From Haloferula helveola (GTDB taxonomy: Bacteria; Verrucomicrobiota; Verrucomicrobiia; Verrucomicrobiales; Akkermansiaceae): a stretch of DNA of 64,000 nt. Below are positions 1 through 64,000 of the stretch, one piece after another. Position 1 is the first letter of the stretch. Each line of letters begins with the position of its first letter. A program made the translations under genes and the position numbers. The notes under the pieces are model-generated. The model was not told the DNA's origin and searched no databases. It saw only the letters and a program-made list of their open reading frames with translations. The stretch is from contig NZ_AP024702.1 in the NCBI RefSeq assembly GCF_037076345.1, positions 310,001 to 374,000 of the forward strand, in the 5' to 3' direction.

Positions 1-1338
1 TTCGCCGCGACCCAGGCGCCAGAGACCTTTGCCAAGCAGTGCGTCGATTGCGTTGTCGAGGTTCTTCTCCTCTCCACCGGCGGCCACCGCCTCGAGCATC
101 GAGATGTCCGGGCTCGGGTTCTTGCCGAAAGATGCCACCATCGCTCTCGCGTCGGCGGGACTCGTGTTCTTCCAGTCGAACGGAATCTTCGGGGCGAACT
201 GGGTATTGAAGAGTTCGGGATTCTGTCCGGCGAATTTGCGGAATTCGTCAGGGGTAAGGATTTCCGGTCCCCGCTCATAGTAACCCGGCCTCCAGGTCTT
301 CAGGAGCTCGGTCAGTTGGAGCGGACTAAGCTTCGGAATCGCGTCGCGAATCTGCGACATCTTCTCGTCGGCGCGATCCGGCCAGTACTTCACCGGATCA
401 TCCCGATAGTGAGGGCTGTTGCTGCCGCCTGCCCAGTCGGTCTGGACGCGTTCGGCGTAACCGGGGAATCTGGCAAGCAGGGCCTTTGACTCGGCAAGCG
501 GAGCTTCCACCTGTTCTCCGTCGAGCATGCCCATGATGTAGGCTTTGACCGAAACCTGCCAGTCGAGCAGCAGTCTCAGCTCTTCATCGAACGTCATGCC
601 CTCCGTCAGCTCCTTAACATGGCTGACGAACTCGTCGCTCAGGCGATCCTGCGCCATATCGAGGCGGGTACCGCGAATCGAGTTGAGAAGCCAAAGGAAG
701 TCACCCTCGTAGAGCGCGAGCAACAGATCATCCGATACCTTCGTCTTCACCAGCCCGAGCAAACGAAGCGCGACCCCTTCCCGGTCATTGCGGCGCTCGG
801 CTTCGTCCAGGAACCAGCGGTCGTACTGGCGGAATCTCGCGTTCGACGCGAGATGCAGCGCTTGGGTGCGTCCGAAGGCGTAGGCCGAAGCACCATCGCC
901 GAGGCGGTCAATCAGCAGGCTGTGAACCGCGATCACCGCATCGTCGGCCTCGGGCCCCGTCGGGTCGGCCGCTTTCCGCAGGAACTGCTGATGGAATGCC
1001 GCCGCCCCCTTCCAGTCACCGGCGAGCTCGGCGGCCCGACCGGCGTGATAGAGCAACACGGCATCTTGCGGAATATTCTGGCGCAGCCACTCCTCGGCCA
1101 AGGTCACCGCCTGGGCCGGCCGACCTTCGTCGATCCCCGCCTTGAGCAGCGAGAGCATGGCCGACTCCGGCTGAGTCTCAACCGCTGACGAAACGGATGC
1201 CCGCTGCTCTTCGAAAGACGCGGCGTACATCCGCTCAGGGAACGCGACGAGCAGTGCCCCGCAGGCGAGCGGAAAAACAGACCGGACTCGGAAAATCGCC
1301 ATCATGGTCAGAGGATTGGATCGGGACCGGGAAGTCAT
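1..1338 (-). CDS. Exported helical-repeat (TPR-like) protein, 3' end outside the window
   Basis: The reading frame is open for 446 codons from an ATG at 1338 to the window edge, so the C-terminus is missing. The ATG directly abuts the TAA of the upstream gene (1339-1341), which implies translational coupling as the last visible gene of a three-gene operon. An alternative start is the double ATG at 1305, which gives a more compact signal peptide (MMAIFRVRSVFPLACGALLV). The mature part is rich in Ala/Leu helices of TPR character (for example AVTLAEEWLRQN and LLYHAGRAAELAGDW). The later part contains aromatic, Pro-rich stretches without a family I recognise. It probably acts in the periplasm or at the outer membrane as a scaffold with the other two TPR proteins; that role is inferred from context only. 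Confidence 0.75.
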   Translation of the reverse strand, partial: MTSRSRSNPLTMMAIFRVRSVFPLACGALLVAFPERMYAASFEEQRASVSSAVETQPESAMLSLLKAGIDEGRPAQAVTLAEEWLRQNIPQDAVLLYHAGRAAELAGDWKGAAAFHQQFLRKAADPTGPEADDAVIAVHSLLIDRLGDGASAYAFGRTQALHLASNARFRQYDRWFLDEAERRNDREGVALRLLGLVKTKVSDDLLLALYEGDFLWLLNSIRGTRLDMAQDRLSDEFVSHVKELTEGMTFDEELRLLLDWQVSVKAYIMGMLDGEQVEAPLAESKALLARFPGYAERVQTDWAGGSNSPHYRDDPVKYWPDRADEKMSQIRDAIPKLSPLQLTELLKTWRPGYYERGPEILTPDEFRKFAGQNPELFNTQFAPKIPFDWKNTSPADARAMVASFGKNPSPDISMLEAVAAGGEEKNLDNAIDALLGKGLWRLGRGE

Positions 1339-3711
1339 TTACTCGCCGCTTTCCGACTCCTCCTCGAGTGCCGCCAACTTCTTGCGTGCCTCGGTGACGT
1401 GCTTGCTGGTCGGGTAGTCGAAGATCAACTGCCTGAGCTTTGCCTTCGCCGTTTCGTTGTCGCCCATCCGGAAACCGACGTTGGCCCACAACAGCAGCAT
1501 CTCATCGAGGAAAGCCGCATCCGGATAGTCACTGAAGACGCTCTCCAAAAGATCCGCCGCTTGGGCGAAGTCCTCGGTATCGACGTAGTGACGGACCACC
1601 CGGCCGAGGGCTTCCGCCGCAAACGAGCTCTCGGGATAGGTCTCGTAAGTCAGCCGGTAGGCGCGGATCGCCGGGCTCATCCGGTTCTGCAAGGCCGTCT
1701 CCTTGCTGAGACCCGCTTTGCCCCACTTGCTGTTGTGCTCGTCGGCCGCTTCGGCCATCTCCTCGGCCTCCTTCTGCAGCGCCTCGCCGATCCTGAACTG
1801 CGCCTCGGCACCGGAGATCGGATTCTCCAGTTCCAGCACGCGACCGTAGACATCGACCGCCTGCTTGTAATCGCCGCGGTCGGTCAGACTGCGGCCTAGC
1901 GTCATCAGCGCCTGGTCCGCCAGAACGGACTCGGGGTAAAGCCGGTTGAAGGCCAGACAGGTCGCCGTGGCCGCATCGAAGTCATCCTTCAGCAGCTCAC
2001 TCTCCCACTTGAGCTTGAACGCCTGCTCGACAAGATCGCCAGGCAGCTTGCTGCGGTTCACGATGATCGGGTCGACCTTGTCGAGCGCCTCGTTTGCACG
2101 CATCGCCGCCCGCTGATCGAGACCCATGTCCTTGTAGATGCCACCAAGGCCGGCAAGCGCCTCGGCTTCAACCGAACCCTTGCGGGCCTTCAGCAACTCT
2201 TCGAAAACGACATACTGGTCAGCCGTCACCCCCGAGTTCACCGAACCGGACACCTTGATCTTCGTCTCGGTCTCTCTCGGCTCGTCGCCGTAGAGATGGA
2301 CCGCGTCGGTATAGGTCACCACCAACTCATCGAGCTCGTCGCAATGCAGGACGTTGTCCTTGCCGTCGGGCGTCACACCATCCTCCACAGGTGCCAGCTG
2401 AATCTTGCCAAGGAACGCCCCGGTCCGGATCTGGTCACCCTCTCCGGTTTCCTCGAGCTTCACCGTCACACTGTCGCGCTCCTTCCAAACGTCCTCCTCC
2501 TCGTCCTCAAGCGCGAAGATATCGAGCATGTCTTCCGACTCTGCCGCGTCCTTGGCCTCGACCTTGTAGCGGGAGGTCACCAGCAAGGTCAGCGACTCGG
2601 CCTTCGGCGACGTATCGAGATCCGCGTCGCGCAGCATCACCACCTGCGGCTGACCCGGATAGGCGATGTAAGCGGGCGTCGAGTGGTCGCCGAGGTAAAA
2701 CCCGACGGTTCCGGTGCTCACCGCCCGGACCTTGCCGGTGCGTTCGACCCCCTTCTCGCCATCCAGAGTACTGTCATCAACGTAGGTCACCGTCAGCGTG
2801 TCACCACCGACCATCTGGATCACCCCGTCGTTCGGCTTCGGATCACCGAGCGCGGTCGGGGCCGATGCAAGCATCTCGTGCTGTTTCCCGGGGACCGGAA
2901 CACCGGTGATCGTCTCGACGTCGCCACTGCTGACCTTGACCTCGGCTTTGACCTCGACTCCGAGCTTGCGCATCACCGGCACGTCCGCGTCCTGGATCTT
3001 GGCGTAGAAACGCTCGCCGATCTCGATGCGGCCGAGATCGTCACTCCCCTCCTCCGTACCCTCGACCTCGGTGCCGACCAGCGAAAGCGAGTCGATCGCC
3101 TTATTCCAGTTCTTGAGGTTGTAGTGGCTCATGCCGATGTAGAAGTAGGCCATGTTCGCCCACTTCGTCCGGCCCGCGACTTCCGTAAGGCGGCGGAAAA
3201 GCGGGAAGCCCGCGGCATACTGGCCCGACTGGTAATGGCAGAAGCCGGCTTGGAACAACGACTCGTGGTAGAGCGCCTCCTCGTCCTCCGGCTGCTTCTC
3301 TCCGGGAACCGGCGCGAGCAGACGGGTCAGCAGCAGGAAATGACCGAGCGCCTCCTGCGTGTTGCGCTGATCGAGGAAGTGCTTGCCCATCGCCATGTGC
3401 GCCATGTGGGCAAGCATCGTGCCCTGGTTGTCGCGCACGACGGTGTTCAGCATCGCGAGCCCGCGCTCGTATTGCTTGTACTCCATCAGCTCGATCGCCT
3501 TGTCGTAGAGGTGTTTGGCCTGGCGGTCGATGTCCGCCGAAACCCGCTCGCGACCTGATCCGCCTTCCTCTTCCTGCGCGGGCAGGAGTCCGGGGATCAA
3601 CGCGATGCAGGCGGCCGCCACGATCCGGCGGTTCCACTCGTTCTTACTGAAGCTGCTCATGATGGGGGTTCGCCGTGCGGCGGAGATTCTCTTTTCCTGA
3701 TGGTCTTTCAT
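1339..3711 (-). CDS. Exported tetratricopeptide-repeat protein
   Basis: 790 codons. TPR-type helical pairs lie at about residues 55-210 (YKQYERGLAMLNTVV) and again at about 530-785 (DYKQAVDVYGRVLELE, AKLRQLIFDYP). The C-terminal part resembles the TPR half of YbgF/CpoB-like and BamD-like proteins. The middle (about 215-500) is acidic and beta-rich with no recognised fold. The start at 3711 overlaps the upstream stop (ATGA) and has GAGG seven bases ahead, supporting coupled translation. A start at 3660 (MSSFSKNEWNRR) would give a cleaner signal peptide ending near LLPAQ, so both remain possible. Middle gene of the operon; likely an envelope scaffold or assembly protein, function unknown. Confidence 0.85.
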   Translation of the reverse strand: MKDHQEKRISAARRTPIMSSFSKNEWNRRIVAAACIALIPGLLPAQEEEGGSGRERVSADIDRQAKHLYDKAIELMEYKQYERGLAMLNTVVRDNQGTMLAHMAHMAMGKHFLDQRNTQEALGHFLLLTRLLAPVPGEKQPEDEEALYHESLFQAGFCHYQSGQYAAGFPLFRRLTEVAGRTKWANMAYFYIGMSHYNLKNWNKAIDSLSLVGTEVEGTEEGSDDLGRIEIGERFYAKIQDADVPVMRKLGVEVKAEVKVSSGDVETITGVPVPGKQHEMLASAPTALGDPKPNDGVIQMVGGDTLTVTYVDDSTLDGEKGVERTGKVRAVSTGTVGFYLGDHSTPAYIAYPGQPQVVMLRDADLDTSPKAESLTLLVTSRYKVEAKDAAESEDMLDIFALEDEEEDVWKERDSVTVKLEETGEGDQIRTGAFLGKIQLAPVEDGVTPDGKDNVLHCDELDELVVTYTDAVHLYGDEPRETETKIKVSGSVNSGVTADQYVVFEELLKARKGSVEAEALAGLGGIYKDMGLDQRAAMRANEALDKVDPIIVNRSKLPGDLVEQAFKLKWESELLKDDFDAATATCLAFNRLYPESVLADQALMTLGRSLTDRGDYKQAVDVYGRVLELENPISGAEAQFRIGEALQKEAEEMAEAADEHNSKWGKAGLSKETALQNRMSPAIRAYRLTYETYPESSFAAEALGRVVRHYVDTEDFAQAADLLESVFSDYPDAAFLDEMLLLWANVGFRMGDNETAKAKLRQLIFDYPTSKHVTEARKKLAALEEESESGE

Positions 3712-5462
3712 TCCTCGGCCTCGGCCTCGCCTCCGGTCAGCGCGACGCCGTAGCTCTCGAGCCGGTTGTGGGCGTCGCTCGACTCCCTGCTCTTCGGGTA
3801 ACGCTTGAGGACCGTCCTCAACTGGTTGACCTCCCTGCCCTTGTCGCCGGAGACCCGGTAAATATCGGCCGCCTTCATGCAGGCCTGGGAGGCGACTCCG
3901 CCGCCGACCGCTTCAAGCTCACGGACGGTCTTGATCGCCTGGTCATAGCTTCCGAGGGCCACCAGACAGTCGGTGATGCCCCAGGTCGAAGCGGGCTGCT
4001 CGTTCGCCGCACGAAACGCCTTGATCGCTTCCTCGTGCCGACCCAGCCCCTGCAACAGGCGGGCCTTCGTCAGCATCAGCCCGCCCGAGTATTTCGGCGA
4101 CTTCAGCAATTCCGGCAACTCGGCGAGCGCCTTCTCCATGTTCGGAGGATTCCGATGACTACGGGCATTGTAGTAGTCGAACCGGGACTTCGTAGCGAAG
4201 AGCTTGTCCTTCATCCGGGCAAAGTAGCGGAAGACAACCTCCTCCGATTCGTAGTTTGCGACGAAATCGGCGAATTTCCTCAGTTCCTCGTCGCTCATGC
4301 CGTCGGTGCTGACCGTACGCATGACCTGTTGAGCCTCCTCGTGCATCCCCAGCGGGTGCCGCAGCCGGTTCATCAGGGAAAGCTTCTCCGGCGTCTTGAG
4401 ACCCGGGAGGAACTCCTTGATCCTGTCGGCGAAGAATTTCGCGCGGAGCTCGGGCACAACGTTGTAGTAGCCGCACCACTGCAGGACCCGGTCGACATCC
4501 GCCGACTTCTCGGCGAACTGCTTCTCCATCCGCGCCACCCACGAGTCCCGGTCCTTCTCGTGCGCCATCTGGGCATCGCACCAAAGCTTGCGGAGGTCAT
4601 CGTGTTCCTTGAACCGGTCACCCATCTTCGCACTCCAGTAGGAGCAGGCCTCCACCCGTTTCTCCGGATCACCGGTCCCGAGCGCCGAGCCGAGAGCCGC
4701 CGACCAGTAACGCGGGTCTTCCTCCGGGTTGTCTGTCTTCTGGCCGCGACCATCGAAGCCGTTCGCCGCCACGTAGAATTCCTTCAGCTTGTCATGGTTC
4801 GGACTCCGCACCGCGTAATGGGCAAGCACCGCCTTGCGCGCCTCCTCGGCGGCTCTCGGATTGCTCTTCAGGAAAGCGACAGCGGTTCGCCAGTGATACT
4901 CGGCCGCTTCGTCGAACCGTCCCAACTCCTCCATTGCCTTTCCGAGGTATGTCAGCGCGGACCCCGAGTTCGGCTGGGCGACGTAGTCGTCGTCCTTCAC
5001 CATCCGCGCCCACACAGCGGTCTTCTTCGCGCCGTCGCCATTCTGACCATGGCACTCGCCGATGTGATAGAGCGCGGCGGCGGCGTAGCGGACATCATCG
5101 GGGAAGTAGTCGACGACATCCTGGTAGGCCTTGATCGCGGCGTTGCGCTTGTCGAGTTTGTGCAGGCAGCGACCCATCCTCAGCAGCACGTAGGGCAGCG
5201 CCTCGCTCTTCGGGAACTCGAACGAGTAGGCCTTGTAGGCCGCATACGCTCCCTTGAAGTCCTGCTTGTTGTAGAGCTTGTCCGCATCCTCGAGATTCAA
5301 GCCTTCGAAGGTGTCGAGCTTGGCAAACGCCTCGCCGGGATACCCGATCTCCTCCCCCGCCTTCTGCGCCTGCAGGTCGCCGGTAGCCAACCCCGCGGCG
5401 AACAGAATCGCCAGCATCCGAAACGCGGTGTTCGCCCCTTGTCCTTCCTTTCTTCTCGTCAT
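3708..5462 (-). CDS. Exported tetratricopeptide-repeat protein, first gene of operon
   Basis: 584 codons from the ATG at 5462 (MTRRKEGQGANTAFRML). I chose this over an upstream in-frame start at 5561 because it is followed by a plausible signal peptide (MLAILFAAGLATGDLQAQ). TPR motifs are clear at about residues 70-190 (FKGAYAAYKAYSFEFPKS, RNAAIKAYQDVVDYFPDD, FDEAAEYHWRTAVAFL) and near the C-terminus (HEEAIKAFRAANEQ, YDQAIKTVRELEAVGG, LRTVLKRYPKSRESSDA). Its TGA overlaps the ATG of the next gene. The three consecutive TPR genes suggest proteins that form one envelope complex, perhaps for handling large exported polymers; this is inference. Confidence 0.85.
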   Translation of the reverse strand: MTRRKEGQGANTAFRMLAILFAAGLATGDLQAQKAGEEIGYPGEAFAKLDTFEGLNLEDADKLYNKQDFKGAYAAYKAYSFEFPKSEALPYVLLRMGRCLHKLDKRNAAIKAYQDVVDYFPDDVRYAAAALYHIGECHGQNGDGAKKTAVWARMVKDDDYVAQPNSGSALTYLGKAMEELGRFDEAAEYHWRTAVAFLKSNPRAAEEARKAVLAHYAVRSPNHDKLKEFYVAANGFDGRGQKTDNPEEDPRYWSAALGSALGTGDPEKRVEACSYWSAKMGDRFKEHDDLRKLWCDAQMAHEKDRDSWVARMEKQFAEKSADVDRVLQWCGYYNVVPELRAKFFADRIKEFLPGLKTPEKLSLMNRLRHPLGMHEEAQQVMRTVSTDGMSDEELRKFADFVANYESEEVVFRYFARMKDKLFATKSRFDYYNARSHRNPPNMEKALAELPELLKSPKYSGGLMLTKARLLQGLGRHEEAIKAFRAANEQPASTWGITDCLVALGSYDQAIKTVRELEAVGGGVASQACMKAADIYRVSGDKGREVNQLRTVLKRYPKSRESSDAHNRLESYGVALTGGEAEAEE

Positions 5463-5718
5463 GAATCGATGGGTATCGCCCAGCTCTAAACTACCCAGAC
5501 GCCGAAGGAATCTTTTCCACGATCCGCGGCGTTTGACTTGGATAGAACCGGACATCCGCACCTACGAGACCTCGGCCCGTATGCGGTCAGCTTAAACGCG
5601 AATTTTGATCGCGGATTCGCGCCATCCGTGAGCCGGGGTCTGGAAGCCATCCCGAACCCCGGAATTTCCCGGCCGTTCCGGGCTTGCGGGGGCTCGCGGT
5701 TCCCCTCACTTGTAGGTT

Positions 5719-6468
5719 GTGAAACGACGCCAATTCCTCCGCTCATCCGCCGCCATCGCAGCCACCACCGGCAGCCTGTCCGCCACCGCCGATGCAGCCT
5801 CCGATTCCGACGCCTCGACGGTCACCCTGAAGAAGGGCGACGTGGTTCTCTTCCAAGGAGACTCGATCACCGACGCGGGTCGGAACCGCAAGACGCAGGC
5901 GGAGCCGAACAACGGTTCCGCCCTCGGCCGCGGATACGCCGCGATCATCGCCGGCGAGCTCCTCGTCGACCACAGGGAACTCGAACTCAAGACCTACAAC
6001 CGGGGCATCTCCGGCCACAAGGTGCCGGACCTCGACAAGCGTTGGCAGGAGGACACGATCAACCTCAAGCCCGCGGTGCTCAGCATCCTGATCGGCGTGA
6101 ATGACATCTGGCACAAGATGAACGGTCGCTACGACGGCACGCCGGAAACCTACCGCGACGGATTCGCTGCCCTGCTCGAGCGCACGAAGAAGGCGCTACC
6201 CGATGTGACCCTCGCGATCTGCGAGCCATTCGCGCTGCGCTGCGGCGCGGTGAAAGACAGCTGGTTCCCCGAGTTCGACGAACGAAAGGCATTCGCGAAG
6301 GAGGTTGCCAAGGGCGCGGGCGCCATCTGGGTTCCGTTCCAGGAAGCCTTCGATGACGCCGTCGCGGCCGGAACCACTCCCGATTTCTGGGCAGGTGACG
6401 GCGTGCACCCGTCGGTGGCCGGCCACGCCCTCATGGCGCGTACATGGCGGAAAGCCGTCGGCATCTGA
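5719..6468 (+). CDS. SGNH/GDSL-family hydrolase (esterase), Tat-type signal
   Basis: 249 codons, starting at GTG. The N-terminus MKRRQFLRSSAAIAA is a twin-arginine-like signal. SGNH blocks are all visible: block I GDSITDAGR with nucleophile Ser49, the RGISGH glycine region, block III GVNDIWH with Asn128, and block V GDGVHPSVAGH with Asp227 and His230. These families remove acyl, often acetyl, groups from glycans or lipids; the spacing and length fit the bacterial SGNH_hydro group close to rhamnogalacturonan acetylesterases. The next gene (ThuA) follows after 12 bases on the same strand, so the two are probably co-transcribed. The exact substrate cannot be read from the sequence. Confidence 0.9.
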   Translation: MKRRQFLRSSAAIAATTGSLSATADAASDSDASTVTLKKGDVVLFQGDSITDAGRNRKTQAEPNNGSALGRGYAAIIAGELLVDHRELELKTYNRGISGHKVPDLDKRWQEDTINLKPAVLSILIGVNDIWHKMNGRYDGTPETYRDGFAALLERTKKALPDVTLAICEPFALRCGAVKDSWFPEFDERKAFAKEVAKGAGAIWVPFQEAFDDAVAAGTTPDFWAGDGVHPSVAGHALMARTWRKAVGI

Positions 6469-6480
6469 CCTCGGTGTCCC

Positions 6481-7524
6481 ATGAGAATCACCCCACCCCT
6501 TCGAGTCCTCGCCCCGATCGTCACCGCTGGTATGGCTTTTGGCGCGGATCCCCACCCGGTTCCCGATGGTGAGCAATGGCTGACCTATCCGGGAGGCGAC
6601 GGCCCGGGCGCGGGCAAGCACGTGGTGCTCATCGCAGCCGACCAGGAATACCGCAGCGAGCAGGCCATGCCGATGCTCGCCGGGGTCCTCTCGAAGCACC
6701 ATGGCTTCCACTGCACGGTGCTCTTCGGAGTGAATGAGGACGGCCTCGTCGACCCCACCCTTCCGGTCTATCCGGAGAAGGGAAAGGAGTCGGAATTCAA
6801 AGAGCACCACATTCCCGGCATCGAGCACCTCGCGAAGGCCGATCTTGTGATCTTCTTCCACCGGCTGCTGACCCTCCCGGACGATGAGATGAAGCCCATC
6901 GTCGACTACCTCGACTCGGGCAAGCCCTTCATCGCGCTGCGCACGGCCAATCACGGATTCCGCGGCAAGCTCCCCTACGAGATCGACGGCAAGAAAGTCG
7001 GCTTCGGCGAAATCGTCGGCGGCGCTTTCATGAGCCACCATGGCAACTGGAGCCGCGACTCGACCCGTGGCGACATCGTTCCTGCGATGAAGGACCACCC
7101 CATCCTCACCGGGGTGAAGGACATCTGGGGAACGACCGACGTCTACCGCACGTTCAAGGAAGGCGAAGGCCTGCCGGAGGGCTGCACCGCCCTCGTCCAC
7201 GGCCAACCGCTGATCGGCCGCGAGCAGGGCGGCGCCGACAACCCTGACAAGGAGCCCTTGCCGGTCGTTTGGTTCAAGAACTGGAAGACCAGCAATGACA
7301 AGGAGGCACGGGTCCTCCACTCGACCATGGGCAGCGCCAAGGACCTCAGAAATCCGGGACTTCGCCGACTCGTGGTCAACGGCGTTTACTGGGGTCTTGA
7401 GATGGAAGACCAAATCACCCCGGACAGCAGCGTCGACTACGTCGGAAAGTATGAGCCGCTCGATAGCGGGTTCGCCTACGAGAAGCTGGGAGTGAAACCG
7501 CATCCGGCTTCCCACTACCGGTAG
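6481..7524 (+). CDS. ThuA-domain protein, exported
   Basis: 347 codons. A short signal peptide (LAPIVTAGMAFGA) precedes a ThuA-like domain covering most of the protein. It shows the class-I glutamine-amidotransferase-like fold typical of the family: KHVVLIAADQEYRSEQAMP at the first strand, ADLVIFFHRLLTLP, FIALRTANHGF, and a HHGNW-containing loop. ThuA proteins are linked to sugar (trehalose and other disaccharide) utilisation, and exported versions are very common in PVC bacteria next to DUF1080 and heme proteins. Reaction unknown. It lies 12 bases after the SGNH hydrolase, so is likely in the same transcript. Confidence 0.88.
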   Translation: MRITPPLRVLAPIVTAGMAFGADPHPVPDGEQWLTYPGGDGPGAGKHVVLIAADQEYRSEQAMPMLAGVLSKHHGFHCTVLFGVNEDGLVDPTLPVYPEKGKESEFKEHHIPGIEHLAKADLVIFFHRLLTLPDDEMKPIVDYLDSGKPFIALRTANHGFRGKLPYEIDGKKVGFGEIVGGAFMSHHGNWSRDSTRGDIVPAMKDHPILTGVKDIWGTTDVYRTFKEGEGLPEGCTALVHGQPLIGREQGGADNPDKEPLPVVWFKNWKTSNDKEARVLHSTMGSAKDLRNPGLRRLVVNGVYWGLEMEDQITPDSSVDYVGKYEPLDSGFAYEKLGVKPHPASHYR

Positions 7525-7742
7525 ACCGTTTGCCGCAAGTAGTTGCCGAAACGGCCGAGCCTGCGGGAGCCAAGACCAAGGCGCGAGGAAGGACGTGGAT
7601 CAAGATCCACAGCCGACGAGCAACGCTGGCAATGGCTCCCGCAGGCCGGAACCCCGAGAACCGATCCGCGAAGCGGCTTTCGTTCCAACCAAAAGACTAT
7701 CCCGCTTCGGCAAGGACTTCTGGCAAGTGGTCTAAAGAAAAA

Positions 7743-7772
7743 ACGCCGGCCCCGCTGTAGCGGAGCCGGCGT
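7743..7772 (-). terminator. Rho-independent terminator of P1
   Basis: A long inverted repeat (ACGCCGGC-CCGCT, loop, AGCGG-GCCGGCGT) lies about 20 bases beyond the P1 stop codon. On the minus strand the hairpin is followed directly by TTTTTTCTTT, a good U-tract. The arms and flanks are nearly the same as the hairpin after P4 (26416-26445). Confidence 0.85.
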
Positions 7773-7791
7773 GGGAATCGATTGGAACGGA

Positions 7792-10700
7792 TCAGTTCTC
7801 GGCCGCGCTGAGACGTCCGAACAGGGTGCCGCTGCCCGACGCGAAGCTGTCGGGAATTTTCACCGTCACCGTGTCCGTCGGGCTGCCGTCAACAACGACC
7901 ACTTCCACCCCGCTTCCGAGCGTCTGGCTCGTCAGCGGAATCACGTCGCTGTTCGACAGCGAAAGGTCGCCTCCGTAGTCGACGCTCAGCACCACAGGCG
8001 CAATGCCGTCGAGACGCTCGAAGGTGAGGGTCAGGAAACCCGGCTCGGTGGCCACCGCCGGCAGCAATCCGAGCGCGTTGGCATTCACGTCCGACGCTCC
8101 GAGTGCGAAGGCCAAGCCGTTGTCGACCCCGTCGCCGTTGGCATCATCTTCGAACAACGCGCCTCCCGACCACGCCGCATACGGCGTCTGCCCGGTGCCC
8201 GTCAGGTTGATCACATACGGATTCTCGTCGCCGTCGTTGTTGGCGATCGACAGCGCCGCGCTCTTCGCTCCGGCCGTCGCTGGCGCGAACTGGATCGTGA
8301 ACGTCGTCGTGCCGCCTGCCGACGCCACCGGCGTGACCGGCACCGCCGTCACCGTGAAGTCCGCCGCGTCCGTTCCGGTCACATCCACCAGGGGTGCTCC
8401 CGTCAGGTCCAGTGCGGCCGAACCGCTGTTGCGGATCGTGAAGGTCAGCGGGGCGTTGCCTCCCAGCGTCACCGTGCCGAAGTCCTGTGAGCCGCCGCTG
8501 GCGATCTCGGTCAGCGCCGGTTGCTCGACGGCGATTTCAGGCGCGCCGCCTCCCACTCCGGTCACCGTCAGCACGCCGTCGCCGAGGATCCACGGCACTT
8601 CGAAGTCCACTCCGCCCAGACCCGTCCGGCCGTAGGTGCCCGCGGGCTGCGCCACCGTCGCCACCACCAGTTGCTGGATCGTGTCGGTGTTGTTGCCCAT
8701 CTCCAGTAGGATCCCGTTGTAGGTCCCGCTCGGCCATCCGCTGTTCGCGTTGCCCTGGCTGTCGAGCGTCAGCGTCGCGCTGTCGGCGAACACGTCGCTC
8801 GCCTCGAGCTTCAGGATCGCTCCCCGGTCGTCCGCGTTGCTGCGCGGGTTCACCGTCACGTCTCCGGCTCCCGCCGATCCCGCGGCCTCGAATTCCACCA
8901 GATATCGGTCTTCGGCATCGAACACCAAGCCGCCGCTGAAGCTGTTGGCCTGCGTGAAGCGCACGATCGCCCGGTTGTCCTTCAGGTGCACCATGCTCCC
9001 CGTGCCGGTGATCGGACCGGAGAAAAGCCGGGTCCGTCCGTGCGTCGCGTTGCTCTGCGAGCGGAACTCGTTGGTCCCCGTCAGGTCCAGCCCAGGGTAG
9101 GTCGTCGTATACTGCGTCTCGTCCTGGATCGTCGCGTCCTCCATTCCGATCGTCCCCGTGCCCAGCGCGTTCTCAGAGCCTGACACGTTGTTGATCCGCA
9201 GCGAAGAGCCCGATTCCATCGTCAGCCCGCCGGAATACGGGAAGGTCGATCCGTTCTGCACCTGCGCCGCGATCCCGGTGGCGATGGTCGCCGGATACGT
9301 GCCGAAGGGCGGAAATCCAGAGTCCCAGTTCGCTCCCGTGTTCCAGCTGTCCGAGCCGCCCGCGTCGGCCGTCATCGTGATATTCGGCGGAGAGCCCGCC
9401 AGCACCGTGAAGGTCGTGTCGTCGGCGAACGGACCGTTGAGCGTGTTGCCGAAAAGGTCGTCGAAGCTCGCGCTCGCCGCCGCTCCGAGCGTGAAGTCGC
9501 CCGTCCCGGTCACCGTCGCCACCACCTCGAACTCGTTGACGTCGGTCTGCGTCACGCTGTCGATCGTGAACGGCGCGCCGCCGCCCGTCGCGTTCTCGAA
9601 GTCCGCCACCGTCACCGCCGAGTTCACCACCTCGTCGAAGGTCAGCGTGTAGAGCACCGTGCCGCCCACATACAGGTTCGTCGTGATCCCGGAGATCGGA
9701 TCGGTGATCGCCGGCGGATTGACCACCACGTCCGCCGGAGCGCCCGTCACCGTCAGGACCGCGTCCCCCTCGATCCACGACACCTCGTTGTCCGGCGCGC
9801 CGGGAGATCCCACACGGCCGTACGTCCCGGCAGGATAGGCGAAGCCCTCCTTGTTGAGGAACTGCACCGTGTTGTCCGCGTCCATCCGCAGGCTCGCGTT
9901 GCTCGTCCCGTTCGGGCCTTCGCCGAAAATGTTCAGCGTCGCAGTGGCCGCGATCGCACCGCTCGCGTCGAACTCGAGCTTGTGCATCCGGCGGTCCGTC
10001 GAGTTGACCGGGCTCAGCGTCACGTCACCCACACCGAATGCCCCGGCCACCGAACCGGTCACCGTGCCCGCGTTGCCGCCCCGGCCGGCGATCGTGCTCA
10101 CCACCAGACCATCGAATGTGTTTGCCGCCCCGAAGCTGTGGTTGCCCGTCGAGGTGTTCGACTGAAGCGTGAACTGGTGGGCTCCGGTAATCGGGTTGGC
10201 GAAGGTGAAGTTCGCAGGAGTCTGGGTCGACTCGCCCGCGCTGAACGTCGCGTCGCCGAGCAGTTCTACCTCCGGGACCGTGACGTTGGTCTGGGTCCGG
10301 CCCTTTACCAGCGCACCGTCGCCCATCGTGATCGTCGTCTGGCCCGGGGTGCCCAGCGCGTTGTACGAGTTCGGCCGGTTGGTCGTCCAACCGATCTGGA
10401 GCGTCGAGTTCGACTCCATCGTCAGGTCGCCCGTATATGCTGGCGTGGCGTCGTCCCACGCCACCACGTAGGCTCCGGAGGGAATCAAAACATTGAACGA
10501 ACCGTTCGGCACCTGGGTGCCGTCCCAGTTGCCGGCCGTGTTCCAGGTGTTCTGGCCCCCCGTGCTGTTCGGGCCCGTGTAGGTCAGAACCGGCTCGAAC
10601 AAGGTGACGCTGCCAGCCGTCGTCGACGTCTTGCCGAGCGAATCGGTCACCCGCAGCTGGATCGTATTCTCGCCCTCGACCATTCCGTACACGCCGGTAA

Positions 10701-11481
10701 GGGTGGCGTAATCGATCGACGCCGGGGTCACACCCGTGATGTCGAAGACCGTGTCGTTGTCGACGTCCCAGTCGTAGGTCGTGATCGTCTGACCGTCGGA
10801 CGGTAGTGAATTGCTTCCATCCAGAGAAAGCGAACCACCCGGAATCTCGACCGCGTAGGGACCACCTGTGTCAGCGATGGGCTCGGCGAGCGTCACACTC
10901 AGTTGGACATCATCGAAGTTCACGTCACTTGTTCCCGCACCCAGCGCCTTGCTCAACAACCGGATCTCAAGCGCCTCTCCCACCAGTCCGCTGTGAAGAC
11001 CTGCGTTGTAGACATAGTTCACGGTCGAGGTCACGAAGCCGTCATCCACCGGTGCCTGGGTGTTGTCGTCTTCAGCAAGCAAAGTGCCGTTGGCCAGCAA
11101 CTGCACCGTGTAGCCATCAAAATCCGCATCCGCCGGATCTCCGACTTCAACCGTCAGAGTGTAGCTTGCGTCCGCTTGGAAAAGCCCCGTCGCACCGGCA
11201 AGCACCTGGGAGAGGCCGTCGCCGGCCGAGCCTTCGAAGACCGAAGCCACGTTGTCCCCTTCCGCGGCACCGGAAGAGAACTGGGTTGCGCTCGGATTGA
11301 ACACGGTCGCGCCGTTCGCGATATCGGTCCAACCCGGCACGGGGGAAGCGGAGTTGCTGTCGGCCAACACGGGATCTTCAAATCCGGCATTGGTGATCGG
11401 CACCGATGTCTGACTCCACACGGGAGCACTCAGACCGAGGGCGGCAAACGCCACCAGGGGGTAGGTAGGATTGGTTTTCAT
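7792..11481 (-). CDS. P1: giant secreted multidomain protein (lectin-like, PKD, two beta-helix modules, HYDIN-type domain)
   Basis: 1229 codons from the ATG at 11481 (MKTNPTYPLVAFAALG, signal peptide to about residue 24). Upstream in-frame starts lack a signal. Approximate domains: jelly-roll/lectin-like 25-195; PKD-like 197-290 (GGPYAVEIPGGSLSLDGS); beta-helix module A 295-580 (NTWNTAGNW to AVLTVTG); Ig-like linker 580-690; beta-helix module B 697-976 ([10 protein letters not shown] to GVLTVTG); choice-of-anchor-D/HYDIN-like 977-1097 (DFGTVTLGGNAPLTFTIRN); conserved C-terminal domain 1098-1229. Module A through the C-terminus is shared with P3, and modules A-B with P2, at near-identical DNA level. 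No PEP-CTERM motif and no outer-membrane beta-barrel is present. It is transcribed divergently from regulator R1, 150 bases away, and ends at a strong terminator. Likely a surface or extracellular adhesion or carbohydrate-binding protein. Confidence 0.85.
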   Translation of the reverse strand: MKTNPTYPLVAFAALGLSAPVWSQTSVPITNAGFEDPVLADSNSASPVPGWTDIANGATVFNPSATQFSSGAAEGDNVASVFEGSAGDGLSQVLAGATGLFQADASYTLTVEVGDPADADFDGYTVQLLANGTLLAEDDNTQAPVDDGFVTSTVNYVYNAGLHSGLVGEALEIRLLSKALGAGTSDVNFDDVQLSVTLAEPIADTGGPYAVEIPGGSLSLDGSNSLPSDGQTITTYDWDVDNDTVFDITGVTPASIDYATLTGVYGMVEGENTIQLRVTDSLGKTSTTAGSVTLFEPVLTYTGPNSTGGQNTWNTAGNWDGTQVPNGSFNVLIPSGAYVVAWDDATPAYTGDLTMESNSTLQIGWTTNRPNSYNALGTPGQTTITMGDGALVKGRTQTNVTVPEVELLGDATFSAGESTQTPANFTFANPITGAHQFTLQSNTSTGNHSFGAANTFDGLVVSTIAGRGGNAGTVTGSVAGAFGVGDVTLSPVNSTDRRMHKLEFDASGAIAATATLNIFGEGPNGTSNASLRMDADNTVQFLNKEGFAYPAGTYGRVGSPGAPDNEVSWIEGDAVLTVTGAPADVVVNPPAITDPISGITTNLYVGGTVLYTLTFDEVVNSAVTVADFENATGGGAPFTIDSVTQTDVNEFEVVATVTGTGDFTLGAAASASFDDLFGNTLNGPFADDTTFTVLAGSPPNITMTADAGGSDSWNTGANWDSGFPPFGTYPATIATGIAAQVQNGSTFPYSGGLTMESGSSLRINNVSGSENALGTGTIGMEDATIQDETQYTTTYPGLDLTGTNEFRSQSNATHGRTRLFSGPITGTGSMVHLKDNRAIVRFTQANSFSGGLVFDAEDRYLVEFEAAGSAGAGDVTVNPRSNADDRGAILKLEASDVFADSATLTLDSQGNANSGWPSGTYNGILLEMGNNTDTIQQLVVATVAQPAGTYGRTGLGGVDFEVPWILGDGVLTVTGVGGGAPEIAVEQPALTEIASGGSQDFGTVTLGGNAPLTFTIRNSGSAALDLTGAPLVDVTGTDAADFTVTAVPVTPVASAGGTTTFTIQFAPATAGAKSAALSIANNDGDENPYVINLTGTGQTPYAAWSGGALFEDDANGDGVDNGLAFALGASDVNANALGLLPAVATEPGFLTLTFERLDGIAPVVLSVDYGGDLSLSNSDVIPLTSQTLGSGVEVVVVDGSPTDTVTVKIPDSFASGSGTLFGRLSAAEN
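7962..8828. repeat. Direct repeat shared by P1 and P3 (partner 19428-20294)
   Basis: About 0.87 kb encoding the C-terminal domain, the choice-of-anchor-D domain and the end of module B. By eye I see no difference between this stretch and 19428-20294 (constant offset 11466). A handful of substitutions appear just outside it, towards the stop codon and past 8828. Confidence 0.85.
8550..10581. repeat. Direct repeat unit (modules A-linker-B), copy in P1
   Basis: About 2.03 kb, matched by 13140-15171 in P2 at a constant offset of 4590. From about 8585 to 10304 the two copies appear base-for-base identical; mismatches occur only near both ends (for example at 8575, 8584, 10305 and in the last 200 bases). 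Confidence 0.88.
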
Positions 11482-11631
11482 AACGTCTCGGGTTTTCGAA
11501 CGCGACTTGCCGGGGAACAGGCAAGAGCGCGGAGTAGCAAGGTCGATCCAATCCATTGGCACACCTTGAGACAATCTCCACAGAAGGGAAAATTCGCTAT
11601 CAACCATCCTAATTTCCAGTAGCTTTCAGAA
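11482..11631. promoter_or_regulatory. Divergent control region between P1 and regulator R1
   Basis: 150 bases separate the P1 and R1 start codons. The region holds an inverted repeat CTTGCC-8 bases-GGCAAG (11506-11525), just upstream of P1. It is AT-richer close to R1. A weak version of the element seen upstream of R2 and R3 (CATC, ATTT, CAG, TTT in that order) lies just before the R1 start. Operator function is inferred from the divergent layout. Confidence 0.4.
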
Positions 11632-12717
11632 ATGCGGAAAATTCATATCCTTACCGCCGCCGAACAGGCCGCAAACCATCTGCGCGATGAGATTCAAGAG
11701 GGCAGGATCGGGCCGGTCATGCCGGGCGTCATCACCCTGGAGCAAGAAACCGGAGTCAATCGCAACACGCTCGAAGCCGGCCTCCGGATTCTCGAGCGGG
11801 AAGGACTTATCGCCTCCCAAGGGACGGGAAGGCGGCGGAAGATTATCGACACCGAAAAGCGCGATGATGGAGGCCGTTCGATACGATTGGCCATGCTCGA
11901 GTTTGACGAGGCATCGAAGGGCGAAAGTTATGTGGTCGAGATGCGACACCGACTCGAAGAGGCGGGGCACCGTGTTCTCGTCACTCGTGAAACCCTCCAA
12001 CACCTCGCGATGAATGCATCGCGGGTTGCACAACTCGTGGCCCGCACCCAAGCCGACGCCTGGATTGTCGGCGCCGGGTCCAGAGATGTGATCAGCTGGT
12101 TCAGCCGCCGCCCCTTTCCCACCTTCTGCGTCTTCGGCAGGCGCCGCGGACTCCCCATCGCGGGAGCGGGGCCGGACAAGACCGGCGCGATGCGAAAGGC
12201 CGTCAGCCGTCTGGCTGGACTCGGCCACGTCCGGATCGTGCTTCTAACACGCACGGATAGGCGCTTGCCCGTACCCGGGGCCTCGGAAACCGCATTCCTT
12301 GAAAGCCTTGAAGAGATGGGAATCGCAGGTGGTGACTACAACCTCCCATCATGGGAGGACCACCCGGAAGACTTTCAGCGAGTGCTCAACTCCTTGTTCG
12401 CGGTCAGCCCGCCGACCGCAATCATCGTCGACACGGTCGAGCTCTACCTATCGACCCAGCAGTTTCTTCTCAAACAAGGCCTAGCGGTCCCCCGGGACGT
12501 TTCGCTGGTCTGCACCGACTCGTCACCCGTCTTTGATTGGTGCCAACCGAGAATCGCTCACATCCACTGGGATACCCGCCCCTTGGTTCGCCGCGTCGTG
12601 AGATGGGCCGCCAACGTCAGCAAACGCCGACGGGACCTGCGGCAATCCTTGATTCGCGCCACTCTGGTCGAAGGAGGAACCATCGCACCCGCCCCCGGTC
12701 GGGCAGGTGCGCGTTGA
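11632..12717 (+). CDS. R1: GntR-type regulator with periplasmic-binding-like sensor domain
   Basis: 361 codons. Residues about 5-72 form a winged-helix GntR domain (LTAAEQAANHLRDEIQEGR, TLEAGLRILEREGLIASQG, then the basic GRRRKI wing). Residues about 82-350 resemble the LacI/PBP-1 sensor fold: ADAWIVGAGS, VFGRRRGLPIAGAGPDK, GHVRIVLLTR, PTAIIVD, VPRDVSLVCTD, and a C-terminal RRVVRWAANVS segment. It is a clear paralogue of R2 and R3. It is divergent from P1 and convergent with P2 (21 bases between stops), so P1 is the likeliest target, possibly with autoregulation. The ligand is probably a sugar or glycan fragment judged by fold; none can be named. Confidence 0.88.
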   Translation: MRKIHILTAAEQAANHLRDEIQEGRIGPVMPGVITLEQETGVNRNTLEAGLRILEREGLIASQGTGRRRKIIDTEKRDDGGRSIRLAMLEFDEASKGESYVVEMRHRLEEAGHRVLVTRETLQHLAMNASRVAQLVARTQADAWIVGAGSRDVISWFSRRPFPTFCVFGRRRGLPIAGAGPDKTGAMRKAVSRLAGLGHVRIVLLTRTDRRLPVPGASETAFLESLEEMGIAGGDYNLPSWEDHPEDFQRVLNSLFAVSPPTAIIVDTVELYLSTQQFLLKQGLAVPRDVSLVCTDSSPVFDWCQPRIAHIHWDTRPLVRRVVRWAANVSKRRRDLRQSLIRATLVEGGTIAPAPGRAGAR

Positions 12718-12738
12718 ATCATTTGCCATTGAGTTGCC

Positions 12739-15700
12739 TCAGTTCTCGGCCGCGCTGAGACGTGCGAAGAGGGTGCCGCTGCCCGACTCGAAGCTGTCGG
12801 GGATCTTCACCGTCACCGTGTCCGTCGGGCTGCCGTCGACCACTTCGACAACCACCCCGCTGGGCAGGGTCTGCCTCGTCAGCGGAATCAGGTCGCTGTT
12901 CGAGAACGACAGGTCTCCGCTGTATTCGACACTCAACACCACAGGTGCGATGCCATCGAGACGCTCGAACGTGAGTGTCAGAAAACCCGGTTCGCTTCCG
13001 ATCACCGGAAGGAGACCAAGGGCATTCACATTCGGGTTCGCCGCACCAAGCACGAAGGCGAGGCCATTCTCAACGCCGTCGCCATTCGCGTCGTCGTCAA
13101 AAGCGGCACCGCCGGACCAACTGGCGTAGGGCGTGACGCCTCCCACTCCGGTCACCGTCAGCACACCGTCGCCAAGGATCCACGGCACTTCGAAGTCCAC
13201 TCCGCCCAGACCCGTCCGGCCGTAGGTGCCCGCGGGCTGCGCCACCGTCGCCACCACCAGTTGCTGGATCGTGTCGGTGTTGTTGCCCATCTCCAGTAGG
13301 ATCCCGTTGTAGGTCCCGCTCGGCCATCCGCTGTTCGCGTTGCCCTGGCTGTCGAGCGTCAGCGTCGCGCTGTCGGCGAACACGTCGCTCGCCTCGAGCT
13401 TCAGGATCGCTCCCCGGTCGTCCGCGTTGCTGCGCGGGTTCACCGTCACGTCTCCGGCTCCCGCCGATCCCGCGGCCTCGAATTCCACCAGATATCGGTC
13501 TTCGGCATCGAACACCAAGCCGCCGCTGAAGCTGTTGGCCTGCGTGAAGCGCACGATCGCCCGGTTGTCCTTCAGGTGCACCATGCTCCCCGTGCCGGTG
13601 ATCGGACCGGAGAAAAGCCGGGTCCGTCCGTGCGTCGCGTTGCTCTGCGAGCGGAACTCGTTGGTCCCCGTCAGGTCCAGCCCAGGGTAGGTCGTCGTAT
13701 ACTGCGTCTCGTCCTGGATCGTCGCGTCCTCCATTCCGATCGTCCCCGTGCCCAGCGCGTTCTCAGAGCCTGACACGTTGTTGATCCGCAGCGAAGAGCC
13801 CGATTCCATCGTCAGCCCGCCGGAATACGGGAAGGTCGATCCGTTCTGCACCTGCGCCGCGATCCCGGTGGCGATGGTCGCCGGATACGTGCCGAAGGGC
13901 GGAAATCCAGAGTCCCAGTTCGCTCCCGTGTTCCAGCTGTCCGAGCCGCCCGCGTCGGCCGTCATCGTGATATTCGGCGGAGAGCCCGCCAGCACCGTGA
14001 AGGTCGTGTCGTCGGCGAACGGACCGTTGAGCGTGTTGCCGAAAAGGTCGTCGAAGCTCGCGCTCGCCGCCGCTCCGAGCGTGAAGTCGCCCGTCCCGGT
14101 CACCGTCGCCACCACCTCGAACTCGTTGACGTCGGTCTGCGTCACGCTGTCGATCGTGAACGGCGCGCCGCCGCCCGTCGCGTTCTCGAAGTCCGCCACC
14201 GTCACCGCCGAGTTCACCACCTCGTCGAAGGTCAGCGTGTAGAGCACCGTGCCGCCCACATACAGGTTCGTCGTGATCCCGGAGATCGGATCGGTGATCG
14301 CCGGCGGATTGACCACCACGTCCGCCGGAGCGCCCGTCACCGTCAGGACCGCGTCCCCCTCGATCCACGACACCTCGTTGTCCGGCGCGCCGGGAGATCC
14401 CACACGGCCGTACGTCCCGGCAGGATAGGCGAAGCCCTCCTTGTTGAGGAACTGCACCGTGTTGTCCGCGTCCATCCGCAGGCTCGCGTTGCTCGTCCCG
14501 TTCGGGCCTTCGCCGAAAATGTTCAGCGTCGCAGTGGCCGCGATCGCACCGCTCGCGTCGAACTCGAGCTTGTGCATCCGGCGGTCCGTCGAGTTGACCG
14601 GGCTCAGCGTCACGTCACCCACACCGAATGCCCCGGCCACCGAACCGGTCACCGTGCCCGCGTTGCCGCCCCGGCCGGCGATCGTGCTCACCACCAGACC
14701 ATCGAATGTGTTTGCCGCCCCGAAGCTGTGGTTGCCCGTCGAGGTGTTCGACTGAAGCGTGAACTGGTGGGCTCCGGTAATCGGGTTGGCGAAGGTGAAG
14801 TTCGCAGGAGTCTGGGTCGACTCGCCCGCGCTGAACGTCGCGTCGCCGAGCAGTTCTACCTCCGGGACCGTGACGTTGGTCTGGGTCCGGCCCTTGACCA
14901 GCGCGCCTGCGCCCATCGTGATCGTCGTCTGGCCCGCAGTGCCCAGCGCGTTGTACGAGTTCGGCCGGTTCGTCGTCCAACCGATCTGGATGGTCGAGTT
15001 CGACTCCATCGTCAGGTCGCCCGTATACGCCGGTGTGGCGTCATCCCAAGCCACCACATAGGCTCCGGAGGGCACGATCGCACCCACCGTGCCGGCGGGC
15101 ACCGCAGCAATGTCCCAGTTGCCCGCCGTATTCCAGGTGTTCTGGCCACCCGTGCTGTTCGGGCCGACGTAGGTCGCCAACGCACCCGGAACCGAGGTCG
15201 TGAACGCCCAGGTCGCGCCTCCGCTGATTCCGCCGAACGGATTATCGACAAGGTCAAGAATCGAACCAGCGTCGATCTCGACGTAGTAGTCGACACCGCC
15301 CGTCAGGTCGGAACTCGGATTGATGGTCACACTGCTGCCGGCAAACCCAGCGTTTCCGATCGGAATCGTCTCGAACACGGAACCTCCAAGTTCGGTGATC
15401 GTCACGTTGCCGGTGCCAGCTTTAACATCTTCGTCAAAGGTAATCACGAGGCTTGCCGAAACCGAGACCGTGGACGCCCCATTGACCGGATCGAGGGAAA
15501 CAACAACCGGAGCGGTTGTGTCGGGAACATCCGTTGTCGCCGCCGCCGGAGCCGATGCACTACCGACATTCTGAGCCGGACTCTTGTCGCGCGCCTCGAC
15601 GGTGTAGGTATACTCGGTGCCCGGCGTCAGGCCGGTGTCCTCGAAACTCTCGCCGTCCTGCCATCCGCTGTTGGTGCCAGCCGTCAGGTTGTTGAACCGG

Positions 15701-18700
15701 TATTCCACCCCGCTCGGGTCCGACGCCACGACCGCCGTCATCGCAATCGAGGTTTCTCCCGTCGAGGTCGGTGGTGTAGCGAACTCCATCGGACTCGGTG
15801 TCGGCGCGGCAAGGTCGGGCGAATCGGTCGTCGCCGAAGCCGGCGGCGAAAAGCCGGTGGCGTTCTGACCCGCGCTCTTGTCCCTTGCCCGCACCTCGTA
15901 GGTGTATTCCGTTCCGGCGGTCAGGCCTGTCGGCGTGAAGGTCGGGCTGTCCTGCCAGCCGCTGCCCGGACCGCCACCCACCGTGCAAACAAACTCGTAT
16001 TCGACATCATTGATGTCGGTGGCAGCGCTGGCCGTCATGGTGATCGATGTTTCACCCAGCGCGGTGGGCAGCGACGCGAAACTCATCGGATCCGGAGTCG
16101 GCGGGGTGACATCGCTGCCGGCAACCGCACTCGACACCGCCGACCAATCGCCCTCGTTGCCCAGCGCATCCCGCATCTTGAACTGATAGTCGTAGGTGAC
16201 TCCGTCGGTCAGCCCGCTGTTGTCCCAGAAATTGTCTGTGACCCAACCGCTGTTGTCGCTGTTCGTCGTGTTCTCGAAGAAATACTCAACCGGACCGGAG
16301 GGATCGAAGGCCACGGTAGCGACCATCCCGATCGTTCCCGACACAACCGCCGTCGGAGCGATCTCAAAAGTCGGAGGATTCGGGGCCGGCGGCGAGACGT
16401 CGTCCTGAAGATCGATCATTGCTCGACCGACCGCGTCACCGACCAGCATGTAGGTTTCGGCATTCCAGTTGTAGTGGAACCCCTCGCCGCTCGGCGAGAT
16501 CGACACGTCCCGCCAGTACGGAGTGGTGTCGACCGAGGCGACCGTACCTGCGAACGCCGGATGCTGGACCGGGTCGCCCACCGCCATCTGTGCATTGAAG
16601 ATCGCATCGCCGCTGCTGCCGGGACTCCATCCGCCGCCATCAAACCCGACCGAAGCCACCACAAACGGAGCGCTCGGCACGGTATTCGCCGGATAACGGG
16701 TTTCGTAGTAGCTGCGGAGTTCGTTGATGAACTGGACGAGGTTGTCCTCGTAGCGCGTCGCATAGACTCCCGCCGTCCCCGACCCGGACTGACCTCCGTC
16801 CTTGTGGCCCTGCCACCATACGTAACCGGCGATCTCGAAGCCCTGAGAGGCATATTCGGGATACTCGACCGCGAAGTCGTCGAGAATGTCGACCACGTTG
16901 GTAACCGCACTGCCACCCGCCGGCGCGTGATCGGCCTCGTCGAGGAAGTAGTCGTCATACTGTTTCCCGGCATACCAGTTGATCGGCACCGGGGTGGAAC
17001 CGGTCGGCCACGACGACGGAGAATCCCCGTAACCTGCATAGGTTGTGCCGCCGACTTCATACTGGGGACTCCCCGGAGGAAGACAGTCCCAACCAAGACT
17101 ACGGTTGCCGATCGACGACTTGATGAGAAGGACGGGCTCGTCGAAGTACCAACCCATCACATGTCCGAAACCGAGCTCCGGACCGAAAGATCCGCCACCG
17201 GCACCGAACTTCGGCTCGAGGGGACCGTCGCCGATGGCCGAAATCACGCCACGGTATTTGACGTCGTTGCGCGTTGTGAACCCACCTCCCGCTGCCGCGA
17301 GATTCGGAAATTTGTTCTCACCCGTGATGGTGGCCAGCGTGCCGGGTGCCGTACCGAAGACCTGGGCGAAGCCAACCATGTTGGACTGGCCGGACATGAT
17401 GAAGACCTTCACCGGCTTGGTCGTGACGCCGGTAGATCCGTCAGGAGCAGGCAGCGGGTAGGGAATGTTCGGCTTATCTCCCGGCAGGAACGGATCGGTG
17501 AAGGACGCGGTGAGCTCATACCAGTCCCCCGCCCCGTCGGCATCGGTGTCCGCCAGAAGCGGATGGGTGCCGGTGTCGGTCGGACTCACGTAACTCCCGG
17601 TATTCGTTTCCACGCCATCCGACAGCGCGTCTTGGTCGGTATCGATGTCGAGCGGATCCGTGCCGGTACTCGAACTGCTGATCCACGTTCCGGTATTCGA
17701 CTCATCCCCATCGAGCAGACCGTCGCCGTCGGTATCGTCGTCCAGCGGATCGGTGCCCGTATCCGCAGCACTCACCCATACTCCGGTATTCGTTTCCTCA
17801 CCATCGAGAAGGCCGTCGTCGTCCGAATCCGGATCGGTCGGATCCGTGCCTGCCAGATACTCTTCAAGATTGGTCAAACCATCCCCGGCTCCGCCATTCT
17901 CCAGGTCGTCACCCGGATTGAGAGCCGTGGTTGATGGAGGACTCGTGTAAAGTTCCTCCCAGTCGTCCGGCAAGCCATCGGCATCGGTATCGTTGACCAC
18001 GAAGTCGTAAACCGCTCCCGTCTCGGGTGTACCGGTGTCGGTGCCGTCGAGATGGGAATCGACACGCCAGTAGTAGCTATCCGCCGCTGGAGCGCTGACG
18101 GTGAATGTTTCGAGGTTCAGCTGGTTCGAAGCCACTTGGGCGAGCGAACCCGGATCCGTACCGAACCAGACATCCACCCAGACGTCGGATCCTACCGATG
18201 GAGCCAGATTGGACCATGTCAGGTCGACATCCCCCAACGGCACCACCGCTCCGAAGGCAGGAGCGGGATTGTTCGGGCTGATGAAGAGGACGGTCAGCGT
18301 GCCCGGCCCCTCGATCCATGACTGGCTGCTCGTGTACGTTCCGGCCGGCTGCTCGACTCCATCGAGCGTGAGACCGCCGATGGTCACGTCCGTGCCCAGA
18401 TAGATCCGGTTGTTTCCATTCCCGCTCGGCCCGCCCCCATCCAGATGCAAGCGGCCGGTAATCGACATCGCATTGGCATCGTTGAAGCGGAGTTGGGGGC
18501 TCCGGTCGTCCGACGAATCCCCCACGAGAGTAACGTCCCCTGTTCCCAAGCATCCCGCAACATTCGCTTCGGCATCGGGCATTGCCTGACCGCGACCGAA
18601 AATGCCCGTGATGGTGAGAGCGGAGAAGCCGTTCGCCGCATTGAGTTCGATCCCGCCGCCCGCTGCGTTGGTCTCGATCGAGAAAGCATGCGGACCGCTG

Positions 18701-19179
18701 ACCGGGTAATTGAAAACACCCTGAGACGGCACCTGGGTCGATTCACCCAGTCTCACGGACGCATCGCCGGTCAACACCACTTCCGGAAGGACGAAGCTGC
18801 TTCCGGTACGGGAGCGGATGAGCGAGCCGGCGGCCATCGTGATCACAGTCGTGCCCGGCGTTCCCAAGGCGTTGAATGATGCCGGCCTCCCCGTCGTCCA
18901 ACCCATCTGCAGGGTCGCTCCGGTTCCGAGCGAAAGGTCTCCCGAATGAACCGGAGTGTCGTCACTCCAAGCCACGACACCACCACCTGCGGAAATCACC
19001 ACGTCAGTGGTCCCGGTCGGAATCGCGGAAGTGTCCCAGTTCGAAGGAGTGTTCCAAGTATCCGTCCCGCCGAGGCTGTTGCTACCAATGTAGGTGGCGG
19101 TCTGTGCATCGAGGGAGACTGAAAGTCCGAGCGTGACCATCATCGCGATGCTCGGACCGGCAATTCGGGATTTTCTCAT
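12739..19179 (-). CDS. P2: giant secreted protein with sialate-O-acetylesterase-type domain on the shared chassis
   Basis: 2146 codons with signal peptide [20 protein letters not shown]. Approximate domains: beta-helix module 27-300, a diverged relative of module A ([10 protein letters not shown]); Ig-like 300-395; thrombospondin-type-3 calcium-binding Asp repeats 400-565 ([10 protein letters not shown] type); SASA esterase domain 585-905 with nucleophile Ser599 in MSGQSNMVG, a WWQGHKD motif and a late His in FHYNWN; three fibronectin-III-like repeats 915-1210; Big_5 Ig-like 1215-1330; module A 1334 onward, linker, module B to 2013; C-terminal domain 2014-2146. It lacks the HYDIN-like domain of P1 and P3. 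The esterase head suggests de-acetylation of polysaccharide or sialylated glycan. P3 lies 75 bases upstream on the same strand, so the two may be co-transcribed. Confidence 0.87.
13140..15171. repeat. Direct repeat unit (modules A-linker-B), copy in P2
   Basis: Partner of 8550-10581, offset 4590, with about 1.7 kb that looks identical (13175-14894). The DNA on both sides (the end of the P2 C-terminal domain and its Big_5 domain) is much less similar to P1, so the borders are sharp. Confidence 0.88.
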
Positions 19180-19254
19180 GAATCGGTTGGGTAAGTTTTC
19201 GACACGCCCAAACCCGGACGTGAGGGGCGCATGAAATTCGGCAGCACCGGACCG

Positions 19255-22200
19255 TTAGGGAGCATCAGTCGCACTGAGGCGTCCGAACAGGGTGCCGTTT
19301 CCAGACGCGAAGCTGTCGGGGATCTTCACCGTCACCGTGTCCGTCGGGCTGCCGTCGACCACGACCACTTCCACCCCGCTTCCGAGCGTCTGGCTCGTCA
19401 GCGGAATCACGTCGCTGTTCGACAGCGCAAGGTCGCCTCCGTAGTCGACGCTCAGCACCACAGGCGCAATGCCGTCGAGACGCTCGAAGGTGAGGGTCAG
19501 GAAACCCGGCTCGGTGGCCACCGCCGGCAGCAATCCGAGCGCGTTGGCATTCACGTCCGACGCTCCGAGTGCGAAGGCCAAGCCGTTGTCGACCCCGTCG
19601 CCGTTGGCATCATCTTCGAACAACGCGCCTCCCGACCACGCCGCATACGGCGTCTGCCCGGTGCCCGTCAGGTTGATCACATACGGATTCTCGTCGCCGT
19701 CGTTGTTGGCGATCGACAGCGCCGCGCTCTTCGCTCCGGCCGTCGCTGGCGCGAACTGGATCGTGAACGTCGTCGTGCCGCCTGCCGACGCCACCGGCGT
19801 GACCGGCACCGCCGTCACCGTGAAGTCCGCCGCGTCCGTTCCGGTCACATCCACCAGGGGTGCTCCCGTCAGGTCCAGTGCGGCCGAACCGCTGTTGCGG
19901 ATCGTGAAGGTCAGCGGGGCGTTGCCTCCCAGCGTCACCGTGCCGAAGTCCTGTGAGCCGCCGCTGGCGATCTCGGTCAGCGCCGGTTGCTCGACGGCGA
20001 TTTCAGGCGCGCCGCCTCCCACTCCGGTCACCGTCAGCACGCCGTCGCCGAGGATCCACGGCACTTCGAAGTCCACTCCGCCCAGACCCGTCCGGCCGTA
20101 GGTGCCCGCGGGCTGCGCCACCGTCGCCACCACCAGTTGCTGGATCGTGTCGGTGTTGTTGCCCATCTCCAGTAGGATCCCGTTGTAGGTCCCGCTCGGC
20201 CATCCGCTGTTCGCGTTGCCCTGGCTGTCGAGCGTCAGCGTCGCGCTGTCGGCGAACACGTCGCTCGCCTCGAGCTTCAGGATCGCTCCCCGGTTGTCCG
20301 CATTGCTGCGCGGGTTCACCGTCACGTCTCCGGCTCCCGCCGATCCCGCGGCCTCGAATTCCACCAGATGGCGGTCCTCGGCGTTGAACACCAAGCCGCC
20401 CGTGAAGCTGTTGGACTGGGCGAAACGCAGGATCGCGCGGTTGTCCACAAGGAACGACAGCGAGCCGCCGCCGGTGATCGGACCCGAGAACAGCCGGGTA
20501 CGCCCGTGCGTCGTGTTGCTCTGCGAGCGGACCTCGTTGGCGCCCGTCAGGTCCAGCGCTGGGTAGGTCGTCGTGTAGCCCGTCTCGTCCTGGATCGTCG
20601 CGTCCTCCATTCCGATCGTCCCCGTGCCCAGCGCGTTCTCCGAACCCGACACGCTGTTGATCCGAAGCGAAGAGCCCGACTCCATCGTCAGCCCTCCGGA
20701 ATACGGGAAGGTCGATCCGTTCTGCACCTGCGCCGCGATCCCCGTGGCGATGGTCGCCGGATACGTGCCGAAGGGAGGAAATCCAGAGTCCCAGTTCGCT
20801 CCCGTGTTCCAGCTGTCAGAGCCGCCCGCGTTGGCCGTCATCGTGATGTTCGGCGGAGAGCCCGCCAGCACCGTGAAGGTCGTGTCGTCGGCGAACGGAC
20901 CGTTGAGCGTGTTGCCGAAAAGGTCGTCGAAGCTCGCGCTCGCCGCCGCCCCGAGCGTGAAGTCGCCCGTCCCGGTCACCGTCGCCACCACCTCGAACTC
21001 GTTGACGCCGGTCTGCGTCACGCTGTCGATGGTGAAAGTAGCGCCGCCGCCCGTCGCGTTCTCGAAGTCCGCCACCGTCACCGCCGAGTTCACCACCTCG
21101 TCGAAGGTCAGCGTGTAGAGCACCGTGCCGCCCACATACAGGTTCGTCGTGATCCCGGAGATCGGATCGGTGATCGCCGGCGGATTGACCACCACGTCCG
21201 CCGGGGCGCCCGTCACCGTCAGGACCGCGTCCCCCTCGATCCACGACACCTCGTTGTCCGGCGCGCCGGGCGATCCCACACGGCCGTACGTCCCGGCAGG
21301 ATAGGCGAAGCCCTCCTTGTTGAGGAACTGCACCGTGTTGTCCGCGTCCATCCGCAGGCTCGCGTTGCTCGTCCCGTTCGGGCCATTACCGAAGATATTG
21401 AGAGTTCCGGTCGCGGCCATCACACCGGTCACGTCGAACTCCAGCAGGTGGCAACGCCCTGCTGGCTCCGCCGGACTCAAGGTCACCACTCCAGAACCGA
21501 ATGCGCCGGCCACCGAACCCGTCACCGTGCCGGCATTGCCGCCCCGGCCCTGGATCGTGTCGACCACCAACTCGCTGAACGTGTTCGCCGCGTCGAAGCT
21601 GTGGTTGCCCGTCGAGGTGTTGCTGCGCAGCGTGAACCGGTGCGCGCCGGTGATCGGGTTGGCGAAGGTGAAGTTTGCAGGCGTCTGGGTCGACTCGCCC
21701 GCGCTGAACGTCGCGTCGCCCAGCAGTTCGATCTCTGGAACCGTGACGTCGGTCTGGGTCCGACCCTTGACCAGCGCACCGTCGCCCATCGTGATCGTCG
21801 TCTGGCCCGGAGTTCCCACCGCGTTGTACGAGTTCGGCCGGTTCGTCGTCCAACCGATCTGGATCGTCGAGTTCGACTCCATCGTCAGGTTACCCGTATA
21901 TGCCGGTGTCGCGTCGTCCCACGCCACCACATAGGCTCCGGACGGCACGACAGCGCGTACAAAGCCGGCGGGCACCACAGCGATGTCCCAGTTGCCGGCC
22001 GTGTTCCAGGTGTTCTGGCCACCCGTGCTGTTCGGGCCCGTGTAGGTCGCGGTCTGAACGAGGGCAACGGTCGTGGAAACCGCCGAGGTCTTCGCGGACG
22101 AGTCGGTCACCCTCAGCTGAATCGTATTGAGCCCCTCGAACATGCCGTAGGTGCCGGTAAGAGTGGCATAGTCGATCGCCGCCGGAGCCGCTCCCGTGAC

Positions 22201-25200
22201 GTCACCAAAGGTGCCGTCATTGTTGAGATCCCAATCGTAGGCGGTGATCGTTTGGCCGTTGGAAGGAATGGATGCGCCGCCATCGAGTGACAACGTCTCC
22301 CCCACGGATAGCTCGTAAGGTCCGCCAGCATCCGCGATCGGATCTGCCGTCGCGACAGAAAAACTCCACGTGGAGTCGTCCGCGATCCCGACGAACGGAT
22401 TACTCGAAGCATCCACGACCGAGCCCGCATCGATCCAAACCGCATAGGTCTTGCCGATGATCAGGTCCGCCGCCGGATCGATGGTCAGGGTGTCACCAAC
22501 AATCGAGACCGAGGGATCGCTGATATCCACCAGCACCTCGGTCGCGTCGGTCAGGTTCTTGATGGTGATCAAACCGGTCGATGCCACGACATCCTCATCG
22601 AACACCGCGACCAGATCGGTCGCCGGGTCGAATGTCGTGCTGCCATTGGCGGGACTGAAGGTAAGCACCTCAGGGGCGGTCGTGTCCGGAATATCGGCGG
22701 TATTGGCGGTCGCGGGATCGGACCACCCCGTCAGGTTGCCTACCCCGTCCCGAGCCTGGACCCGATAGCCGTATTCGGTGTCCGGCGACAGGCCAACGTC
22801 GGTGAAAGTCGGACTCGCCTGCCAACCGCTGTCGTTACCGCCGCCCAATGTGCACTCGAAGTAGTACTCCACCCCGTTCACATCGAGCGCGGTCGACGCG
22901 GTCATCGTGATCGAGCTCTCATCCACCGTTGACGGTGCCGAAGCGAAACTCATCGGATCCGGTGCGGGCGCGGTCACGTCACTTCCCGGGGTTCCCGTTT
23001 CAACCGTCGACCAGTCGGTCTCGTTGCCCAGTCCGTCGCGGGCCTTGACCCGGTAATCATACGGCGTGCCCGTGGTCAGGCCCGTGTTGTCCCAGTTCGG
23101 CGAGGTGCTCCAGTCGCGGAAGTTTCCGTTGGTCGTATTCTCGAAGTAGTACTCGATCGGTCCGACGTCCGCGGTCGCGGTGGTGGCGACCATTCCGACG
23201 GTCGCACCATCCACCGCACCTGGCGCGATCTTGAAGGTCATCGGGTTGGGCGTGATCGCGCTGGGGTAGTACAGATCGACCAGTTCCTGAACGCGGTCGC
23301 GCACCTCGTCGGCACAGGCCGGGATATATTCCTCGTTGATGGTCACGCCAACGCGCTGCTGGGTTCTTCCCCATGCCGTGTAGTAGTCGCTCTGGTCCCA
23401 TTGCCGCGCATGCTCGGTTTCCGTCCAGTAGGCGCTCGGGCTGGGGATCTTCCCCCACCAGTTGAAGGCCCATGTCTGGAAGGCCGCGTTGTCGGCGGGA
23501 ACCAGCGCCTTGTAATCGAGAAGAAGGTTTCGAATGGCAACCGATGGTTGGATGGCGGGATCCGCCGCGATCGCTGCGGCAAGCGCCTCGGGATTCGCGG
23601 GGTGAATGCCCCAGAAGTGGAAGAGCGGGCGAATGTCGTAGCCGACATGATGCGAGAGGCGCAGCATCTTGTCGTCGTCGGACGTGCCGTAGGGAATGCC
23701 ATTGGCATCATCCTCCATGAACGAGCGCCAGTAGTCATCGAGCCCTTCCCAACCGAAGAGGCGCGCGATGTCCATGAACTTGGCATGCCCCTTGAGTTGG
23801 TAGGACTTCTCACCGGAATTCATGGGCACTTCACGGGGAGAGAACGCGAAGCTGAGCATCCACGCCACGGCGGTGTTGTCCAAGGTGCGGTAGGTGTTGC
23901 CGAAGCCGAGCGATCCCCGATGGGAGGTATCGATGTCGTAGCCGAATGCCCGATTCAGCATCGCCGCCTGGAGCAGGTTCACATTCGATTCACTTTCGCC
24001 GCCGAATTTCGGAAACCCGTAGGCATGCCCCTGCTCGTGAAACTCAACATGTGAGGCTGTGGGGTTGGCACCGGGGCCACGAACGAGGTAGCTGCCCGCA
24101 TAACCGAGCGGACTGACTTCGGAGTTGGGGTTCGTGGTCACGTTGACCGCCGGATAGCCGGGCGCATGGACCGATGAGCGCAGGATGACGTCGGGCTGGC
24201 AGTACATCGTCTCCTTCCCCCGATCGCGCGGAAAGCCCATCAGATCGTTGATCGCATCCATCGCCGCATCCCAGTCGGCCATCAACTGCACGGCCTGCGT
24301 CCCCGTCATGTTGTAGATCCACTTCGTGGGCACCTGGATCATGAACTTGTCGGACTGGAAGTCGGCCCAAGGCGCGACGTGCGTACGTTCGACATCCCAC
24401 TCCGCAGGAGTGGTCGAGTGGAAGCTCTTCGCCGAGAAGTAAGGCGAGCGAACGCCGCCGGTGACGGTCACCGTCACCACCCCGGCGTCGGCTCCGATCG
24501 GCACCTCGACGTAGATGCCGCCACCGAAGGGATTGGCCACCTTGATGGTGGTGGCATCGATCGGATAGAGGCGCGACTCGCGTTCGAGGCGTTGCACCGG
24601 GGCCCGACCGGAGAGATCCCATGAATGGGCGCCGACACGCACCTTGTAGCCGGCGTTGACCAATTCCGGGGGCACGGTGACGGAGGCGATGGTGCCGGGA
24701 GCGAGATACGTGCCGGTAGGTTTGCGCGCGGGGTTGGTCCACGCTTGGGTGTTGCGGCCGAAGGTGATCGGGAAACTGCCGTCGATCTGAATGTTGTGGG
24801 TATTCGCCGGATTGGCGGGCGGCGCACAGGGACCGGGGAAGTCGGCGTGACTGCCGAAACTGTAGCCATCGAGCTCGGCCTCGTGGGCGGCAAGCACCGG
24901 CGCGGTGTAGATCACGTCCATGGCGTGCTGCATGACCGAGTAGACGACCCAATGGACGTTCTCGCTGCTGACCGACTTCTTGTCGGCCGGGTTCGTATTG
25001 TTGCGGCTGAAGTCCGTGACGAAGCTGCCGGAAACGAACAATGGCCCGAAAGTCGCGTCGTAGGTCGAGATGAGATCGAAGACCGCGCCGATGGTGGCGG
25101 TGCTTTCCCCACACCGCTGCCGCAGGTCGTCGATGATCGTCTTCTGGGCCGCGATCTCCGGTCCGGTCAGGGTGGCCGCACCGGTAACGTGGTCCTTGAT

Positions 25201-26226
25201 CGCGGCGATGGCGTCCAACAGCGGATCGCCGGGCAGCGTGGAGAAATTCAAGGTGACGTCGTCGGTGATCGCGTCGATCGGCGCTCCACCGTCACCCAGG
25301 ATCGTGCCTGCATCGATCTGGATCGCGTAGTCCTTGTCCCAATCCAACAGGCCGGAGGGATCGATGCGGACCACGTTCTGGTCGTAAGTGAGGCTCGGGT
25401 CGCTGGCAGGAATGGCAGTTTCAACCGGACTGCCGGGGGTGGTCAGGTCACGGATGCGAATGTTGCCGGAGCCCGGCGAAACATCCTGGCTGAAAGTGAG
25501 CACGATCTCCCGGCTGGCCAACGCGTCGGTGGCGTCGTCCGCAGGACTGGCGGAGACCAACTCGAAAACCGGTCCGAGCGGCGGCTCGATATCGAGGTGG
25601 AAGATTCGGTCGGCGCTGATGGCGATGCCCACGCTGGTGTCACCCGTTCCCGAAACGCCGGACGTGTACCTCGATCCACCGGAGAAGTCGTCACCCGTCA
25701 CCTTCAGATACGGGATGCCGGTCTGCCATGCCGAGGTGCTGGTCAGCATTCCCACATCGATCCCGTAGGTCGTGAAGGGTTCCAGAAGGACCGGCGTGTC
25801 GAAGGTCCACGTCATGAACTCGTCCGAGTTCCAAGTGAAGCTTTGCGTCGCCGTCTCTGAATGGACCACATCGAACGTGGTGCCGGCCACCTTCCCGACC
25901 CGGATGGCATAGGTTTTGGTCGGCTCCGCTTTCTGGGTGTCGCTGACCTGATAGGAAATCGATTTCAGACGCAGGGCCGCACCGCCGGTGGTGAAGGTCT
26001 GGCCCTTGGCCGCGCTGTCGGCACTGGTGCCGGTGAACCACTTGTCCGTCCCCGAGACGGCACCGTAGTTGGCGATATCCTCGTCATCGACGACCGGTGC
26101 GGTGGAACTGGCCGACATGGTCGCGCCGGGGCTAACGGTCGGGACAAAGCCGAGAATCGGCAGCGCGATCACAGCGGCAACGCTTCCGAGGAACCCGCGT
26201 GAGGCTCCGGATGGAGTGGTGGTCAT
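19255..26226 (-). CDS. P3: giant secreted protein with M60-like metallopeptidase head on the shared chassis
   Basis: 2323 codons; signal-like N-terminus with FLGSVAAVIALPILGFV. Approximate domains: choice-of-anchor/jelly-roll 45-210 (GQTFTTGG, WTFDTPVLLEPFTTYGIDVG); Big_5 Ig-like 213-330; M60/enhancin-like peptidase about 480-950, with zinc motif HEQGHAYGF (HExxH at 730-734) and the accessory beta-domain before it (GYKVRVGAHSWD); fibronectin-III-like repeats about 1000-1170; Big_5 1175-1280; PKD 1285-1385; module A from about 1392, linker, module B to 2070; HYDIN-like 2070-2190; C-terminal domain to 2323. M60 peptidases cut O-glycosylated proteins such as mucins, so an extracellular glycoproteinase is likely. 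PKD-through-C-terminus mirrors P1. Confidence 0.87.
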   Translation of the reverse strand: MTTTPSGASRGFLGSVAAVIALPILGFVPTVSPGATMSASSTAPVVDDEDIANYGAVSGTDKWFTGTSADSAAKGQTFTTGGAALRLKSISYQVSDTQKAEPTKTYAIRVGKVAGTTFDVVHSETATQSFTWNSDEFMTWTFDTPVLLEPFTTYGIDVGMLTSTSAWQTGIPYLKVTGDDFSGGSRYTSGVSGTGDTSVGIAISADRIFHLDIEPPLGPVFELVSASPADDATDALASREIVLTFSQDVSPGSGNIRIRDLTTPGSPVETAIPASDPSLTYDQNVVRIDPSGLLDWDKDYAIQIDAGTILGDGGAPIDAITDDVTLNFSTLPGDPLLDAIAAIKDHVTGAATLTGPEIAAQKTIIDDLRQRCGESTATIGAVFDLISTYDATFGPLFVSGSFVTDFSRNNTNPADKKSVSSENVHWVVYSVMQHAMDVIYTAPVLAAHEAELDGYSFGSHADFPGPCAPPANPANTHNIQIDGSFPITFGRNTQAWTNPARKPTGTYLAPGTIASVTVPPELVNAGYKVRVGAHSWDLSGRAPVQRLERESRLYPIDATTIKVANPFGGGIYVEVPIGADAGVVTVTVTGGVRSPYFSAKSFHSTTPAEWDVERTHVAPWADFQSDKFMIQVPTKWIYNMTGTQAVQLMADWDAAMDAINDLMGFPRDRGKETMYCQPDVILRSSVHAPGYPAVNVTTNPNSEVSPLGYAGSYLVRGPGANPTASHVEFHEQGHAYGFPKFGGESESNVNLLQAAMLNRAFGYDIDTSHRGSLGFGNTYRTLDNTAVAWMLSFAFSPREVPMNSGEKSYQLKGHAKFMDIARLFGWEGLDDYWRSFMEDDANGIPYGTSDDDKMLRLSHHVGYDIRPLFHFWGIHPANPEALAAAIAADPAIQPSVAIRNLLLDYKALVPADNAAFQTWAFNWWGKIPSPSAYWTETEHARQWDQSDYYTAWGRTQQRVGVTINEEYIPACADEVRDRVQELVDLYYPSAITPNPMTFKIAPGAVDGATVGMVATTATADVGPIEYYFENTTNGNFRDWSTSPNWDNTGLTTGTPYDYRVKARDGLGNETDWSTVETGTPGSDVTAPAPDPMSFASAPSTVDESSITMTASTALDVNGVEYYFECTLGGGNDSGWQASPTFTDVGLSPDTEYGYRVQARDGVGNLTGWSDPATANTADIPDTTAPEVLTFSPANGSTTFDPATDLVAVFDEDVVASTGLITIKNLTDATEVLVDISDPSVSIVGDTLTIDPAADLIIGKTYAVWIDAGSVVDASSNPFVGIADDSTWSFSVATADPIADAGGPYELSVGETLSLDGGASIPSNGQTITAYDWDLNNDGTFGDVTGAAPAAIDYATLTGTYGMFEGLNTIQLRVTDSSAKTSAVSTTVALVQTATYTGPNSTGGQNTWNTAGNWDIAVVPAGFVRAVVPSGAYVVAWDDATPAYTGNLTMESNSTIQIGWTTNRPNSYNAVGTPGQTTITMGDGALVKGRTQTDVTVPEIELLGDATFSAGESTQTPANFTFANPITGAHRFTLRSNTSTGNHSFDAANTFSELVVDTIQGRGGNAGTVTGSVAGAFGSGVVTLSPAEPAGRCHLLEFDVTGVMAATGTLNIFGNGPNGTSNASLRMDADNTVQFLNKEGFAYPAGTYGRVGSPGAPDNEVSWIEGDAVLTVTGAPADVVVNPPAITDPISGITTNLYVGGTVLYTLTFDEVVNSAVTVADFENATGGGATFTIDSVTQTGVNEFEVVATVTGTGDFTLGAAASASFDDLFGNTLNGPFADDTTFTVLAGSPPNITMTANAGGSDSWNTGANWDSGFPPFGTYPATIATGIAAQVQNGSTFPYSGGLTMESGSSLRINSVSGSENALGTGTIGMEDATIQDETGYTTTYPALDLTGANEVRSQSNTTHGRTRLFSGPITGGGSLSFLVDNRAILRFAQSNSFTGGLVFNAEDRHLVEFEAAGSAGAGDVTVNPRSNADNRGAILKLEASDVFADSATLTLDSQGNANSGWPSGTYNGILLEMGNNTDTIQQLVVATVAQPAGTYGRTGLGGVDFEVPWILGDGVLTVTGVGGGAPEIAVEQPALTEIASGGSQDFGTVTLGGNAPLTFTIRNSGSAALDLTGAPLVDVTGTDAADFTVTAVPVTPVASAGGTTTFTIQFAPATAGAKSAALSIANNDGDENPYVINLTGTGQTPYAAWSGGALFEDDANGDGVDNGLAFALGASDVNANALGLLPAVATEPGFLTLTFERLDGIAPVVLSVDYGGDLALSNSDVIPLTSQTLGSGVEVVVVDGSPTDTVTVKIPDSFASGNGTLFGRLSATDAP
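19428..20294. repeat. Direct repeat shared by P3 and P1 (partner 7962-8828)
   Basis: Copy in P3 of the HYDIN-like and C-terminal coding stretch; it appears identical to 7962-8828. Immediately beyond it (20296-20560) P3 diverges from both P1 and P2. Confidence 0.85.
20016..22044. repeat. Third, mosaic copy of modules A-linker-B, in P3
   Basis: It aligns with 8550-10581 (net three-base length change), but similarity alternates. It is almost identical at 20016-20290, clearly diverged at 20370-20560, almost identical again at about 20580-21390, diverged at 21390-21640, then close again. This patchwork is what partial gene conversion between tandem paralogues leaves. Confidence 0.8.
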
Positions 26227-26415
26227 GGGATTTTTCGAAGGGTTTTTCTAGCGGTGTCGGATCAACAACACTCGTCCAAGTATTAACGATGTAAACGCGG
26301 AGCCTAGATGCCCGACAAAACAAGCAAAGTGGATTCAATCTCCGAAATGCGGCGACTAAACGCTTATTTACGATCCACCTTCCAATCCCGTGCATCTTTC
26401 CCGAACAAAAGAAGA

Positions 26416-26445
26416 ACGCCGGCCCCGCGTGAACGGAGCCGGCGT
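26416..26445 (-). terminator. Rho-independent terminator of P4
   Basis: Inverted repeat ACGCCGGC-CCG, six-base loop, CGG-GCCGGCGT, just beyond the P4 stop codon. On the minus strand it runs into TTCTTCTTTTG. Arm sequence and downstream GAATCG match the P1 terminator at 7743-7772. Confidence 0.8.
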
Positions 26446-26473
26446 GAGAATCGTCGATGACCTCAGTCGATGA

Positions 26474-29400
26474 TCACTCCTGGCCGTCGAGGCGACCGAA
26501 CAATTTGCCACCTGCGGCCTCGCCGGAGTCGATCGTCGCCGTCACCTTGTTCAGCGGAGCTTCGGAAACCGTGTCGACTACGAAGGTCACCCCATTGTCC
26601 GGCACCGCGTCGTCGGCGTCGGGCACCTCATCGACCGTAGCCAGCCACGGATCCGACACCCCGATATCACTGCTGTGCTGCACCCTGAGCGTCGAACCGT
26701 CGCGGTCAGCGATGGCCAGGCAGTTGAAGGTCAGAATGAGACTGCCGCCGCTCTCGGTCACCGTCGGCAGGTTGCCGTTGGCATCGTCGTCCGGATTGGC
26801 CACGCCGAGCAGGAAGGCCAAGCCGTCCTTCACACCGTCGCCGTTGGTGTCGCCCTCGAAGGTCACCGGACCCATGGAGCCCAGTACCTTCCAAGCATCG
26901 AAGCCGGTGGGAGCTCCACCGCTGACGAGCTTGATCTGCCCCGGGGTGTTGTAGTCGACCGTGTAGCCGGCAGGAAGGGTTCCTTCGCTGCCAAACGGAC
27001 CTGGGCCACCCGGAGTGAGCGTGCCGGTGTAGGTCACGATCGTGTAGCTCCCCAAGGTGGCGCCCGCGCCGGGCTCGGTGATGCTGAGCGTGGCGGTGGT
27101 GATATCGAGATCGCCGTCGATCGCGAGCAAGTCGGCGGTAGCGCCATCCACCTCAATCGCAAGGGTTCCGGTGATCGTGGTGTTGCCGGTGACGCTCAGC
27201 GTTCCGACCGACGTTCCAGGCGCGACGGTGCCGGCTGCCGAGACCGCACCGGTGACCGTGCCGCTGCCGGTCAGACTATTGCCTGCGGAAATTGTGACCG
27301 TCGTCGCGGAGGCATTACCGTTGACCACAAGTTGGTTACCGGTCTCGGAGCCAGAGCCGTCGCCTACGATTAAGCTGTCCACATTGATCACGGACCCATC
27401 GGCACCCACCGTCAGAATGTTGTTATCCGAGTTGGCGGTAGCGTTGTTGGTGTAGCCGACATATACGGTCTGGTTGTTGGCATCCCACTGTGAGCCGGTG
27501 CCGGAAACCGTCAGCGTGTTGGCACTGGACTCTGAACCGGAGTTATTGGCACGACCGACATAAGCGCTACCGCCTGTCGACAGCTGCCCGCCGCCGGTCA
27601 CTCCCACCCCATTGGCATTTGCCCTTCTGTCGTTGGTTTGAACGTATCCAACGGAGAGCTGATTCATGGCTGCCGAGCCACCGGTCACCAACAGCTGGTT
27701 CGCAGTCGAGACATTGTCGCCATTCTGGGCATTATTGATGTGGCCAACATACATATGCCTGATGTTGGTCAGCACACCGTTTTCGCTGACGGTGACCACG
27801 TTGTTGTTCGAACCAGTCCGCTCGCCAAAACCGATGTAGAAATCCCGGCCTGTGTTACCGGTAAAGGTCGAGGTGGCGGTGCCGCCTCCGATGGTCATGT
27901 GGGAGCCACCGTTCGTGTTATAGTAGGGATTACCAATCCGAACGTCGCCACCCGAGACATTCATCTGACCACCATCGGTAATGGTGATGGTGCTGTTGTT
28001 GTTGGTCCGGCCCCATACCAGGGTATTCACGCCAGTCACGACCGCGCTGCCCGCGAAACCGGCGCCATCGATGACCAACTGCTGATTGTCGTGGGACGTG
28101 TTCGAGGTGCTGAGATCGTTGCCGCCAAGATCCCAAGTCGAGGTTACCCCGTTGCCACCCACAATCGACATCGTGATATCGTCTGCTTGGAATGTCTGAT
28201 TGCCCGAGCTGTTCAGGGTGCCGCCATTCGTGACGGACATCGAGCTGCCGTCTACCGTGAACCTCACCTGCGTACTGTTGCTGATCGTGCCGCCGTCGAG
28301 AACGAGCAAGCCGTCACCGGGGGTCGTGTTGCCGCTATACGAATTGTTACCGCTTAGCGTCAGCGTGCCGGTGCCAACTTTGGTCAGGCCACCCGTGTTG
28401 GTGCTGTCGATATCACCTGCCAAAGTCACGCTCTCGCCATTGGTATCGATGAGGATCGCCGATGCGCTGTTCTTGAGTCGAGCCGGGGTAGAGATGTCTC
28501 CGGCCGCACCCGCCGTGTTGTAGCTCAGCGTGCCTCCGGCGAAGGTGACATCGCCCCCGCTTCCGAAGGCCGTCGCCGATCCGGCGATCAAGGTTCCACC
28601 GTCGATTCGGGTCGTGCCGGTGTAGGTGTTGGCACCGCCGAGGGTCAGGGTATTCGGGCCGCCCTTGGTAAGGGCCCATGCCGTGCCGTCATCGGTGATC
28701 GGAGCGTCAACCGTTCCCGTTGCCCCGGATTGCACGAGGGCGAGGGCGTCGCTCTTGAGGACAAGGGATGGGGCAGCCCCACTGGCGAGCGTCACGTCCC
28801 CCTCTTCGAAGGTAAGGCCACCGATGTCCCGGGTTCCGTCCACAGTGACCGTGGAGATGTCGGTGGCGGTATTGCCGGCCGAAAAGGTCGCTATGCGGCC
28901 GGCCGTCCATGCAGCGGTGGCGACGTCGCCGGCTGCCGACTCGCTCCAGTTGGTATTGCCTGCGTTCCAGGTGCCGTCGACAACACCTGCGGTGTCGCCG
29001 GGGCCCGCAACGCTGTCATCGAGGTCCCAGAACGATGGAAGCGCACTTCCCACGGTGAGGGTGCCTGCGCCGCTGAGCCATCCAAAATCGGCGCTGGTGT
29101 AGACCCCGTTAGGCTGCTGGAAACCGCCAACGTAGAGCGCCGGGACGGTCTGATTGGCATTGAGAACCAGGTTGCCATTGTTGCGGGTAAGAGGACCGGC
29201 GCCAAGTGCATCGACGGTGTCCACGATGAGCGTCCCCGCAGACAATTCGGTGCCTCCTGTGTGGGTGTTGGCTCCGCTGAGCGTCCACTCGCCGTTACCG
29301 GCCTTGCGGAGCGAGACCGTACCACTGCCGTCCGAGATCACCCCGGAGAAGACGTTAACCGGGCCCGCGCTGCCGGCATACAGTTGAAAGCTCTTGAGAC

Positions 29401-30832
29401 CGGTACCGGAGTTCACAAGATCCGTGCTGACCGTCACGGCATGGGTGGCATTGTCATTTCTGAGGTAACCAATGGCATCGTTATCTCCTTCAAATTCGAT
29501 AGCCCGATTGGCCAACGTGAGAGGAGCTGTCGCAGAAGAATCAAAGTAGAGGATCTGACTGTTGTTGTCATTGAGCGTGTTGTACTCGTCACCAAAGATG
29601 ATGTTGCCATTCTGAGTCGGACTATCCGCAAGATTGGAAATCCAAACCCTCATGGCACCACCGCTGGTCCCCTGGATTCTGAGCGGACCATTGAAGGAGT
29701 TGGCACCGAGGAGGTGACCTTCCGTATCGCCGTTGGGATTCTGCCTGAGGATGATCCCTCCGTCGCCAGAGATCGGGCCATTGATCCACCAGTCATTATT
29801 CCCCTGGAAGAGGATCGTGCTTCCGGGCACGTTATTCAAAACGAAGCCACGTGTGGAGGGTGAGGTCATCGATGTCCCACCACCACCCTGGACGTAAATC
29901 GTGCCGCCGTTGAAGATGACATCGCCGTTGGGATCCCCGAGACTCTTATCGGCGTAAACCTTGAGCCTGTGGGAGATCGTCCCATCTCCGTCAACTTGAG
30001 TGCCGCCGGTATGGGTATTGTCCGGGGCGCTTCCGCTGTTGGTACCGAACTGATGCTGGGCCGTTCCGGCAAAGATGATTTTTCCGCTGCCGGAAAAGAC
30101 GCTCCGGCAGGTGCGATTGCTGGCGTCACCGAATGTCAGAGTGCCGGCGCCGAGGGTAACGCTGCTGCCATCACTGGTCTCCAGACCGCCGATGGTGACG
30201 TCGTTCCCGGCGACGTCCAGCGTGGTTCCGCCGGCCAAATTCACATTGTCGTCGCCGAAGACCGAACCCGATGCGCCTGCGCGCACCGTGCCCGCATCGT
30301 GGTTGAGGCGGCCAAAGGTATTCGCGCCTGAGAGCGTCAGCACGCCCGGACCGTTCTTGATAAGTTGACGGTTGCCATCATCACTGATGATGCCGGAAAT
30401 CGTCAGGTCGTGATCCGTGTTGGTGGTGACGATCCGATCTGCATTTAGAGCCACATCAAGGCTGATGACATCGGCGAACGGTGTGCTTGTGGCCGTGGTC
30501 GTGACATTGCCTCCGAGCACGATGGAGTCGCCCGCGAGCGTGAAGACGCCCGTCTGGCCCGCGGACCCATTGTTGGTAAAATTGATGCCTCCGTAAGCCA
30601 GCGCCGCACCGAGGTCGTTCACCGTGCTGGTCTGCAGTTCACCGGCGAAGGTCAATGCACCGGATCCCGGAACGGAATCGTCGTCCCAGTTCTCGACAGT
30701 ACTCCAGTTTGCGTCAGCACCACCGCCGTCCCAAGTGTTGGCGGCGTAGAGGGCGGGAGTCATCGGCAAGAGCAGACCCGCCATGATGATGGGATGTCTG
30801 CCACGAGTTCGGAGGGATGATATCGGTTTCAT
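26474..30832 (-). CDS. P4: giant secreted beta-helix protein with autotransporter-associated strand repeats
   Basis: 1452 codons from the ATG at 30832 (MKPISSLRTRGRHPIIMAG, signal peptide ending near LYAA); the upstream in-frame start lacks a signal. At least four PATR-type repeats (TIGR02601-like) are visible, near residues 157 (GPGVLTLSGANTFG), 507 (EWTLSGANTHTGGT), 722 (TLTLGGANTYTGTTRIDGG) and 816 (TGTLTLSGNNSYSG). Residues about 880-1250 are Asn/Gly-rich beta-helix (YVGHINNAQNGDN, YVGYTNNATANSDNN). The last about 125 residues form the C-terminal domain also seen in P1-P3 and P5 (FDAWKVLG, DTNGDGVKDGLAFLLG, ending KLFGRLDG). No autotransporter barrel or PEP-CTERM tail is present. Divergent from regulator R2. 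Confidence 0.85.
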   Translation of the reverse strand: MKPISSLRTRGRHPIIMAGLLLPMTPALYAANTWDGGGADANWSTVENWDDDSVPGSGALTFAGELQTSTVNDLGAALAYGGINFTNNGSAGQTGVFTLAGDSIVLGGNVTTTATSTPFADVISLDVALNADRIVTTNTDHDLTISGIISDDGNRQLIKNGPGVLTLSGANTFGRLNHDAGTVRAGASGSVFGDDNVNLAGGTTLDVAGNDVTIGGLETSDGSSVTLGAGTLTFGDASNRTCRSVFSGSGKIIFAGTAQHQFGTNSGSAPDNTHTGGTQVDGDGTISHRLKVYADKSLGDPNGDVIFNGGTIYVQGGGGTSMTSPSTRGFVLNNVPGSTILFQGNNDWWINGPISGDGGIILRQNPNGDTEGHLLGANSFNGPLRIQGTSGGAMRVWISNLADSPTQNGNIIFGDEYNTLNDNNSQILYFDSSATAPLTLANRAIEFEGDNDAIGYLRNDNATHAVTVSTDLVNSGTGLKSFQLYAGSAGPVNVFSGVISDGSGTVSLRKAGNGEWTLSGANTHTGGTELSAGTLIVDTVDALGAGPLTRNNGNLVLNANQTVPALYVGGFQQPNGVYTSADFGWLSGAGTLTVGSALPSFWDLDDSVAGPGDTAGVVDGTWNAGNTNWSESAAGDVATAAWTAGRIATFSAGNTATDISTVTVDGTRDIGGLTFEEGDVTLASGAAPSLVLKSDALALVQSGATGTVDAPITDDGTAWALTKGGPNTLTLGGANTYTGTTRIDGGTLIAGSATAFGSGGDVTFAGGTLSYNTAGAAGDISTPARLKNSASAILIDTNGESVTLAGDIDSTNTGGLTKVGTGTLTLSGNNSYSGNTTPGDGLLVLDGGTISNSTQVRFTVDGSSMSVTNGGTLNSSGNQTFQADDITMSIVGGNGVTSTWDLGGNDLSTSNTSHDNQQLVIDGAGFAGSAVVTGVNTLVWGRTNNNSTITITDGGQMNVSGGDVRIGNPYYNTNGGSHMTIGGGTATSTFTGNTGRDFYIGFGERTGSNNNVVTVSENGVLTNIRHMYVGHINNAQNGDNVSTANQLLVTGGSAAMNQLSVGYVQTNDRRANANGVGVTGGGQLSTGGSAYVGRANNSGSESSANTLTVSGTGSQWDANNQTVYVGYTNNATANSDNNILTVGADGSVINVDSLIVGDGSGSETGNQLVVNGNASATTVTISAGNSLTGSGTVTGAVSAAGTVAPGTSVGTLSVTGNTTITGTLAIEVDGATADLLAIDGDLDITTATLSITEPGAGATLGSYTIVTYTGTLTPGGPGPFGSEGTLPAGYTVDYNTPGQIKLVSGGAPTGFDAWKVLGSMGPVTFEGDTNGDGVKDGLAFLLGVANPDDDANGNLPTVTESGGSLILTFNCLAIADRDGSTLRVQHSSDIGVSDPWLATVDEVPDADDAVPDNGVTFVVDTVSEAPLNKVTATIDSGEAAGGKLFGRLDGQE

Positions 30833-30878
30833 GGATTTGGGTAGGTCGGAGTCGGGGTTCGGGAGCCGTCCGTGGCGA

Positions 30879-30895
30879 TCGAACCGAAGGTTCGA
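30879..30895. promoter_or_regulatory. Perfect inverted repeat in the P4/R2 control region
   Basis: TCGAACC-GAA-GGTTCGA, 7+7 bases with a 3-base spacer, 47-63 bases upstream of the P4 start codon in the 216-base divergent region. Size and position suit a dimeric regulator operator, with R2 the obvious candidate. Function is inferred. Confidence 0.45.
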
Positions 30896-31017
30896 CATGT
30901 CAGTGCTTTGGCGGGCCGAGAGTTTGAAAAAGTGAACGCTCAACCATGCGGCTCACGATTTTCGTAACGGTCACGGAAAAGCATTCCGCGCAGCCGGTCA
31001 AAGTCTTCCCTCCTCGA

Positions 31018-31039
31018 CATCTGGACCATTTCTGGCCAG
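31018..31039 (+). promoter_or_regulatory. Candidate shared element upstream of R2
   Basis: CATCTGG, then CCATTT, then GGCCAG, ending 9 bases before the R2 ATG and followed by a T-run. A closely similar arrangement (CATCTGG, CCATTT, GGACAG, then TTTCT) precedes R3 at 59458-59480. It includes the 8-base palindrome CTGGCCAG (31032-31039). Could be an autoregulatory site. Confidence 0.35.
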
Positions 31040-31048
31040 GTTTTTGCA

Positions 31049-32116
31049 ATGGCTGCGAAGAGGTTCCTGACGATTTCAGAACAGTTGGCCGAACACCTGC
31101 GCCGCGAGTTGGCGCGGGGACGGTGGAACGGGCTGATGCCGGGCAAGCATCGGATCGCGAAGGAGTTGGGCCTCAACAACAAGACGGTCGAGTCCGCCTT
31201 CATACAGCTTGAAAAGGAAGGCCTGCTCGTCTCCCAAGGTGCCGGACGAAGGCGCCTCATCCAGCTTCCCGATTACTTCGGGTCGAAACGTATTCTACGC
31301 TTTGCCATCCTGTTCCACGACGCCGAAGACCGGGGACAGAGCTATCTGGTCAAGCTTCAGGATGAACTGGTACGATACGGCCATGCTGTGGTTTCCCCCT
31401 CCCAGCATCTGGTCGATCTGGGAATGAAGGCGGAACGGGTCGCTCGCGTCGTGGAGCGCACCGAGGCGGACGCATGGATTGTCATCAGCGCATCCTCCGA
31501 CGTGCTGGAGTGGTTCCTCGCCGAGAAAAGGAAAGTCTTTGCCCTGTTCGGCCGGCGCCGGGAACTGCCGATCCCGGGGGTCGGCCCGAACAAACCGGAT
31601 GCCTATGCGGCGGCCACGCGGGAGCTGATCCGGTTGGGACACCGGCGCATCGTGCTTCTTTGCCCGCCCGAACGGCGTCACCCCGAACCCGGCGCTTCCG
31701 AGAGGGCCTTCCTTGCGGAACTGGCCTCTCAGGGAATCCCCGTCGGCAGCTTTCACCTCCCGGAATGGGATGGAAGTGTGGAAAGCTTTTACCAGCGGTT
31801 GGAGTCGCTGTTTCACTTCAACCGACCCACCGCCCTGATCCTCGACGAGGTGCGGCTCTTCGCTGCCGCAAGATCGTTTCTCGCGGCATACGGAGTCCGC
31901 GTTCCGGAAGATATTTCCCTCGTTTGCACCGACTACGATGCGTGGTTCAACTGGTGCCGACCGACTGTCGCCCACCTCCGCTGGGACACCGGTCCGGTCA
32001 TCCGCAGAATCGTCCGCTGGGCGTCGAACGTGAGTCGCGGGAAGCCGGACCTCCGCCAAGTCGAAACCCCTGTCGAATTCGTGTCGGGCGGAACCATCGG
32101 CCCACCGGGCGGCTGA
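31049..32116 (+). CDS. R2: GntR-type regulator with periplasmic-binding-like sensor domain
   Basis: 355 codons. Winged helix at about residues 5-72 (LTISEQLAEHLRRELARGRW, AFIQLEKEGLLVSQG, GRRRLI). The sensor domain follows, with the same landmarks as R1 and R3: EADAWIVISAS, ALFGRRRELPIPGVGPNK, GHRRIVLLCP, PEPGASERAFLAEL, PTALILDE, VPEDISLVCTD, TVAHLRWDTG, IRRIVRWASNVS. Transcribed away from P4 with 216 bases between start codons, so it probably controls P4 and itself. Downstream it converges on the DUF1080 gene at 32267, with about 150 bases between. Confidence 0.88.
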   Translation: MAAKRFLTISEQLAEHLRRELARGRWNGLMPGKHRIAKELGLNNKTVESAFIQLEKEGLLVSQGAGRRRLIQLPDYFGSKRILRFAILFHDAEDRGQSYLVKLQDELVRYGHAVVSPSQHLVDLGMKAERVARVVERTEADAWIVISASSDVLEWFLAEKRKVFALFGRRRELPIPGVGPNKPDAYAAATRELIRLGHRRIVLLCPPERRHPEPGASERAFLAELASQGIPVGSFHLPEWDGSVESFYQRLESLFHFNRPTALILDEVRLFAAARSFLAAYGVRVPEDISLVCTDYDAWFNWCRPTVAHLRWDTGPVIRRIVRWASNVSRGKPDLRQVETPVEFVSGGTIGPPGG

Positions 32117-32132
32117 CACTATCCCCGGATGG

Positions 32133-32159
32133 AAGCACCGCGTGACGACCGGGGTGCTT
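32133..32159. terminator. Possible hairpin between convergent genes
   Basis: AAGCACC, 13-base loop, GGTGCTT between the R2 stop and the convergent DUF1080 gene. No T-tract follows on either strand, so intrinsic termination is doubtful. Confidence 0.25.
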
Positions 32160-32266
32160 GGACTCATCGCACGGTAGAAGCCTCCGACCGGATCGGATAC
32201 CGATCGTCACATCAACAGCTGTAGGATACGAAAGGCCGTTGCGCATCCTTGGGGATGCCTTCGAAA

Positions 32267-33421
32267 TCAATCTGATTCCAGCGCCTTCCAATCCGCTTCG
32301 GTGACGGCTTCCTTCTGATACTCCATCAGAATCTTCCAGCCGTCGTCTCCTTTCACCAGCAGCGCTTCGAACGCGACATACTCGGAAACCGGCTCACCTC
32401 CCTGCTTCTGCTGTGTGTAGAGAAATACACCGGATTCATGAGCGGTCTTGGCATCGCCATAGCGGTGCGCGAACCGGAAATCGACACTCGCCTTGATGAG
32501 CCCCGCCTTGGTGTCGATGAACTCCTGTCGCCATCGGGCCAAGGCCTGTGACAGCGGATAGCTGACCTTCTTCGAGCCGGAAACCAGTACGGCCTCCGGA
32601 TGGCAGGTCGCCTTGTAGGCTTCGAAGTCACCTGTGTTAACCGCGCGGGAAACCTCGGCCCAGTAGGCATCGAGCTCCGCCAACCGCGTCGCATCCAGAT
32701 CGGGCAAGGGCGTCACCTTGAACGAGCGGATCGCCACCGGGCCATGGTCACCCTGGATCGCGATGGGACCTTGAGCCGCATCGCCCTCAAGTGGAGCCGA
32801 GCGCGTCGGACCGGTGACTCCCACGCTGTCGTGCACCAGCTTACCGTTGATCAACACCTTCTCGAACGTGGCATCGCGGGTTTTCTTGCCGTCGGCATCG
32901 AAACGCGGCGCACGAAACACGATCTCCATCGTCTGCCACTCGCCTGGCGGCTTGGCGGCATTCACGAGAGGCGGAATTCCGCCGAAGCCTTCTCGCCCTT
33001 TGCCCCGGCTCGGGTCCCAGCGTTGATAAATCCCGCCAAGATCACCGGAGCCCGGTTTCCCCCGACCGAAGCTGTCGAGGATCTGAACCTCGTAGCGGCC
33101 GGCAACATAAACCCCGGCATTCGATCCCTTCGGCACCATGAACTCCAGTTCGATCCGGATGTCGCCGAACTCCTCCTTGGTCAATAGGTAAGGCGCCTTC
33201 TCGCCGCGCCTCTCCGCGTTGACCAGCACCTTGCCTTCGCCATCCAGAGCGAATTCGCCTTTCCCCTCGGTCTCGCGAACCGATCCGACCGAACGCCATC
33301 CCGAGACTGGACGGAAGTTCTCCAACACGTTACCCGCGAGAAGGTCCCGTGCTTGGGCATGGCACGGCGATGTCGCCGCAAGAATGCCCAAGGAACCAGC
33401 CAGAAACAGTTTCCTCATCAT
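32267..33421 (-). CDS. Exported DUF1080 (3-keto-disaccharide hydrolase-like) protein fused to an NTF2-like domain
   Basis: 384 codons with signal peptide (MMRKLFLAGSLGILAATS). Residues about 35-240 are a DUF1080 concanavalin-like jelly roll with family hallmarks: DIRIELEFMVPKGSNAGVYV, YEVQILDSFG, GGIYQRWDP, GEWQTMEIVFRAPRF, LINGKLVHD. Residues about 250-380 look like an NTF2/DUF4440-type domain (LAELDAYWAEVSRAVNTGD, ATCHPEAVLVSG, DDGWKILMEY). DUF1080 proteins bind or cleave carbohydrates, some hydrolysing 3-keto-glycosides. The fusion is unusual next to the stand-alone version at 48355. It lies 50 bases downstream of the acetylesterase on the same strand, probably in the same operon. Confidence 0.87.
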   Translation of the reverse strand: MMRKLFLAGSLGILAATSPCHAQARDLLAGNVLENFRPVSGWRSVGSVRETEGKGEFALDGEGKVLVNAERRGEKAPYLLTKEEFGDIRIELEFMVPKGSNAGVYVAGRYEVQILDSFGRGKPGSGDLGGIYQRWDPSRGKGREGFGGIPPLVNAAKPPGEWQTMEIVFRAPRFDADGKKTRDATFEKVLINGKLVHDSVGVTGPTRSAPLEGDAAQGPIAIQGDHGPVAIRSFKVTPLPDLDATRLAELDAYWAEVSRAVNTGDFEAYKATCHPEAVLVSGSKKVSYPLSQALARWRQEFIDTKAGLIKASVDFRFAHRYGDAKTAHESGVFLYTQQKQGGEPVSEYVAFEALLVKGDDGWKILMEYQKEAVTEADWKALESD

Positions 33422-33471
33422 GCTGCCAATGAATACGACGCGGCTCCGGGCACCCAGTACGAACAGCCGGC

Positions 33472-35043
33472 TCAGCGCTCGGTCTTCAGCTTCCAGTCGT
33501 CGGTCCGGAACAACGAAGCCGGCAGACCCTCACCGTTGACGAGGTTGGCTCCCTCCGGATTCGACGCCCACGCGTAACGGACCGCGACGGGCTTGCTCAC
33601 CTTGTCACTCGAGACGATCACGGACTCGCCGTCGATCTTGGCATCGGCCCAGAACCACTTCTGATCCTCGCCAGCGATCTCGAAGCGCTTCAGCGGTCCG
33701 CCGTCGCGACTCTTCAAACCCTTGGCGTGATCGAACTCGATGCGCACCTTGTCAGCTTCGATCTTGGAACCCTTGTAGAGCGGGCCCGAGATGACGATCC
33801 CGTCCTTGCCGTAATCCTTGGCGAGCGCCCAGCGTGCAAGGCGGTTGCCGACATCCAGCTTGTTGGTCGGGTGGATGTTGTTGGCCATGCCGATGTCGTT
33901 GATCACCGCCATCCCGGTCTTCGGCAGGGAAAGGGTGAGCAATTGGGCGTTCTGAAGCTCGGCCCATTCATCGGGTACCCCCGGCTCGGTGCTGGCCTTC
34001 TTGAAGTTCGCGAGCTGCACGAAATAGAACGGCAGCTCCTTCTTCCACAGGCGGCGCCAGTCGAGGATCAGCTGCGGGAAGATCGTCTCGTACTGCTTGG
34101 CACGACCGGCGTTCGATTCACCCTGATACCAGATCGCACCTTTCATGGCATAGCCGACCCACGGGTGGATCATGCCGTTGTAGATCGAGTTGGGGCGGTT
34201 CGGCTGAAGCGCCGGCGACGACGGCTTGCCCGGCTGGCGGGGAACGTTCTGCTTCTTCTCGGCCGTCTTGTTCGCCTCCTTGATTTCCGCGGCCTTCTTC
34301 TTCCATGCCGCCAGGGCCTTCTCATAGTTGGCGGTGGCACTACCTTCGTCGTACGACTTCACGGCCGCGTCGAGTTGCTCGACCAACCCCTTGCCTTCAG
34401 GCTCGGTGAGAAGCCCTTCCCTGCTGGTGAATGCCTCGGAGGGCTTGCCACCCCACGACGTGCTCAGGATGCCCACCGGCACACCGAGCTCCTGATGCAG
34501 CTTGAGGCCGAAGTAGTATCCGACGGCGGAAAACCGACCCACCGTCTCGGGACTGGTCACCAACCATGCTCCACCGACCTTGGTCTGGGGCGTCGCCGCC
34601 GTGACCCGGTCCGACTGGAAAAGCCGGATCTCCGGATAGTTGGCGGCCGCGATATCTTCCTTCGCCCGCTCGGTCTGGGAAAGCGACCACTGCATGTTCG
34701 ACTGGCCGGATGCCATCCACACCTCTCCGACCAGCACATCGGCGACCTTGGCACTGCCGCTCGAGCTGCCGGTCACGGTCATCTCGCGGCCTTTGGCCTC
34801 GGCATCCATGGATGCCAGCTCGACCCTCCAAGCGCCGTCCTTGTCGGCCTTGCCGGTGACCTTCTGACCGCCGAACTCGACCGTCACGGTCTCACCCGGC
34901 TCTCCCCATCCCCAGACGGGAACCGCCTCACCCCGCTGGAACACCGCGTGGTCGCTGAACATCTTCGGCAACTCCACCGCCGCCGAAACCGACACCATCG
35001 CTCCCGAAAGAAGCGCCATCTGAAAAGGGCTTTTGAACCGCAT
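33472..35043 (-). CDS. Sialate O-acetylesterase family protein, exported
   Basis: 523 codons, signal peptide MRFKSPFQMALLSGAMV. An N-terminal Ig-like beta-sandwich (FSDHAVFQRGEAVPVWGWG) precedes the SASA domain, with nucleophile Ser115 in ASGQSNMQW, the block GVPVGILSTSWGG, IWYQGESNAG, and the catalytic His in NNIHPTNK. The organisation matches the full-length bacterial sialate O-acetylesterases encoded in PVC glycan loci; such enzymes remove acetyl groups from sialic acid or, more broadly, from plant and algal polysaccharide. Divergent from the GH78 rhamnosidase (171 bases between starts) and followed by the DUF1080-NTF2 gene, so a role in breaking down an acetylated, rhamnose-containing glycan is plausible. 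Confidence 0.92.
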   Translation of the reverse strand: MRFKSPFQMALLSGAMVSVSAAVELPKMFSDHAVFQRGEAVPVWGWGEPGETVTVEFGGQKVTGKADKDGAWRVELASMDAEAKGREMTVTGSSSGSAKVADVLVGEVWMASGQSNMQWSLSQTERAKEDIAAANYPEIRLFQSDRVTAATPQTKVGGAWLVTSPETVGRFSAVGYYFGLKLHQELGVPVGILSTSWGGKPSEAFTSREGLLTEPEGKGLVEQLDAAVKSYDEGSATANYEKALAAWKKKAAEIKEANKTAEKKQNVPRQPGKPSSPALQPNRPNSIYNGMIHPWVGYAMKGAIWYQGESNAGRAKQYETIFPQLILDWRRLWKKELPFYFVQLANFKKASTEPGVPDEWAELQNAQLLTLSLPKTGMAVINDIGMANNIHPTNKLDVGNRLARWALAKDYGKDGIVISGPLYKGSKIEADKVRIEFDHAKGLKSRDGGPLKRFEIAGEDQKWFWADAKIDGESVIVSSDKVSKPVAVRYAWASNPEGANLVNGEGLPASLFRTDDWKLKTER

Positions 35044-35214
35044 CCTGCCGATACGCCGGACCCGGTCCGGAATTTACATTCCTTGCGGATCATTGTCGCT
35101 CATTTCCGACAGCCGGACCATTGCCCTTGCGATGCCCGATGCCGGTTGCATCTCTTTGCAGTCCAGCAGTTCGCGCGAACGATCCGCCGGACCACCTTTT
35201 TGCCCCCACTTCTC

Positions 35215-37992
35215 ATGAGACTCCGCGACCTGTTCACCGTAGCTGTCCTCCTTCTCGCAATCCACGGAGCTCGAGCCGAGTCCGACCTTGAGCGGCCGGT
35301 TCATCTCCTCTGCGAAGGACAATCCGATCCGATCGCGACACCGGCCAAGCCGCGATTGACGTGGCGGCTGCTTTCGGAAGATCGCGGCGTCCAGCCCACC
35401 GCGTGGCAAGTGTTGGTCGCGAGTTCGGAAGAACTGCTGAGCAAGGACGAAGGCGACCTTTGGGACTCAGGCAAGACCGGCACCGAACGCCTGCCCGGCA
35501 CGAAATACGAGGGCAAGGCCGTCGAGACGGGCACGGTTTGCCATTGGAAAGTCCGTTGGTGGGGTTCGGGCGACCAGCCCTCCCCATGGAGCGAGCCGGC
35601 CACTTGGGAGCCGGCACCCGGCAAGCCCGCCGACTGGAAAGGCGCGCGCTGGATCAATGACGGCGGCACCAACCCCGATAACGACGCCGACTTCTACAAG
35701 CCGGACCCTGCTCCCCTGATGCGGAAGGAGTTCAAGATCGGCAAGCCCGTGACCCGGGCACGGCTCCACGTCGCCGGGCTCGGATTGGGACATCCGAGCA
35801 TCGATGGCGAGCGCCTCGACGACCACGTTTTCGACCCGCCGTGGACCCGCTTCGACAAGCGGATCTTTTTCCGCACCCACGATGTGACCTCCCAACTGAA
35901 TGAGGGAACCCACTGCTTGGGAATCGAACTCGGAAACGGCTGGTACAATCCCCTCCCCTTGCGGATGTGGGGTCGCCGCAACCTCCGCGAGGCCCTGCCG
36001 GTCGGCCGGCCGCGCGCGATCCTCTGCCTTGTCGCCGAGCACTCGGACGGCACGACAACGGTCGTGACCTCCGGGGAGGAATGGAAAACCGCTCCCGGAC
36101 CGACCTTACGCAACAGCATCTACCTCGGCGAGGAGCGGGACGCGCGCCTTGCCGTCGATGGCTGGAGCAAGCCCGGCTTCGACGACGCCAAATGGCAACC
36201 CGTCAAGGTCGCCGGCGAACCGCTCGAACCTCTTCAGCCATTGCTCATGCCACCCGTGCGGTTGGCTGAAGCCCTGCCCGCCAAAGCGGTGACCTCCCCG
36301 TCGGAAGGCGTCCACATTGTCGACTTCGGAACCATCTTCACCGGCATCCCCGAGATCGCGATCAACGCCCCGGCCGGCACCCGGATCGGTTTCCGCTTCG
36401 GTGAACTGCTCCACGAGGACGGTACCCTCAATCCGATGACCAGCGTCTGCGGCCAGATCAAGGGCACCCGCAAGGGACCCGACGGCAAACCGATGTCCGT
36501 CGGAGGTCCCGGCGCTCCCGAGATCGCTTGGCAGCAGGACGTCTACATCGCGCGCGGCGAAGGCGAGCGCTACCGCCCCGATTTCACCTTCCACTCCTTC
36601 CGCTACATGGAAGTGACCGGACTGTCGGAAGTGCTGGCCGACACCTGTCAGGCATTCCCGATGCGCACCGACCTCGCGGACACAGGCTCGTTCTCGTGCT
36701 CGAACGAGTCGCTCAATCGCATCCAGGAGATGTGCCGCCGCACCTTCCTCGCCAATGTCGTGACCGTGCAGTCCGACTGCCCGCACCGTGAGCGCTTCGG
36801 TTACGGCGGCGATATCGTGGCGACCAGCGAGGCCTACCTGATGAACTTCGACATGGCGAGCTTCTACGCGAAGACCGTCCGCGACTGGGCCGACTCCGCC
36901 CTTCCCGACGGACGCCTCACCGACACCGCACCCTTCGTCGGTGTCGACTACTGCGGCGTCGGCTGGGCCATGGTCCACCCGCTGCTGCTCGAGCAACTTT
37001 ATCAGCACTACGGCGATCGTAGTTTGATCGAGGAACAGTTCCCGGTAGCGATGAAGTGGTTCGAGGTCGAAGCGGGACGCCGGAAGGACAACCTCGTCAC
37101 CATCGGACTCGGAGACCACGAAGCCCTCGACAAGGGCCGCGGCCCGGCGGTCTCGACACCGATGTTCATCGACACCGCCCTGCGCATGGCCCGCCTGGCG
37201 AAGATCATCGAGCGGGGTAACGACGCCAAGCAACTCGAGGCATGGGCGGAGGAGTCACGGAAAGCCTGGGCCGAAGCATTCCTCAGCGAAAAGGGCGTGG
37301 TTGCCGACGGTTCCCAGTCCCAGCTGTGCTTCGCACTCGGATTCCACGCCGCGCCCGAAGGCGCACGGAAGGATGTTTTCGCGCGCCTCATCGACAACCT
37401 CACCGCCCCCGAGGACAGCCCGCGTCTGAGCACCGGCATTTACGGGACGCGGATCCTTCTGGAGCAACTCTCGGCCAACGCTCGTTCCGACCTCGCCTAC
37501 TCGCTCGCCGATCGCGACACCTTCCCGTCGTGGAAGTGGATGCTGGAAAACGGTGCCACCACCTTATGGGAACACTGGGCCGGAAGTGACGGCACCTACT
37601 CGAACAACCACCCGATGTTCGGTTCGGTCTCCGAGTGGTTCTTCCGCTGGCTCGGCGGCATCCAATGCGCGCCTGACGCCGTCGGTTTCGACCGCGCCGT
37701 CATCCGTCCCCAGGTGGTCGGCGATCTCACGTGGGTGAAGAGCTCCCATGAAACCATCCGCGGCACCATCACTTCGGACTGGTCGATCGACGGCAAGGTC
37801 CGCCAATTCGACATCACCATCCCGGTCGGAGTCACCGCGAAGGTGGAACTGCCCGCCAAAGCCGGCGACATCATCACCGAAAGCGACAAGCCTCTTCAGG
37901 ACCGCAGTGACATCGGCTTCACCGACCGCGGTGACGGACTCGGCATCGAAATCGGCAGCGGGAGCTACAGCTTCAAGGTGACCACTCCCTAG
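35215..37992 (+). CDS. GH78 alpha-L-rhamnosidase, exported
   Basis: 925 codons from ATG 35215 (MRLRDLFTVAVLLLAIHGARA, signal peptide); the much longer open frame upstream is antisense to the esterase. Order: N-terminal Ig-like domain, carbohydrate-binding beta-sandwich (GLGLGHPSIDGERLDDHVFDP), alpha/alpha-barrel catalytic domain, C-terminal beta-sandwich. The GH78 signature SDCPHRERFGYGGD is present: Asp521, Glu526 and Asp533 have the same spacing as Asp567, Glu572 and Asp579 in the Bacillus RhaB enzyme. Glu786 in TTLWEHWAG is the expected second catalytic acid. It cleaves terminal alpha-L-rhamnose from glycosides or polysaccharides outside the cytoplasm. It stops 10 bases before the convergent M24 gene. 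Confidence 0.94.
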   Translation: MRLRDLFTVAVLLLAIHGARAESDLERPVHLLCEGQSDPIATPAKPRLTWRLLSEDRGVQPTAWQVLVASSEELLSKDEGDLWDSGKTGTERLPGTKYEGKAVETGTVCHWKVRWWGSGDQPSPWSEPATWEPAPGKPADWKGARWINDGGTNPDNDADFYKPDPAPLMRKEFKIGKPVTRARLHVAGLGLGHPSIDGERLDDHVFDPPWTRFDKRIFFRTHDVTSQLNEGTHCLGIELGNGWYNPLPLRMWGRRNLREALPVGRPRAILCLVAEHSDGTTTVVTSGEEWKTAPGPTLRNSIYLGEERDARLAVDGWSKPGFDDAKWQPVKVAGEPLEPLQPLLMPPVRLAEALPAKAVTSPSEGVHIVDFGTIFTGIPEIAINAPAGTRIGFRFGELLHEDGTLNPMTSVCGQIKGTRKGPDGKPMSVGGPGAPEIAWQQDVYIARGEGERYRPDFTFHSFRYMEVTGLSEVLADTCQAFPMRTDLADTGSFSCSNESLNRIQEMCRRTFLANVVTVQSDCPHRERFGYGGDIVATSEAYLMNFDMASFYAKTVRDWADSALPDGRLTDTAPFVGVDYCGVGWAMVHPLLLEQLYQHYGDRSLIEEQFPVAMKWFEVEAGRRKDNLVTIGLGDHEALDKGRGPAVSTPMFIDTALRMARLAKIIERGNDAKQLEAWAEESRKAWAEAFLSEKGVVADGSQSQLCFALGFHAAPEGARKDVFARLIDNLTAPEDSPRLSTGIYGTRILLEQLSANARSDLAYSLADRDTFPSWKWMLENGATTLWEHWAGSDGTYSNNHPMFGSVSEWFFRWLGGIQCAPDAVGFDRAVIRPQVVGDLTWVKSSHETIRGTITSDWSIDGKVRQFDITIPVGVTAKVELPAKAGDIITESDKPLQDRSDIGFTDRGDGLGIEIGSGSYSFKVTTP

Positions 37993-38002
37993 TGAATCCG
38001 GG

Positions 38003-39184
38003 TCACGGGATCTCCCACTTGTAGGGAGCCTTCGAGATCAGCTCGTTGCCGCCCGGGGTCACGTGGATCGTGTCCTCGATGCGGACGCCTCCGATGCCGC
38101 GATAGTAGAGACCTGGCTCGACCGTCACGACCATCCCCTTCTTGAAGCGCCACTTCGCACCGAGCCGCATGAACGGCGCTTCGTGGACCTCGAGGCCGAT
38201 TCCATGTCCGAGACCATGGAAGAATCCTTCCGGCTCGGTGGAGTTCTTGATCGTCTCGTAGCCCTCCTTGGCGAAGAACTGCTCGATCGCCTGCTGGACC
38301 TTACCTCCTGACACACCCGGCTTGATCATGTCGATACCCATTCCGTGGGCCTTCTTCACGGTCCGGACGAGCTTCTTCTGCGCGTCGCTCGCCTTTCCCT
38401 TCAGGAAAGTGCGGGTCATGTCGCCCCAGTAGCCGTCCTCGGTTCGCCGGGGGAAGATATCCACCACGATAAGCTCGTTGGGCCGGATCGGTCCGGAGCC
38501 GGCGTTGTGGCATTCGCAAGCCTGGTCGCCACCCGCCGCGATCGTGTGCTGGGCAATGGCGTCTTTCTCTAGCGCCGCCTGACTGATGAGTTCCCGCAGA
38601 CGCTCGGAGGTCAGCACCCGCCCTTGGTGGATCAGCTTGCCGCGTTTGACTTTCGATTCGGCCAGCGTCTTGGCGACGATCCGGAAACCGGCGGCGCTGG
38701 CATCGTTGCCCTTGCGCAATGCCTCGACCTCTTCCGCGGTCTTCTGGACACGCTCCGGAAACAGGCCGCCGTTTTCATCCGGAGTAATTTTGAGTCCGGC
38801 CTCGCTCAGTGCGAAAGCCAGCCCTGCGGGGAACCGGTGGCTCACCCGGAACTCGTTCACACCATAGACTTTGGCGAGGTGACGCACGATCTGCGTCTCG
38901 TCCGGCTTCTTACCCTTCGGCAGCTTGAACCGCTTGGCGGCCTCGCTTTCGACTTCGGGCAGGAGGAGCACTTCATCGAATGCCGACTCATCCTGCATTC
39001 GGCCGTACTCCATACTGCTGGAGAGGCCGACCTTGCGACCGTCGACACCGAAGGCAAGATAGGGATCGAATGCGGAGAAGCGGCTGAAGTACAGCATGTC
39101 CGGATCGCTCGCATCCGCATGGAAAAGGATAGAACTCGTCTCCGCCGCGCTGCCGTTTGCGGCGCCTTTTTTTCGGTTCAACAT
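38003..39184 (-). CDS. M24-family metallopeptidase (Xaa-Pro aminopeptidase type)
   Basis: 393 codons from ATG 39184 (MLNRKKGAANG); an upstream in-frame start exists but adds no recognisable sequence. No signal peptide is visible, so it is probably cytoplasmic. All five metal ligands of the pita-bread fold can be assigned: Asp242 (IVVDIFP), Asp255 (YWGDMTRTF), His327 (FHGLGHGIGLEVHE), Glu356 (VTVEPGLY) and Glu370 (GGVRIEDTIHV). The N-terminal creatinase-like domain contains YFSRFSAFDPYLAF. It would remove an N-terminal residue before proline; substrate otherwise open. Convergent with the rhamnosidase. Confidence 0.9.
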   Translation of the reverse strand: MLNRKKGAANGSAAETSSILFHADASDPDMLYFSRFSAFDPYLAFGVDGRKVGLSSSMEYGRMQDESAFDEVLLLPEVESEAAKRFKLPKGKKPDETQIVRHLAKVYGVNEFRVSHRFPAGLAFALSEAGLKITPDENGGLFPERVQKTAEEVEALRKGNDASAAGFRIVAKTLAESKVKRGKLIHQGRVLTSERLRELISQAALEKDAIAQHTIAAGGDQACECHNAGSGPIRPNELIVVDIFPRRTEDGYWGDMTRTFLKGKASDAQKKLVRTVKKAHGMGIDMIKPGVSGGKVQQAIEQFFAKEGYETIKNSTEPEGFFHGLGHGIGLEVHEAPFMRLGAKWRFKKGMVVTVEPGLYYRGIGGVRIEDTIHVTPGGNELISKAPYKWEIP

Positions 39185-39443
39185 GGATTTGGAGGGGTGC
39201 GACCCATTGCGGGTCGCGGGGATACTGACCACAACGGCACCCGCATGGCCATCTGTCTTTGAACTGCAAACCCTTGGAATATCGGAATATCAGGCGATCT
39301 AACCACTGAACTCATCTTTTCCGCAGGCACGCCATGATCTTCTGCAACCCTCCGCACGACAACGAAATCAGAGTCGTTCCATGCGGCTTTTTGACGCGTA
39401 TTTGCGGACCCGGAACAGACGAGAAAATGCGCCTTGAGACCAC

Positions 39444-40361
39444 CTATTTGCTATCTTCACCAAGCAGCGGAACCCCGTAGAAACCAGCGGCATTGCTCCC
39501 CATGACTTTGGCAAGGACCCCGTCACCCTTATCCCGGAAGTAGCTGCGGGTCAGATCCAATACCGATGCGTAATCGCCCGTGCGCCGCGTGACCGGCCAA
39601 TCACTTCCGTAGATCAAACGGTCCTCTCCAAAGCAGTCCCATGCCAGATCGAGGATCTCCCTGTAGGCGGACAGAACTTTAGGCGCCGGCGGACTCTGAA
39701 ATCGGCCATAGAGGGCGGAGACCTTGCAGCGCACGTTCGGGCACTTGGCCACCTTGCGGAACTCGGCAACCCACGCCGGATCGAGCGGCTCGCCGTCGAG
39801 CACCACGTTGCCGAAGTGATCGATGATGATCTTCAGCTCCGGCACTGCCGTGGCGATCTCCTTCACGTCTTCGAGATCATATTTGCCGACAAGGAAGTCC
39901 ACCGTTCGCCCACGCTCGGCGGTCAGCTTCAGGTCACGGTAGAACGCTTCGTCGAGATCTTCCCGGAGGCGACCGGAAAGCCGGTAGCCGACGTAGCGCG
40001 GATCCTCGCAGAGCTTATCGAACAGAGGGCGGAATTCATCGCTGCCGATCACTTCCGACAGATTCCCGACCACGCCGCGGAACAACGACCTGTTCTTCGC
40101 GGTGACATCGAGATTCCACTGGTTGTCCGGAAGACTCTGACCTGCCTGCACGACCACCACCCCGCCGACGCCATTCTCCTTCGCCAGCTTCTCGAAATCC
40201 GCAGGCGTATACGAACGGCGAAGCACCTTGTCGTCCTCCTTGATCCAATAGATCCCCTCCGGCCTCGACAGATCCCACAGGTGCACGTGGGTGTCGATGA
40301 CTTCGGCCCGGACCATGAGACCGATCAACCAAAGCGCCGATCCGATTCGGAGAGCATTCAT
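39444..40361 (-). CDS. Amidohydrolase-2 family metal-dependent hydrolase, exported
   Basis: 305 codons from ATG 40361, with a short signal-like N-terminus (ALWLIGLMVRA). TIM-barrel amidohydrolase-2 features: metal-binding HxH at His25/His27 in IDTHVHLWD, the GGVVVVQAGQS strand, LKIIIDHFGN, and the terminal LIYGSDWPV containing the conserved Asp. The DTHxHLW start and YGSDWP end are typical of L-fucono-1,5-lactonase and related lactonases, so a sugar-lactone hydrolase is a reasonable guess. Signal-bearing members are common in PVC genomes. It is 51 bases downstream of the gene at 40413 on the same strand. Confidence 0.85.
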   Translation of the reverse strand: MNALRIGSALWLIGLMVRAEVIDTHVHLWDLSRPEGIYWIKEDDKVLRRSYTPADFEKLAKENGVGGVVVVQAGQSLPDNQWNLDVTAKNRSLFRGVVGNLSEVIGSDEFRPLFDKLCEDPRYVGYRLSGRLREDLDEAFYRDLKLTAERGRTVDFLVGKYDLEDVKEIATAVPELKIIIDHFGNVVLDGEPLDPAWVAEFRKVAKCPNVRCKVSALYGRFQSPPAPKVLSAYREILDLAWDCFGEDRLIYGSDWPVTRRTGDYASVLDLTRSYFRDKGDGVLAKVMGSNAAGFYGVPLLGEDSK

Positions 40362-40412
40362 ACTCCCACTACGCATCACGCTGGCCTGCCTTCGCAACAC
40401 GTTTGCCAGGGA

Positions 40413-41111
40413 TCACTCGAGGTAATCGCGGATCGAATGGAGCCTCAACTTCCTCGACGACGGATCGTGATACACGAAGAGCATCGCCCGGGTGTATTCG
40501 CTCACCGGCCACGTCGAACTGAAGAAAGGCACGGGCTTTTCTTCCTGCTCGTAGAACAGGGATGCGTGGCACAGGCGCCCGTTGCCCTTGTCCGCCTTAG
40601 GCTCGACGATCGCGTGTTCGCCAGGGCGAAGGGCGAACTTCCTAGTGCCGACCACGCCGCCGATACGCACGCCGGCGGCGTTCACAAACAGCATCTCGCC
40701 GCCACCGAAGCCGTTGGCTCCATCCTCGATTGCAACCATCTCGAAACCGTCGGAGTTATCCGCCCCCTTCTTCACGATCAGGACCAATTGCTTGGAAGCT
40801 GACAGCGCGGTGGCTTTCCCCAGCACCTTGAACACCGGTTCGTCATCTTCGTTGAGCGTCGTCTCGCCGATGACCCACGCGGATTGCGCGGGAACGGAGT
40901 AGGTCTTCGACAACTCGTTGCTGAACACCTCCAGTTCCTCCGTCTTCCCCTCCCCGATCAACAGCTCGACCTTCAGCGGCTCGACCGACTTAGGGAAGCA
41001 TACGAAGCGGAGGCTGACCTTCGACACATCCTGTGAGAACGCGAAAGGCGCAGCGGCACAGAAGACGGCACCAAGGACGGCGAGTCGCGAAATCAGATTC
41101 ATGACGATCAT
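40413..41111 (-). CDS. Exported hypothetical protein paired with the Verru_Chthon-type protein
   Basis: 232 codons. Signal peptide LAVLGAVFCAAAPFAFSQ, then an all-beta protein (VSLRFVCFPKSVEPLKVELLIGEGK, WVIGETTLNED, LRPGEHAIVEPK). I do not recognise a named family. Its ATG overlaps the stop of the upstream gene (TGATG), so the two are translated together and their products probably work in the same place. A second start three codons later is possible. The C-terminal half (FFSSTWPVSEYTRAMLFVYHD) has no motif I can assign. Confidence 0.8.
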   Translation of the reverse strand: MIVMNLISRLAVLGAVFCAAAPFAFSQDVSKVSLRFVCFPKSVEPLKVELLIGEGKTEELEVFSNELSKTYSVPAQSAWVIGETTLNEDDEPVFKVLGKATALSASKQLVLIVKKGADNSDGFEMVAIEDGANGFGGGEMLFVNAAGVRIGGVVGTRKFALRPGEHAIVEPKADKGNGRLCHASLFYEQEEKPVPFFSSTWPVSEYTRAMLFVYHDPSSRKLRLHSIRDYLE

Positions 41112-44100
41112 CAGATTTCCGAAGGCGTCAGCCAGCGGAAGGAAACGAGTTCGAACTTCCTGCCGAACTGCCGGTTGGCCTCCACGGCCAGCTCGGCCTG
41201 TTCCGTTTCGGGTTGATCCTCGGCATCAAGATACTCGGGCAACCGCTGCACGACGGCCTCGCACCATGCGCGGGCCTGAACCTTGCCGCTCGGGTCACGG
41301 GAGTCGCCATAGGTCCGGATCACGAAGGTGTCACCACGAGGCGTCAGCTGGGCACCCAGATGACGGAGCACGTCGGCTTGGTCGACATAGGCGGCACTTC
41401 CATATGCCACCGGCCCCTCAAGCGCTTCACGGAAGGCCGGGGTCATGCCACCGGTCTCAAGTTCCCGTTTCTGGTTCCGGAACCCTTGGTTGATCGAAAC
41501 CTTCGGGTCGTCGAGAGCGGCCTGCAGCGCACCCTTGGCGGAGAGTTCCCCGTTTCTGGAATCGAGGCGGCGGTTGACGAATTCGGACAACGAGAGGAAC
41601 GGGCCGCGTTCCCTCACCTGGCGGACCATCGCCTCGGCCAGTTCCTCGATCTCCTGATCGCTGAGCTCACGTGCCCCCAGCCATTGGTCCGGTTCGCTCG
41701 GATCATTCGGGCTGCGGTCGATCGGCCGACCTGCCGGGACATTGAATCCGTTGACCGGGGTCCCGTCACTGGTGCTCGTCTCCTCGAGTTCGGTGCCTCC
41801 GTTCATCGAGCCTTCCTTATCGAGATACGCGACCGGTTTCCCGCGCAGGCTCGAAAGGAACACCTTCCATGCGTCCACCGAGGTGGAGTTCACATTGAAC
41901 GCCCCCTCGACAATCAGGTGCGCGGCGATCCTGTCCGCCAATCCTCCGCGCCATTGCTCGTCGGTCCTGAAAAGATCGGTAAGACCGTTGGGACTCAGGC
42001 CTCCGATGTACGGGACCATGCGGCGATTGGGCAGCGGCTCTTCTCCGAAGAAAAACTCCGACGCGATTCTCTCGGCGGGCTTGTTGGCACGCGTCTGGAA
42101 CACCTTGGCACTCGCGCTTTCGGGAGTGATCGACGAGAAGAAATAGTCATCCCAGAGCGCCTTGTTCGCGAGATACGAGTGGTCGGCGAGGGTCACGCGA
42201 CTCGCGCCATTGTCGGCATTGAAGGTTCGCTGGAAGTCGCTCACGAACGCACGGTCGGCCGGAATCAGCGGGTGGGCGTAGGAGTTGCCGATCGCCTGCA
42301 ACGTATGCGGGAACAGACCGGCCTGACCGGTGGCGGTGACATTCTGGTTGAGGTGCTTCCCTCCGACTTCGTCCCGCGCGATGCTGAATCCGCCGAGGTG
42401 CGCATGACTCAGGGCCGCGATCGAGATCGGCGGAACGAGCGGCACCTCCTGCTGGACCACATTCGTGACGCCCGATTCCGGCGTGTAACCGCCGCCATAG
42501 TAGCCCTGGTCATCGACGCTGACCTGCACCGGAGCCTCGAACACGTCGTTGATTTCCTCGACCCACCAGTTCCAGCCAACGTTGTAGAGGGCGTTGCCCG
42601 AGTGATCGTCGATGAATGGAGCGGAAAGCGCACTCGAGTGAAGGAAAGGCCGGCTGGCGAACTTCCGGCCACCGGCGACTCCCCCGTTCGAACCCTCGCT
42701 GGTTTCGGTTCCCGCCATCAGGGAGAATTGCATGAACGGCCAGCCCTCCTTGCGGTCGGAGCGGGCAATGATGTTCGATCCGCTGCGCGAGGCGGCAGTG
42801 ATCGTCGCACTCCCGCGCGGAAATCCCTTGCCGATCAGCGTCTCGTTGAAGCCGACCTGCTGCCCCCCGCCACCATTGCGCGAGTTGAACTGGTAGTTGC
42901 GGCGCCACCACGTTCCGCCACCGGCGTAGCTCTGGTGGTTGGTCTGGATGAAGTGGAAGAAGAAGGCCGCTCCTTTCGATCCGTCGCCATTCGGAAGTTG
43001 CGAGTTGTCGCCGGTAATCTCGAAGGAGATCCGGTCGCCGGAACTGAACGGTAACTTGCTATCGATCACGCTGACCCCGGTATCCGGCGCAGCCGAACGG
43101 TTGAAGAACATGAACGACTCGGGATCCCAGCCCGGCGCGGCCTCGTGACCTTCGTAGTACTTGTCCGTCTTGAAGAGGAACTCGTCCTTGAACATGTTGA
43201 TGTGCCCGTCGCCGTTCTTCTTCATACCGCTGACGTCCCCGCTGAAGGGCAACGAGAAGGTCTTCACCTCGCCGGGTTCGAAACGGATCGGACGTTTGCC
43301 CGAGAAGTACATGTTGAAGATGTGGGCCTTGCCGCCGCCGTCGCCGCAGGCCAGCCACGACATGTTCTGCGGCTTGCTCCACGGGTCACCGTTCTTCCTG
43401 AACTTGATCCGGATCGGCAGATTGCCCATGCGCGTCATCTGGGCGTAGAGGTTGGGATCCGACGCGCAGCGCATGACCAACGGAACATTGGTCGGATTCC
43501 AGAGCGTGATCGCCGGCGTGATCCCGATGCGCAACAGGTGGCTGTCCGGATTGGGATTCGCCCGGGTCGGCTTGGGCTTCGGGTTGATCTCCTCGGCGAA
43601 GAGACTCAACAGGAACTGGACTTTGATCGGAACCGGCTGGCGGTAGAGATTGGTGTAGGCCTTGAGATACTTCTTCTGTCCCTCGGGATTCTTTTCCCCG
43701 AAGTCGGTCGAGACGACCTGATAGCCGTCGCTCATCAGATTCGACGAGTAGAGCAACCCCTCGTTCCAACCATCGCGGTAGGAATCATAGAGCTGGTAGT
43801 AAGCCGCAAGGTCGTGGATCGGCACGCACTCCTGGTTGTCGGGGCCACCCATCCACTGGTCCTTGGTGTTGAACTTGTAGAGCATGAAATCATCGCCCGT
43901 CTCGCGCGGCATGCCGCTCCGGTCGTCCGCGATCGGCCGCTCCAGCAGCGTGCTGAGATCGCGCTTGAGACCGCCCTCCCGAACGTCCGCGAGCACGCTG
44001 TAGGAATAGGGTGTCACCGAATGGAATCCCTCCGACGGGGCCCCGGCGGCACCATCGACGAGATCCATCGTCTGCAGCGATGGCAGACTTCCGAGCTGAA

Positions 44101-44938
44101 CCTCACCCTCGGCGGTCACTCCTTCGAGACCGTCAACCGCCTTGGTCCCGGTGGAACCCGCCGCCTGCTGGCGGAACAACCGCTCGGCAAGTGTGGGGGC
44201 CTTCGGATCCGTCTCAAAACGGTCGTCCATCACCCGCGCCTTCTGACTTTCGTCGCCAACCCACCATGCGTAGCTCCCGGTATCCGTTTCGATCAACCTC
44301 GCACTGACGAAGTCCAGCGGATCGGAGTTATCGCCCAATGACCCCTCGCCCACAAGCAAGGCAGCTTCGGTGTCTTCTTCGGGCAGCAACAGGCCGTCGA
44401 GATCGATGTTCTCCGCGGAGGCGAGATCCTCGAGTTCGCCGGGCGTGAGAGACAGCAGCCAAGAATGGAAGTGATCCTCGCGGTGCTTGTCGTAGGTCGG
44501 CTTCATGCCGCCGATGCCGCGACCGTCAATCGTGGCGTGATAGCTGATGCCGTCGACGGCCGAGGTGTCGCTCTGCCCTGCCTTCCAGGAGCTCCAGACT
44601 CCGGTCCAATGGGGATTGGGAACCGCTCCATCACCTGAGTCCGCGCTCGCCAGAATTGACGCGTTAGCGGAAACGCGTTGGTCGGGCCCCAAGGCCTCCT
44701 GCAGTTGACCAAGAGCCATCATCATCGCCATCCGGGCATTCGCCCGCGCCTCGCCTTGGGCGGTCGCGCGGCTTGAGGAACTGACCGTGATCGAGGCGAG
44801 ACCGAGCAGGCCGACTGCTACCAGTGCAATCAGGACCATCATGCTGACGGTCACGACCAGCGCGAAACCTGCATCCCGCTTGCGGCAAAGATGTATGGTT
44901 TGAGAGATTCGGGGTCGGATGCGTGAAGAAAATCTCAT
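41111..44938 (-). CDS. Verru_Chthon cassette protein A-like, pilin-like N-terminus
   Basis: 1275 codons from ATG 44938; AAGG lies about 11 bases ahead, and a GTG four codons upstream is the alternative. The N-terminus is type-IV-pilin-like: basic leader ending in KRDAG, then FALVVTVSMMVLIALVAVGLLGL, and RANARMAMMMALGQLQEALG as the helix continuation. The rest is a large mixed region (for example WWVGDESQKARVMDD, ALSHAHLGGFSIARDE, GAFNVNSTSVDAWKVFLSSLRG) with the GAFNVNSTS block and SLSEFVNRRL region that I associate with TIGR02600, Verru_Chthon cassette protein A. Such proteins occur in multi-gene cassettes with other pilin-like proteins of unknown role; here only A is present. Confidence 0.8.
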   Translation of the reverse strand: MRFSSRIRPRISQTIHLCRKRDAGFALVVTVSMMVLIALVAVGLLGLASITVSSSSRATAQGEARANARMAMMMALGQLQEALGPDQRVSANASILASADSGDGAVPNPHWTGVWSSWKAGQSDTSAVDGISYHATIDGRGIGGMKPTYDKHREDHFHSWLLSLTPGELEDLASAENIDLDGLLLPEEDTEAALLVGEGSLGDNSDPLDFVSARLIETDTGSYAWWVGDESQKARVMDDRFETDPKAPTLAERLFRQQAAGSTGTKAVDGLEGVTAEGEVQLGSLPSLQTMDLVDGAAGAPSEGFHSVTPYSYSVLADVREGGLKRDLSTLLERPIADDRSGMPRETGDDFMLYKFNTKDQWMGGPDNQECVPIHDLAAYYQLYDSYRDGWNEGLLYSSNLMSDGYQVVSTDFGEKNPEGQKKYLKAYTNLYRQPVPIKVQFLLSLFAEEINPKPKPTRANPNPDSHLLRIGITPAITLWNPTNVPLVMRCASDPNLYAQMTRMGNLPIRIKFRKNGDPWSKPQNMSWLACGDGGGKAHIFNMYFSGKRPIRFEPGEVKTFSLPFSGDVSGMKKNGDGHINMFKDEFLFKTDKYYEGHEAAPGWDPESFMFFNRSAAPDTGVSVIDSKLPFSSGDRISFEITGDNSQLPNGDGSKGAAFFFHFIQTNHQSYAGGGTWWRRNYQFNSRNGGGGQQVGFNETLIGKGFPRGSATITAASRSGSNIIARSDRKEGWPFMQFSLMAGTETSEGSNGGVAGGRKFASRPFLHSSALSAPFIDDHSGNALYNVGWNWWVEEINDVFEAPVQVSVDDQGYYGGGYTPESGVTNVVQQEVPLVPPISIAALSHAHLGGFSIARDEVGGKHLNQNVTATGQAGLFPHTLQAIGNSYAHPLIPADRAFVSDFQRTFNADNGASRVTLADHSYLANKALWDDYFFSSITPESASAKVFQTRANKPAERIASEFFFGEEPLPNRRMVPYIGGLSPNGLTDLFRTDEQWRGGLADRIAAHLIVEGAFNVNSTSVDAWKVFLSSLRGKPVAYLDKEGSMNGGTELEETSTSDGTPVNGFNVPAGRPIDRSPNDPSEPDQWLGARELSDQEIEELAEAMVRQVRERGPFLSLSEFVNRRLDSRNGELSAKGALQAALDDPKVSINQGFRNQKRELETGGMTPAFREALEGPVAYGSAAYVDQADVLRHLGAQLTPRGDTFVIRTYGDSRDPSGKVQARAWCEAVVQRLPEYLDAEDQPETEQAELAVEANRQFGRKFELVSFRWLTPSEI

Positions 44939-45191
44939 GGTCGTCACCACCTTGTATTCACGCTAAGAAACTACATTTCACCCCTCTCCGCATCCCAAAA
45001 AGGCCAACCACGGACTCCTATTCCCGCCTTTCATTCATCTTTTTGCGCCTACTCAATATCCGCATTTTAGCGACTCCCGGACGCATCGGCGCCTCTGAGG
45101 ATGAACATAACAGTCCCGCAATCAGGGACTCGCAGCCGCCAACCCCCAAATCACCAGCAAGATTACCCCGATTCGATCGGCGCGGAATTCC

Positions 45192-45209
45192 ACCCCTTTT
45201 CCAAGGGGT
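45192..45209. other. Perfect short hairpin in the gap after the C1B peptidase gene
   Basis: ACCCCTT-TTCC-AAGGGGT, a 7-base stem with a 4-base loop, 30 bases past the peptidase stop codon. It has no U-tract on the minus strand, so terminator status is uncertain. The rest of the 300-base gap (44939-45238) is comparatively AT-rich near the cassette-protein start and presumably carries its promoter; I see no gene in it. Confidence 0.3.
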
Positions 45210-45238
45210 CCCGCCTTCAGATCGCAGATCAGCAGGAA

Positions 45239-46678
45239 TCAGGCGAGAACTCCCGCGGCACCGGGATACCACGCCGGCAGAACGGTCGGAGTCTCCTCAA
45301 AGTAGGCGAGCACCTCATCCGGCACATGGCGCCGGTGGACGATCACCGTGTAAACGTGCTCGTCGAACCAGTCGTCGTGGAGACTCCAGAACCCCTCGTC
45401 TCCCTGCTCCTTGCCCCAGCTGTTTTCCACCAGCCACTTTTTCGGGCGACCTTCCGAGTCGAGATCGACACCCATCAGCGCCATCGCGTGATTCGACACA
45501 TCGGAGTGGAAGCGAGCGCGGTCAGCCTTGCTGAGCGTCAGGTCGATGCCGAACAGCGCCTCGTAGTCGAGCAGCTTGTCCTGCATGATTCCGAGCTCCC
45601 TCGACTGGTCGTAGCCCATGTTGACGGCGAACCAGAGAGGCTCATTGGCCTTGATCGAGCGGATCGACGCCTGCCGGATCACGTCCATGTCGACATTGAC
45701 GAACCCCATGTTCTCCGAGTCGACCATGTTGCGGGCCCGATCGAAGCGGTAGTGCCGGTTCAGTTCGTTCTTCGGATCGTTGTAGAGGCAAACGAAGTCG
45801 GACATCGCGCAACCGACATAGCGCTTCCGGAATGACTTCGGAGTGAAGGATTCGGACTCGCCGAGGGCGGGATCCGTCACGGTCCGCATCTCCGCCTCGG
45901 GATCCGAGCGGTCCGGCTTCGTCGTCCGACGGTAACGCCACTCGAACTCCGTCGGCGGCTCACCCAGATTGATCACGAGGAAGCGGTAAACCTCAGCGAG
46001 TGCCTCGGACTTGATGGCTCGCAGCTCGGCCATCGTTCCGCCATCGGCATGACGGTTGAGAAGCTTTGCCGAGTAGGTTCGGATCAACCGCTGCAGAACC
46101 AGATTCATGGTCGCGGTATTCGAGCTGCCGTGGGTCTCGGGCATCACACTGCTCGGAACGACTCCGTATTTCTCCACCAGTGCGGCGAGATAGTTCCACC
46201 ATCCGCCGTCTTCCATGCCCCAGCGGTTCAGAAGCTCCCAGTCCCGCTCAAGGTAGTCGATGTCCCGGAGGTCGATGACCGACTCGAGGAAAAGATTGGC
46301 CCGCTCCATCCGGTCCCAGAATTGGAGGAAGGCGACGGAGAACTCGAATTCCTCCATGCCGTGGTCGCGAATCACCTGCGGCCGGATCACGTTCAGCGCC
46401 GCGAACATCCAGCACCGGCCCGATTTCTTCTGGTTCGTCACGCCACGGCTTCTGATGCGGTGACTGAAGTGGTCGTCGACCTGGCTCAACGCCTGGCGGT
46501 TGAGGGCCAAGTCATCGATCGCGTTGTTGGTCACCGCGTTGTGCCGGAGACGGTCGGCCTCCACCATCCGGTAGCCGGCGCGAATCTCTTCGACGACCTC
46601 GGGGTCCAGGCTGCCCTCGCTGCTCGGGGCCGGGGCGTTCGCGGGTCTGCGGGCAAGGGCTGCTTCTTCAGGTGTCAT
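45239..46678 (-). CDS. C1B-family cysteine peptidase (bleomycin hydrolase / aminopeptidase C type)
   Basis: 479 codons, no signal peptide, so cytoplasmic. Papain-type catalytic set: Gln83 and Cys89 in TNQKKSGRCWMFAALN, His397 in SNHAMALMGVD, Asn419 in WLVENSWG. Length and the GRCWMFAALN/VENSWG motifs fit the PepC/bleomycin-hydrolase branch, which forms hexameric self-compartmentalised aminopeptidases. The C-terminal extension ends YPGAAGVLA; in this family the C-terminus reaches into the active-site cleft. Head-to-head with the XylR-like regulator across a 470-base gap. Confidence 0.92.
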   Translation of the reverse strand: MTPEEAALARRPANAPAPSSEGSLDPEVVEEIRAGYRMVEADRLRHNAVTNNAIDDLALNRQALSQVDDHFSHRIRSRGVTNQKKSGRCWMFAALNVIRPQVIRDHGMEEFEFSVAFLQFWDRMERANLFLESVIDLRDIDYLERDWELLNRWGMEDGGWWNYLAALVEKYGVVPSSVMPETHGSSNTATMNLVLQRLIRTYSAKLLNRHADGGTMAELRAIKSEALAEVYRFLVINLGEPPTEFEWRYRRTTKPDRSDPEAEMRTVTDPALGESESFTPKSFRKRYVGCAMSDFVCLYNDPKNELNRHYRFDRARNMVDSENMGFVNVDMDVIRQASIRSIKANEPLWFAVNMGYDQSRELGIMQDKLLDYEALFGIDLTLSKADRARFHSDVSNHAMALMGVDLDSEGRPKKWLVENSWGKEQGDEGFWSLHDDWFDEHVYTVIVHRRHVPDEVLAYFEETPTVLPAWYPGAAGVLA

Positions 46679-47148
46679 TGCGACCTAAGATGAATGCTGG
46701 AATCTGACAGGTCGCAGCAAGTCCGCTCAAGACCCATGATGCGACAAAGGAGTTCGTTTTTCCGACACGTCCCCGATCCCTACCTTGGTTTATTCGGGAT
46801 GATACAAGACTTGTCAGAGGCCATTAAAGCTCTATCTGGAGAGCCATCGGAACCATCCATTTCATTCTCGGATTTCCGGCTTTCTCTCGCATCTGCACGC
46901 CCACACCCATCCACCAAAGACATTGGTGTTCATAAGGTTTCATAAGCGCTGGAGCCACGTTTCGGGACCATCTCCGCCGCAGGATCCGAACCGAAAAGCG
47001 GGCAAAAATCGTCTTTGGAATCACTCAATTCGGTCCTGATCATTCCATATGCGCGCTTAGCTCGCTTTTTTACGTCAATCCGACCTTGTGCTCCCCCAAT
47101 TGCTGGGCAACGATGCCCCCCAGCGCCCCGGAAAACCATGGCCCGGGC
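46679..47148. other. 470-base non-coding gap between divergent genes
   Basis: No convincing gene lies here; a short plus-strand open frame at 46694-46945 has no recognisable features. The stretch is AT-richer than its surroundings and must hold the promoters of the peptidase (minus) and the AraC-type regulator (plus). A perfect palindrome ACAAG-A-CTTGT sits at 46804-46814 and may be an operator. Confidence 0.45.
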
Positions 47149-48345
47149 ATGCGGCAGCCCATGAACAACGAAGCGGGAAACAGGAAACTCAAGGTGGCCA
47201 TTTCACTGGAAATGGATTGGGGGTTCAATCGACATCAGGAGACCTTCGCCGGCTGTCATGCCTACGCCCAAAAGGCCGGCTGGGAGTGCCAGATCCACCC
47301 GGCACCGGACCGCATGCTGACCAGTTCGGGCAAACTCCCCTTCGATGGCATTCTCGCCCGGGTGACCCCCGACATGGCCAAGGCGGCGAAGCAGGCCGGC
47401 ATTCCGATCGTCAACGTCTGGATGAACACCCCCGCCAAAGGGGTGCCCTCGGTATTCGCCGACTCGGCACTCGCAGGACGGATGGCAGCGGAGCACCTGA
47501 TGGGCCGCGGTTTCCGACAGTTCGGCTTCCTCGGGCACCAGCGCGACATCGACTCCCAAAGACAGTGGAACGGGTTCAGCGAGGCGCTGCGCAGTCATGA
47601 CTTCACGGCCTCACACCACCGCTTTCCCCGGGTCAGCGTGGAGGGCGTGGCCCCGGGCTGGGAGCGTTTCATCGCACGTCTCAACCGTTGGATCGATTCG
47701 TGGAAGACGCCGATCGGCGTCTTTGTCACCCAGGACATCTACTGCCGGTATCTGATCGATGTCTGCCGGTCGAAGGGACTCCATGTGTCGCAGGACGTCG
47801 CGATCATCGGCGCCGGCAATGAAACGATCGTCTGCGACAGCCCCCCTCCCACCCTTTCCAGCATCGACTTCGGCTTCTCCCGGATCGGCTACCGGGCCGC
47901 GGAACTGCTCGACGACCTGATGCGTGGCGGTGTCGCTCCCTCAAGTCCGATTCTCGTTCCACCGGCAGAGCTGGTGCCGCGTCAATCGACCGACGTCTAT
48001 GCCGCGGACGATCCGATGGTCACCAAGGCGCTCCGCTTCATTGCCGAAAACAGCCATCACCGGATCGAGGTGAAGGAAGTGGTGACCGCGGTCGCGACCA
48101 ACCGTCGTTCGCTGGAGCGGAAGTTCAGGCAGTTTGTCGGCACCAGCATCGCCGGGGAGATCACCCGGCTGCGCCTCGAGCGTGCCAAGCGCCGGATCGT
48201 CGAGACCGACGCGCCGATGAAGGACGTCGCCCTCGACGCCGGCTTCCGCAATGCGGACCACTTCTACAAGGTCTTCTCGCGGGTCGAGGGGATTCCCCCG
48301 AGCCAGTTCCGGGAAGAGCACCAGAAGGTGTTCCTTCAGGAGTAG
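47149..48345 (+). CDS. XylR-like AraC-family transcriptional regulator
   Basis: 398 codons from ATG 47149; ATG 47161 (MNNEAGNRKLKVAI) is equally possible, and a much earlier TTG is unlikely. Residues about 15-285 are a LacI/PBP-1-like ligand domain (RKLKVAISLEMDWGFNRHQ, FDGILARVTPDMAKAA, GIPIVNVW, VFADSALAGRMAAEHLM, FRQFGFLGHQ, VAIIGAGNE). Residues about 295-395 are the two-HTH AraC domain (IEVKEVVTAVATNRRSLERKF, MKDVALDAGFRNADHFYKVF). This architecture is that of E. coli XylR, which activates sugar-use genes. It ends 9 bases before the convergent DUF1080 gene. Target and sugar are unknown. Confidence 0.9.
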   Translation: MRQPMNNEAGNRKLKVAISLEMDWGFNRHQETFAGCHAYAQKAGWECQIHPAPDRMLTSSGKLPFDGILARVTPDMAKAAKQAGIPIVNVWMNTPAKGVPSVFADSALAGRMAAEHLMGRGFRQFGFLGHQRDIDSQRQWNGFSEALRSHDFTASHHRFPRVSVEGVAPGWERFIARLNRWIDSWKTPIGVFVTQDIYCRYLIDVCRSKGLHVSQDVAIIGAGNETIVCDSPPPTLSSIDFGFSRIGYRAAELLDDLMRGGVAPSSPILVPPAELVPRQSTDVYAADDPMVTKALRFIAENSHHRIEVKEVVTAVATNRRSLERKFRQFVGTSIAGEITRLRLERAKRRIVETDAPMKDVALDAGFRNADHFYKVFSRVEGIPPSQFREEHQKVFLQE

Positions 48346-48354
48346 CGCGCGTCC

Positions 48355-49059
48355 TCAGTCGAGTTCGAGAGGCACGATCCACGCGTTGCGGAAACGCACC
48401 GGGTTGTCGTGTCCTTGGAACTTGATCGGCCCCGGTTCCGGTCCCTCCTTCTGGCCCGCGCCGGTCTTGCGCGGGATCTCGAAGTCATCGTGGATCAACT
48501 TGCCGTTCTGATAGACGGTGATGCGGGCGTTCTCCGTCTTCTTGTCCCCGTCGAAGCGCGCCGCGCGGAAGACCATGTCGTAGCTCTGCCATTCCCCCGC
48601 CTTCTTGCAGACCAATTGGTCGGGCTTCTTGATCTTGTAGATGCTCCCGCAGTAGCTCGCTTTGTAGTCCTCCTCGGAAACCCCGAACGAGTTGAGAATC
48701 TGTACCTCGTAGCGCTTCTGGATGTAGATCCCGGAATTCCCGTTCGCCTCCGGATTGTCGGTCTTTCCGTTGTCGTTGACGTTGAATTCCACGTGTAAGC
48801 GGAAGTCACTGTAGTTCTCCTTTGTCACCAGACTGTCCCACTTCGGCGAAGCGGTGAGCACACCATCCTCGAACACCCACTTGCTCGGGATGTCGTCTTT
48901 CTCGGGAACCAAGGCGTGCCCGTCCTCGGAAATCAGAAGCGTCGCGTTTTCCGGACGCTCCATCGATTCGGGGCCGATCACTCCTTTGGTGGTTACGCCA
49001 TCAGCGGCGAATGCGGAAGGTGAGATCAAAAGGGCGGCGAGAAGCGGAAGCGGTTTCAT
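48355..49059 (-). CDS. Exported DUF1080 (3-keto-disaccharide hydrolase-like) protein
   Basis: 234 codons, signal peptide MKPLPLLAALLISPSAFA. A single DUF1080 domain with YSDFRLHVEFNVND, GNSGIYIQKRYEVQILNSFG, CGSIYKIKKPD, EWQSYDMVFRAARFDGDKK and VYQNGKLIHDDFEIP. Carbohydrate binding or cleavage is expected. It lies 27 bases downstream of the CxxCH heme protein on the same strand, so they form an operon; this neighbourhood (DUF1080 with a heme/HEAT dehydrogenase-like protein) recurs in PVC genomes and suggests joint oxidation and hydrolysis of sugars. Confidence 0.9.
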   Translation of the reverse strand: MKPLPLLAALLISPSAFAADGVTTKGVIGPESMERPENATLLISEDGHALVPEKDDIPSKWVFEDGVLTASPKWDSLVTKENYSDFRLHVEFNVNDNGKTDNPEANGNSGIYIQKRYEVQILNSFGVSEEDYKASYCGSIYKIKKPDQLVCKKAGEWQSYDMVFRAARFDGDKKTENARITVYQNGKLIHDDFEIPRKTGAGQKEGPEPGPIKFQGHDNPVRFRNAWIVPLELD

Positions 49060-49086
49060 GGTAAACGGTGGATGGAGGCAGCAGGC

Positions 49087-52000
49087 TCAGTTCTTCATCG
49101 ATCCGAGGAAGGCGATCAAGTCGCGGACCTCTTTCTTGCTCAAAATCTGAGCCATTGGCGGCATGGTCGAAACCGGACTTGAGACCGACGCGACATCCTT
49201 CCGCGGGTATTCCTTGCGGCTTGCGTCGACCGGATCAGCGAGCGCGACGAAGTCGTCCGCATCCTCAAGCAACAGGCCGGCCACCACGTTTCCATCCTTC
49301 ATCGTCAGCGAAACCATGCCATAGCCCGAGGCGATCCGTGCGCCGGGCTCGATGATCGACTCAAGGATGTAGGCGGCGTCGTGCGCCTTGCCGATGCTAC
49401 GCAGGTCGGGCCCGGCGACGCCTCCGTTCCGGTTCGGCAGCGCCTTGTGGCAACGGGAACATTGTGCGGCTCCGTGGTTGTAGAAAACCTGGCGACCCTT
49501 GCCGGCATCGCCACCCTCAAGGGTCAGCTGGAACGCCGCGAGAGGATCATCCTGCGGGATTCGCGAGCGATAGTCCTCAAGCGCCTTCCTTACCTCGGGC
49601 TCGGGGCGCTTCGCGGCGGCCTCGATGACATCCAACTGGATGGCGAGTGGCAGCTCCGCGACCCCGAGCAGCATCTCCATCGCAACCTTGGCAGCCTCCG
49701 GCCCCTTCAGTTTCGCAAGCTCCGCAAGCGCGACTTGCTGATCAAAGACATCCTTCCCGGCAAGCATGCGCTTCACCTCCCCGAGTGCCACCTCGGGCGC
49801 GACTTCAGCGAGCGCCTTGAGGCTCGCCTTCCGCACTTCAGGATCCTTGGAACGGACACTTTGCCCGAGTGTCGGCACCAGTTCGTCCCCGGCGTGCTTC
49901 CGCATGCTTTTCAGGGCCGCGAGCCGGATGTCACGAAGGTTGTCATCGCTGAGGAACTGCTGGCGCAGGGTTTCCGGTGCCGGAGCCACATCGAAGATCT
50001 CTCCCGTCTTCAGCGCCTCGGCGAGAACCAGGCCCACCGCGTTGCGGAACAAGCGCTTGAGGCCGTCAGCGATCTTGCTCCGGACGCCATCCAGATTCCG
50101 ATCACCCGTGATCGGGCGGACCTTCCCGGTGGTAGGATCGGCACCCGGCGGCTTTTCCCAACGACCCAGCTGGAACAGCGCTTCGACCCTCGTCTGCTCG
50201 GGCACGGCATCGTCCTCCGCCAAGGCGAGCAAACTCAGCGCGCCCTCCGGTTTGCCGATCCGCATGATCGCATTGATGATCCGGTAGTCGATCGCCTTGG
50301 TCGACTTGCCAATCAGATGGGTCGCCGCCGCAAGCGCCGGACGGGCACCTTCGATGTAACTGTCGTTGATCGCCTGGATCGTCTCGATCACCAGAGCCGG
50401 ATCCTTGTCGGCGAGGAAGTACTCGATACCCGCATCTCCCAACCAACGGAGTGCGATGATCAGCCCGAGCCGGACCTCGCGCGACGGATGATCTTTGAAA
50501 CTCAGGATGTCCTCGGCGGTCTTGTTGGCCTCCGCGATCAGGCGCATGCCATGCACGGCTCCGTGCCGGAGGTAGGGGTCACCGTCCTTGTTGGCTTCAA
50601 GCATCTTCACGAGTTTCGCCACGTCCTCCCGATGGCCGAGTTTGCCCAGAGCGATGGCCGCAAGCATCCGGGTGTTGGCATTCGCATCTCCAAGCAGCGA
50701 GCTCAGCGCGTCGCGTCCCGCCTGGGCCTTCGCATCTCCGAGCGCCTGCGCGACCTGCCCGCGGACCCGCCATTGGTCGTCGCTCGCAAGCTTCACCAGG
50801 GCCTCGACCGACTCCGCATCTGCCTTGAGCCGAGCCAATTGCCCCAGCCCCCAGACGCCGTGCAAGCGGGTCACCATGGAATTCCCGGTCTCCGTGGCGG
50901 CGACGAAGCGGCCGCGGTTGGACGCATCCTCGGCCAGAGCGAACTGCGCACGCTGGCGCACCCGCATGTCCTGATGCTTCAGCAATCCGGCAAGCTCATC
51001 GGCCGATCGCTGATCGAAGCCATCGGCAAACAGGGAGCGGACCTCCTTGACCACCGGCTTGGACGTTTCTTTCGGATCGTGGAAGACGAAGACCGTGCCG
51101 AACTCATAGGTCTTCCAGCCGCCAGTGAAGTCACTGACATAGACCTTTCCATCGTAGCCGAACTCGATGTCCGTATTGAGGAACCCTTTGATGAACGTCT
51201 CGCTCTCGGCGATCCGAAAGCCTGCCCCGTTCGGCTCCATCTCGAAGGAAATCACCTCGCTTTGGCCACCGCGGTAGTCGCAGACGAAGAACCGGTCGTC
51301 CCATTTCTCCGCCAGTCCCGTGCCCGGATTGTAGGCGAGCCCCGAAGGCCCAACGCTCAGATGCCCGGCAGGGGGAAGCAACGCGTTCGGGCGGTTCTCC
51401 GCCTCGATCTCCCACCACAGCTCCGCCATCCACGGTGTGTCGTGGCGCGACGTCACGTCGATCGCGTGCGGCCAGTTGCGGAAACTCTGATTGCCGCGAT
51501 TCCATCCCGACATCGCACCTTCCACCATTTGCACGACCCTCGCCTTGTCACCCATGTCGGCGTTGTTATCCACCGAGAAGGCAACCCCGTACTGATCGAA
51601 GGCGATCTCCTTGGGGTTCCGCAGATTGTAGTGGACGACTTCCAACCCGCTGCCGTCCGGCTCCATCCGGAAGATCGCTCCACCATACTGGTCGTAGAGA
51701 TGCCGGCCGTCGGCGGTGTGAAGATCGTAGCCGCGGTCACCGATGGTGAAATAGATCCGGCCGTCCGGACCGAAGGCGAAGCCGTTGAGGTCGTGCCCGC
51801 TCAGGCTGACGCTGATGCCGTAACCGTCCTGCAAGGACGTGCGGACATCCGAGACACCGTCGCCATCCTTGTCCTGCAGCATCCAGACGTGGGGAATGCA
51901 TGCGAAATAGACCTTTCCGTTCGCGGCCAGGATCCCGGCGGCGGTCCCGTCGAGCGGATCGTTGAAGCCGTCGGCATACAGCCATGACTTCTCGGCCTTG

Positions 52001-52467
52001 CCGTCGCCGTCCTTGTCCTCAAGCACCCGGATCTTCTCGGCATACTTGGTGTAATACCCGGGCTCCTTCTTGTCGGCCCACTTCTCGTAGAGCTTCAGCC
52101 GGTCCTCCACCGTCTTGAGTGCGACCTCGTCCCGGAGCCAGTGCCAGTTGCGGCGGTTGTCCTCGATGCCGCGGTCGAAGCGATGCGTCTCCGCGACAAA
52201 CAGCCGGTTTTGCTCGTCCATCGAAATCGCCGTCGCGTTCATCACGTCGGGCTCCCGAGCGAAGACTCCCGCCACCATGCCTTCGGGATAGAGGATCGTG
52301 GACAGGATCGCCTTGTCCGGGTCCACCGGTTCGACGGGATCGGTATTGGCCGTGCCCTCGATCTTGGCGGCGCCGTCCTGATCGGCCTTGGGAAGAGCGA
52401 GAACCGGGTAGGCGAGAGTCAGGACAAGGGTCGGTGTGATCCAGCGGGAGACGAGTGGCGAAATCAT
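49087..52467 (-). CDS. PVC-type heme-binding CxxCH protein (dehydrogenase-like propeller, HEAT repeats, cytochrome c)
   Basis: 1126 codons from ATG 52467 (MISPLVSRWITPTLVLTLAYPV, signal peptide); an upstream in-frame start lacks a good signal. Order: N-terminal beta-propeller of the membrane-bound-dehydrogenase type, about 60-490 (MNATAISMDEQNRLFVAETHRF, GFAFGPDGRIYFTIGDRGYD, FFVCDYRGG); HEAT-like helical repeats about 510-960 (QALGDAKAQAGRDALSSLLGD, LRHGAVHGMRLIAE); C-terminal cytochrome c about 985-1126, with heme motif CSRCH starting at Cys1003 and a distal Met region (STMPPMAQILSKKEV). Expected in the periplasm as a redox enzyme or electron-transfer protein for sugar oxidation. Divergent from the sulfatase; followed by DUF1080. 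Confidence 0.92.
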   Translation of the reverse strand: MISPLVSRWITPTLVLTLAYPVLALPKADQDGAAKIEGTANTDPVEPVDPDKAILSTILYPEGMVAGVFAREPDVMNATAISMDEQNRLFVAETHRFDRGIEDNRRNWHWLRDEVALKTVEDRLKLYEKWADKKEPGYYTKYAEKIRVLEDKDGDGKAEKSWLYADGFNDPLDGTAAGILAANGKVYFACIPHVWMLQDKDGDGVSDVRTSLQDGYGISVSLSGHDLNGFAFGPDGRIYFTIGDRGYDLHTADGRHLYDQYGGAIFRMEPDGSGLEVVHYNLRNPKEIAFDQYGVAFSVDNNADMGDKARVVQMVEGAMSGWNRGNQSFRNWPHAIDVTSRHDTPWMAELWWEIEAENRPNALLPPAGHLSVGPSGLAYNPGTGLAEKWDDRFFVCDYRGGQSEVISFEMEPNGAGFRIAESETFIKGFLNTDIEFGYDGKVYVSDFTGGWKTYEFGTVFVFHDPKETSKPVVKEVRSLFADGFDQRSADELAGLLKHQDMRVRQRAQFALAEDASNRGRFVAATETGNSMVTRLHGVWGLGQLARLKADAESVEALVKLASDDQWRVRGQVAQALGDAKAQAGRDALSSLLGDANANTRMLAAIALGKLGHREDVAKLVKMLEANKDGDPYLRHGAVHGMRLIAEANKTAEDILSFKDHPSREVRLGLIIALRWLGDAGIEYFLADKDPALVIETIQAINDSYIEGARPALAAATHLIGKSTKAIDYRIINAIMRIGKPEGALSLLALAEDDAVPEQTRVEALFQLGRWEKPPGADPTTGKVRPITGDRNLDGVRSKIADGLKRLFRNAVGLVLAEALKTGEIFDVAPAPETLRQQFLSDDNLRDIRLAALKSMRKHAGDELVPTLGQSVRSKDPEVRKASLKALAEVAPEVALGEVKRMLAGKDVFDQQVALAELAKLKGPEAAKVAMEMLLGVAELPLAIQLDVIEAAAKRPEPEVRKALEDYRSRIPQDDPLAAFQLTLEGGDAGKGRQVFYNHGAAQCSRCHKALPNRNGGVAGPDLRSIGKAHDAAYILESIIEPGARIASGYGMVSLTMKDGNVVAGLLLEDADDFVALADPVDASRKEYPRKDVASVSSPVSTMPPMAQILSKKEVRDLIAFLGSMKN

Positions 52468-52648
52468 GGAAGGCTTGTCGGAATCAAAGGATGAACAGAT
52501 CGGTGACGCGCGCGCGCGAGGGCCTCTTTCAGCCAGATCCGGCATCGTCGGATATGACGTGAAAATGCCGCATAAGAGCGCGGCAAAGGAGAGCTTCGGG
52601 AACCACTTGTCCATTGCCCTGCCTCACCTGTCCCCTAGGCTGGACCTC

Positions 52649-53995
52649 ATGATTCGATGCATCCTCGCCCTCCTTTTCGCCGGCACGTGGTGCCATGCCG
52701 CCGAACCCGCCCCCAAGCCGAATGCCATCGTAATTCTCCTCGACGATCTCGGCTATGGCGACCTCACCTGCTACGGAGCCAAGGACATGCGGACGCCCCG
52801 TATCGACACGCTGATGTCGGAGGGAATCCGGATGAACCGGTTCTATGCCAACTGCACCGTCTGCACGCCGACCCGCGCATCGCTGATGACCGGCCGTTAC
52901 CCGGATCTCGCCGGAGCGCCCGGAGTGATCCGGCAGTGGGACCACAGCAGCTGGGGCTATCTCCGCCCGCCCGGCCCGACGCTTCCGGAAATGCTCAAAT
53001 CGGCGGGCTACCACACCGGCATGGTCGGCAAGTGGCATCTGGGCTACACGGCTCCGAACGTTCCCAACGAACAGGGCTTCGACCACTTCCACGGATTCCT
53101 CGGCGACATGATGGACGACTACTACACCCATCGTCGTGGCGGCGTGAACTGGATGCGGCTCAATGACGAGACCGTCGATCCCGAGGGACACGCGACCGAG
53201 GTTTTCACCGATTGGGCCATTGATTACCTTGGGGAACGAGCGAAGGCGCCGGACACTCCTTTCTTCCTCTACCTCGCTTACAACGCGCCCCATTTCCCGA
53301 TCCAACCCCCAAAGGACTGGCTGGAAAAGGTCCGGAAGCGCGAACCGGACCTCGACCCGAAGAGGGCCGCCAATGTGGCCTTCGTCGAACACACCGACCA
53401 TGAGATCGGACGGGTGCTCGACAGCCTCACCGAGCTGAACATCAAGGACCAAACCCTCGTCATCTTCTCATCCGACAATGGCGGATCCATTCCCCACGCC
53501 CAATCGAACGGCGACCTTCGGGGCGGCAAGCAGGACCACTGGGAAGGAGGCATCCGGGTGCCGACCTGCGCCGTCTGGCCCGGCAAGATCCCTGCCGGCA
53601 AGACCACCGACGCTCTGGGAATGACGATGGATCTCGTCCCGACCCTTTGCGAACTGGCCGGAGCCGGGAAACCGGAAAGCGACGGCCAGAGCCTGCGTTC
53701 GGTCTGGCTCGACGGGGGCGTCGGCGACCCGGATCGAACCATGATCTGGGTGAGGCGCGAAGGTGGCGACCGTTACGGAGGACGAGCCTACTATGCCATC
53801 CGTAGAGGCAAGTGGAAGCTGCTCCAGAACCACCCGTTCGAACCGATGCAGATGGTCGATCTCGAAGCCGACCCCTTCGAGCAGGATCCGAAGCCCGCGA
53901 CCGGCAAGGTGGCGAAGCAACTCAAGGAAGCTCTCATGGCGCACATCCGGAAAGCGGGTGCCGTGCCGTGGAAACCGATGCCGGACGAGCCGTGA
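52649..53995 (+). CDS. Sulfatase (arylsulfatase type), exported
   Basis: 448 codons from ATG 52649 (MIRCILALLFAGTWCHA); an upstream in-frame start has no signal. Sulfatase signature CTPTRASLMTGRYP with Cys72 the residue converted to formylglycine (C-x-P-x-R form, needing an aerobic FGE-type or anSME maturase encoded elsewhere). Metal ligands Asp32/Asp33 lie in ILLDDLGYGD, with GMVGKWHLG and IFSSDNGG further on. The fold matches family S1 (arylsulfatase A / GalNAc-6-sulfatase-like). It removes sulfate esters from glycans outside the cytoplasm. Divergent from the heme protein with 181 bases between starts. Confidence 0.94.
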   Translation: MIRCILALLFAGTWCHAAEPAPKPNAIVILLDDLGYGDLTCYGAKDMRTPRIDTLMSEGIRMNRFYANCTVCTPTRASLMTGRYPDLAGAPGVIRQWDHSSWGYLRPPGPTLPEMLKSAGYHTGMVGKWHLGYTAPNVPNEQGFDHFHGFLGDMMDDYYTHRRGGVNWMRLNDETVDPEGHATEVFTDWAIDYLGERAKAPDTPFFLYLAYNAPHFPIQPPKDWLEKVRKREPDLDPKRAANVAFVEHTDHEIGRVLDSLTELNIKDQTLVIFSSDNGGSIPHAQSNGDLRGGKQDHWEGGIRVPTCAVWPGKIPAGKTTDALGMTMDLVPTLCELAGAGKPESDGQSLRSVWLDGGVGDPDRTMIWVRREGGDRYGGRAYYAIRRGKWKLLQNHPFEPMQMVDLEADPFEQDPKPATGKVAKQLKEALMAHIRKAGAVPWKPMPDEP

Positions 53996-54088
53996 AGCCG
54001 CAGGCCGTCAGACTTCGCGTTCCCGATCCCTCCAGCTGACAGTTGTGATTGGGATCACGGAATGAGGTCCGCCACCCTCCAAGCGAAT

Positions 54089-54118
54089 GCGGCGGTTCCC
54101 CTTCCGGGAAACCGCCGC
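54089..54118. terminator. Bidirectional hairpin between the sulfatase and P5
   Basis: GCGGCGGTTCCC, five-base loop, GGGAAACCGCCGC (one bulged A) in the 154-base gap between two convergent genes. Strong stem; only short T-runs follow on either side. Likely terminates both transcripts. Confidence 0.55.
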
Positions 54119-54149
54119 TTCGAAGTTCACTCTGAGTCGCTCGTGATCC

Positions 54150-57100
54150 TCACGGGGTGACTTGGATCACTTCCAAGTCCACGAACAACTTGCTCACCGC
54201 CGTTCCGGTAACCGTCGCGGTCACCGTCGTGAATCCCGCGATTGGCGTGTCCTCCTCCACGGTGAAGTCGACTTGGGTGCCGTAGCCGTCGGTCGCACCT
54301 CCGTAGTTGAAGCCGGCGAGGTCCTGCGTCCACCGGTAGGCGGCACTCAGGTCGTCGGCCGGTGACGCGTTCTGTGGATGAGTGAAGGTAAAGGTGTTTC
54401 CCGCGGCAGCCCCGGATTCCAGTCCACCGGAAAAGGCGCCCGGATCCGTGCCGAGGAAATTCTCAAGCCCGCTGCTGAGCCCGTCACCATCCGGATCGTC
54501 CTCGAAGCCCGTTTGACCACCGACGTCGTAGCCGGCGATCCAGTCGGAGAAATCGTTGCCGCCGCCTCCGCCGCCCGAGGTGCTGACCTGGATGTTGTCG
54601 ATGGTAGCAGAGGTCGTCGAGCCCTTGAAGCGGATCGCGAGGTCATGCCCCATCACCGAGGCATCGAGGGAGGAGTCAGGAGTAAACTCGAAGCTCACCG
54701 TCTTGTAAGAGCCGTCGCCTTCCGCATTGCCGCTTTGTGAAGCGAGCACCTTGCTAACGAACGAGTCGCTGCGCACGTCATTGCGGGTTCCGGCACCGTT
54801 GAAGGTGACGAACTGGACATTGTAGGGCGTGCCACCGGAGTCGGCGACAACGTCGAAGGAAACCGTGTAGGTGGTCCCGGCGGTCAGGCTGCCGATCACA
54901 CCGAACTTAGTCGTCAGGCCCGAGTTGGTGTAGCGGAAGGCGAAAGCCTGATCACCAACCGGATCGGCGAAAGCCTCGGCGGAATCGTCGACAAGCCCGC
55001 ACCGGGAAGCCCCGAAACCCTCGGTTGCCCTGGCCCAGAGGGCCGTGTTGGAGGCTCCTGAGGTGAAGCCGTTACTCTGGTCGGAGTCCACATCAGGAGT
55101 GTCCGAGTAGCTGCCGGAAGTCGCGGGAAGTGCGCTCGGGTTGGCACCGGATTCGAAGTTATCGAAGAAAACCACCCCGACCGGAGGCGGCTCGGGAGTG
55201 GAGAAATACCACGTCAGGTCATCCGCGACACCGACAAAGCTGTTGCCGACAAGGTCGTCGATAGCCGTCGCATCAATGCGGACGGCGTAGTCCTTGCCGC
55301 CGAGCAGATCGCCTGTTGGCTGAATTGTAAGAACCGCTCCGGATACCGATACCTGGGTGCCGTCGGTGACCGGAATCACCACATCACCTGCAGCACCGTC
55401 GGTCAGGTTCTTCAAGGTGATCGCGCCACTGCCGAGGGCGATCGGTTCGCTGAAGGTTGCCTCGAGAGCCGTGTCGACCACCACGGTCGAACCGTTCGCT
55501 GGGTCCGTCGCGGAAAGCGTCGGCGCGGTCAGGTCCGGTGCCGCTGTGGTAAAGCGCCACTCGGTATCGACGAGAATGCCCGCGAAGCTGTTGCCCGCGA
55601 GATCGTCGATCGCGGTGGCATCGATCAGAACCGCATACTCCTTGCTCGTCGCGAGATTCGCCGTCGGATTGATCGTCAGGGTGCTTCCCGAAACCGTGAC
55701 CTGCGAGGCGTCGGTGACGGAGATTACCACATCACCGGAACCGTCGGTGGGATGGAGGGTGATGTTGCCGCTTTCGACGGTGATCGGTTCGTTGAAATTG
55801 ACCACGATGTTCACTCCTGCCGACACCTCCGTGGCGCCGATCGCCGGGTCGTTGCCGATCACGACCGGCGCAAGCTCGTCAGGTCCGGCGGACGCTTCGA
55901 CCAACCCGACCATCGCGCGTCCGAGAGCGTCCCCGACCAGCATGTAGGTCCCGGCCCGTTCGTTGTAGTGACTGTTCGAGGCTCCTCCCTCGCTGAGCGG
56001 ATGGGAGTAGACCGTCTTCACGTTGTTCTCGTACTGAGGATAGAGCCCGGAGTCTCCGTCCACCGCCAGCTGCGCGTTGAGAATCGCCTCGTCCGCCAGA
56101 CTCGAGCTGTCGCCGATTGCCGTCTGGCCAAGGGTCGCCAGAACAAAGGGCGCGTTGTTGGCGACCTTGCCCGGGTAGCGGTTCGAGTAGTAGCTGCGCA
56201 GCGAATTGATCAGGTTGACCAGGTTTTCCTCATAGCGGGTGGCGTGACCCATGTCATAGCGATCCTTGTCGCCTTGCCACCAGACGAAGCCGGCGATCTC
56301 GAATCCCTGCGTGGCCCAGTCGGGATACTCGGCAGCGAAGTTGTCGAGCACGTCCACCACGTTGGTGGCCGCCGGGTCAGGATGGGCCCATTCGCTTTCG
56401 TCGGTGAAGTAACGGTCGAACTCCTTGCCCGCATACCAGCTCCCGGGAGCCCACGTCGCCGGCGAGTCACCGATCGCCCACTTCAATGTGGCGTCGCCAT
56501 AGGCCGCGTAGTTGTTGCCGTCGTACTGATACGAGGGACTTCCCGATGGAAGCACGTCCCAGCCGAGGCTCCGGTTCCCGATGCATGACTTGAGCAACAG
56601 CACGGGTTCGTCGTGATACCAGCCCATCACGTAGCCGAATCCGAGTTCGGGACCGAACTTCGAATCGAGACCACCTGGCGAAAGCTGGGCGTTGCCGATG
56701 TCCGAAATCACTCCGCGATAGCGAACATCCTGACGGGTCGTCCATGCGTTCGATCCGTCCACCAAATCCGGGAACCGGTTCTGGCGCATCGCCATGGTCT
56801 CAAGCGTGCCGTCACCCGTGCCGCTCACCGTTCCCATTCCGACCATGTTCGACTGACCTGACATGATGTAGACCTTCACCGGCTTGTTCGTCGCGCCGGT
56901 CGAGCCGTCGGGATCGGGCAATGGATAGGGAATCGGAGGCACGTCGGTATCGACATGGGGATCGGTGAACGAGGCATAGACTTCGTAGTAGTCCCCCGCC
57001 CCGTCGGCGTCCGTATCGGAAACGTAGGGATCGGTTCCGGTATCGTTCTTGTCGACCAAAGAGCCGGTCTTGGTTTCGACGCCGTCCGCAAGCCCGTCCT

Positions 57101-58376
57101 TGTCCCAATCGGGATCGACCGGGTTGGTACCGGTGTCCGCTGAGCTGACCCAGGTGCCGGTATTCGATTCCACCCCGTCGCTCAGCCCGTCGCCATCGGT
57201 ATCCGGGAGCAGTGGATTGGTCACCGGCCGCAGTCCGGCGGTGCCGTTGATCTCCGGACCGTCCTCGAGACTGTCGCCATCGGTATCGGCATTGTTCGGA
57301 TCGGTGCCGTAGTTGTATTCCTCCATGTTGGTGAGGCCGTCGCCCGCACCGCCATTCTCGAGGTCGTCCCCCGGATTCAGGCCGGTATTGGTTCCTGTAT
57401 GGAGAAACTCGTATTCATCGGGGAAGCCGTCGCCATCCGTATCGGCAATCGTGAAGAACAACTCGTCGCCGACAACCGGAGTGCCGTTCGGATCCCCGTC
57501 GGGATAAGAATCGATACGCCAATAGTAGGTTCCCGCCATGGGGGCGCTGACGAGGGTCGAAGACAGGATCTGACCGTCGACGACCTGCGAAAGAGCGCCG
57601 GAGGTGGTGCCGAACCAGACATCGACATAGGTGTCGGACGCAGGTGCCTCGGGTGGCATGTTGGTCCAGCTGAGGTTCACATCGCCACCGGCCGAAAGGT
57701 CCTCGCCATTACCGGGATCGGGATTCAGATCATGACCGGACAACAGGCGGATGTTGTCGTAGAGCACGCTGCCACTGGCTTTCACCAACCGGATCCCGAG
57801 TTCCTTCCCGAGATCAGGACTCGTTCCGTCCGGCGTGTAGGTAATGAAGGCCGTGGCCGACATGTCCGTGGTCGTCACGGAGCCGGAGGCGGTGCCCACG
57901 ACGGTTCCCGGACGACCACTTTGACCGTTGGTGCGGGACGAGTTGTCGTCGGACGCACCGAACGCGACCAACTCGACCAAGTAGTTGGAACTCGCAGTGC
58001 CCTCGGTGACCGCGATGTTGAACGTAAGGGTATAGGTCACGTCCTGGGTGACCGTCAGGCCCGTGGCGCCTTGCGCGGTGGTGAGAGCGGAGTTGGTGTA
58101 ATTGAGGTAGTACGCCTGATCCCCGTACGGTGTGCCGAAGGGCGGAGTCGCAGGCCACGCTACGGTTTCGTTGAACAGTCCGCGATTGCTTGAGCCGAAG
58201 CCGTTTGAAGCACCGATCCAGTTGCCTCCGCCGGGGACGGTGTTGTCATCGAAGCCCGCGACCACGGGACTTTCGAAGCTTTCGGAAAAGCTCACGCCCG
58301 TTGTGGCCGGAGTTGCGGACAGGGTGAGGCCGGCGAATGCGGCGACCAAGGTCGGTGGCGTGGGAATCCGGTTCAT
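54150..58376 (-). CDS. P5: giant secreted protein with sialate-O-acetylesterase-type domain
   Basis: 1408 codons from ATG 58376 (MNRIPTPPTLVAAFAGLTLSA). Approximate domains: jelly-roll/lectin-like 29-205 (SFSESFESPVVAGFDD); Ig-like 210-320; thrombospondin-type-3 Asp repeats 325-480; SASA domain 495-810 with nucleophile Ser509 in [18 protein letters not shown] and a late His in SNSHYNE; two Big_5 Ig-like domains 835-1060; a second lectin-like domain 1062-1270 (FRYTNSGLTTKFGVIGSL) that matches the small PEP-CTERM protein at 58529; conserved C-terminal domain 1275-1408 (DWIAGYD, DPDGDGLSSGLENFLGTDP, ending KLFVDLEV). The Ig-TSP3-SASA block parallels P2. P5 lacks modules A and B. Probably de-acetylates an extracellular glycan. 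Confidence 0.88.
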   Translation of the reverse strand: MNRIPTPPTLVAAFAGLTLSATPATTGVSFSESFESPVVAGFDDNTVPGGGNWIGASNGFGSSNRGLFNETVAWPATPPFGTPYGDQAYYLNYTNSALTTAQGATGLTVTQDVTYTLTFNIAVTEGTASSNYLVELVAFGASDDNSSRTNGQSGRPGTVVGTASGSVTTTDMSATAFITYTPDGTSPDLGKELGIRLVKASGSVLYDNIRLLSGHDLNPDPGNGEDLSAGGDVNLSWTNMPPEAPASDTYVDVWFGTTSGALSQVVDGQILSSTLVSAPMAGTYYWRIDSYPDGDPNGTPVVGDELFFTIADTDGDGFPDEYEFLHTGTNTGLNPGDDLENGGAGDGLTNMEEYNYGTDPNNADTDGDSLEDGPEINGTAGLRPVTNPLLPDTDGDGLSDGVESNTGTWVSSADTGTNPVDPDWDKDGLADGVETKTGSLVDKNDTGTDPYVSDTDADGAGDYYEVYASFTDPHVDTDVPPIPYPLPDPDGSTGATNKPVKVYIMSGQSNMVGMGTVSGTGDGTLETMAMRQNRFPDLVDGSNAWTTRQDVRYRGVISDIGNAQLSPGGLDSKFGPELGFGYVMGWYHDEPVLLLKSCIGNRSLGWDVLPSGSPSYQYDGNNYAAYGDATLKWAIGDSPATWAPGSWYAGKEFDRYFTDESEWAHPDPAATNVVDVLDNFAAEYPDWATQGFEIAGFVWWQGDKDRYDMGHATRYEENLVNLINSLRSYYSNRYPGKVANNAPFVLATLGQTAIGDSSSLADEAILNAQLAVDGDSGLYPQYENNVKTVYSHPLSEGGASNSHYNERAGTYMLVGDALGRAMVGLVEASAGPDELAPVVIGNDPAIGATEVSAGVNIVVNFNEPITVESGNITLHPTDGSGDVVISVTDASQVTVSGSTLTINPTANLATSKEYAVLIDATAIDDLAGNSFAGILVDTEWRFTTAAPDLTAPTLSATDPANGSTVVVDTALEATFSEPIALGSGAITLKNLTDGAAGDVVIPVTDGTQVSVSGAVLTIQPTGDLLGGKDYAVRIDATAIDDLVGNSFVGVADDLTWYFSTPEPPPVGVVFFDNFESGANPSALPATSGSYSDTPDVDSDQSNGFTSGASNTALWARATEGFGASRCGLVDDSAEAFADPVGDQAFAFRYTNSGLTTKFGVIGSLTAGTTYTVSFDVVADSGGTPYNVQFVTFNGAGTRNDVRSDSFVSKVLASQSGNAEGDGSYKTVSFEFTPDSSLDASVMGHDLAIRFKGSTTSATIDNIQVSTSGGGGGGNDFSDWIAGYDVGGQTGFEDDPDGDGLSSGLENFLGTDPGAFSGGLESGAAAGNTFTFTHPQNASPADDLSAAYRWTQDLAGFNYGGATDGYGTQVDFTVEEDTPIAGFTTVTATVTGTAVSKLFVDLEVIQVTP

Positions 58377-58528
58377 GAATGCTGGTGTTTCAGGTCGGGA
58401 TGCTGGTGTTGAACGAGAAGCAGAGAGGAGACTGGGGAAGCCCAAGGGCGCGGCGGGCCATGCGGACTGGCGGCCGCTGTTCCCAATGGCGTCCACGCCG
58501 GCGGGATGCGTGGAGACGATCCAGGTGC

Positions 58529-59335
58529 TTAACCCCGGCGTCGGCGGAGCAAGAGCAAGACACCAATGGCTCCCAGAAAGACCACGCGGGCTTCGGGAAC
58601 CGCAGGAGAGATGTCGACCGAGACGTTGTCGATGCTGGCGAAGGAAGTGGCGCCCTGGAACCGGATGGCGATGTCATCTCCGAGAACCGCATTGTCAAAT
58701 GTGGTGCTCACACCTGCCGCCGCGCCGTTGGCATCAATGACGTCGTTACCAACGACGTAGCTGAAGCTGACGGTCTGGTAGGCACCACCCGCCGCGTTGC
58801 CGGATATGCTCGCCAGCATCGAAGTGGTGCCTTGGATGGCGCCACCGCCATTCATTTCGGTCCGTGCGCCGCCATCGAAGGTGGTCAGATAGCAGTTGTA
58901 GGCGGATCCACCGTTCCATCCGTCGATGAACACATCGAAGGAAACAGTAATGGTCGTTCCAAGCGCCAGGCTGCCGATCACTCCGACGTCCGACGTCAGA
59001 CCGGAGTTGGTGTAGCGGAAACCGTAAGCCTGAGGCCCGGCCCCGTCCGGCGTGAAGTTTCCTAGATCGGTCCCCCCGGCTCCTCCATCAATGAGACCCT
59101 GCCGGTCGGAACCGAATCCATTGGTGGTATCAACCCAGAGCGAACCGTTGAAGACCCGGCTGGTGTTGGCAACGTTGTAGGTAAGAACATCCTGAGTCGC
59201 TGTGACCGACTGCTGGCTGGTGATCCCGGACGTCCCCGCTTCGAAGTCGTCCGCGAAAACCACTGCAGCATCGGCGGAGCCGATAGCGGCCAGAAATGGC
59301 AGGACAGCTAGCAGGGAGGCAGGAGTCGGTTTCAT
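58529..59335 (-). CDS. PEP-CTERM protein with lectin-like domain
   Basis: 268 codons, signal peptide MKPTPASLLAVLPFLAAIGSADA. One jelly-roll/lectin-like domain at about 25-245 (FADDFEAGTSG, FGSDRQGLIDG, FRYTNSGLTSDVGVIGSL, ASIDNVSVD) is homologous to residues 1062-1270 of P5. The tail VPEARVVFLGAIGVLLLLRRRRG is a PEP-CTERM-type sorting signal: VPE motif, hydrophobic span, arginine cluster. The signal implies processing by an exosortase encoded elsewhere and delivery to the surface or exopolysaccharide. Divergent from regulator R3 (164 bases) and 152 bases upstream of P5 on the same strand. Confidence 0.88.
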   Translation of the reverse strand: MKPTPASLLAVLPFLAAIGSADAAVVFADDFEAGTSGITSQQSVTATQDVLTYNVANTSRVFNGSLWVDTTNGFGSDRQGLIDGGAGGTDLGNFTPDGAGPQAYGFRYTNSGLTSDVGVIGSLALGTTITVSFDVFIDGWNGGSAYNCYLTTFDGGARTEMNGGGAIQGTTSMLASISGNAAGGAYQTVSFSYVVGNDVIDANGAAAGVSTTFDNAVLGDDIAIRFQGATSFASIDNVSVDISPAVPEARVVFLGAIGVLLLLRRRRG

Positions 59336-59457
59336 GGCTATTTTGCGATTCCGACAACGATCACTCGCAGACGGTAGGGGCGCGGGACTTGGGTTTTCGC
59401 CGTGCGGGTTGGAAACAAGACGGGGAACTGCCGATACGAAAGAGAAATACCTCTCGC

Positions 59458-59493
59458 CATCTGGCCCCCATTTAGGACAGATTTCTACGTAGA
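59458..59493 (+). promoter_or_regulatory. Candidate operator region before R3
   Basis: Two elements lie directly before the R3 start. The first, CATCTGG...CCATTT...GGACAG (59458-59480), resembles the element before R2. The second is a perfect palindrome TCTACGTAGA (59484-59493), 7 bases ahead of the ATG. Position over the translation start region suits autorepression. Function is inferred. Confidence 0.38.
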
Positions 59494-59499
59494 TTTTCG

Positions 59500-60573
59500 A
59501 TGGCCGATTTCCACGTCAGCTCCGGCAGCCGCCAGGTTGCGGACTTCCTCCGCAACGAATTGGCGCGTGGTCGATGGACCGGAACCATGCCGGGAAGGTC
59601 GCGCCTGGCCGCCGAAATCGGGGTCAGCGGCAAACTCATCGATGCGGCACTGATGATCCTCGAGGACGAAGGCCTTCTAATCTCCGGAGGACCTCGAAGA
59701 AGGCGCCGCATCCGTCCGAAGTACGAATCAGCTTCGACTCGGGCGCTTCGCGTGACCATCGCCACATCGGAAGCGGCCGACCGCAATCTCCCTTACATGG
59801 TCGATCTCCTTCACCAGCTTCAGGAGTCGGGCCACGCCGCGACATTCGCACCGAAGACGCTACTTGAGCTCGGACGGGATCCGGCACGGGTTTCGCGGAT
59901 GGTCGACAGGACCGAGTCCGATGCATGGGTGATCATGTCGGGCTCCAAAGGGGTCCTCGAATGGTTCGCCTCGGAAGGCATTCCAGCCATCGCCCTCTAC
60001 GGCCGCAGGCGGAGCTTGCCGATCGCCGGAGTCGGCCCGGAAAAGCAGCCCGCTGTCGTCGAGGCCGTACGAAGGACATTCCAGCTCGGCCACCGCCGGA
60101 TCGTGATGCTCTCCCGTCGCGAACGCCGGCTGCCGGCACCCGGCGCCATCGAGCGGGCGTTCCTTGAGGAGGTCGCCGCCCATGGAATCGAACCTTCAGC
60201 CTACCATCTGCCCGACTGGGACGAAACGCCGGACGGCTTCCACCGCGGTCTCGCCCGGCTGTTCCAGATCACCCCGCCTACGGCGCTTATCGTCGATGAG
60301 GCCCCGATGTTCTTCGCGGCCACCCAGTTCCTATCGAGCCAGGGACTGAAGGTCCCCGACGACGTCTCGGTGATCTGCATGGATCCGGATCCGAATTTCC
60401 TTTGGTTCAAGCCGACCGTCTCCCACATCTACTGGGACAGCCGACCGGTGATCCGTCGGATCGTCCGTTGGGCAGCCAACGTCAGCAACGGTCGGGAAGA
60501 CCTACGCCAGACGCTGACCAAGGCCGAGTTCGTCGAAGGCGGCACCCTCGCCCCGGCTGCCAGCCACCGTTGA
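59500..60573 (+). CDS. R3: GntR-type regulator with periplasmic-binding-like sensor domain
   Basis: 357 codons. Winged helix about 8-72 (SRQVADFLRNELARGRW, ALMILEDEGLLISGG, RRRRRI); here the usual short wing is replaced by an arginine-rich stretch. Sensor domain landmarks are as in R1 and R2: SDAWVIMSGS, ALYGRRRSLPIAGVGPEK, GHRRIVMLSR, PAPGAIERAFLEEV, PTALIVDE, VPDDVSVICMD, TVSHIYWDSR, IRRIVRWAANVSNG. Divergent from the PEP-CTERM protein, and followed after 13 bases by the beta-propeller gene at 60587, with which it is probably co-transcribed. Likely regulates the PEP-CTERM gene, perhaps P5 behind it. Confidence 0.88.
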   Translation: MADFHVSSGSRQVADFLRNELARGRWTGTMPGRSRLAAEIGVSGKLIDAALMILEDEGLLISGGPRRRRRIRPKYESASTRALRVTIATSEAADRNLPYMVDLLHQLQESGHAATFAPKTLLELGRDPARVSRMVDRTESDAWVIMSGSKGVLEWFASEGIPAIALYGRRRSLPIAGVGPEKQPAVVEAVRRTFQLGHRRIVMLSRRERRLPAPGAIERAFLEEVAAHGIEPSAYHLPDWDETPDGFHRGLARLFQITPPTALIVDEAPMFFAATQFLSSQGLKVPDDVSVICMDPDPNFLWFKPTVSHIYWDSRPVIRRIVRWAANVSNGREDLRQTLTKAEFVEGGTLAPAASHR

Positions 60574-60586
60574 GACCAATGCCACC

Positions 60587-61588
60587 ATGAGACGCCGTAA
60601 TTTCCTGAAAACCTCCACGCTCGGCCTGGTCACGGGCCTTGCACAGGCAAGGACTCCCCTTCCCCCGATTCTCGGCCACGGCGAATTCCGCTACCGAATC
60701 GTTCCCGGGTGGGGCGTTCTCGGCGACAAGACACCCGTCAACAACTGCCACGGGATCGTCGAGGATGCGGAAGGCCACATCATCCTCTTCACCGACCACA
60801 CCGACAACAACGTCATCGTCTACGACAAGGCCGGGAAGCTGGTCCACAAGTGGGGAACGACTTTCCCGGGAGCGCACGGGCTATCCATCGTCCGCGAGGG
60901 GCGACGCGAGGTCCTCTACCTGACCGACCTCAAGCGCAACGCGGTTTTCAAGAGCACGCTCGATGGCGAGATGCTCGACGAATGGAACTGGCCGGAGACA
61001 TCCGGACACTACGAGAATGCCGGGCAGTACCGCCCGTCATGGACACTTCACCCGCCGGACGGACGGTTCTTCGTCCTCGACGGCTACGGCAAGGACTTCA
61101 TCCAGCGCATTTCCAAGGATGGGAAACAGGAGGCGGTCTTCGGAGGACAGAAAGGCGGCATCGAGCACTGGGGTCCGCACGGAGGCATCTACGACGACGG
61201 CCTGCTGATCGCGATGAGCGACAGGCAGTACCTGCTCAAGCTGGACGACGACGGCCGTGAGAAGTTGCGCATTCCCCTTCCCGGCGGAAACCCGCGGCAG
61301 ATTCAGCGGGTCGGCGATCACTACTACGTCGCCCACCTCGCCGACAACTGGCCGGCCGACCGCGACTCACGCGGTTTCCTCTCGATTCTCGACAAGGACT
61401 TCAAGGTGCTCTCGAACCCCGGCGGCACCGCCCCGGAATACGATGACGACGGCAAGCTGGCGAAGATGGCTCACAAAGAGCCGGTGTTCTTGCACCCGCA
61501 CGACCTCGTCGTCGATGGCGAGGGCAGCATCTACGTCGCGCAGTTCAACTCGGGAAACACCTACCCGATCAAACTCGAGCGGATCTGA
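60587..61588 (+). CDS. Exported NHL-type beta-propeller protein
   Basis: 333 codons with a Tat-like signal (MRRRNFLKTSTLGLVTG). Repeated propeller strands: HGIVEDAEGHIILFTDHTDN, VYDKAGKLVHKWG, RRDVLYL-type TDLKRNAVFK, FFVLDGYGKDFIQRISKDGK, HPHDLVVDGEGSIYVAQFN. It resembles NHL-repeat and peptidylglycine-lyase-like six-bladed propellers frequent in PVC genomes next to sugar genes. Catalytic role uncertain; could bind or act on carbohydrate. It follows R3 by 13 bases and converges on the AraC gene with 4 bases between. Confidence 0.85.
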   Translation: MRRRNFLKTSTLGLVTGLAQARTPLPPILGHGEFRYRIVPGWGVLGDKTPVNNCHGIVEDAEGHIILFTDHTDNNVIVYDKAGKLVHKWGTTFPGAHGLSIVREGRREVLYLTDLKRNAVFKSTLDGEMLDEWNWPETSGHYENAGQYRPSWTLHPPDGRFFVLDGYGKDFIQRISKDGKQEAVFGGQKGGIEHWGPHGGIYDDGLLIAMSDRQYLLKLDDDGREKLRIPLPGGNPRQIQRVGDHYYVAHLADNWPADRDSRGFLSILDKDFKVLSNPGGTAPEYDDDGKLAKMAHKEPVFLHPHDLVVDGEGSIYVAQFNSGNTYPIKLERI

Positions 61589-61592
61589 ACCG

Positions 61593-62354
61593 TCACTTCG
61601 AACGCATCCGCCGGTAATCGCGGGGCGACATGCCGTGGAAACGGTGGAACTCGCGGGTGAAGTGACTAGGGTCGTAGTAGGAAAAGTGTGCGGCAATCTC
61701 GGCGATGCTCGACTCGGTCGTCAGCAGGCGGCTCGCCGCCGCATGGAGCCGCACCCGCTTGATGTACTGCCCCACGCTCTCGCCGAAGCTGGCGCGGAAC
61801 AGCCGTGAGAGCTGGCTTCCGGAGAGCCCGATCATCGAGGCCAGCTCGGCATGCCGCAGCGGCTGGTCGAGATTCGACTGGATGTGCACCAGCACGTCGG
61901 TGAGCCGGCCGGAGCCGATGTAGCCGCCATCGTCTTCCTTGGCCGGATACATCACGCACACGATTCCCATCGGCCGGTCGTCCCCGTCGAATACCGGGAA
62001 CTTGCTCGAAGTCCAGATCAGCGCCTGCCCCGTCGGCTCGACCACCAACCACGGTTGCGACACCAGCGGCTGTCCCATCCGGAAGACCCGCCAGTCCTCG
62101 GCGAGATACTGGTGCACGAGTTCCTCGGGGTAGAACTCGAAGTCGGTTCTCCCCCGGATCTGCGCGACCTCACTCAGTCCCTTGTCGGCCAAAAACCGGC
62201 GGTTGGCGGTGAGAAAAGGCCCCGCCTCCCCCTCCTCAATTCCCCGATAGTCCTTGGCCGAGAAGTGGCACACCGGGAGCACGTCAAACACCTCACGCAA
62301 CGCCTCGTCGCCGTCGTACAGCGTCCGAAGGGCTTTTTGATCCACCAATTTCAT
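61593..62354 (-). CDS. AraC-family regulator with N-terminal PAS-like domain
   Basis: 253 codons. Residues about 20-140 are a PAS-like sensor (VFDVLPVCHFSAKDYRGI, LIWTSSKFPVFDGDDRPMGIVCVM). Residues about 155-250 are the AraC DNA-binding domain (LRHAELASMIGLSGSQLSRLFRASF, SIAEIAAHFSYYDPSHFTREFHRFHGMSPRDYRR). Cytoplasmic. Divergent from the PSD1 cytochrome gene, with only 77 bases between start codons, which makes that gene the most probable target. Confidence 0.9.
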   Translation of the reverse strand: MKLVDQKALRTLYDGDEALREVFDVLPVCHFSAKDYRGIEEGEAGPFLTANRRFLADKGLSEVAQIRGRTDFEFYPEELVHQYLAEDWRVFRMGQPLVSQPWLVVEPTGQALIWTSSKFPVFDGDDRPMGIVCVMYPAKEDDGGYIGSGRLTDVLVHIQSNLDQPLRHAELASMIGLSGSQLSRLFRASFGESVGQYIKRVRLHAAASRLLTTESSIAEIAAHFSYYDPSHFTREFHRFHGMSPRDYRRMRSK

Positions 62355-62431
62355 GCGCGGATTTTACAACAAATTGCCGTCATTGCTCTATTTTTTCGGG
62401 AGTTCCCTGTCGTATGCTGTTTCCGATTGTC

Positions 62432-64000
62432 ATGAAGTTCCCGGCCGTCCCATTCGCCCTGCTCGCGATCAGCCCGCTTTCGCCCGCCGCTGACGTCCCG
62501 GGTTTCAACTCCGACATCCGTCCGCTCCTCTCCGACCGCTGCTTCGCCTGTCATGGCTTCGATGCGAACACCCGGGAGGCCGGCCTCCGGCTCGACACCC
62601 CGGAAGGGGCCTACGCGGAACTCGAGGACGGCCCTGCGATCGTCCCCGGCAAGCCCGACGAGTCTTCCGTGTGGAAGCGGATCATGTCGAAGGACCCGGA
62701 GGTGGTCATGCCTCCGTCCACTTCGCACCTGAAGCTCTCCGACGACGAGAAGGATCTGATCCGGCGCTGGATCGAGGGTGGCGCGAAGTACGAGAAGCAC
62801 TGGACTTTCGTCCGAGCCGAGCGGCCCGACGTTCCGGAGGGATCTGGTCACCCGATCGACGATCTGGTTTCCGAGCGGCTTCGCGAGGATAGCCTGGAGC
62901 TTTCGCCGGAGGCCGACCGACGGACCCTGATCCGACGCCTTTCGTTCGACCTTCGCGGTCTGCCACCCACCCCGGAGGAAGTCGAAGCGTTCGTCTCGGA
63001 CCCCGCGGATGACGCTTGGGAAAAGGTTGTGGACCGCTTCCTCGCCGACCCGGCCTTCGGCGAAAGGATGGCGTGGCCTTGGCTCGATGCCGCTCGATAC
63101 GCCGACACCAACGGCTTCCAAGGCGACGACGAGCGAACGATGTGGCCGTGGCGCGACTGGGTGGTCGACGTCTTTAACCGCAACCTGCCTTATGACGACT
63201 TCACCGTCTGGCAGATCGCCGGCGACCTTCTCCCCGATGCCACCCACGAGCAGAAGCTCGCCACCGGCTTCCTCCGGAACCATGCGATCAACGGTGAAGG
63301 TGGCAGCATCCCCGAAGAGAACCGGGTCAACTACGTCATGGACATGTCCGAGACGGTCGGAACGGTCTGGATGGGGCTCACGCTCAACTGCTGCCGCTGC
63401 CACGACCACAAGTACGATCCGCTCAGCCAGAAGGAATATTACGGCCTCTTCGACTTCTTCAACCAGACCCCCGTGGACGGATCGGGTGGCAATCCACAGA
63501 CCCCGCCGGTCATCTCCGCGCCCTCCGAATCGCAGGCCGAACGTGAGCTGGAACTTGCGAAGCGGATCCCTGAGTTGGAAAGCCAGCTTAAGATCCTGGC
63601 AGTCAAGGTCGGCCCGGGACAGGCGAACTGGGAGAATGCCCGGACAAGCGGCACTTCCGCCTCCGATTCGTCATGGCAGACGCTCGACATCGAGAAGATC
63701 GACAGCCCCCACGCCGACTTCCGGATTCTTGAGGACAAGTCCGCGCTCGTCGTTGGTCCTGTGCCGGACCGGGGCGACTATGGAGTCACGCTCACCGCCC
63801 CCCCGGGACCTTTGGCCGCCCTCCGGCTCGAGGCGCTCCGACACAAGTCGATGACCCAGGGCGGAATCGCCAAGTCGGACTCGGGCAATTTCGTCCTGAC
63901 CGGGTTCGAGCTGTTTGTTGTCGGACCAGACGGCAAGCGGAGCAAGCTTCCCATCAAGGCCGCCGAAGCGACGATCGAGCAACGGGGATTGCCGGTCTCC
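62432..64000 (+). CDS. PSD1/planctomycete cytochrome C protein (DUF1549), 3' end outside the window
   Basis: 523 codons visible from ATG 62432 (MKFPAVPFALLAISPLSPAA, signal peptide); open to the window edge. Residues about 25-120 are the planctomycete-cytochrome-C domain with heme motif CFACH (Cys37, Cys40, His41) and the VVMPPSTSHLKLSDDE end. Residues about 135-355 are DUF1549 (RLSFDLRGLPPTPEEVEAFV, WPWLDAARYADTNGF, and the second C-x-x-C-H motif Cys320-His324 in CCRCHDHKYDPLS). The DUF1553 half expected in the family should lie beyond 64000. The remaining visible part is a linker that begins to look like a concanavalin-type insertion. Periplasmic redox protein, usually paired with a DUF1501 protein and sulfatases in glycan loci. 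Confidence 0.92.
   Translation, partial: MKFPAVPFALLAISPLSPAADVPGFNSDIRPLLSDRCFACHGFDANTREAGLRLDTPEGAYAELEDGPAIVPGKPDESSVWKRIMSKDPEVVMPPSTSHLKLSDDEKDLIRRWIEGGAKYEKHWTFVRAERPDVPEGSGHPIDDLVSERLREDSLELSPEADRRTLIRRLSFDLRGLPPTPEEVEAFVSDPADDAWEKVVDRFLADPAFGERMAWPWLDAARYADTNGFQGDDERTMWPWRDWVVDVFNRNLPYDDFTVWQIAGDLLPDATHEQKLATGFLRNHAINGEGGSIPEENRVNYVMDMSETVGTVWMGLTLNCCRCHDHKYDPLSQKEYYGLFDFFNQTPVDGSGGNPQTPPVISAPSESQAERELELAKRIPELESQLKILAVKVGPGQANWENARTSGTSASDSSWQTLDIEKIDSPHADFRILEDKSALVVGPVPDRGDYGVTLTAPPGPLAALRLEALRHKSMTQGGIAKSDSGNFVLTGFELFVVGPDGKRSKLPIKAAEATIEQRGLPVS

Follow-up and report, generated by a model that had tools for sequence, protein, structure and literature searches.

A recurrent C-terminal domain and gene conversion between the stalks in three neighbouring genes for putatively secreted proteins of Haloferula helveola

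Results

Gene layout and domain composition

The window analysed here, a stretch of 64,000 nucleotides from Haloferula helveola, contains three neighbouring genes on the minus strand, P1, P2 and P3, whose products comprise 1271, 2146 and 2323 amino acids according to the open reading frame list (Table 1). The true start of P1 is likely at about position 11481 (MKTNPTY...), judged from the signal peptide. By hydropathy and reading only, a signal peptide is plausible at the N-terminus of all three proteins, and no C-terminal membrane helix was seen. Two plus-strand frames, 14572-17934 (1120 aa) and 20368-22290 (640 aa), run antisense over the P2 and P3 genes and are probably a by-product of high-GC codon use, not genes.

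A sequence-only reading of this DNA had proposed that all three proteins end in the order module A, Ig-like linker, module B and C-terminal domain (CTD) and that they differ in their N-terminal heads. This order was seen in P1, P2 and P3 at the positions proposed. The HYDIN-like domain that had been assigned to P1 and P3 was recovered with the choice_anch_D model NF012200 (73.5 bits in P1 and 72.4 bits in P3, cut-off 45) and is missing from P2; with the HYDIN-like model PF22544 the score in P3 was slightly under the cut-off.

The head of P1 had been described as lectin-like plus PKD. The PKD domain was found; "lectin-like" is a loose term for a domain that matches the HpiC1-like family PF22825 (125.5 bits, cut-off 27, E 3e-36) and whose relatives in the PDB are mostly hapalindole-type cyclases (best E 3.5e-14). 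Of the TSP3 and acetylesterase domains proposed for P2, the second is retained as a SASA-type esterase (PF03629), which has the GQSN motif though it scores 21.6 bits against a Pfam cut-off of 24.8, and which is 55% identical to a paralogue (L043 3626-6685) that scores 45 bits. The TSP3-like stretch was recognized by eye only, and Pfam gave no TSP3 match in P2 at E ≤ 0.1. Residues 29-297 of P2 form an additional, diverged copy of module A (45% identity). In P3 the M60-like peptidase head was borne out: Peptidase_M60 (PF13402) scores 37 bits (cut-off 25.8), is preceded by M60-like_N and satisfies the motif HEXXHX(8,24)E (HEQGH...E) with HEQGHAYGFPKFGGESE at residue 730.

The window also encodes P4, with autotransporter-type repeats (PATR), and P5. 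The tail of P5 is not among the 40 CTD profile matches and resembles the CTD by eye. A stand-alone SASA-type esterase gene (33472-35043, 523 aa, 49.5 bits) is situated beside a 3-keto-disaccharide hydrolase-like gene (32267-33421), a pair pointing to glycan use in the region.

Table 1. Positions of the genes, domains and identical tracts in the window
Feature	Position	Strand	Description
P1 gene	7792..11607	-	Signal peptide, HpiC1-like head, PKD, module A, linker, module B, choice_anch_D, CTD
P1 head	10603..11406	-	HpiC1-like (PF22825) and PKD
P1 A-linker-B	8500..10584	-	Module A 9739-10584, Ig-like linker 9373-9738, module B 8500-9372
P1 choice_anch_D	8188..8499	-	choice_anch_D / HYDIN-like domain
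P1 CTD	7795..8187	-	131 aa
P2 gene	12739..19179	-	Diverged module A copy, TSP3-like, SASA esterase, fn3-like, Big_5, A-linker-B, CTD
P2 diverged A copy	18289-19095	-
P2 SASA	16390-17439	-
P2 A-linker-B	13126-15174	-
P2 CTD	12742..13134	-
P3 gene	19255..26226	-	Big_5, M60 peptidase, fn3, Big_5, PKD, A-linker-B, choice_anch_D, CTD
P3 M60 peptidase	23347-25221	-
P3 A-linker-B	19966-22047	-
P3 CTD	19258..19653	-
Conversion tract 1	8585..10305 (P1)	-	1,721 bp, identical to P2 13175-14895
Conversion tract 2	7963..8828 (P1)	-	866 bp, identical to P3 19429-20294
P4 gene	26474..30943	-	PATR (autotransporter-type repeat) protein; diverged CTD 26477-26872
P5 gene	54150..58496	-	HpiC1-like, TSP3, SASA, Big_5; CTD-like variant tail (by eye)
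Regulator between P1 and P2	11632..12717	+	GntR-HTH and LacI-type ligand-binding regulator, divergent from P1
Regulator beside P4	31049..32116	+	Paralogous GntR/LacI-type regulator, divergent from P4
Regulator beside P5	59500..60573	+	Third paralogous regulator of the window, adjoins the P5 array

Modules A and B and gene conversion between the stalks

Modules A and B had been read as two beta-helices. They are homologous to each other (39-41% identity) and on this comparison are copies of one unit, about 40% identical. A beta-helix fold of module A is consistent with its predicted model, which has many short strands and 10-residue blocks of pLDDT 78-97; no beta-helix was among the listed Foldseek matches to this model. 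Six relatives of module A (P0009, P0011, P0012, P0013, P0014 and P0016) have a C-terminus without the CTD and finish, by eye, in a short GTLIxxK- or GTVMMIR-like tail, which may be another C-terminal signal.

The likeness of the rear halves of P1-P3 is beyond chance. DNA identity is 97.7% over 2,046 bp between P1 and P2 and 91.5% over 3,006 bp between P1 and P3. The longest identical run of P1 and P2 comprises 1,721 bases, with 132 mismatches in 2,433 aligned positions, and the maximum in 2,000 permutations was 210. For P1 and P3 the longest run is 866 (197 mismatches in 2,787, permuted maximum 194), and for P2 and P3 it is 244 (271 mismatches in 2,430, permuted maximum 125). At the DNA level the CTD of P2 is just 79-80% identical to the CTDs of P1 and P3. 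The long identical runs with P2 and with P3 show that P1 is a mosaic of P2-like and P3-like tracts. The direction was read from P0002, a P2-type sequence of another organism whose Big_5 domain is 82% identical to that of P2 and which carries choice_anch_D. At the chassis sites P0002 has the residue common to P1 and P2 at 36 positions and that of P3 at 10, and it differs from both at 6. This distribution indicates P2 as the donor of the core of P1.

Recombination in the chassis had been claimed from the sequence, and the 1,721- and 866-base runs demonstrate it. On the evidence of these alignments the three stalks are nearly identical because tandem genes overwrite each other by gene conversion; the near-identity of the chassis is thus recent homogenisation and not long conservation.

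A-linker-B in other genomes

Relatives were searched twice, and the best 7,998 and 7,995 candidates by word sharing were scored. Module A was found in 8 of 97 genomes, the own genome included, and in one of the 17 others of the genus. Among the matches listed, module A, linker and module B stand in a row in eight distinct proteins, namely P1, P2, P3, P0002, P0004, P0005, P0071 and P0072; P0001 and P0003, being copies of P2 and P3, were not counted. The modules of the five additional proteins are 39-92% identical to those of P1. Examination of the N-terminal parts, as the sequence-only reading had proposed, revealed that the heads vary. The HpiC1-PKD head of P1 is also present in P0005. SASA occurs in P2, and M60 in P3 and also in P0004, whose N-terminus is incomplete. 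In P0071 and P0072, from two other organisms, SASA and M60 heads are fused on one A-linker-B. The record of P0002 is cut and the head is not covered. At its C-terminus P0071 has, by eye, a CTD-like variant (DQDGIVNGMEYALG ... FARLKV), which gave no match to the P1 CTD query at the cut-off used.

P0072 is encoded in genome G017 (NCBI organism name Haloferula sp. A504) by a gene for 3,462 aa (L095 2453-12841), which combines SASA, M60, A-linker-B and CTD on one chain; a sulfatase-like gene was noted by eye on its far side. The gene adjoins homologues, 70-71% identical, of both TPR genes of the window (1339-5561), so that a single fused gene is found close to the place of the three genes P1-P3 in the window. 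The fused gene and the TPR pair are divergent; in the window P1-P3 have the direction of the TPR genes, with a ThuA gene between. Owing to this difference in orientation and the intervening ThuA gene, the two places correspond in part only. The fusions in two other organisms, in one of them beside the same TPR pair, suggest that a fused protein was split here with duplication of the stalk, or the reverse.

Other joints also vary. P0066 has an M60 head 69% identical to that of P3, keeps the fore-part through PKD and ends in the CTD; it gave no A-linker-B match and has PATR in that place. P0013 and P0019 are headless, with rows of B-type modules straight after the signal peptide; P0019 terminates in the CTD and P0013 is without it. 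HpiC1-like heads directly before an A- or B-type module are followed by other tails in P0017, P0020, P0023, P0031, P0032, P0064, P0070 and others. Since the block HpiC1-(PKD-)A is met repeatedly with different tails behind it, joints besides that between head and chassis recombine too. Judged from these architectures, module swapping is real and takes place at several joints, and the heads are not freely interchangeable.

The proposed display platform can thus be kept in part. Varied heads do occur on A-linker-B (P0005, P0071, P0072), but module A is present in few genomes and headless proteins exist. As far as the genomes compared indicate, A-linker-B is rare and no general platform, and the widespread constant part, in correction of the earlier proposal, is the CTD. 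P1-P3 may be displayed at the surface; signal peptides are visible in them.

The C-terminal domain

In its own genome the CTD was found 28 times with a single sequence and 40 times with a profile. With the own genome counted, 60 of 97 genomes contain it, as do all 17 others of the genus. In the phylum sample at least 49 of 288 genomes, own included, contain it; these counts are lower bounds, as at most 14 candidates were scored per genome. Of one genus of the family with small genomes (2.2-3.5 Mb), 20 of the 22 genomes listed in this sample were without the CTD and two had one weak match.

The CTD is C-terminal in all 24 own-genome proteins read. In 17 of the 20 named loci the match ends within 5 aa of the stop; the other three matches are partial and lie 58-85 aa away. 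A Pfam scan of the heads covered 29 of the 40 CTD ORFs (P1-P4 and 25 others) and 8 of the 20 named loci. The own genome has PATR, SASA, M60, M66, reprolysin-like, DUF6288, PASTA, laminin-G and Big_5 heads, and GH16 was found in addition in other genomes. Among the 29 scanned ORFs two were without a family at E ≤ 0.01 and several had PATR only.

In the alignment the invariant positions include D15, L42, P43, F56, F123 and R125, and D19 is nearly invariant. The AlphaFold2 model (pLDDT 93.5) consists of two short helices round a D-x-N-G-D-G loop followed by seven strands in a beta-sandwich, with weak fold matches to Ig, fn3 and CBM-like domains (CBM21, CBM9). No Pfam or NCBIfam model matches the CTD of P1-P4 at E ≤ 0.1. 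Judged from its sequence context, the CTD is most likely a signal that sorts or anchors proteins on export to the surface or the medium. As no transmembrane anchor, known sortase motif or partner was found, this role rests on position and recurrence, and the CTD could equally be a binding domain.

Regulator genes

Three paralogous GntR/LacI-type regulator genes lie in the window (Table 1); the GntR-HTH of the one between P1 and P2 scores 26.2 bits, slightly below the Pfam cut-off. With the regulator beside P4 as query, 13 copies with 42-100% identity were found in the genome (12 besides the query, 10 of the 13 outside the window). Eight of these 13 close paralogues are at most 1 kb from a CTD ORF, seven of them divergent, compared to a random mean of 0.61 and a maximum of 5 in 5,000 draws. 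When seven weaker relatives were added, 10 of 20 regulators were near a CTD ORF (random mean 0.94, maximum 6); the 20 rows result from 21, as two pieces of one frame at 2218538-2219593 were merged. Counted from the CTD side, a regulator of the close-paralogue group lies within 1 kb of 9 of the 40 CTD ORFs, and most have none. In other genomes the regulator is present in 3 of the 20 named CTD loci, divergent in 2, and 17 kb around the fused G017 gene contained no such regulator.

The remaining five regulators adjoin other large secreted or PEP-CTERM-like genes, as judged partly by eye; the random draws covered CTD ORFs. One adjoins the P5 array, one a laminin-G/Big_5 protein and one a SASA/invasin-Ig protein; the fourth has next to it an array that comprises a PEP-CTERM-like gene, a BNR_4 protein and a CTD gene, and beside the fifth is a secreted ORF whose neighbour is PEP-CTERM-like. 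From this adjacency, P1/P2, P4 and P5 are probably expressed under control of the neighbouring regulator.

Discussion

Comparison with known systems

The earlier statement that no named system of this design is known in Verrucomicrobiota holds for the CTD in so far as it has no Pfam or NCBIfam model; PEP-CTERM proteins and the CTDs of type IX secretion are nevertheless designs of the same kind. The PEP-CTERM/exosortase proteins, first met in Verrucomicrobium spinosum (PMC1569441), are similar to the proteins described here in several respects. A single C-terminal homology domain occurs on many unrelated secreted proteins per genome, the proteins have signal peptides, similarity is higher within than between species, and the bacteria have an outer membrane. 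The PEP-CTERM tail is 24 residues long and consists of the PEP motif, a transmembrane helix and a basic tail (PMC1569441), whereas the CTD, a folded domain of about 131 aa, has none of these. By eye, the aligned CTD tails showed no PEP motif and no basic run; P1, for example, ends in ...LFGRLSAAEN. In the last 60 aa the best 18-residue Kyte-Doolittle window was at most 1.70 in 28 of 28 proteins, that is, no membrane helix was detected. The genome has two exosortase matches and, by eye, PEP-CTERM-like proteins, and both kinds of C-terminal tail therefore coexist in it. Such tails (VPE/PEP, hydrophobic helix, basic end) were noted by eye at 58529-59335 of the window and at L140 7981-8832 and L141 9920-10915.

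The type IX secretion CTDs of Bacteroidota are folded, Ig-like C-terminal sorting domains on varied enzymes. The CTD likewise is an Ig-like C-terminal domain on varied enzymes. T9SS sorting-domain models are held in NCBIfam, and the CTD of P1-P4 differs in having no NCBIfam or Pfam match. A search for SprA_N (PF14349) gave no match in the genome, and the control itself matched in none of 14 genomes. The name choice_anch_D points to proteins whose anchors vary. In P1 and P3 the domain (NF012200) stands right before the C-terminal tail, but here it is optional, as P2 shows, and the CTD comes after it.

PATR (PF12951, TIGR02601) links these proteins to autotransporter-type proteins: P4 has the repeats, PF12951 was found in 30 of 37 CTD proteins among the matches listed, and modules A and B resemble such proteins in composition and ending by eye. 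There is no PATR match in P1-P3 at E ≤ 0.1, and neither Pfam nor NCBIfam revealed an autotransporter C-terminal barrel in P1-P4, the CTD model being a 131-aa sandwich; part of NF051851 is matched in P4 with 22 bits, against a cut-off of 1700.

M60-like peptidases are described as gluzincins that act outside the cell in microbes, host-associated ones among them (PMC3267712). P3 has in common with M60 peptidases such as those of Akkermansia muciniphila the HEXXHX(8,24)E gluzincin motif, the M60 N-domain and apparent secretion. In the proteins described here, by contrast, M60 stands on a CTD-bearing stalk or is fused to an esterase. The Akkermansiaceae are described as glycan users across gut and water (PMC13174399).

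Alternative explanations

The long exact identity within a single assembly could in principle stem from collapsed or copied repeats, and P0003 (on a contig of 276,740 bases) indeed breaks off inside the P3 chassis, as short-read assemblers do at repeats. We regard such an artefact as very improbable here: the genome, 98% complete, consists of a single 5.68-Mb contig, the genes differ outside the tracts, the heads of P1, P2 and P3 are distinct, and P2 and P3 keep patches of intermediate divergence. If the conversion is accepted, the question arises whether the shared rear half is a platform at all. It could be a by-product of tandem duplication and gene conversion, a functionally neutral filler or a spacer to which the heads are merely adjacent. 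Conversion alone explains the near-identity, A-linker-B is rare beyond this locus, the related M60 head of P0066 stands on a different stalk, and P0013 and P0019 manage without heads. Retention of A-linker-B in P0002, P0004, P0005, P0071 and P0072, with several heads, and of the CTD on dozens of unrelated heads makes this explanation rather unlikely.

The CTD itself could be a ligand-binding module for calcium or carbohydrate, as is usual in secreted proteins, and not a sorting or anchoring signal. D15 and D19 in the D-x-N-G-D-G loop look calcium-binding, and the best fold matches, all weak, are the Ig/fn3, CBM21 and CBM9 sandwiches. However, in the loci checked the CTD is solely C-terminal, as a sorting domain would be, and its heads include ones with and without carbohydrate roles; we give this possibility a minor share of our confidence and prefer the sorting or anchoring role.

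Proposed function and meaning

From the observed architecture, the conversion tracts, the recurrence and terminal position of the CTD, the changes of head and the adjacency of regulators, we consider it rather more probable than its alternatives combined that P1-P3 are secreted, partly substrate-regulated proteins acting on glycans or glycoproteins, with a common sorting or anchoring domain and stalks homogenised by conversion. These large proteins of a Haloferula-like verrucomicrobium would be built from a Sec signal peptide, a variable head (HpiC1-like/PKD, SASA-type acetylesterase or M60 gluzincin), the repeated beta-rich stalk A-linker-B and the CTD, a predicted C-terminal Ig-like sandwich with an EF-hand-like D-x-N-G-D-G loop common to dozens of proteins of the genome. 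Substrate would induce expression through the adjacent GntR/LacI-type regulator, and export by Sec would be followed by CTD-mediated attachment to the surface or release. The extracellular targets may be acetylated glycans and O-glycoproteins, on which SASA and M60 would act together, as their fusion suggests. Within the tandem the genes overwrite each other by conversion, P1 holding a P2-like and a P3-like tract, and the set may have arisen by the split of the SASA-M60 protein or have given rise to it.

As a wider and clearly more tentative proposal, Akkermansiaceae of the Haloferula kind may possess, beside PEP-CTERM, an unnamed sorting route based on the calcium-loop Ig-like CTD, in part arranged as cassettes of sensor and tool whose stalks are exchanged by conversion. 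If this is true, the CTD exports or anchors dozens of "tool" proteins, and for part of them a GntR/LacI-type sensor sits beside the gene or array. In public records many such proteins are named just "hypothetical" or "beta strand repeat". Naming the CTD, with about 40 copies in a single genome, would allow the secreted tool-kit of the lineage to be predicted from sequence; the secretion machinery would become findable by phylogenetic profiling, as for PEP-CTERM, and sensors could be matched to substrates where a regulator adjoins the gene.
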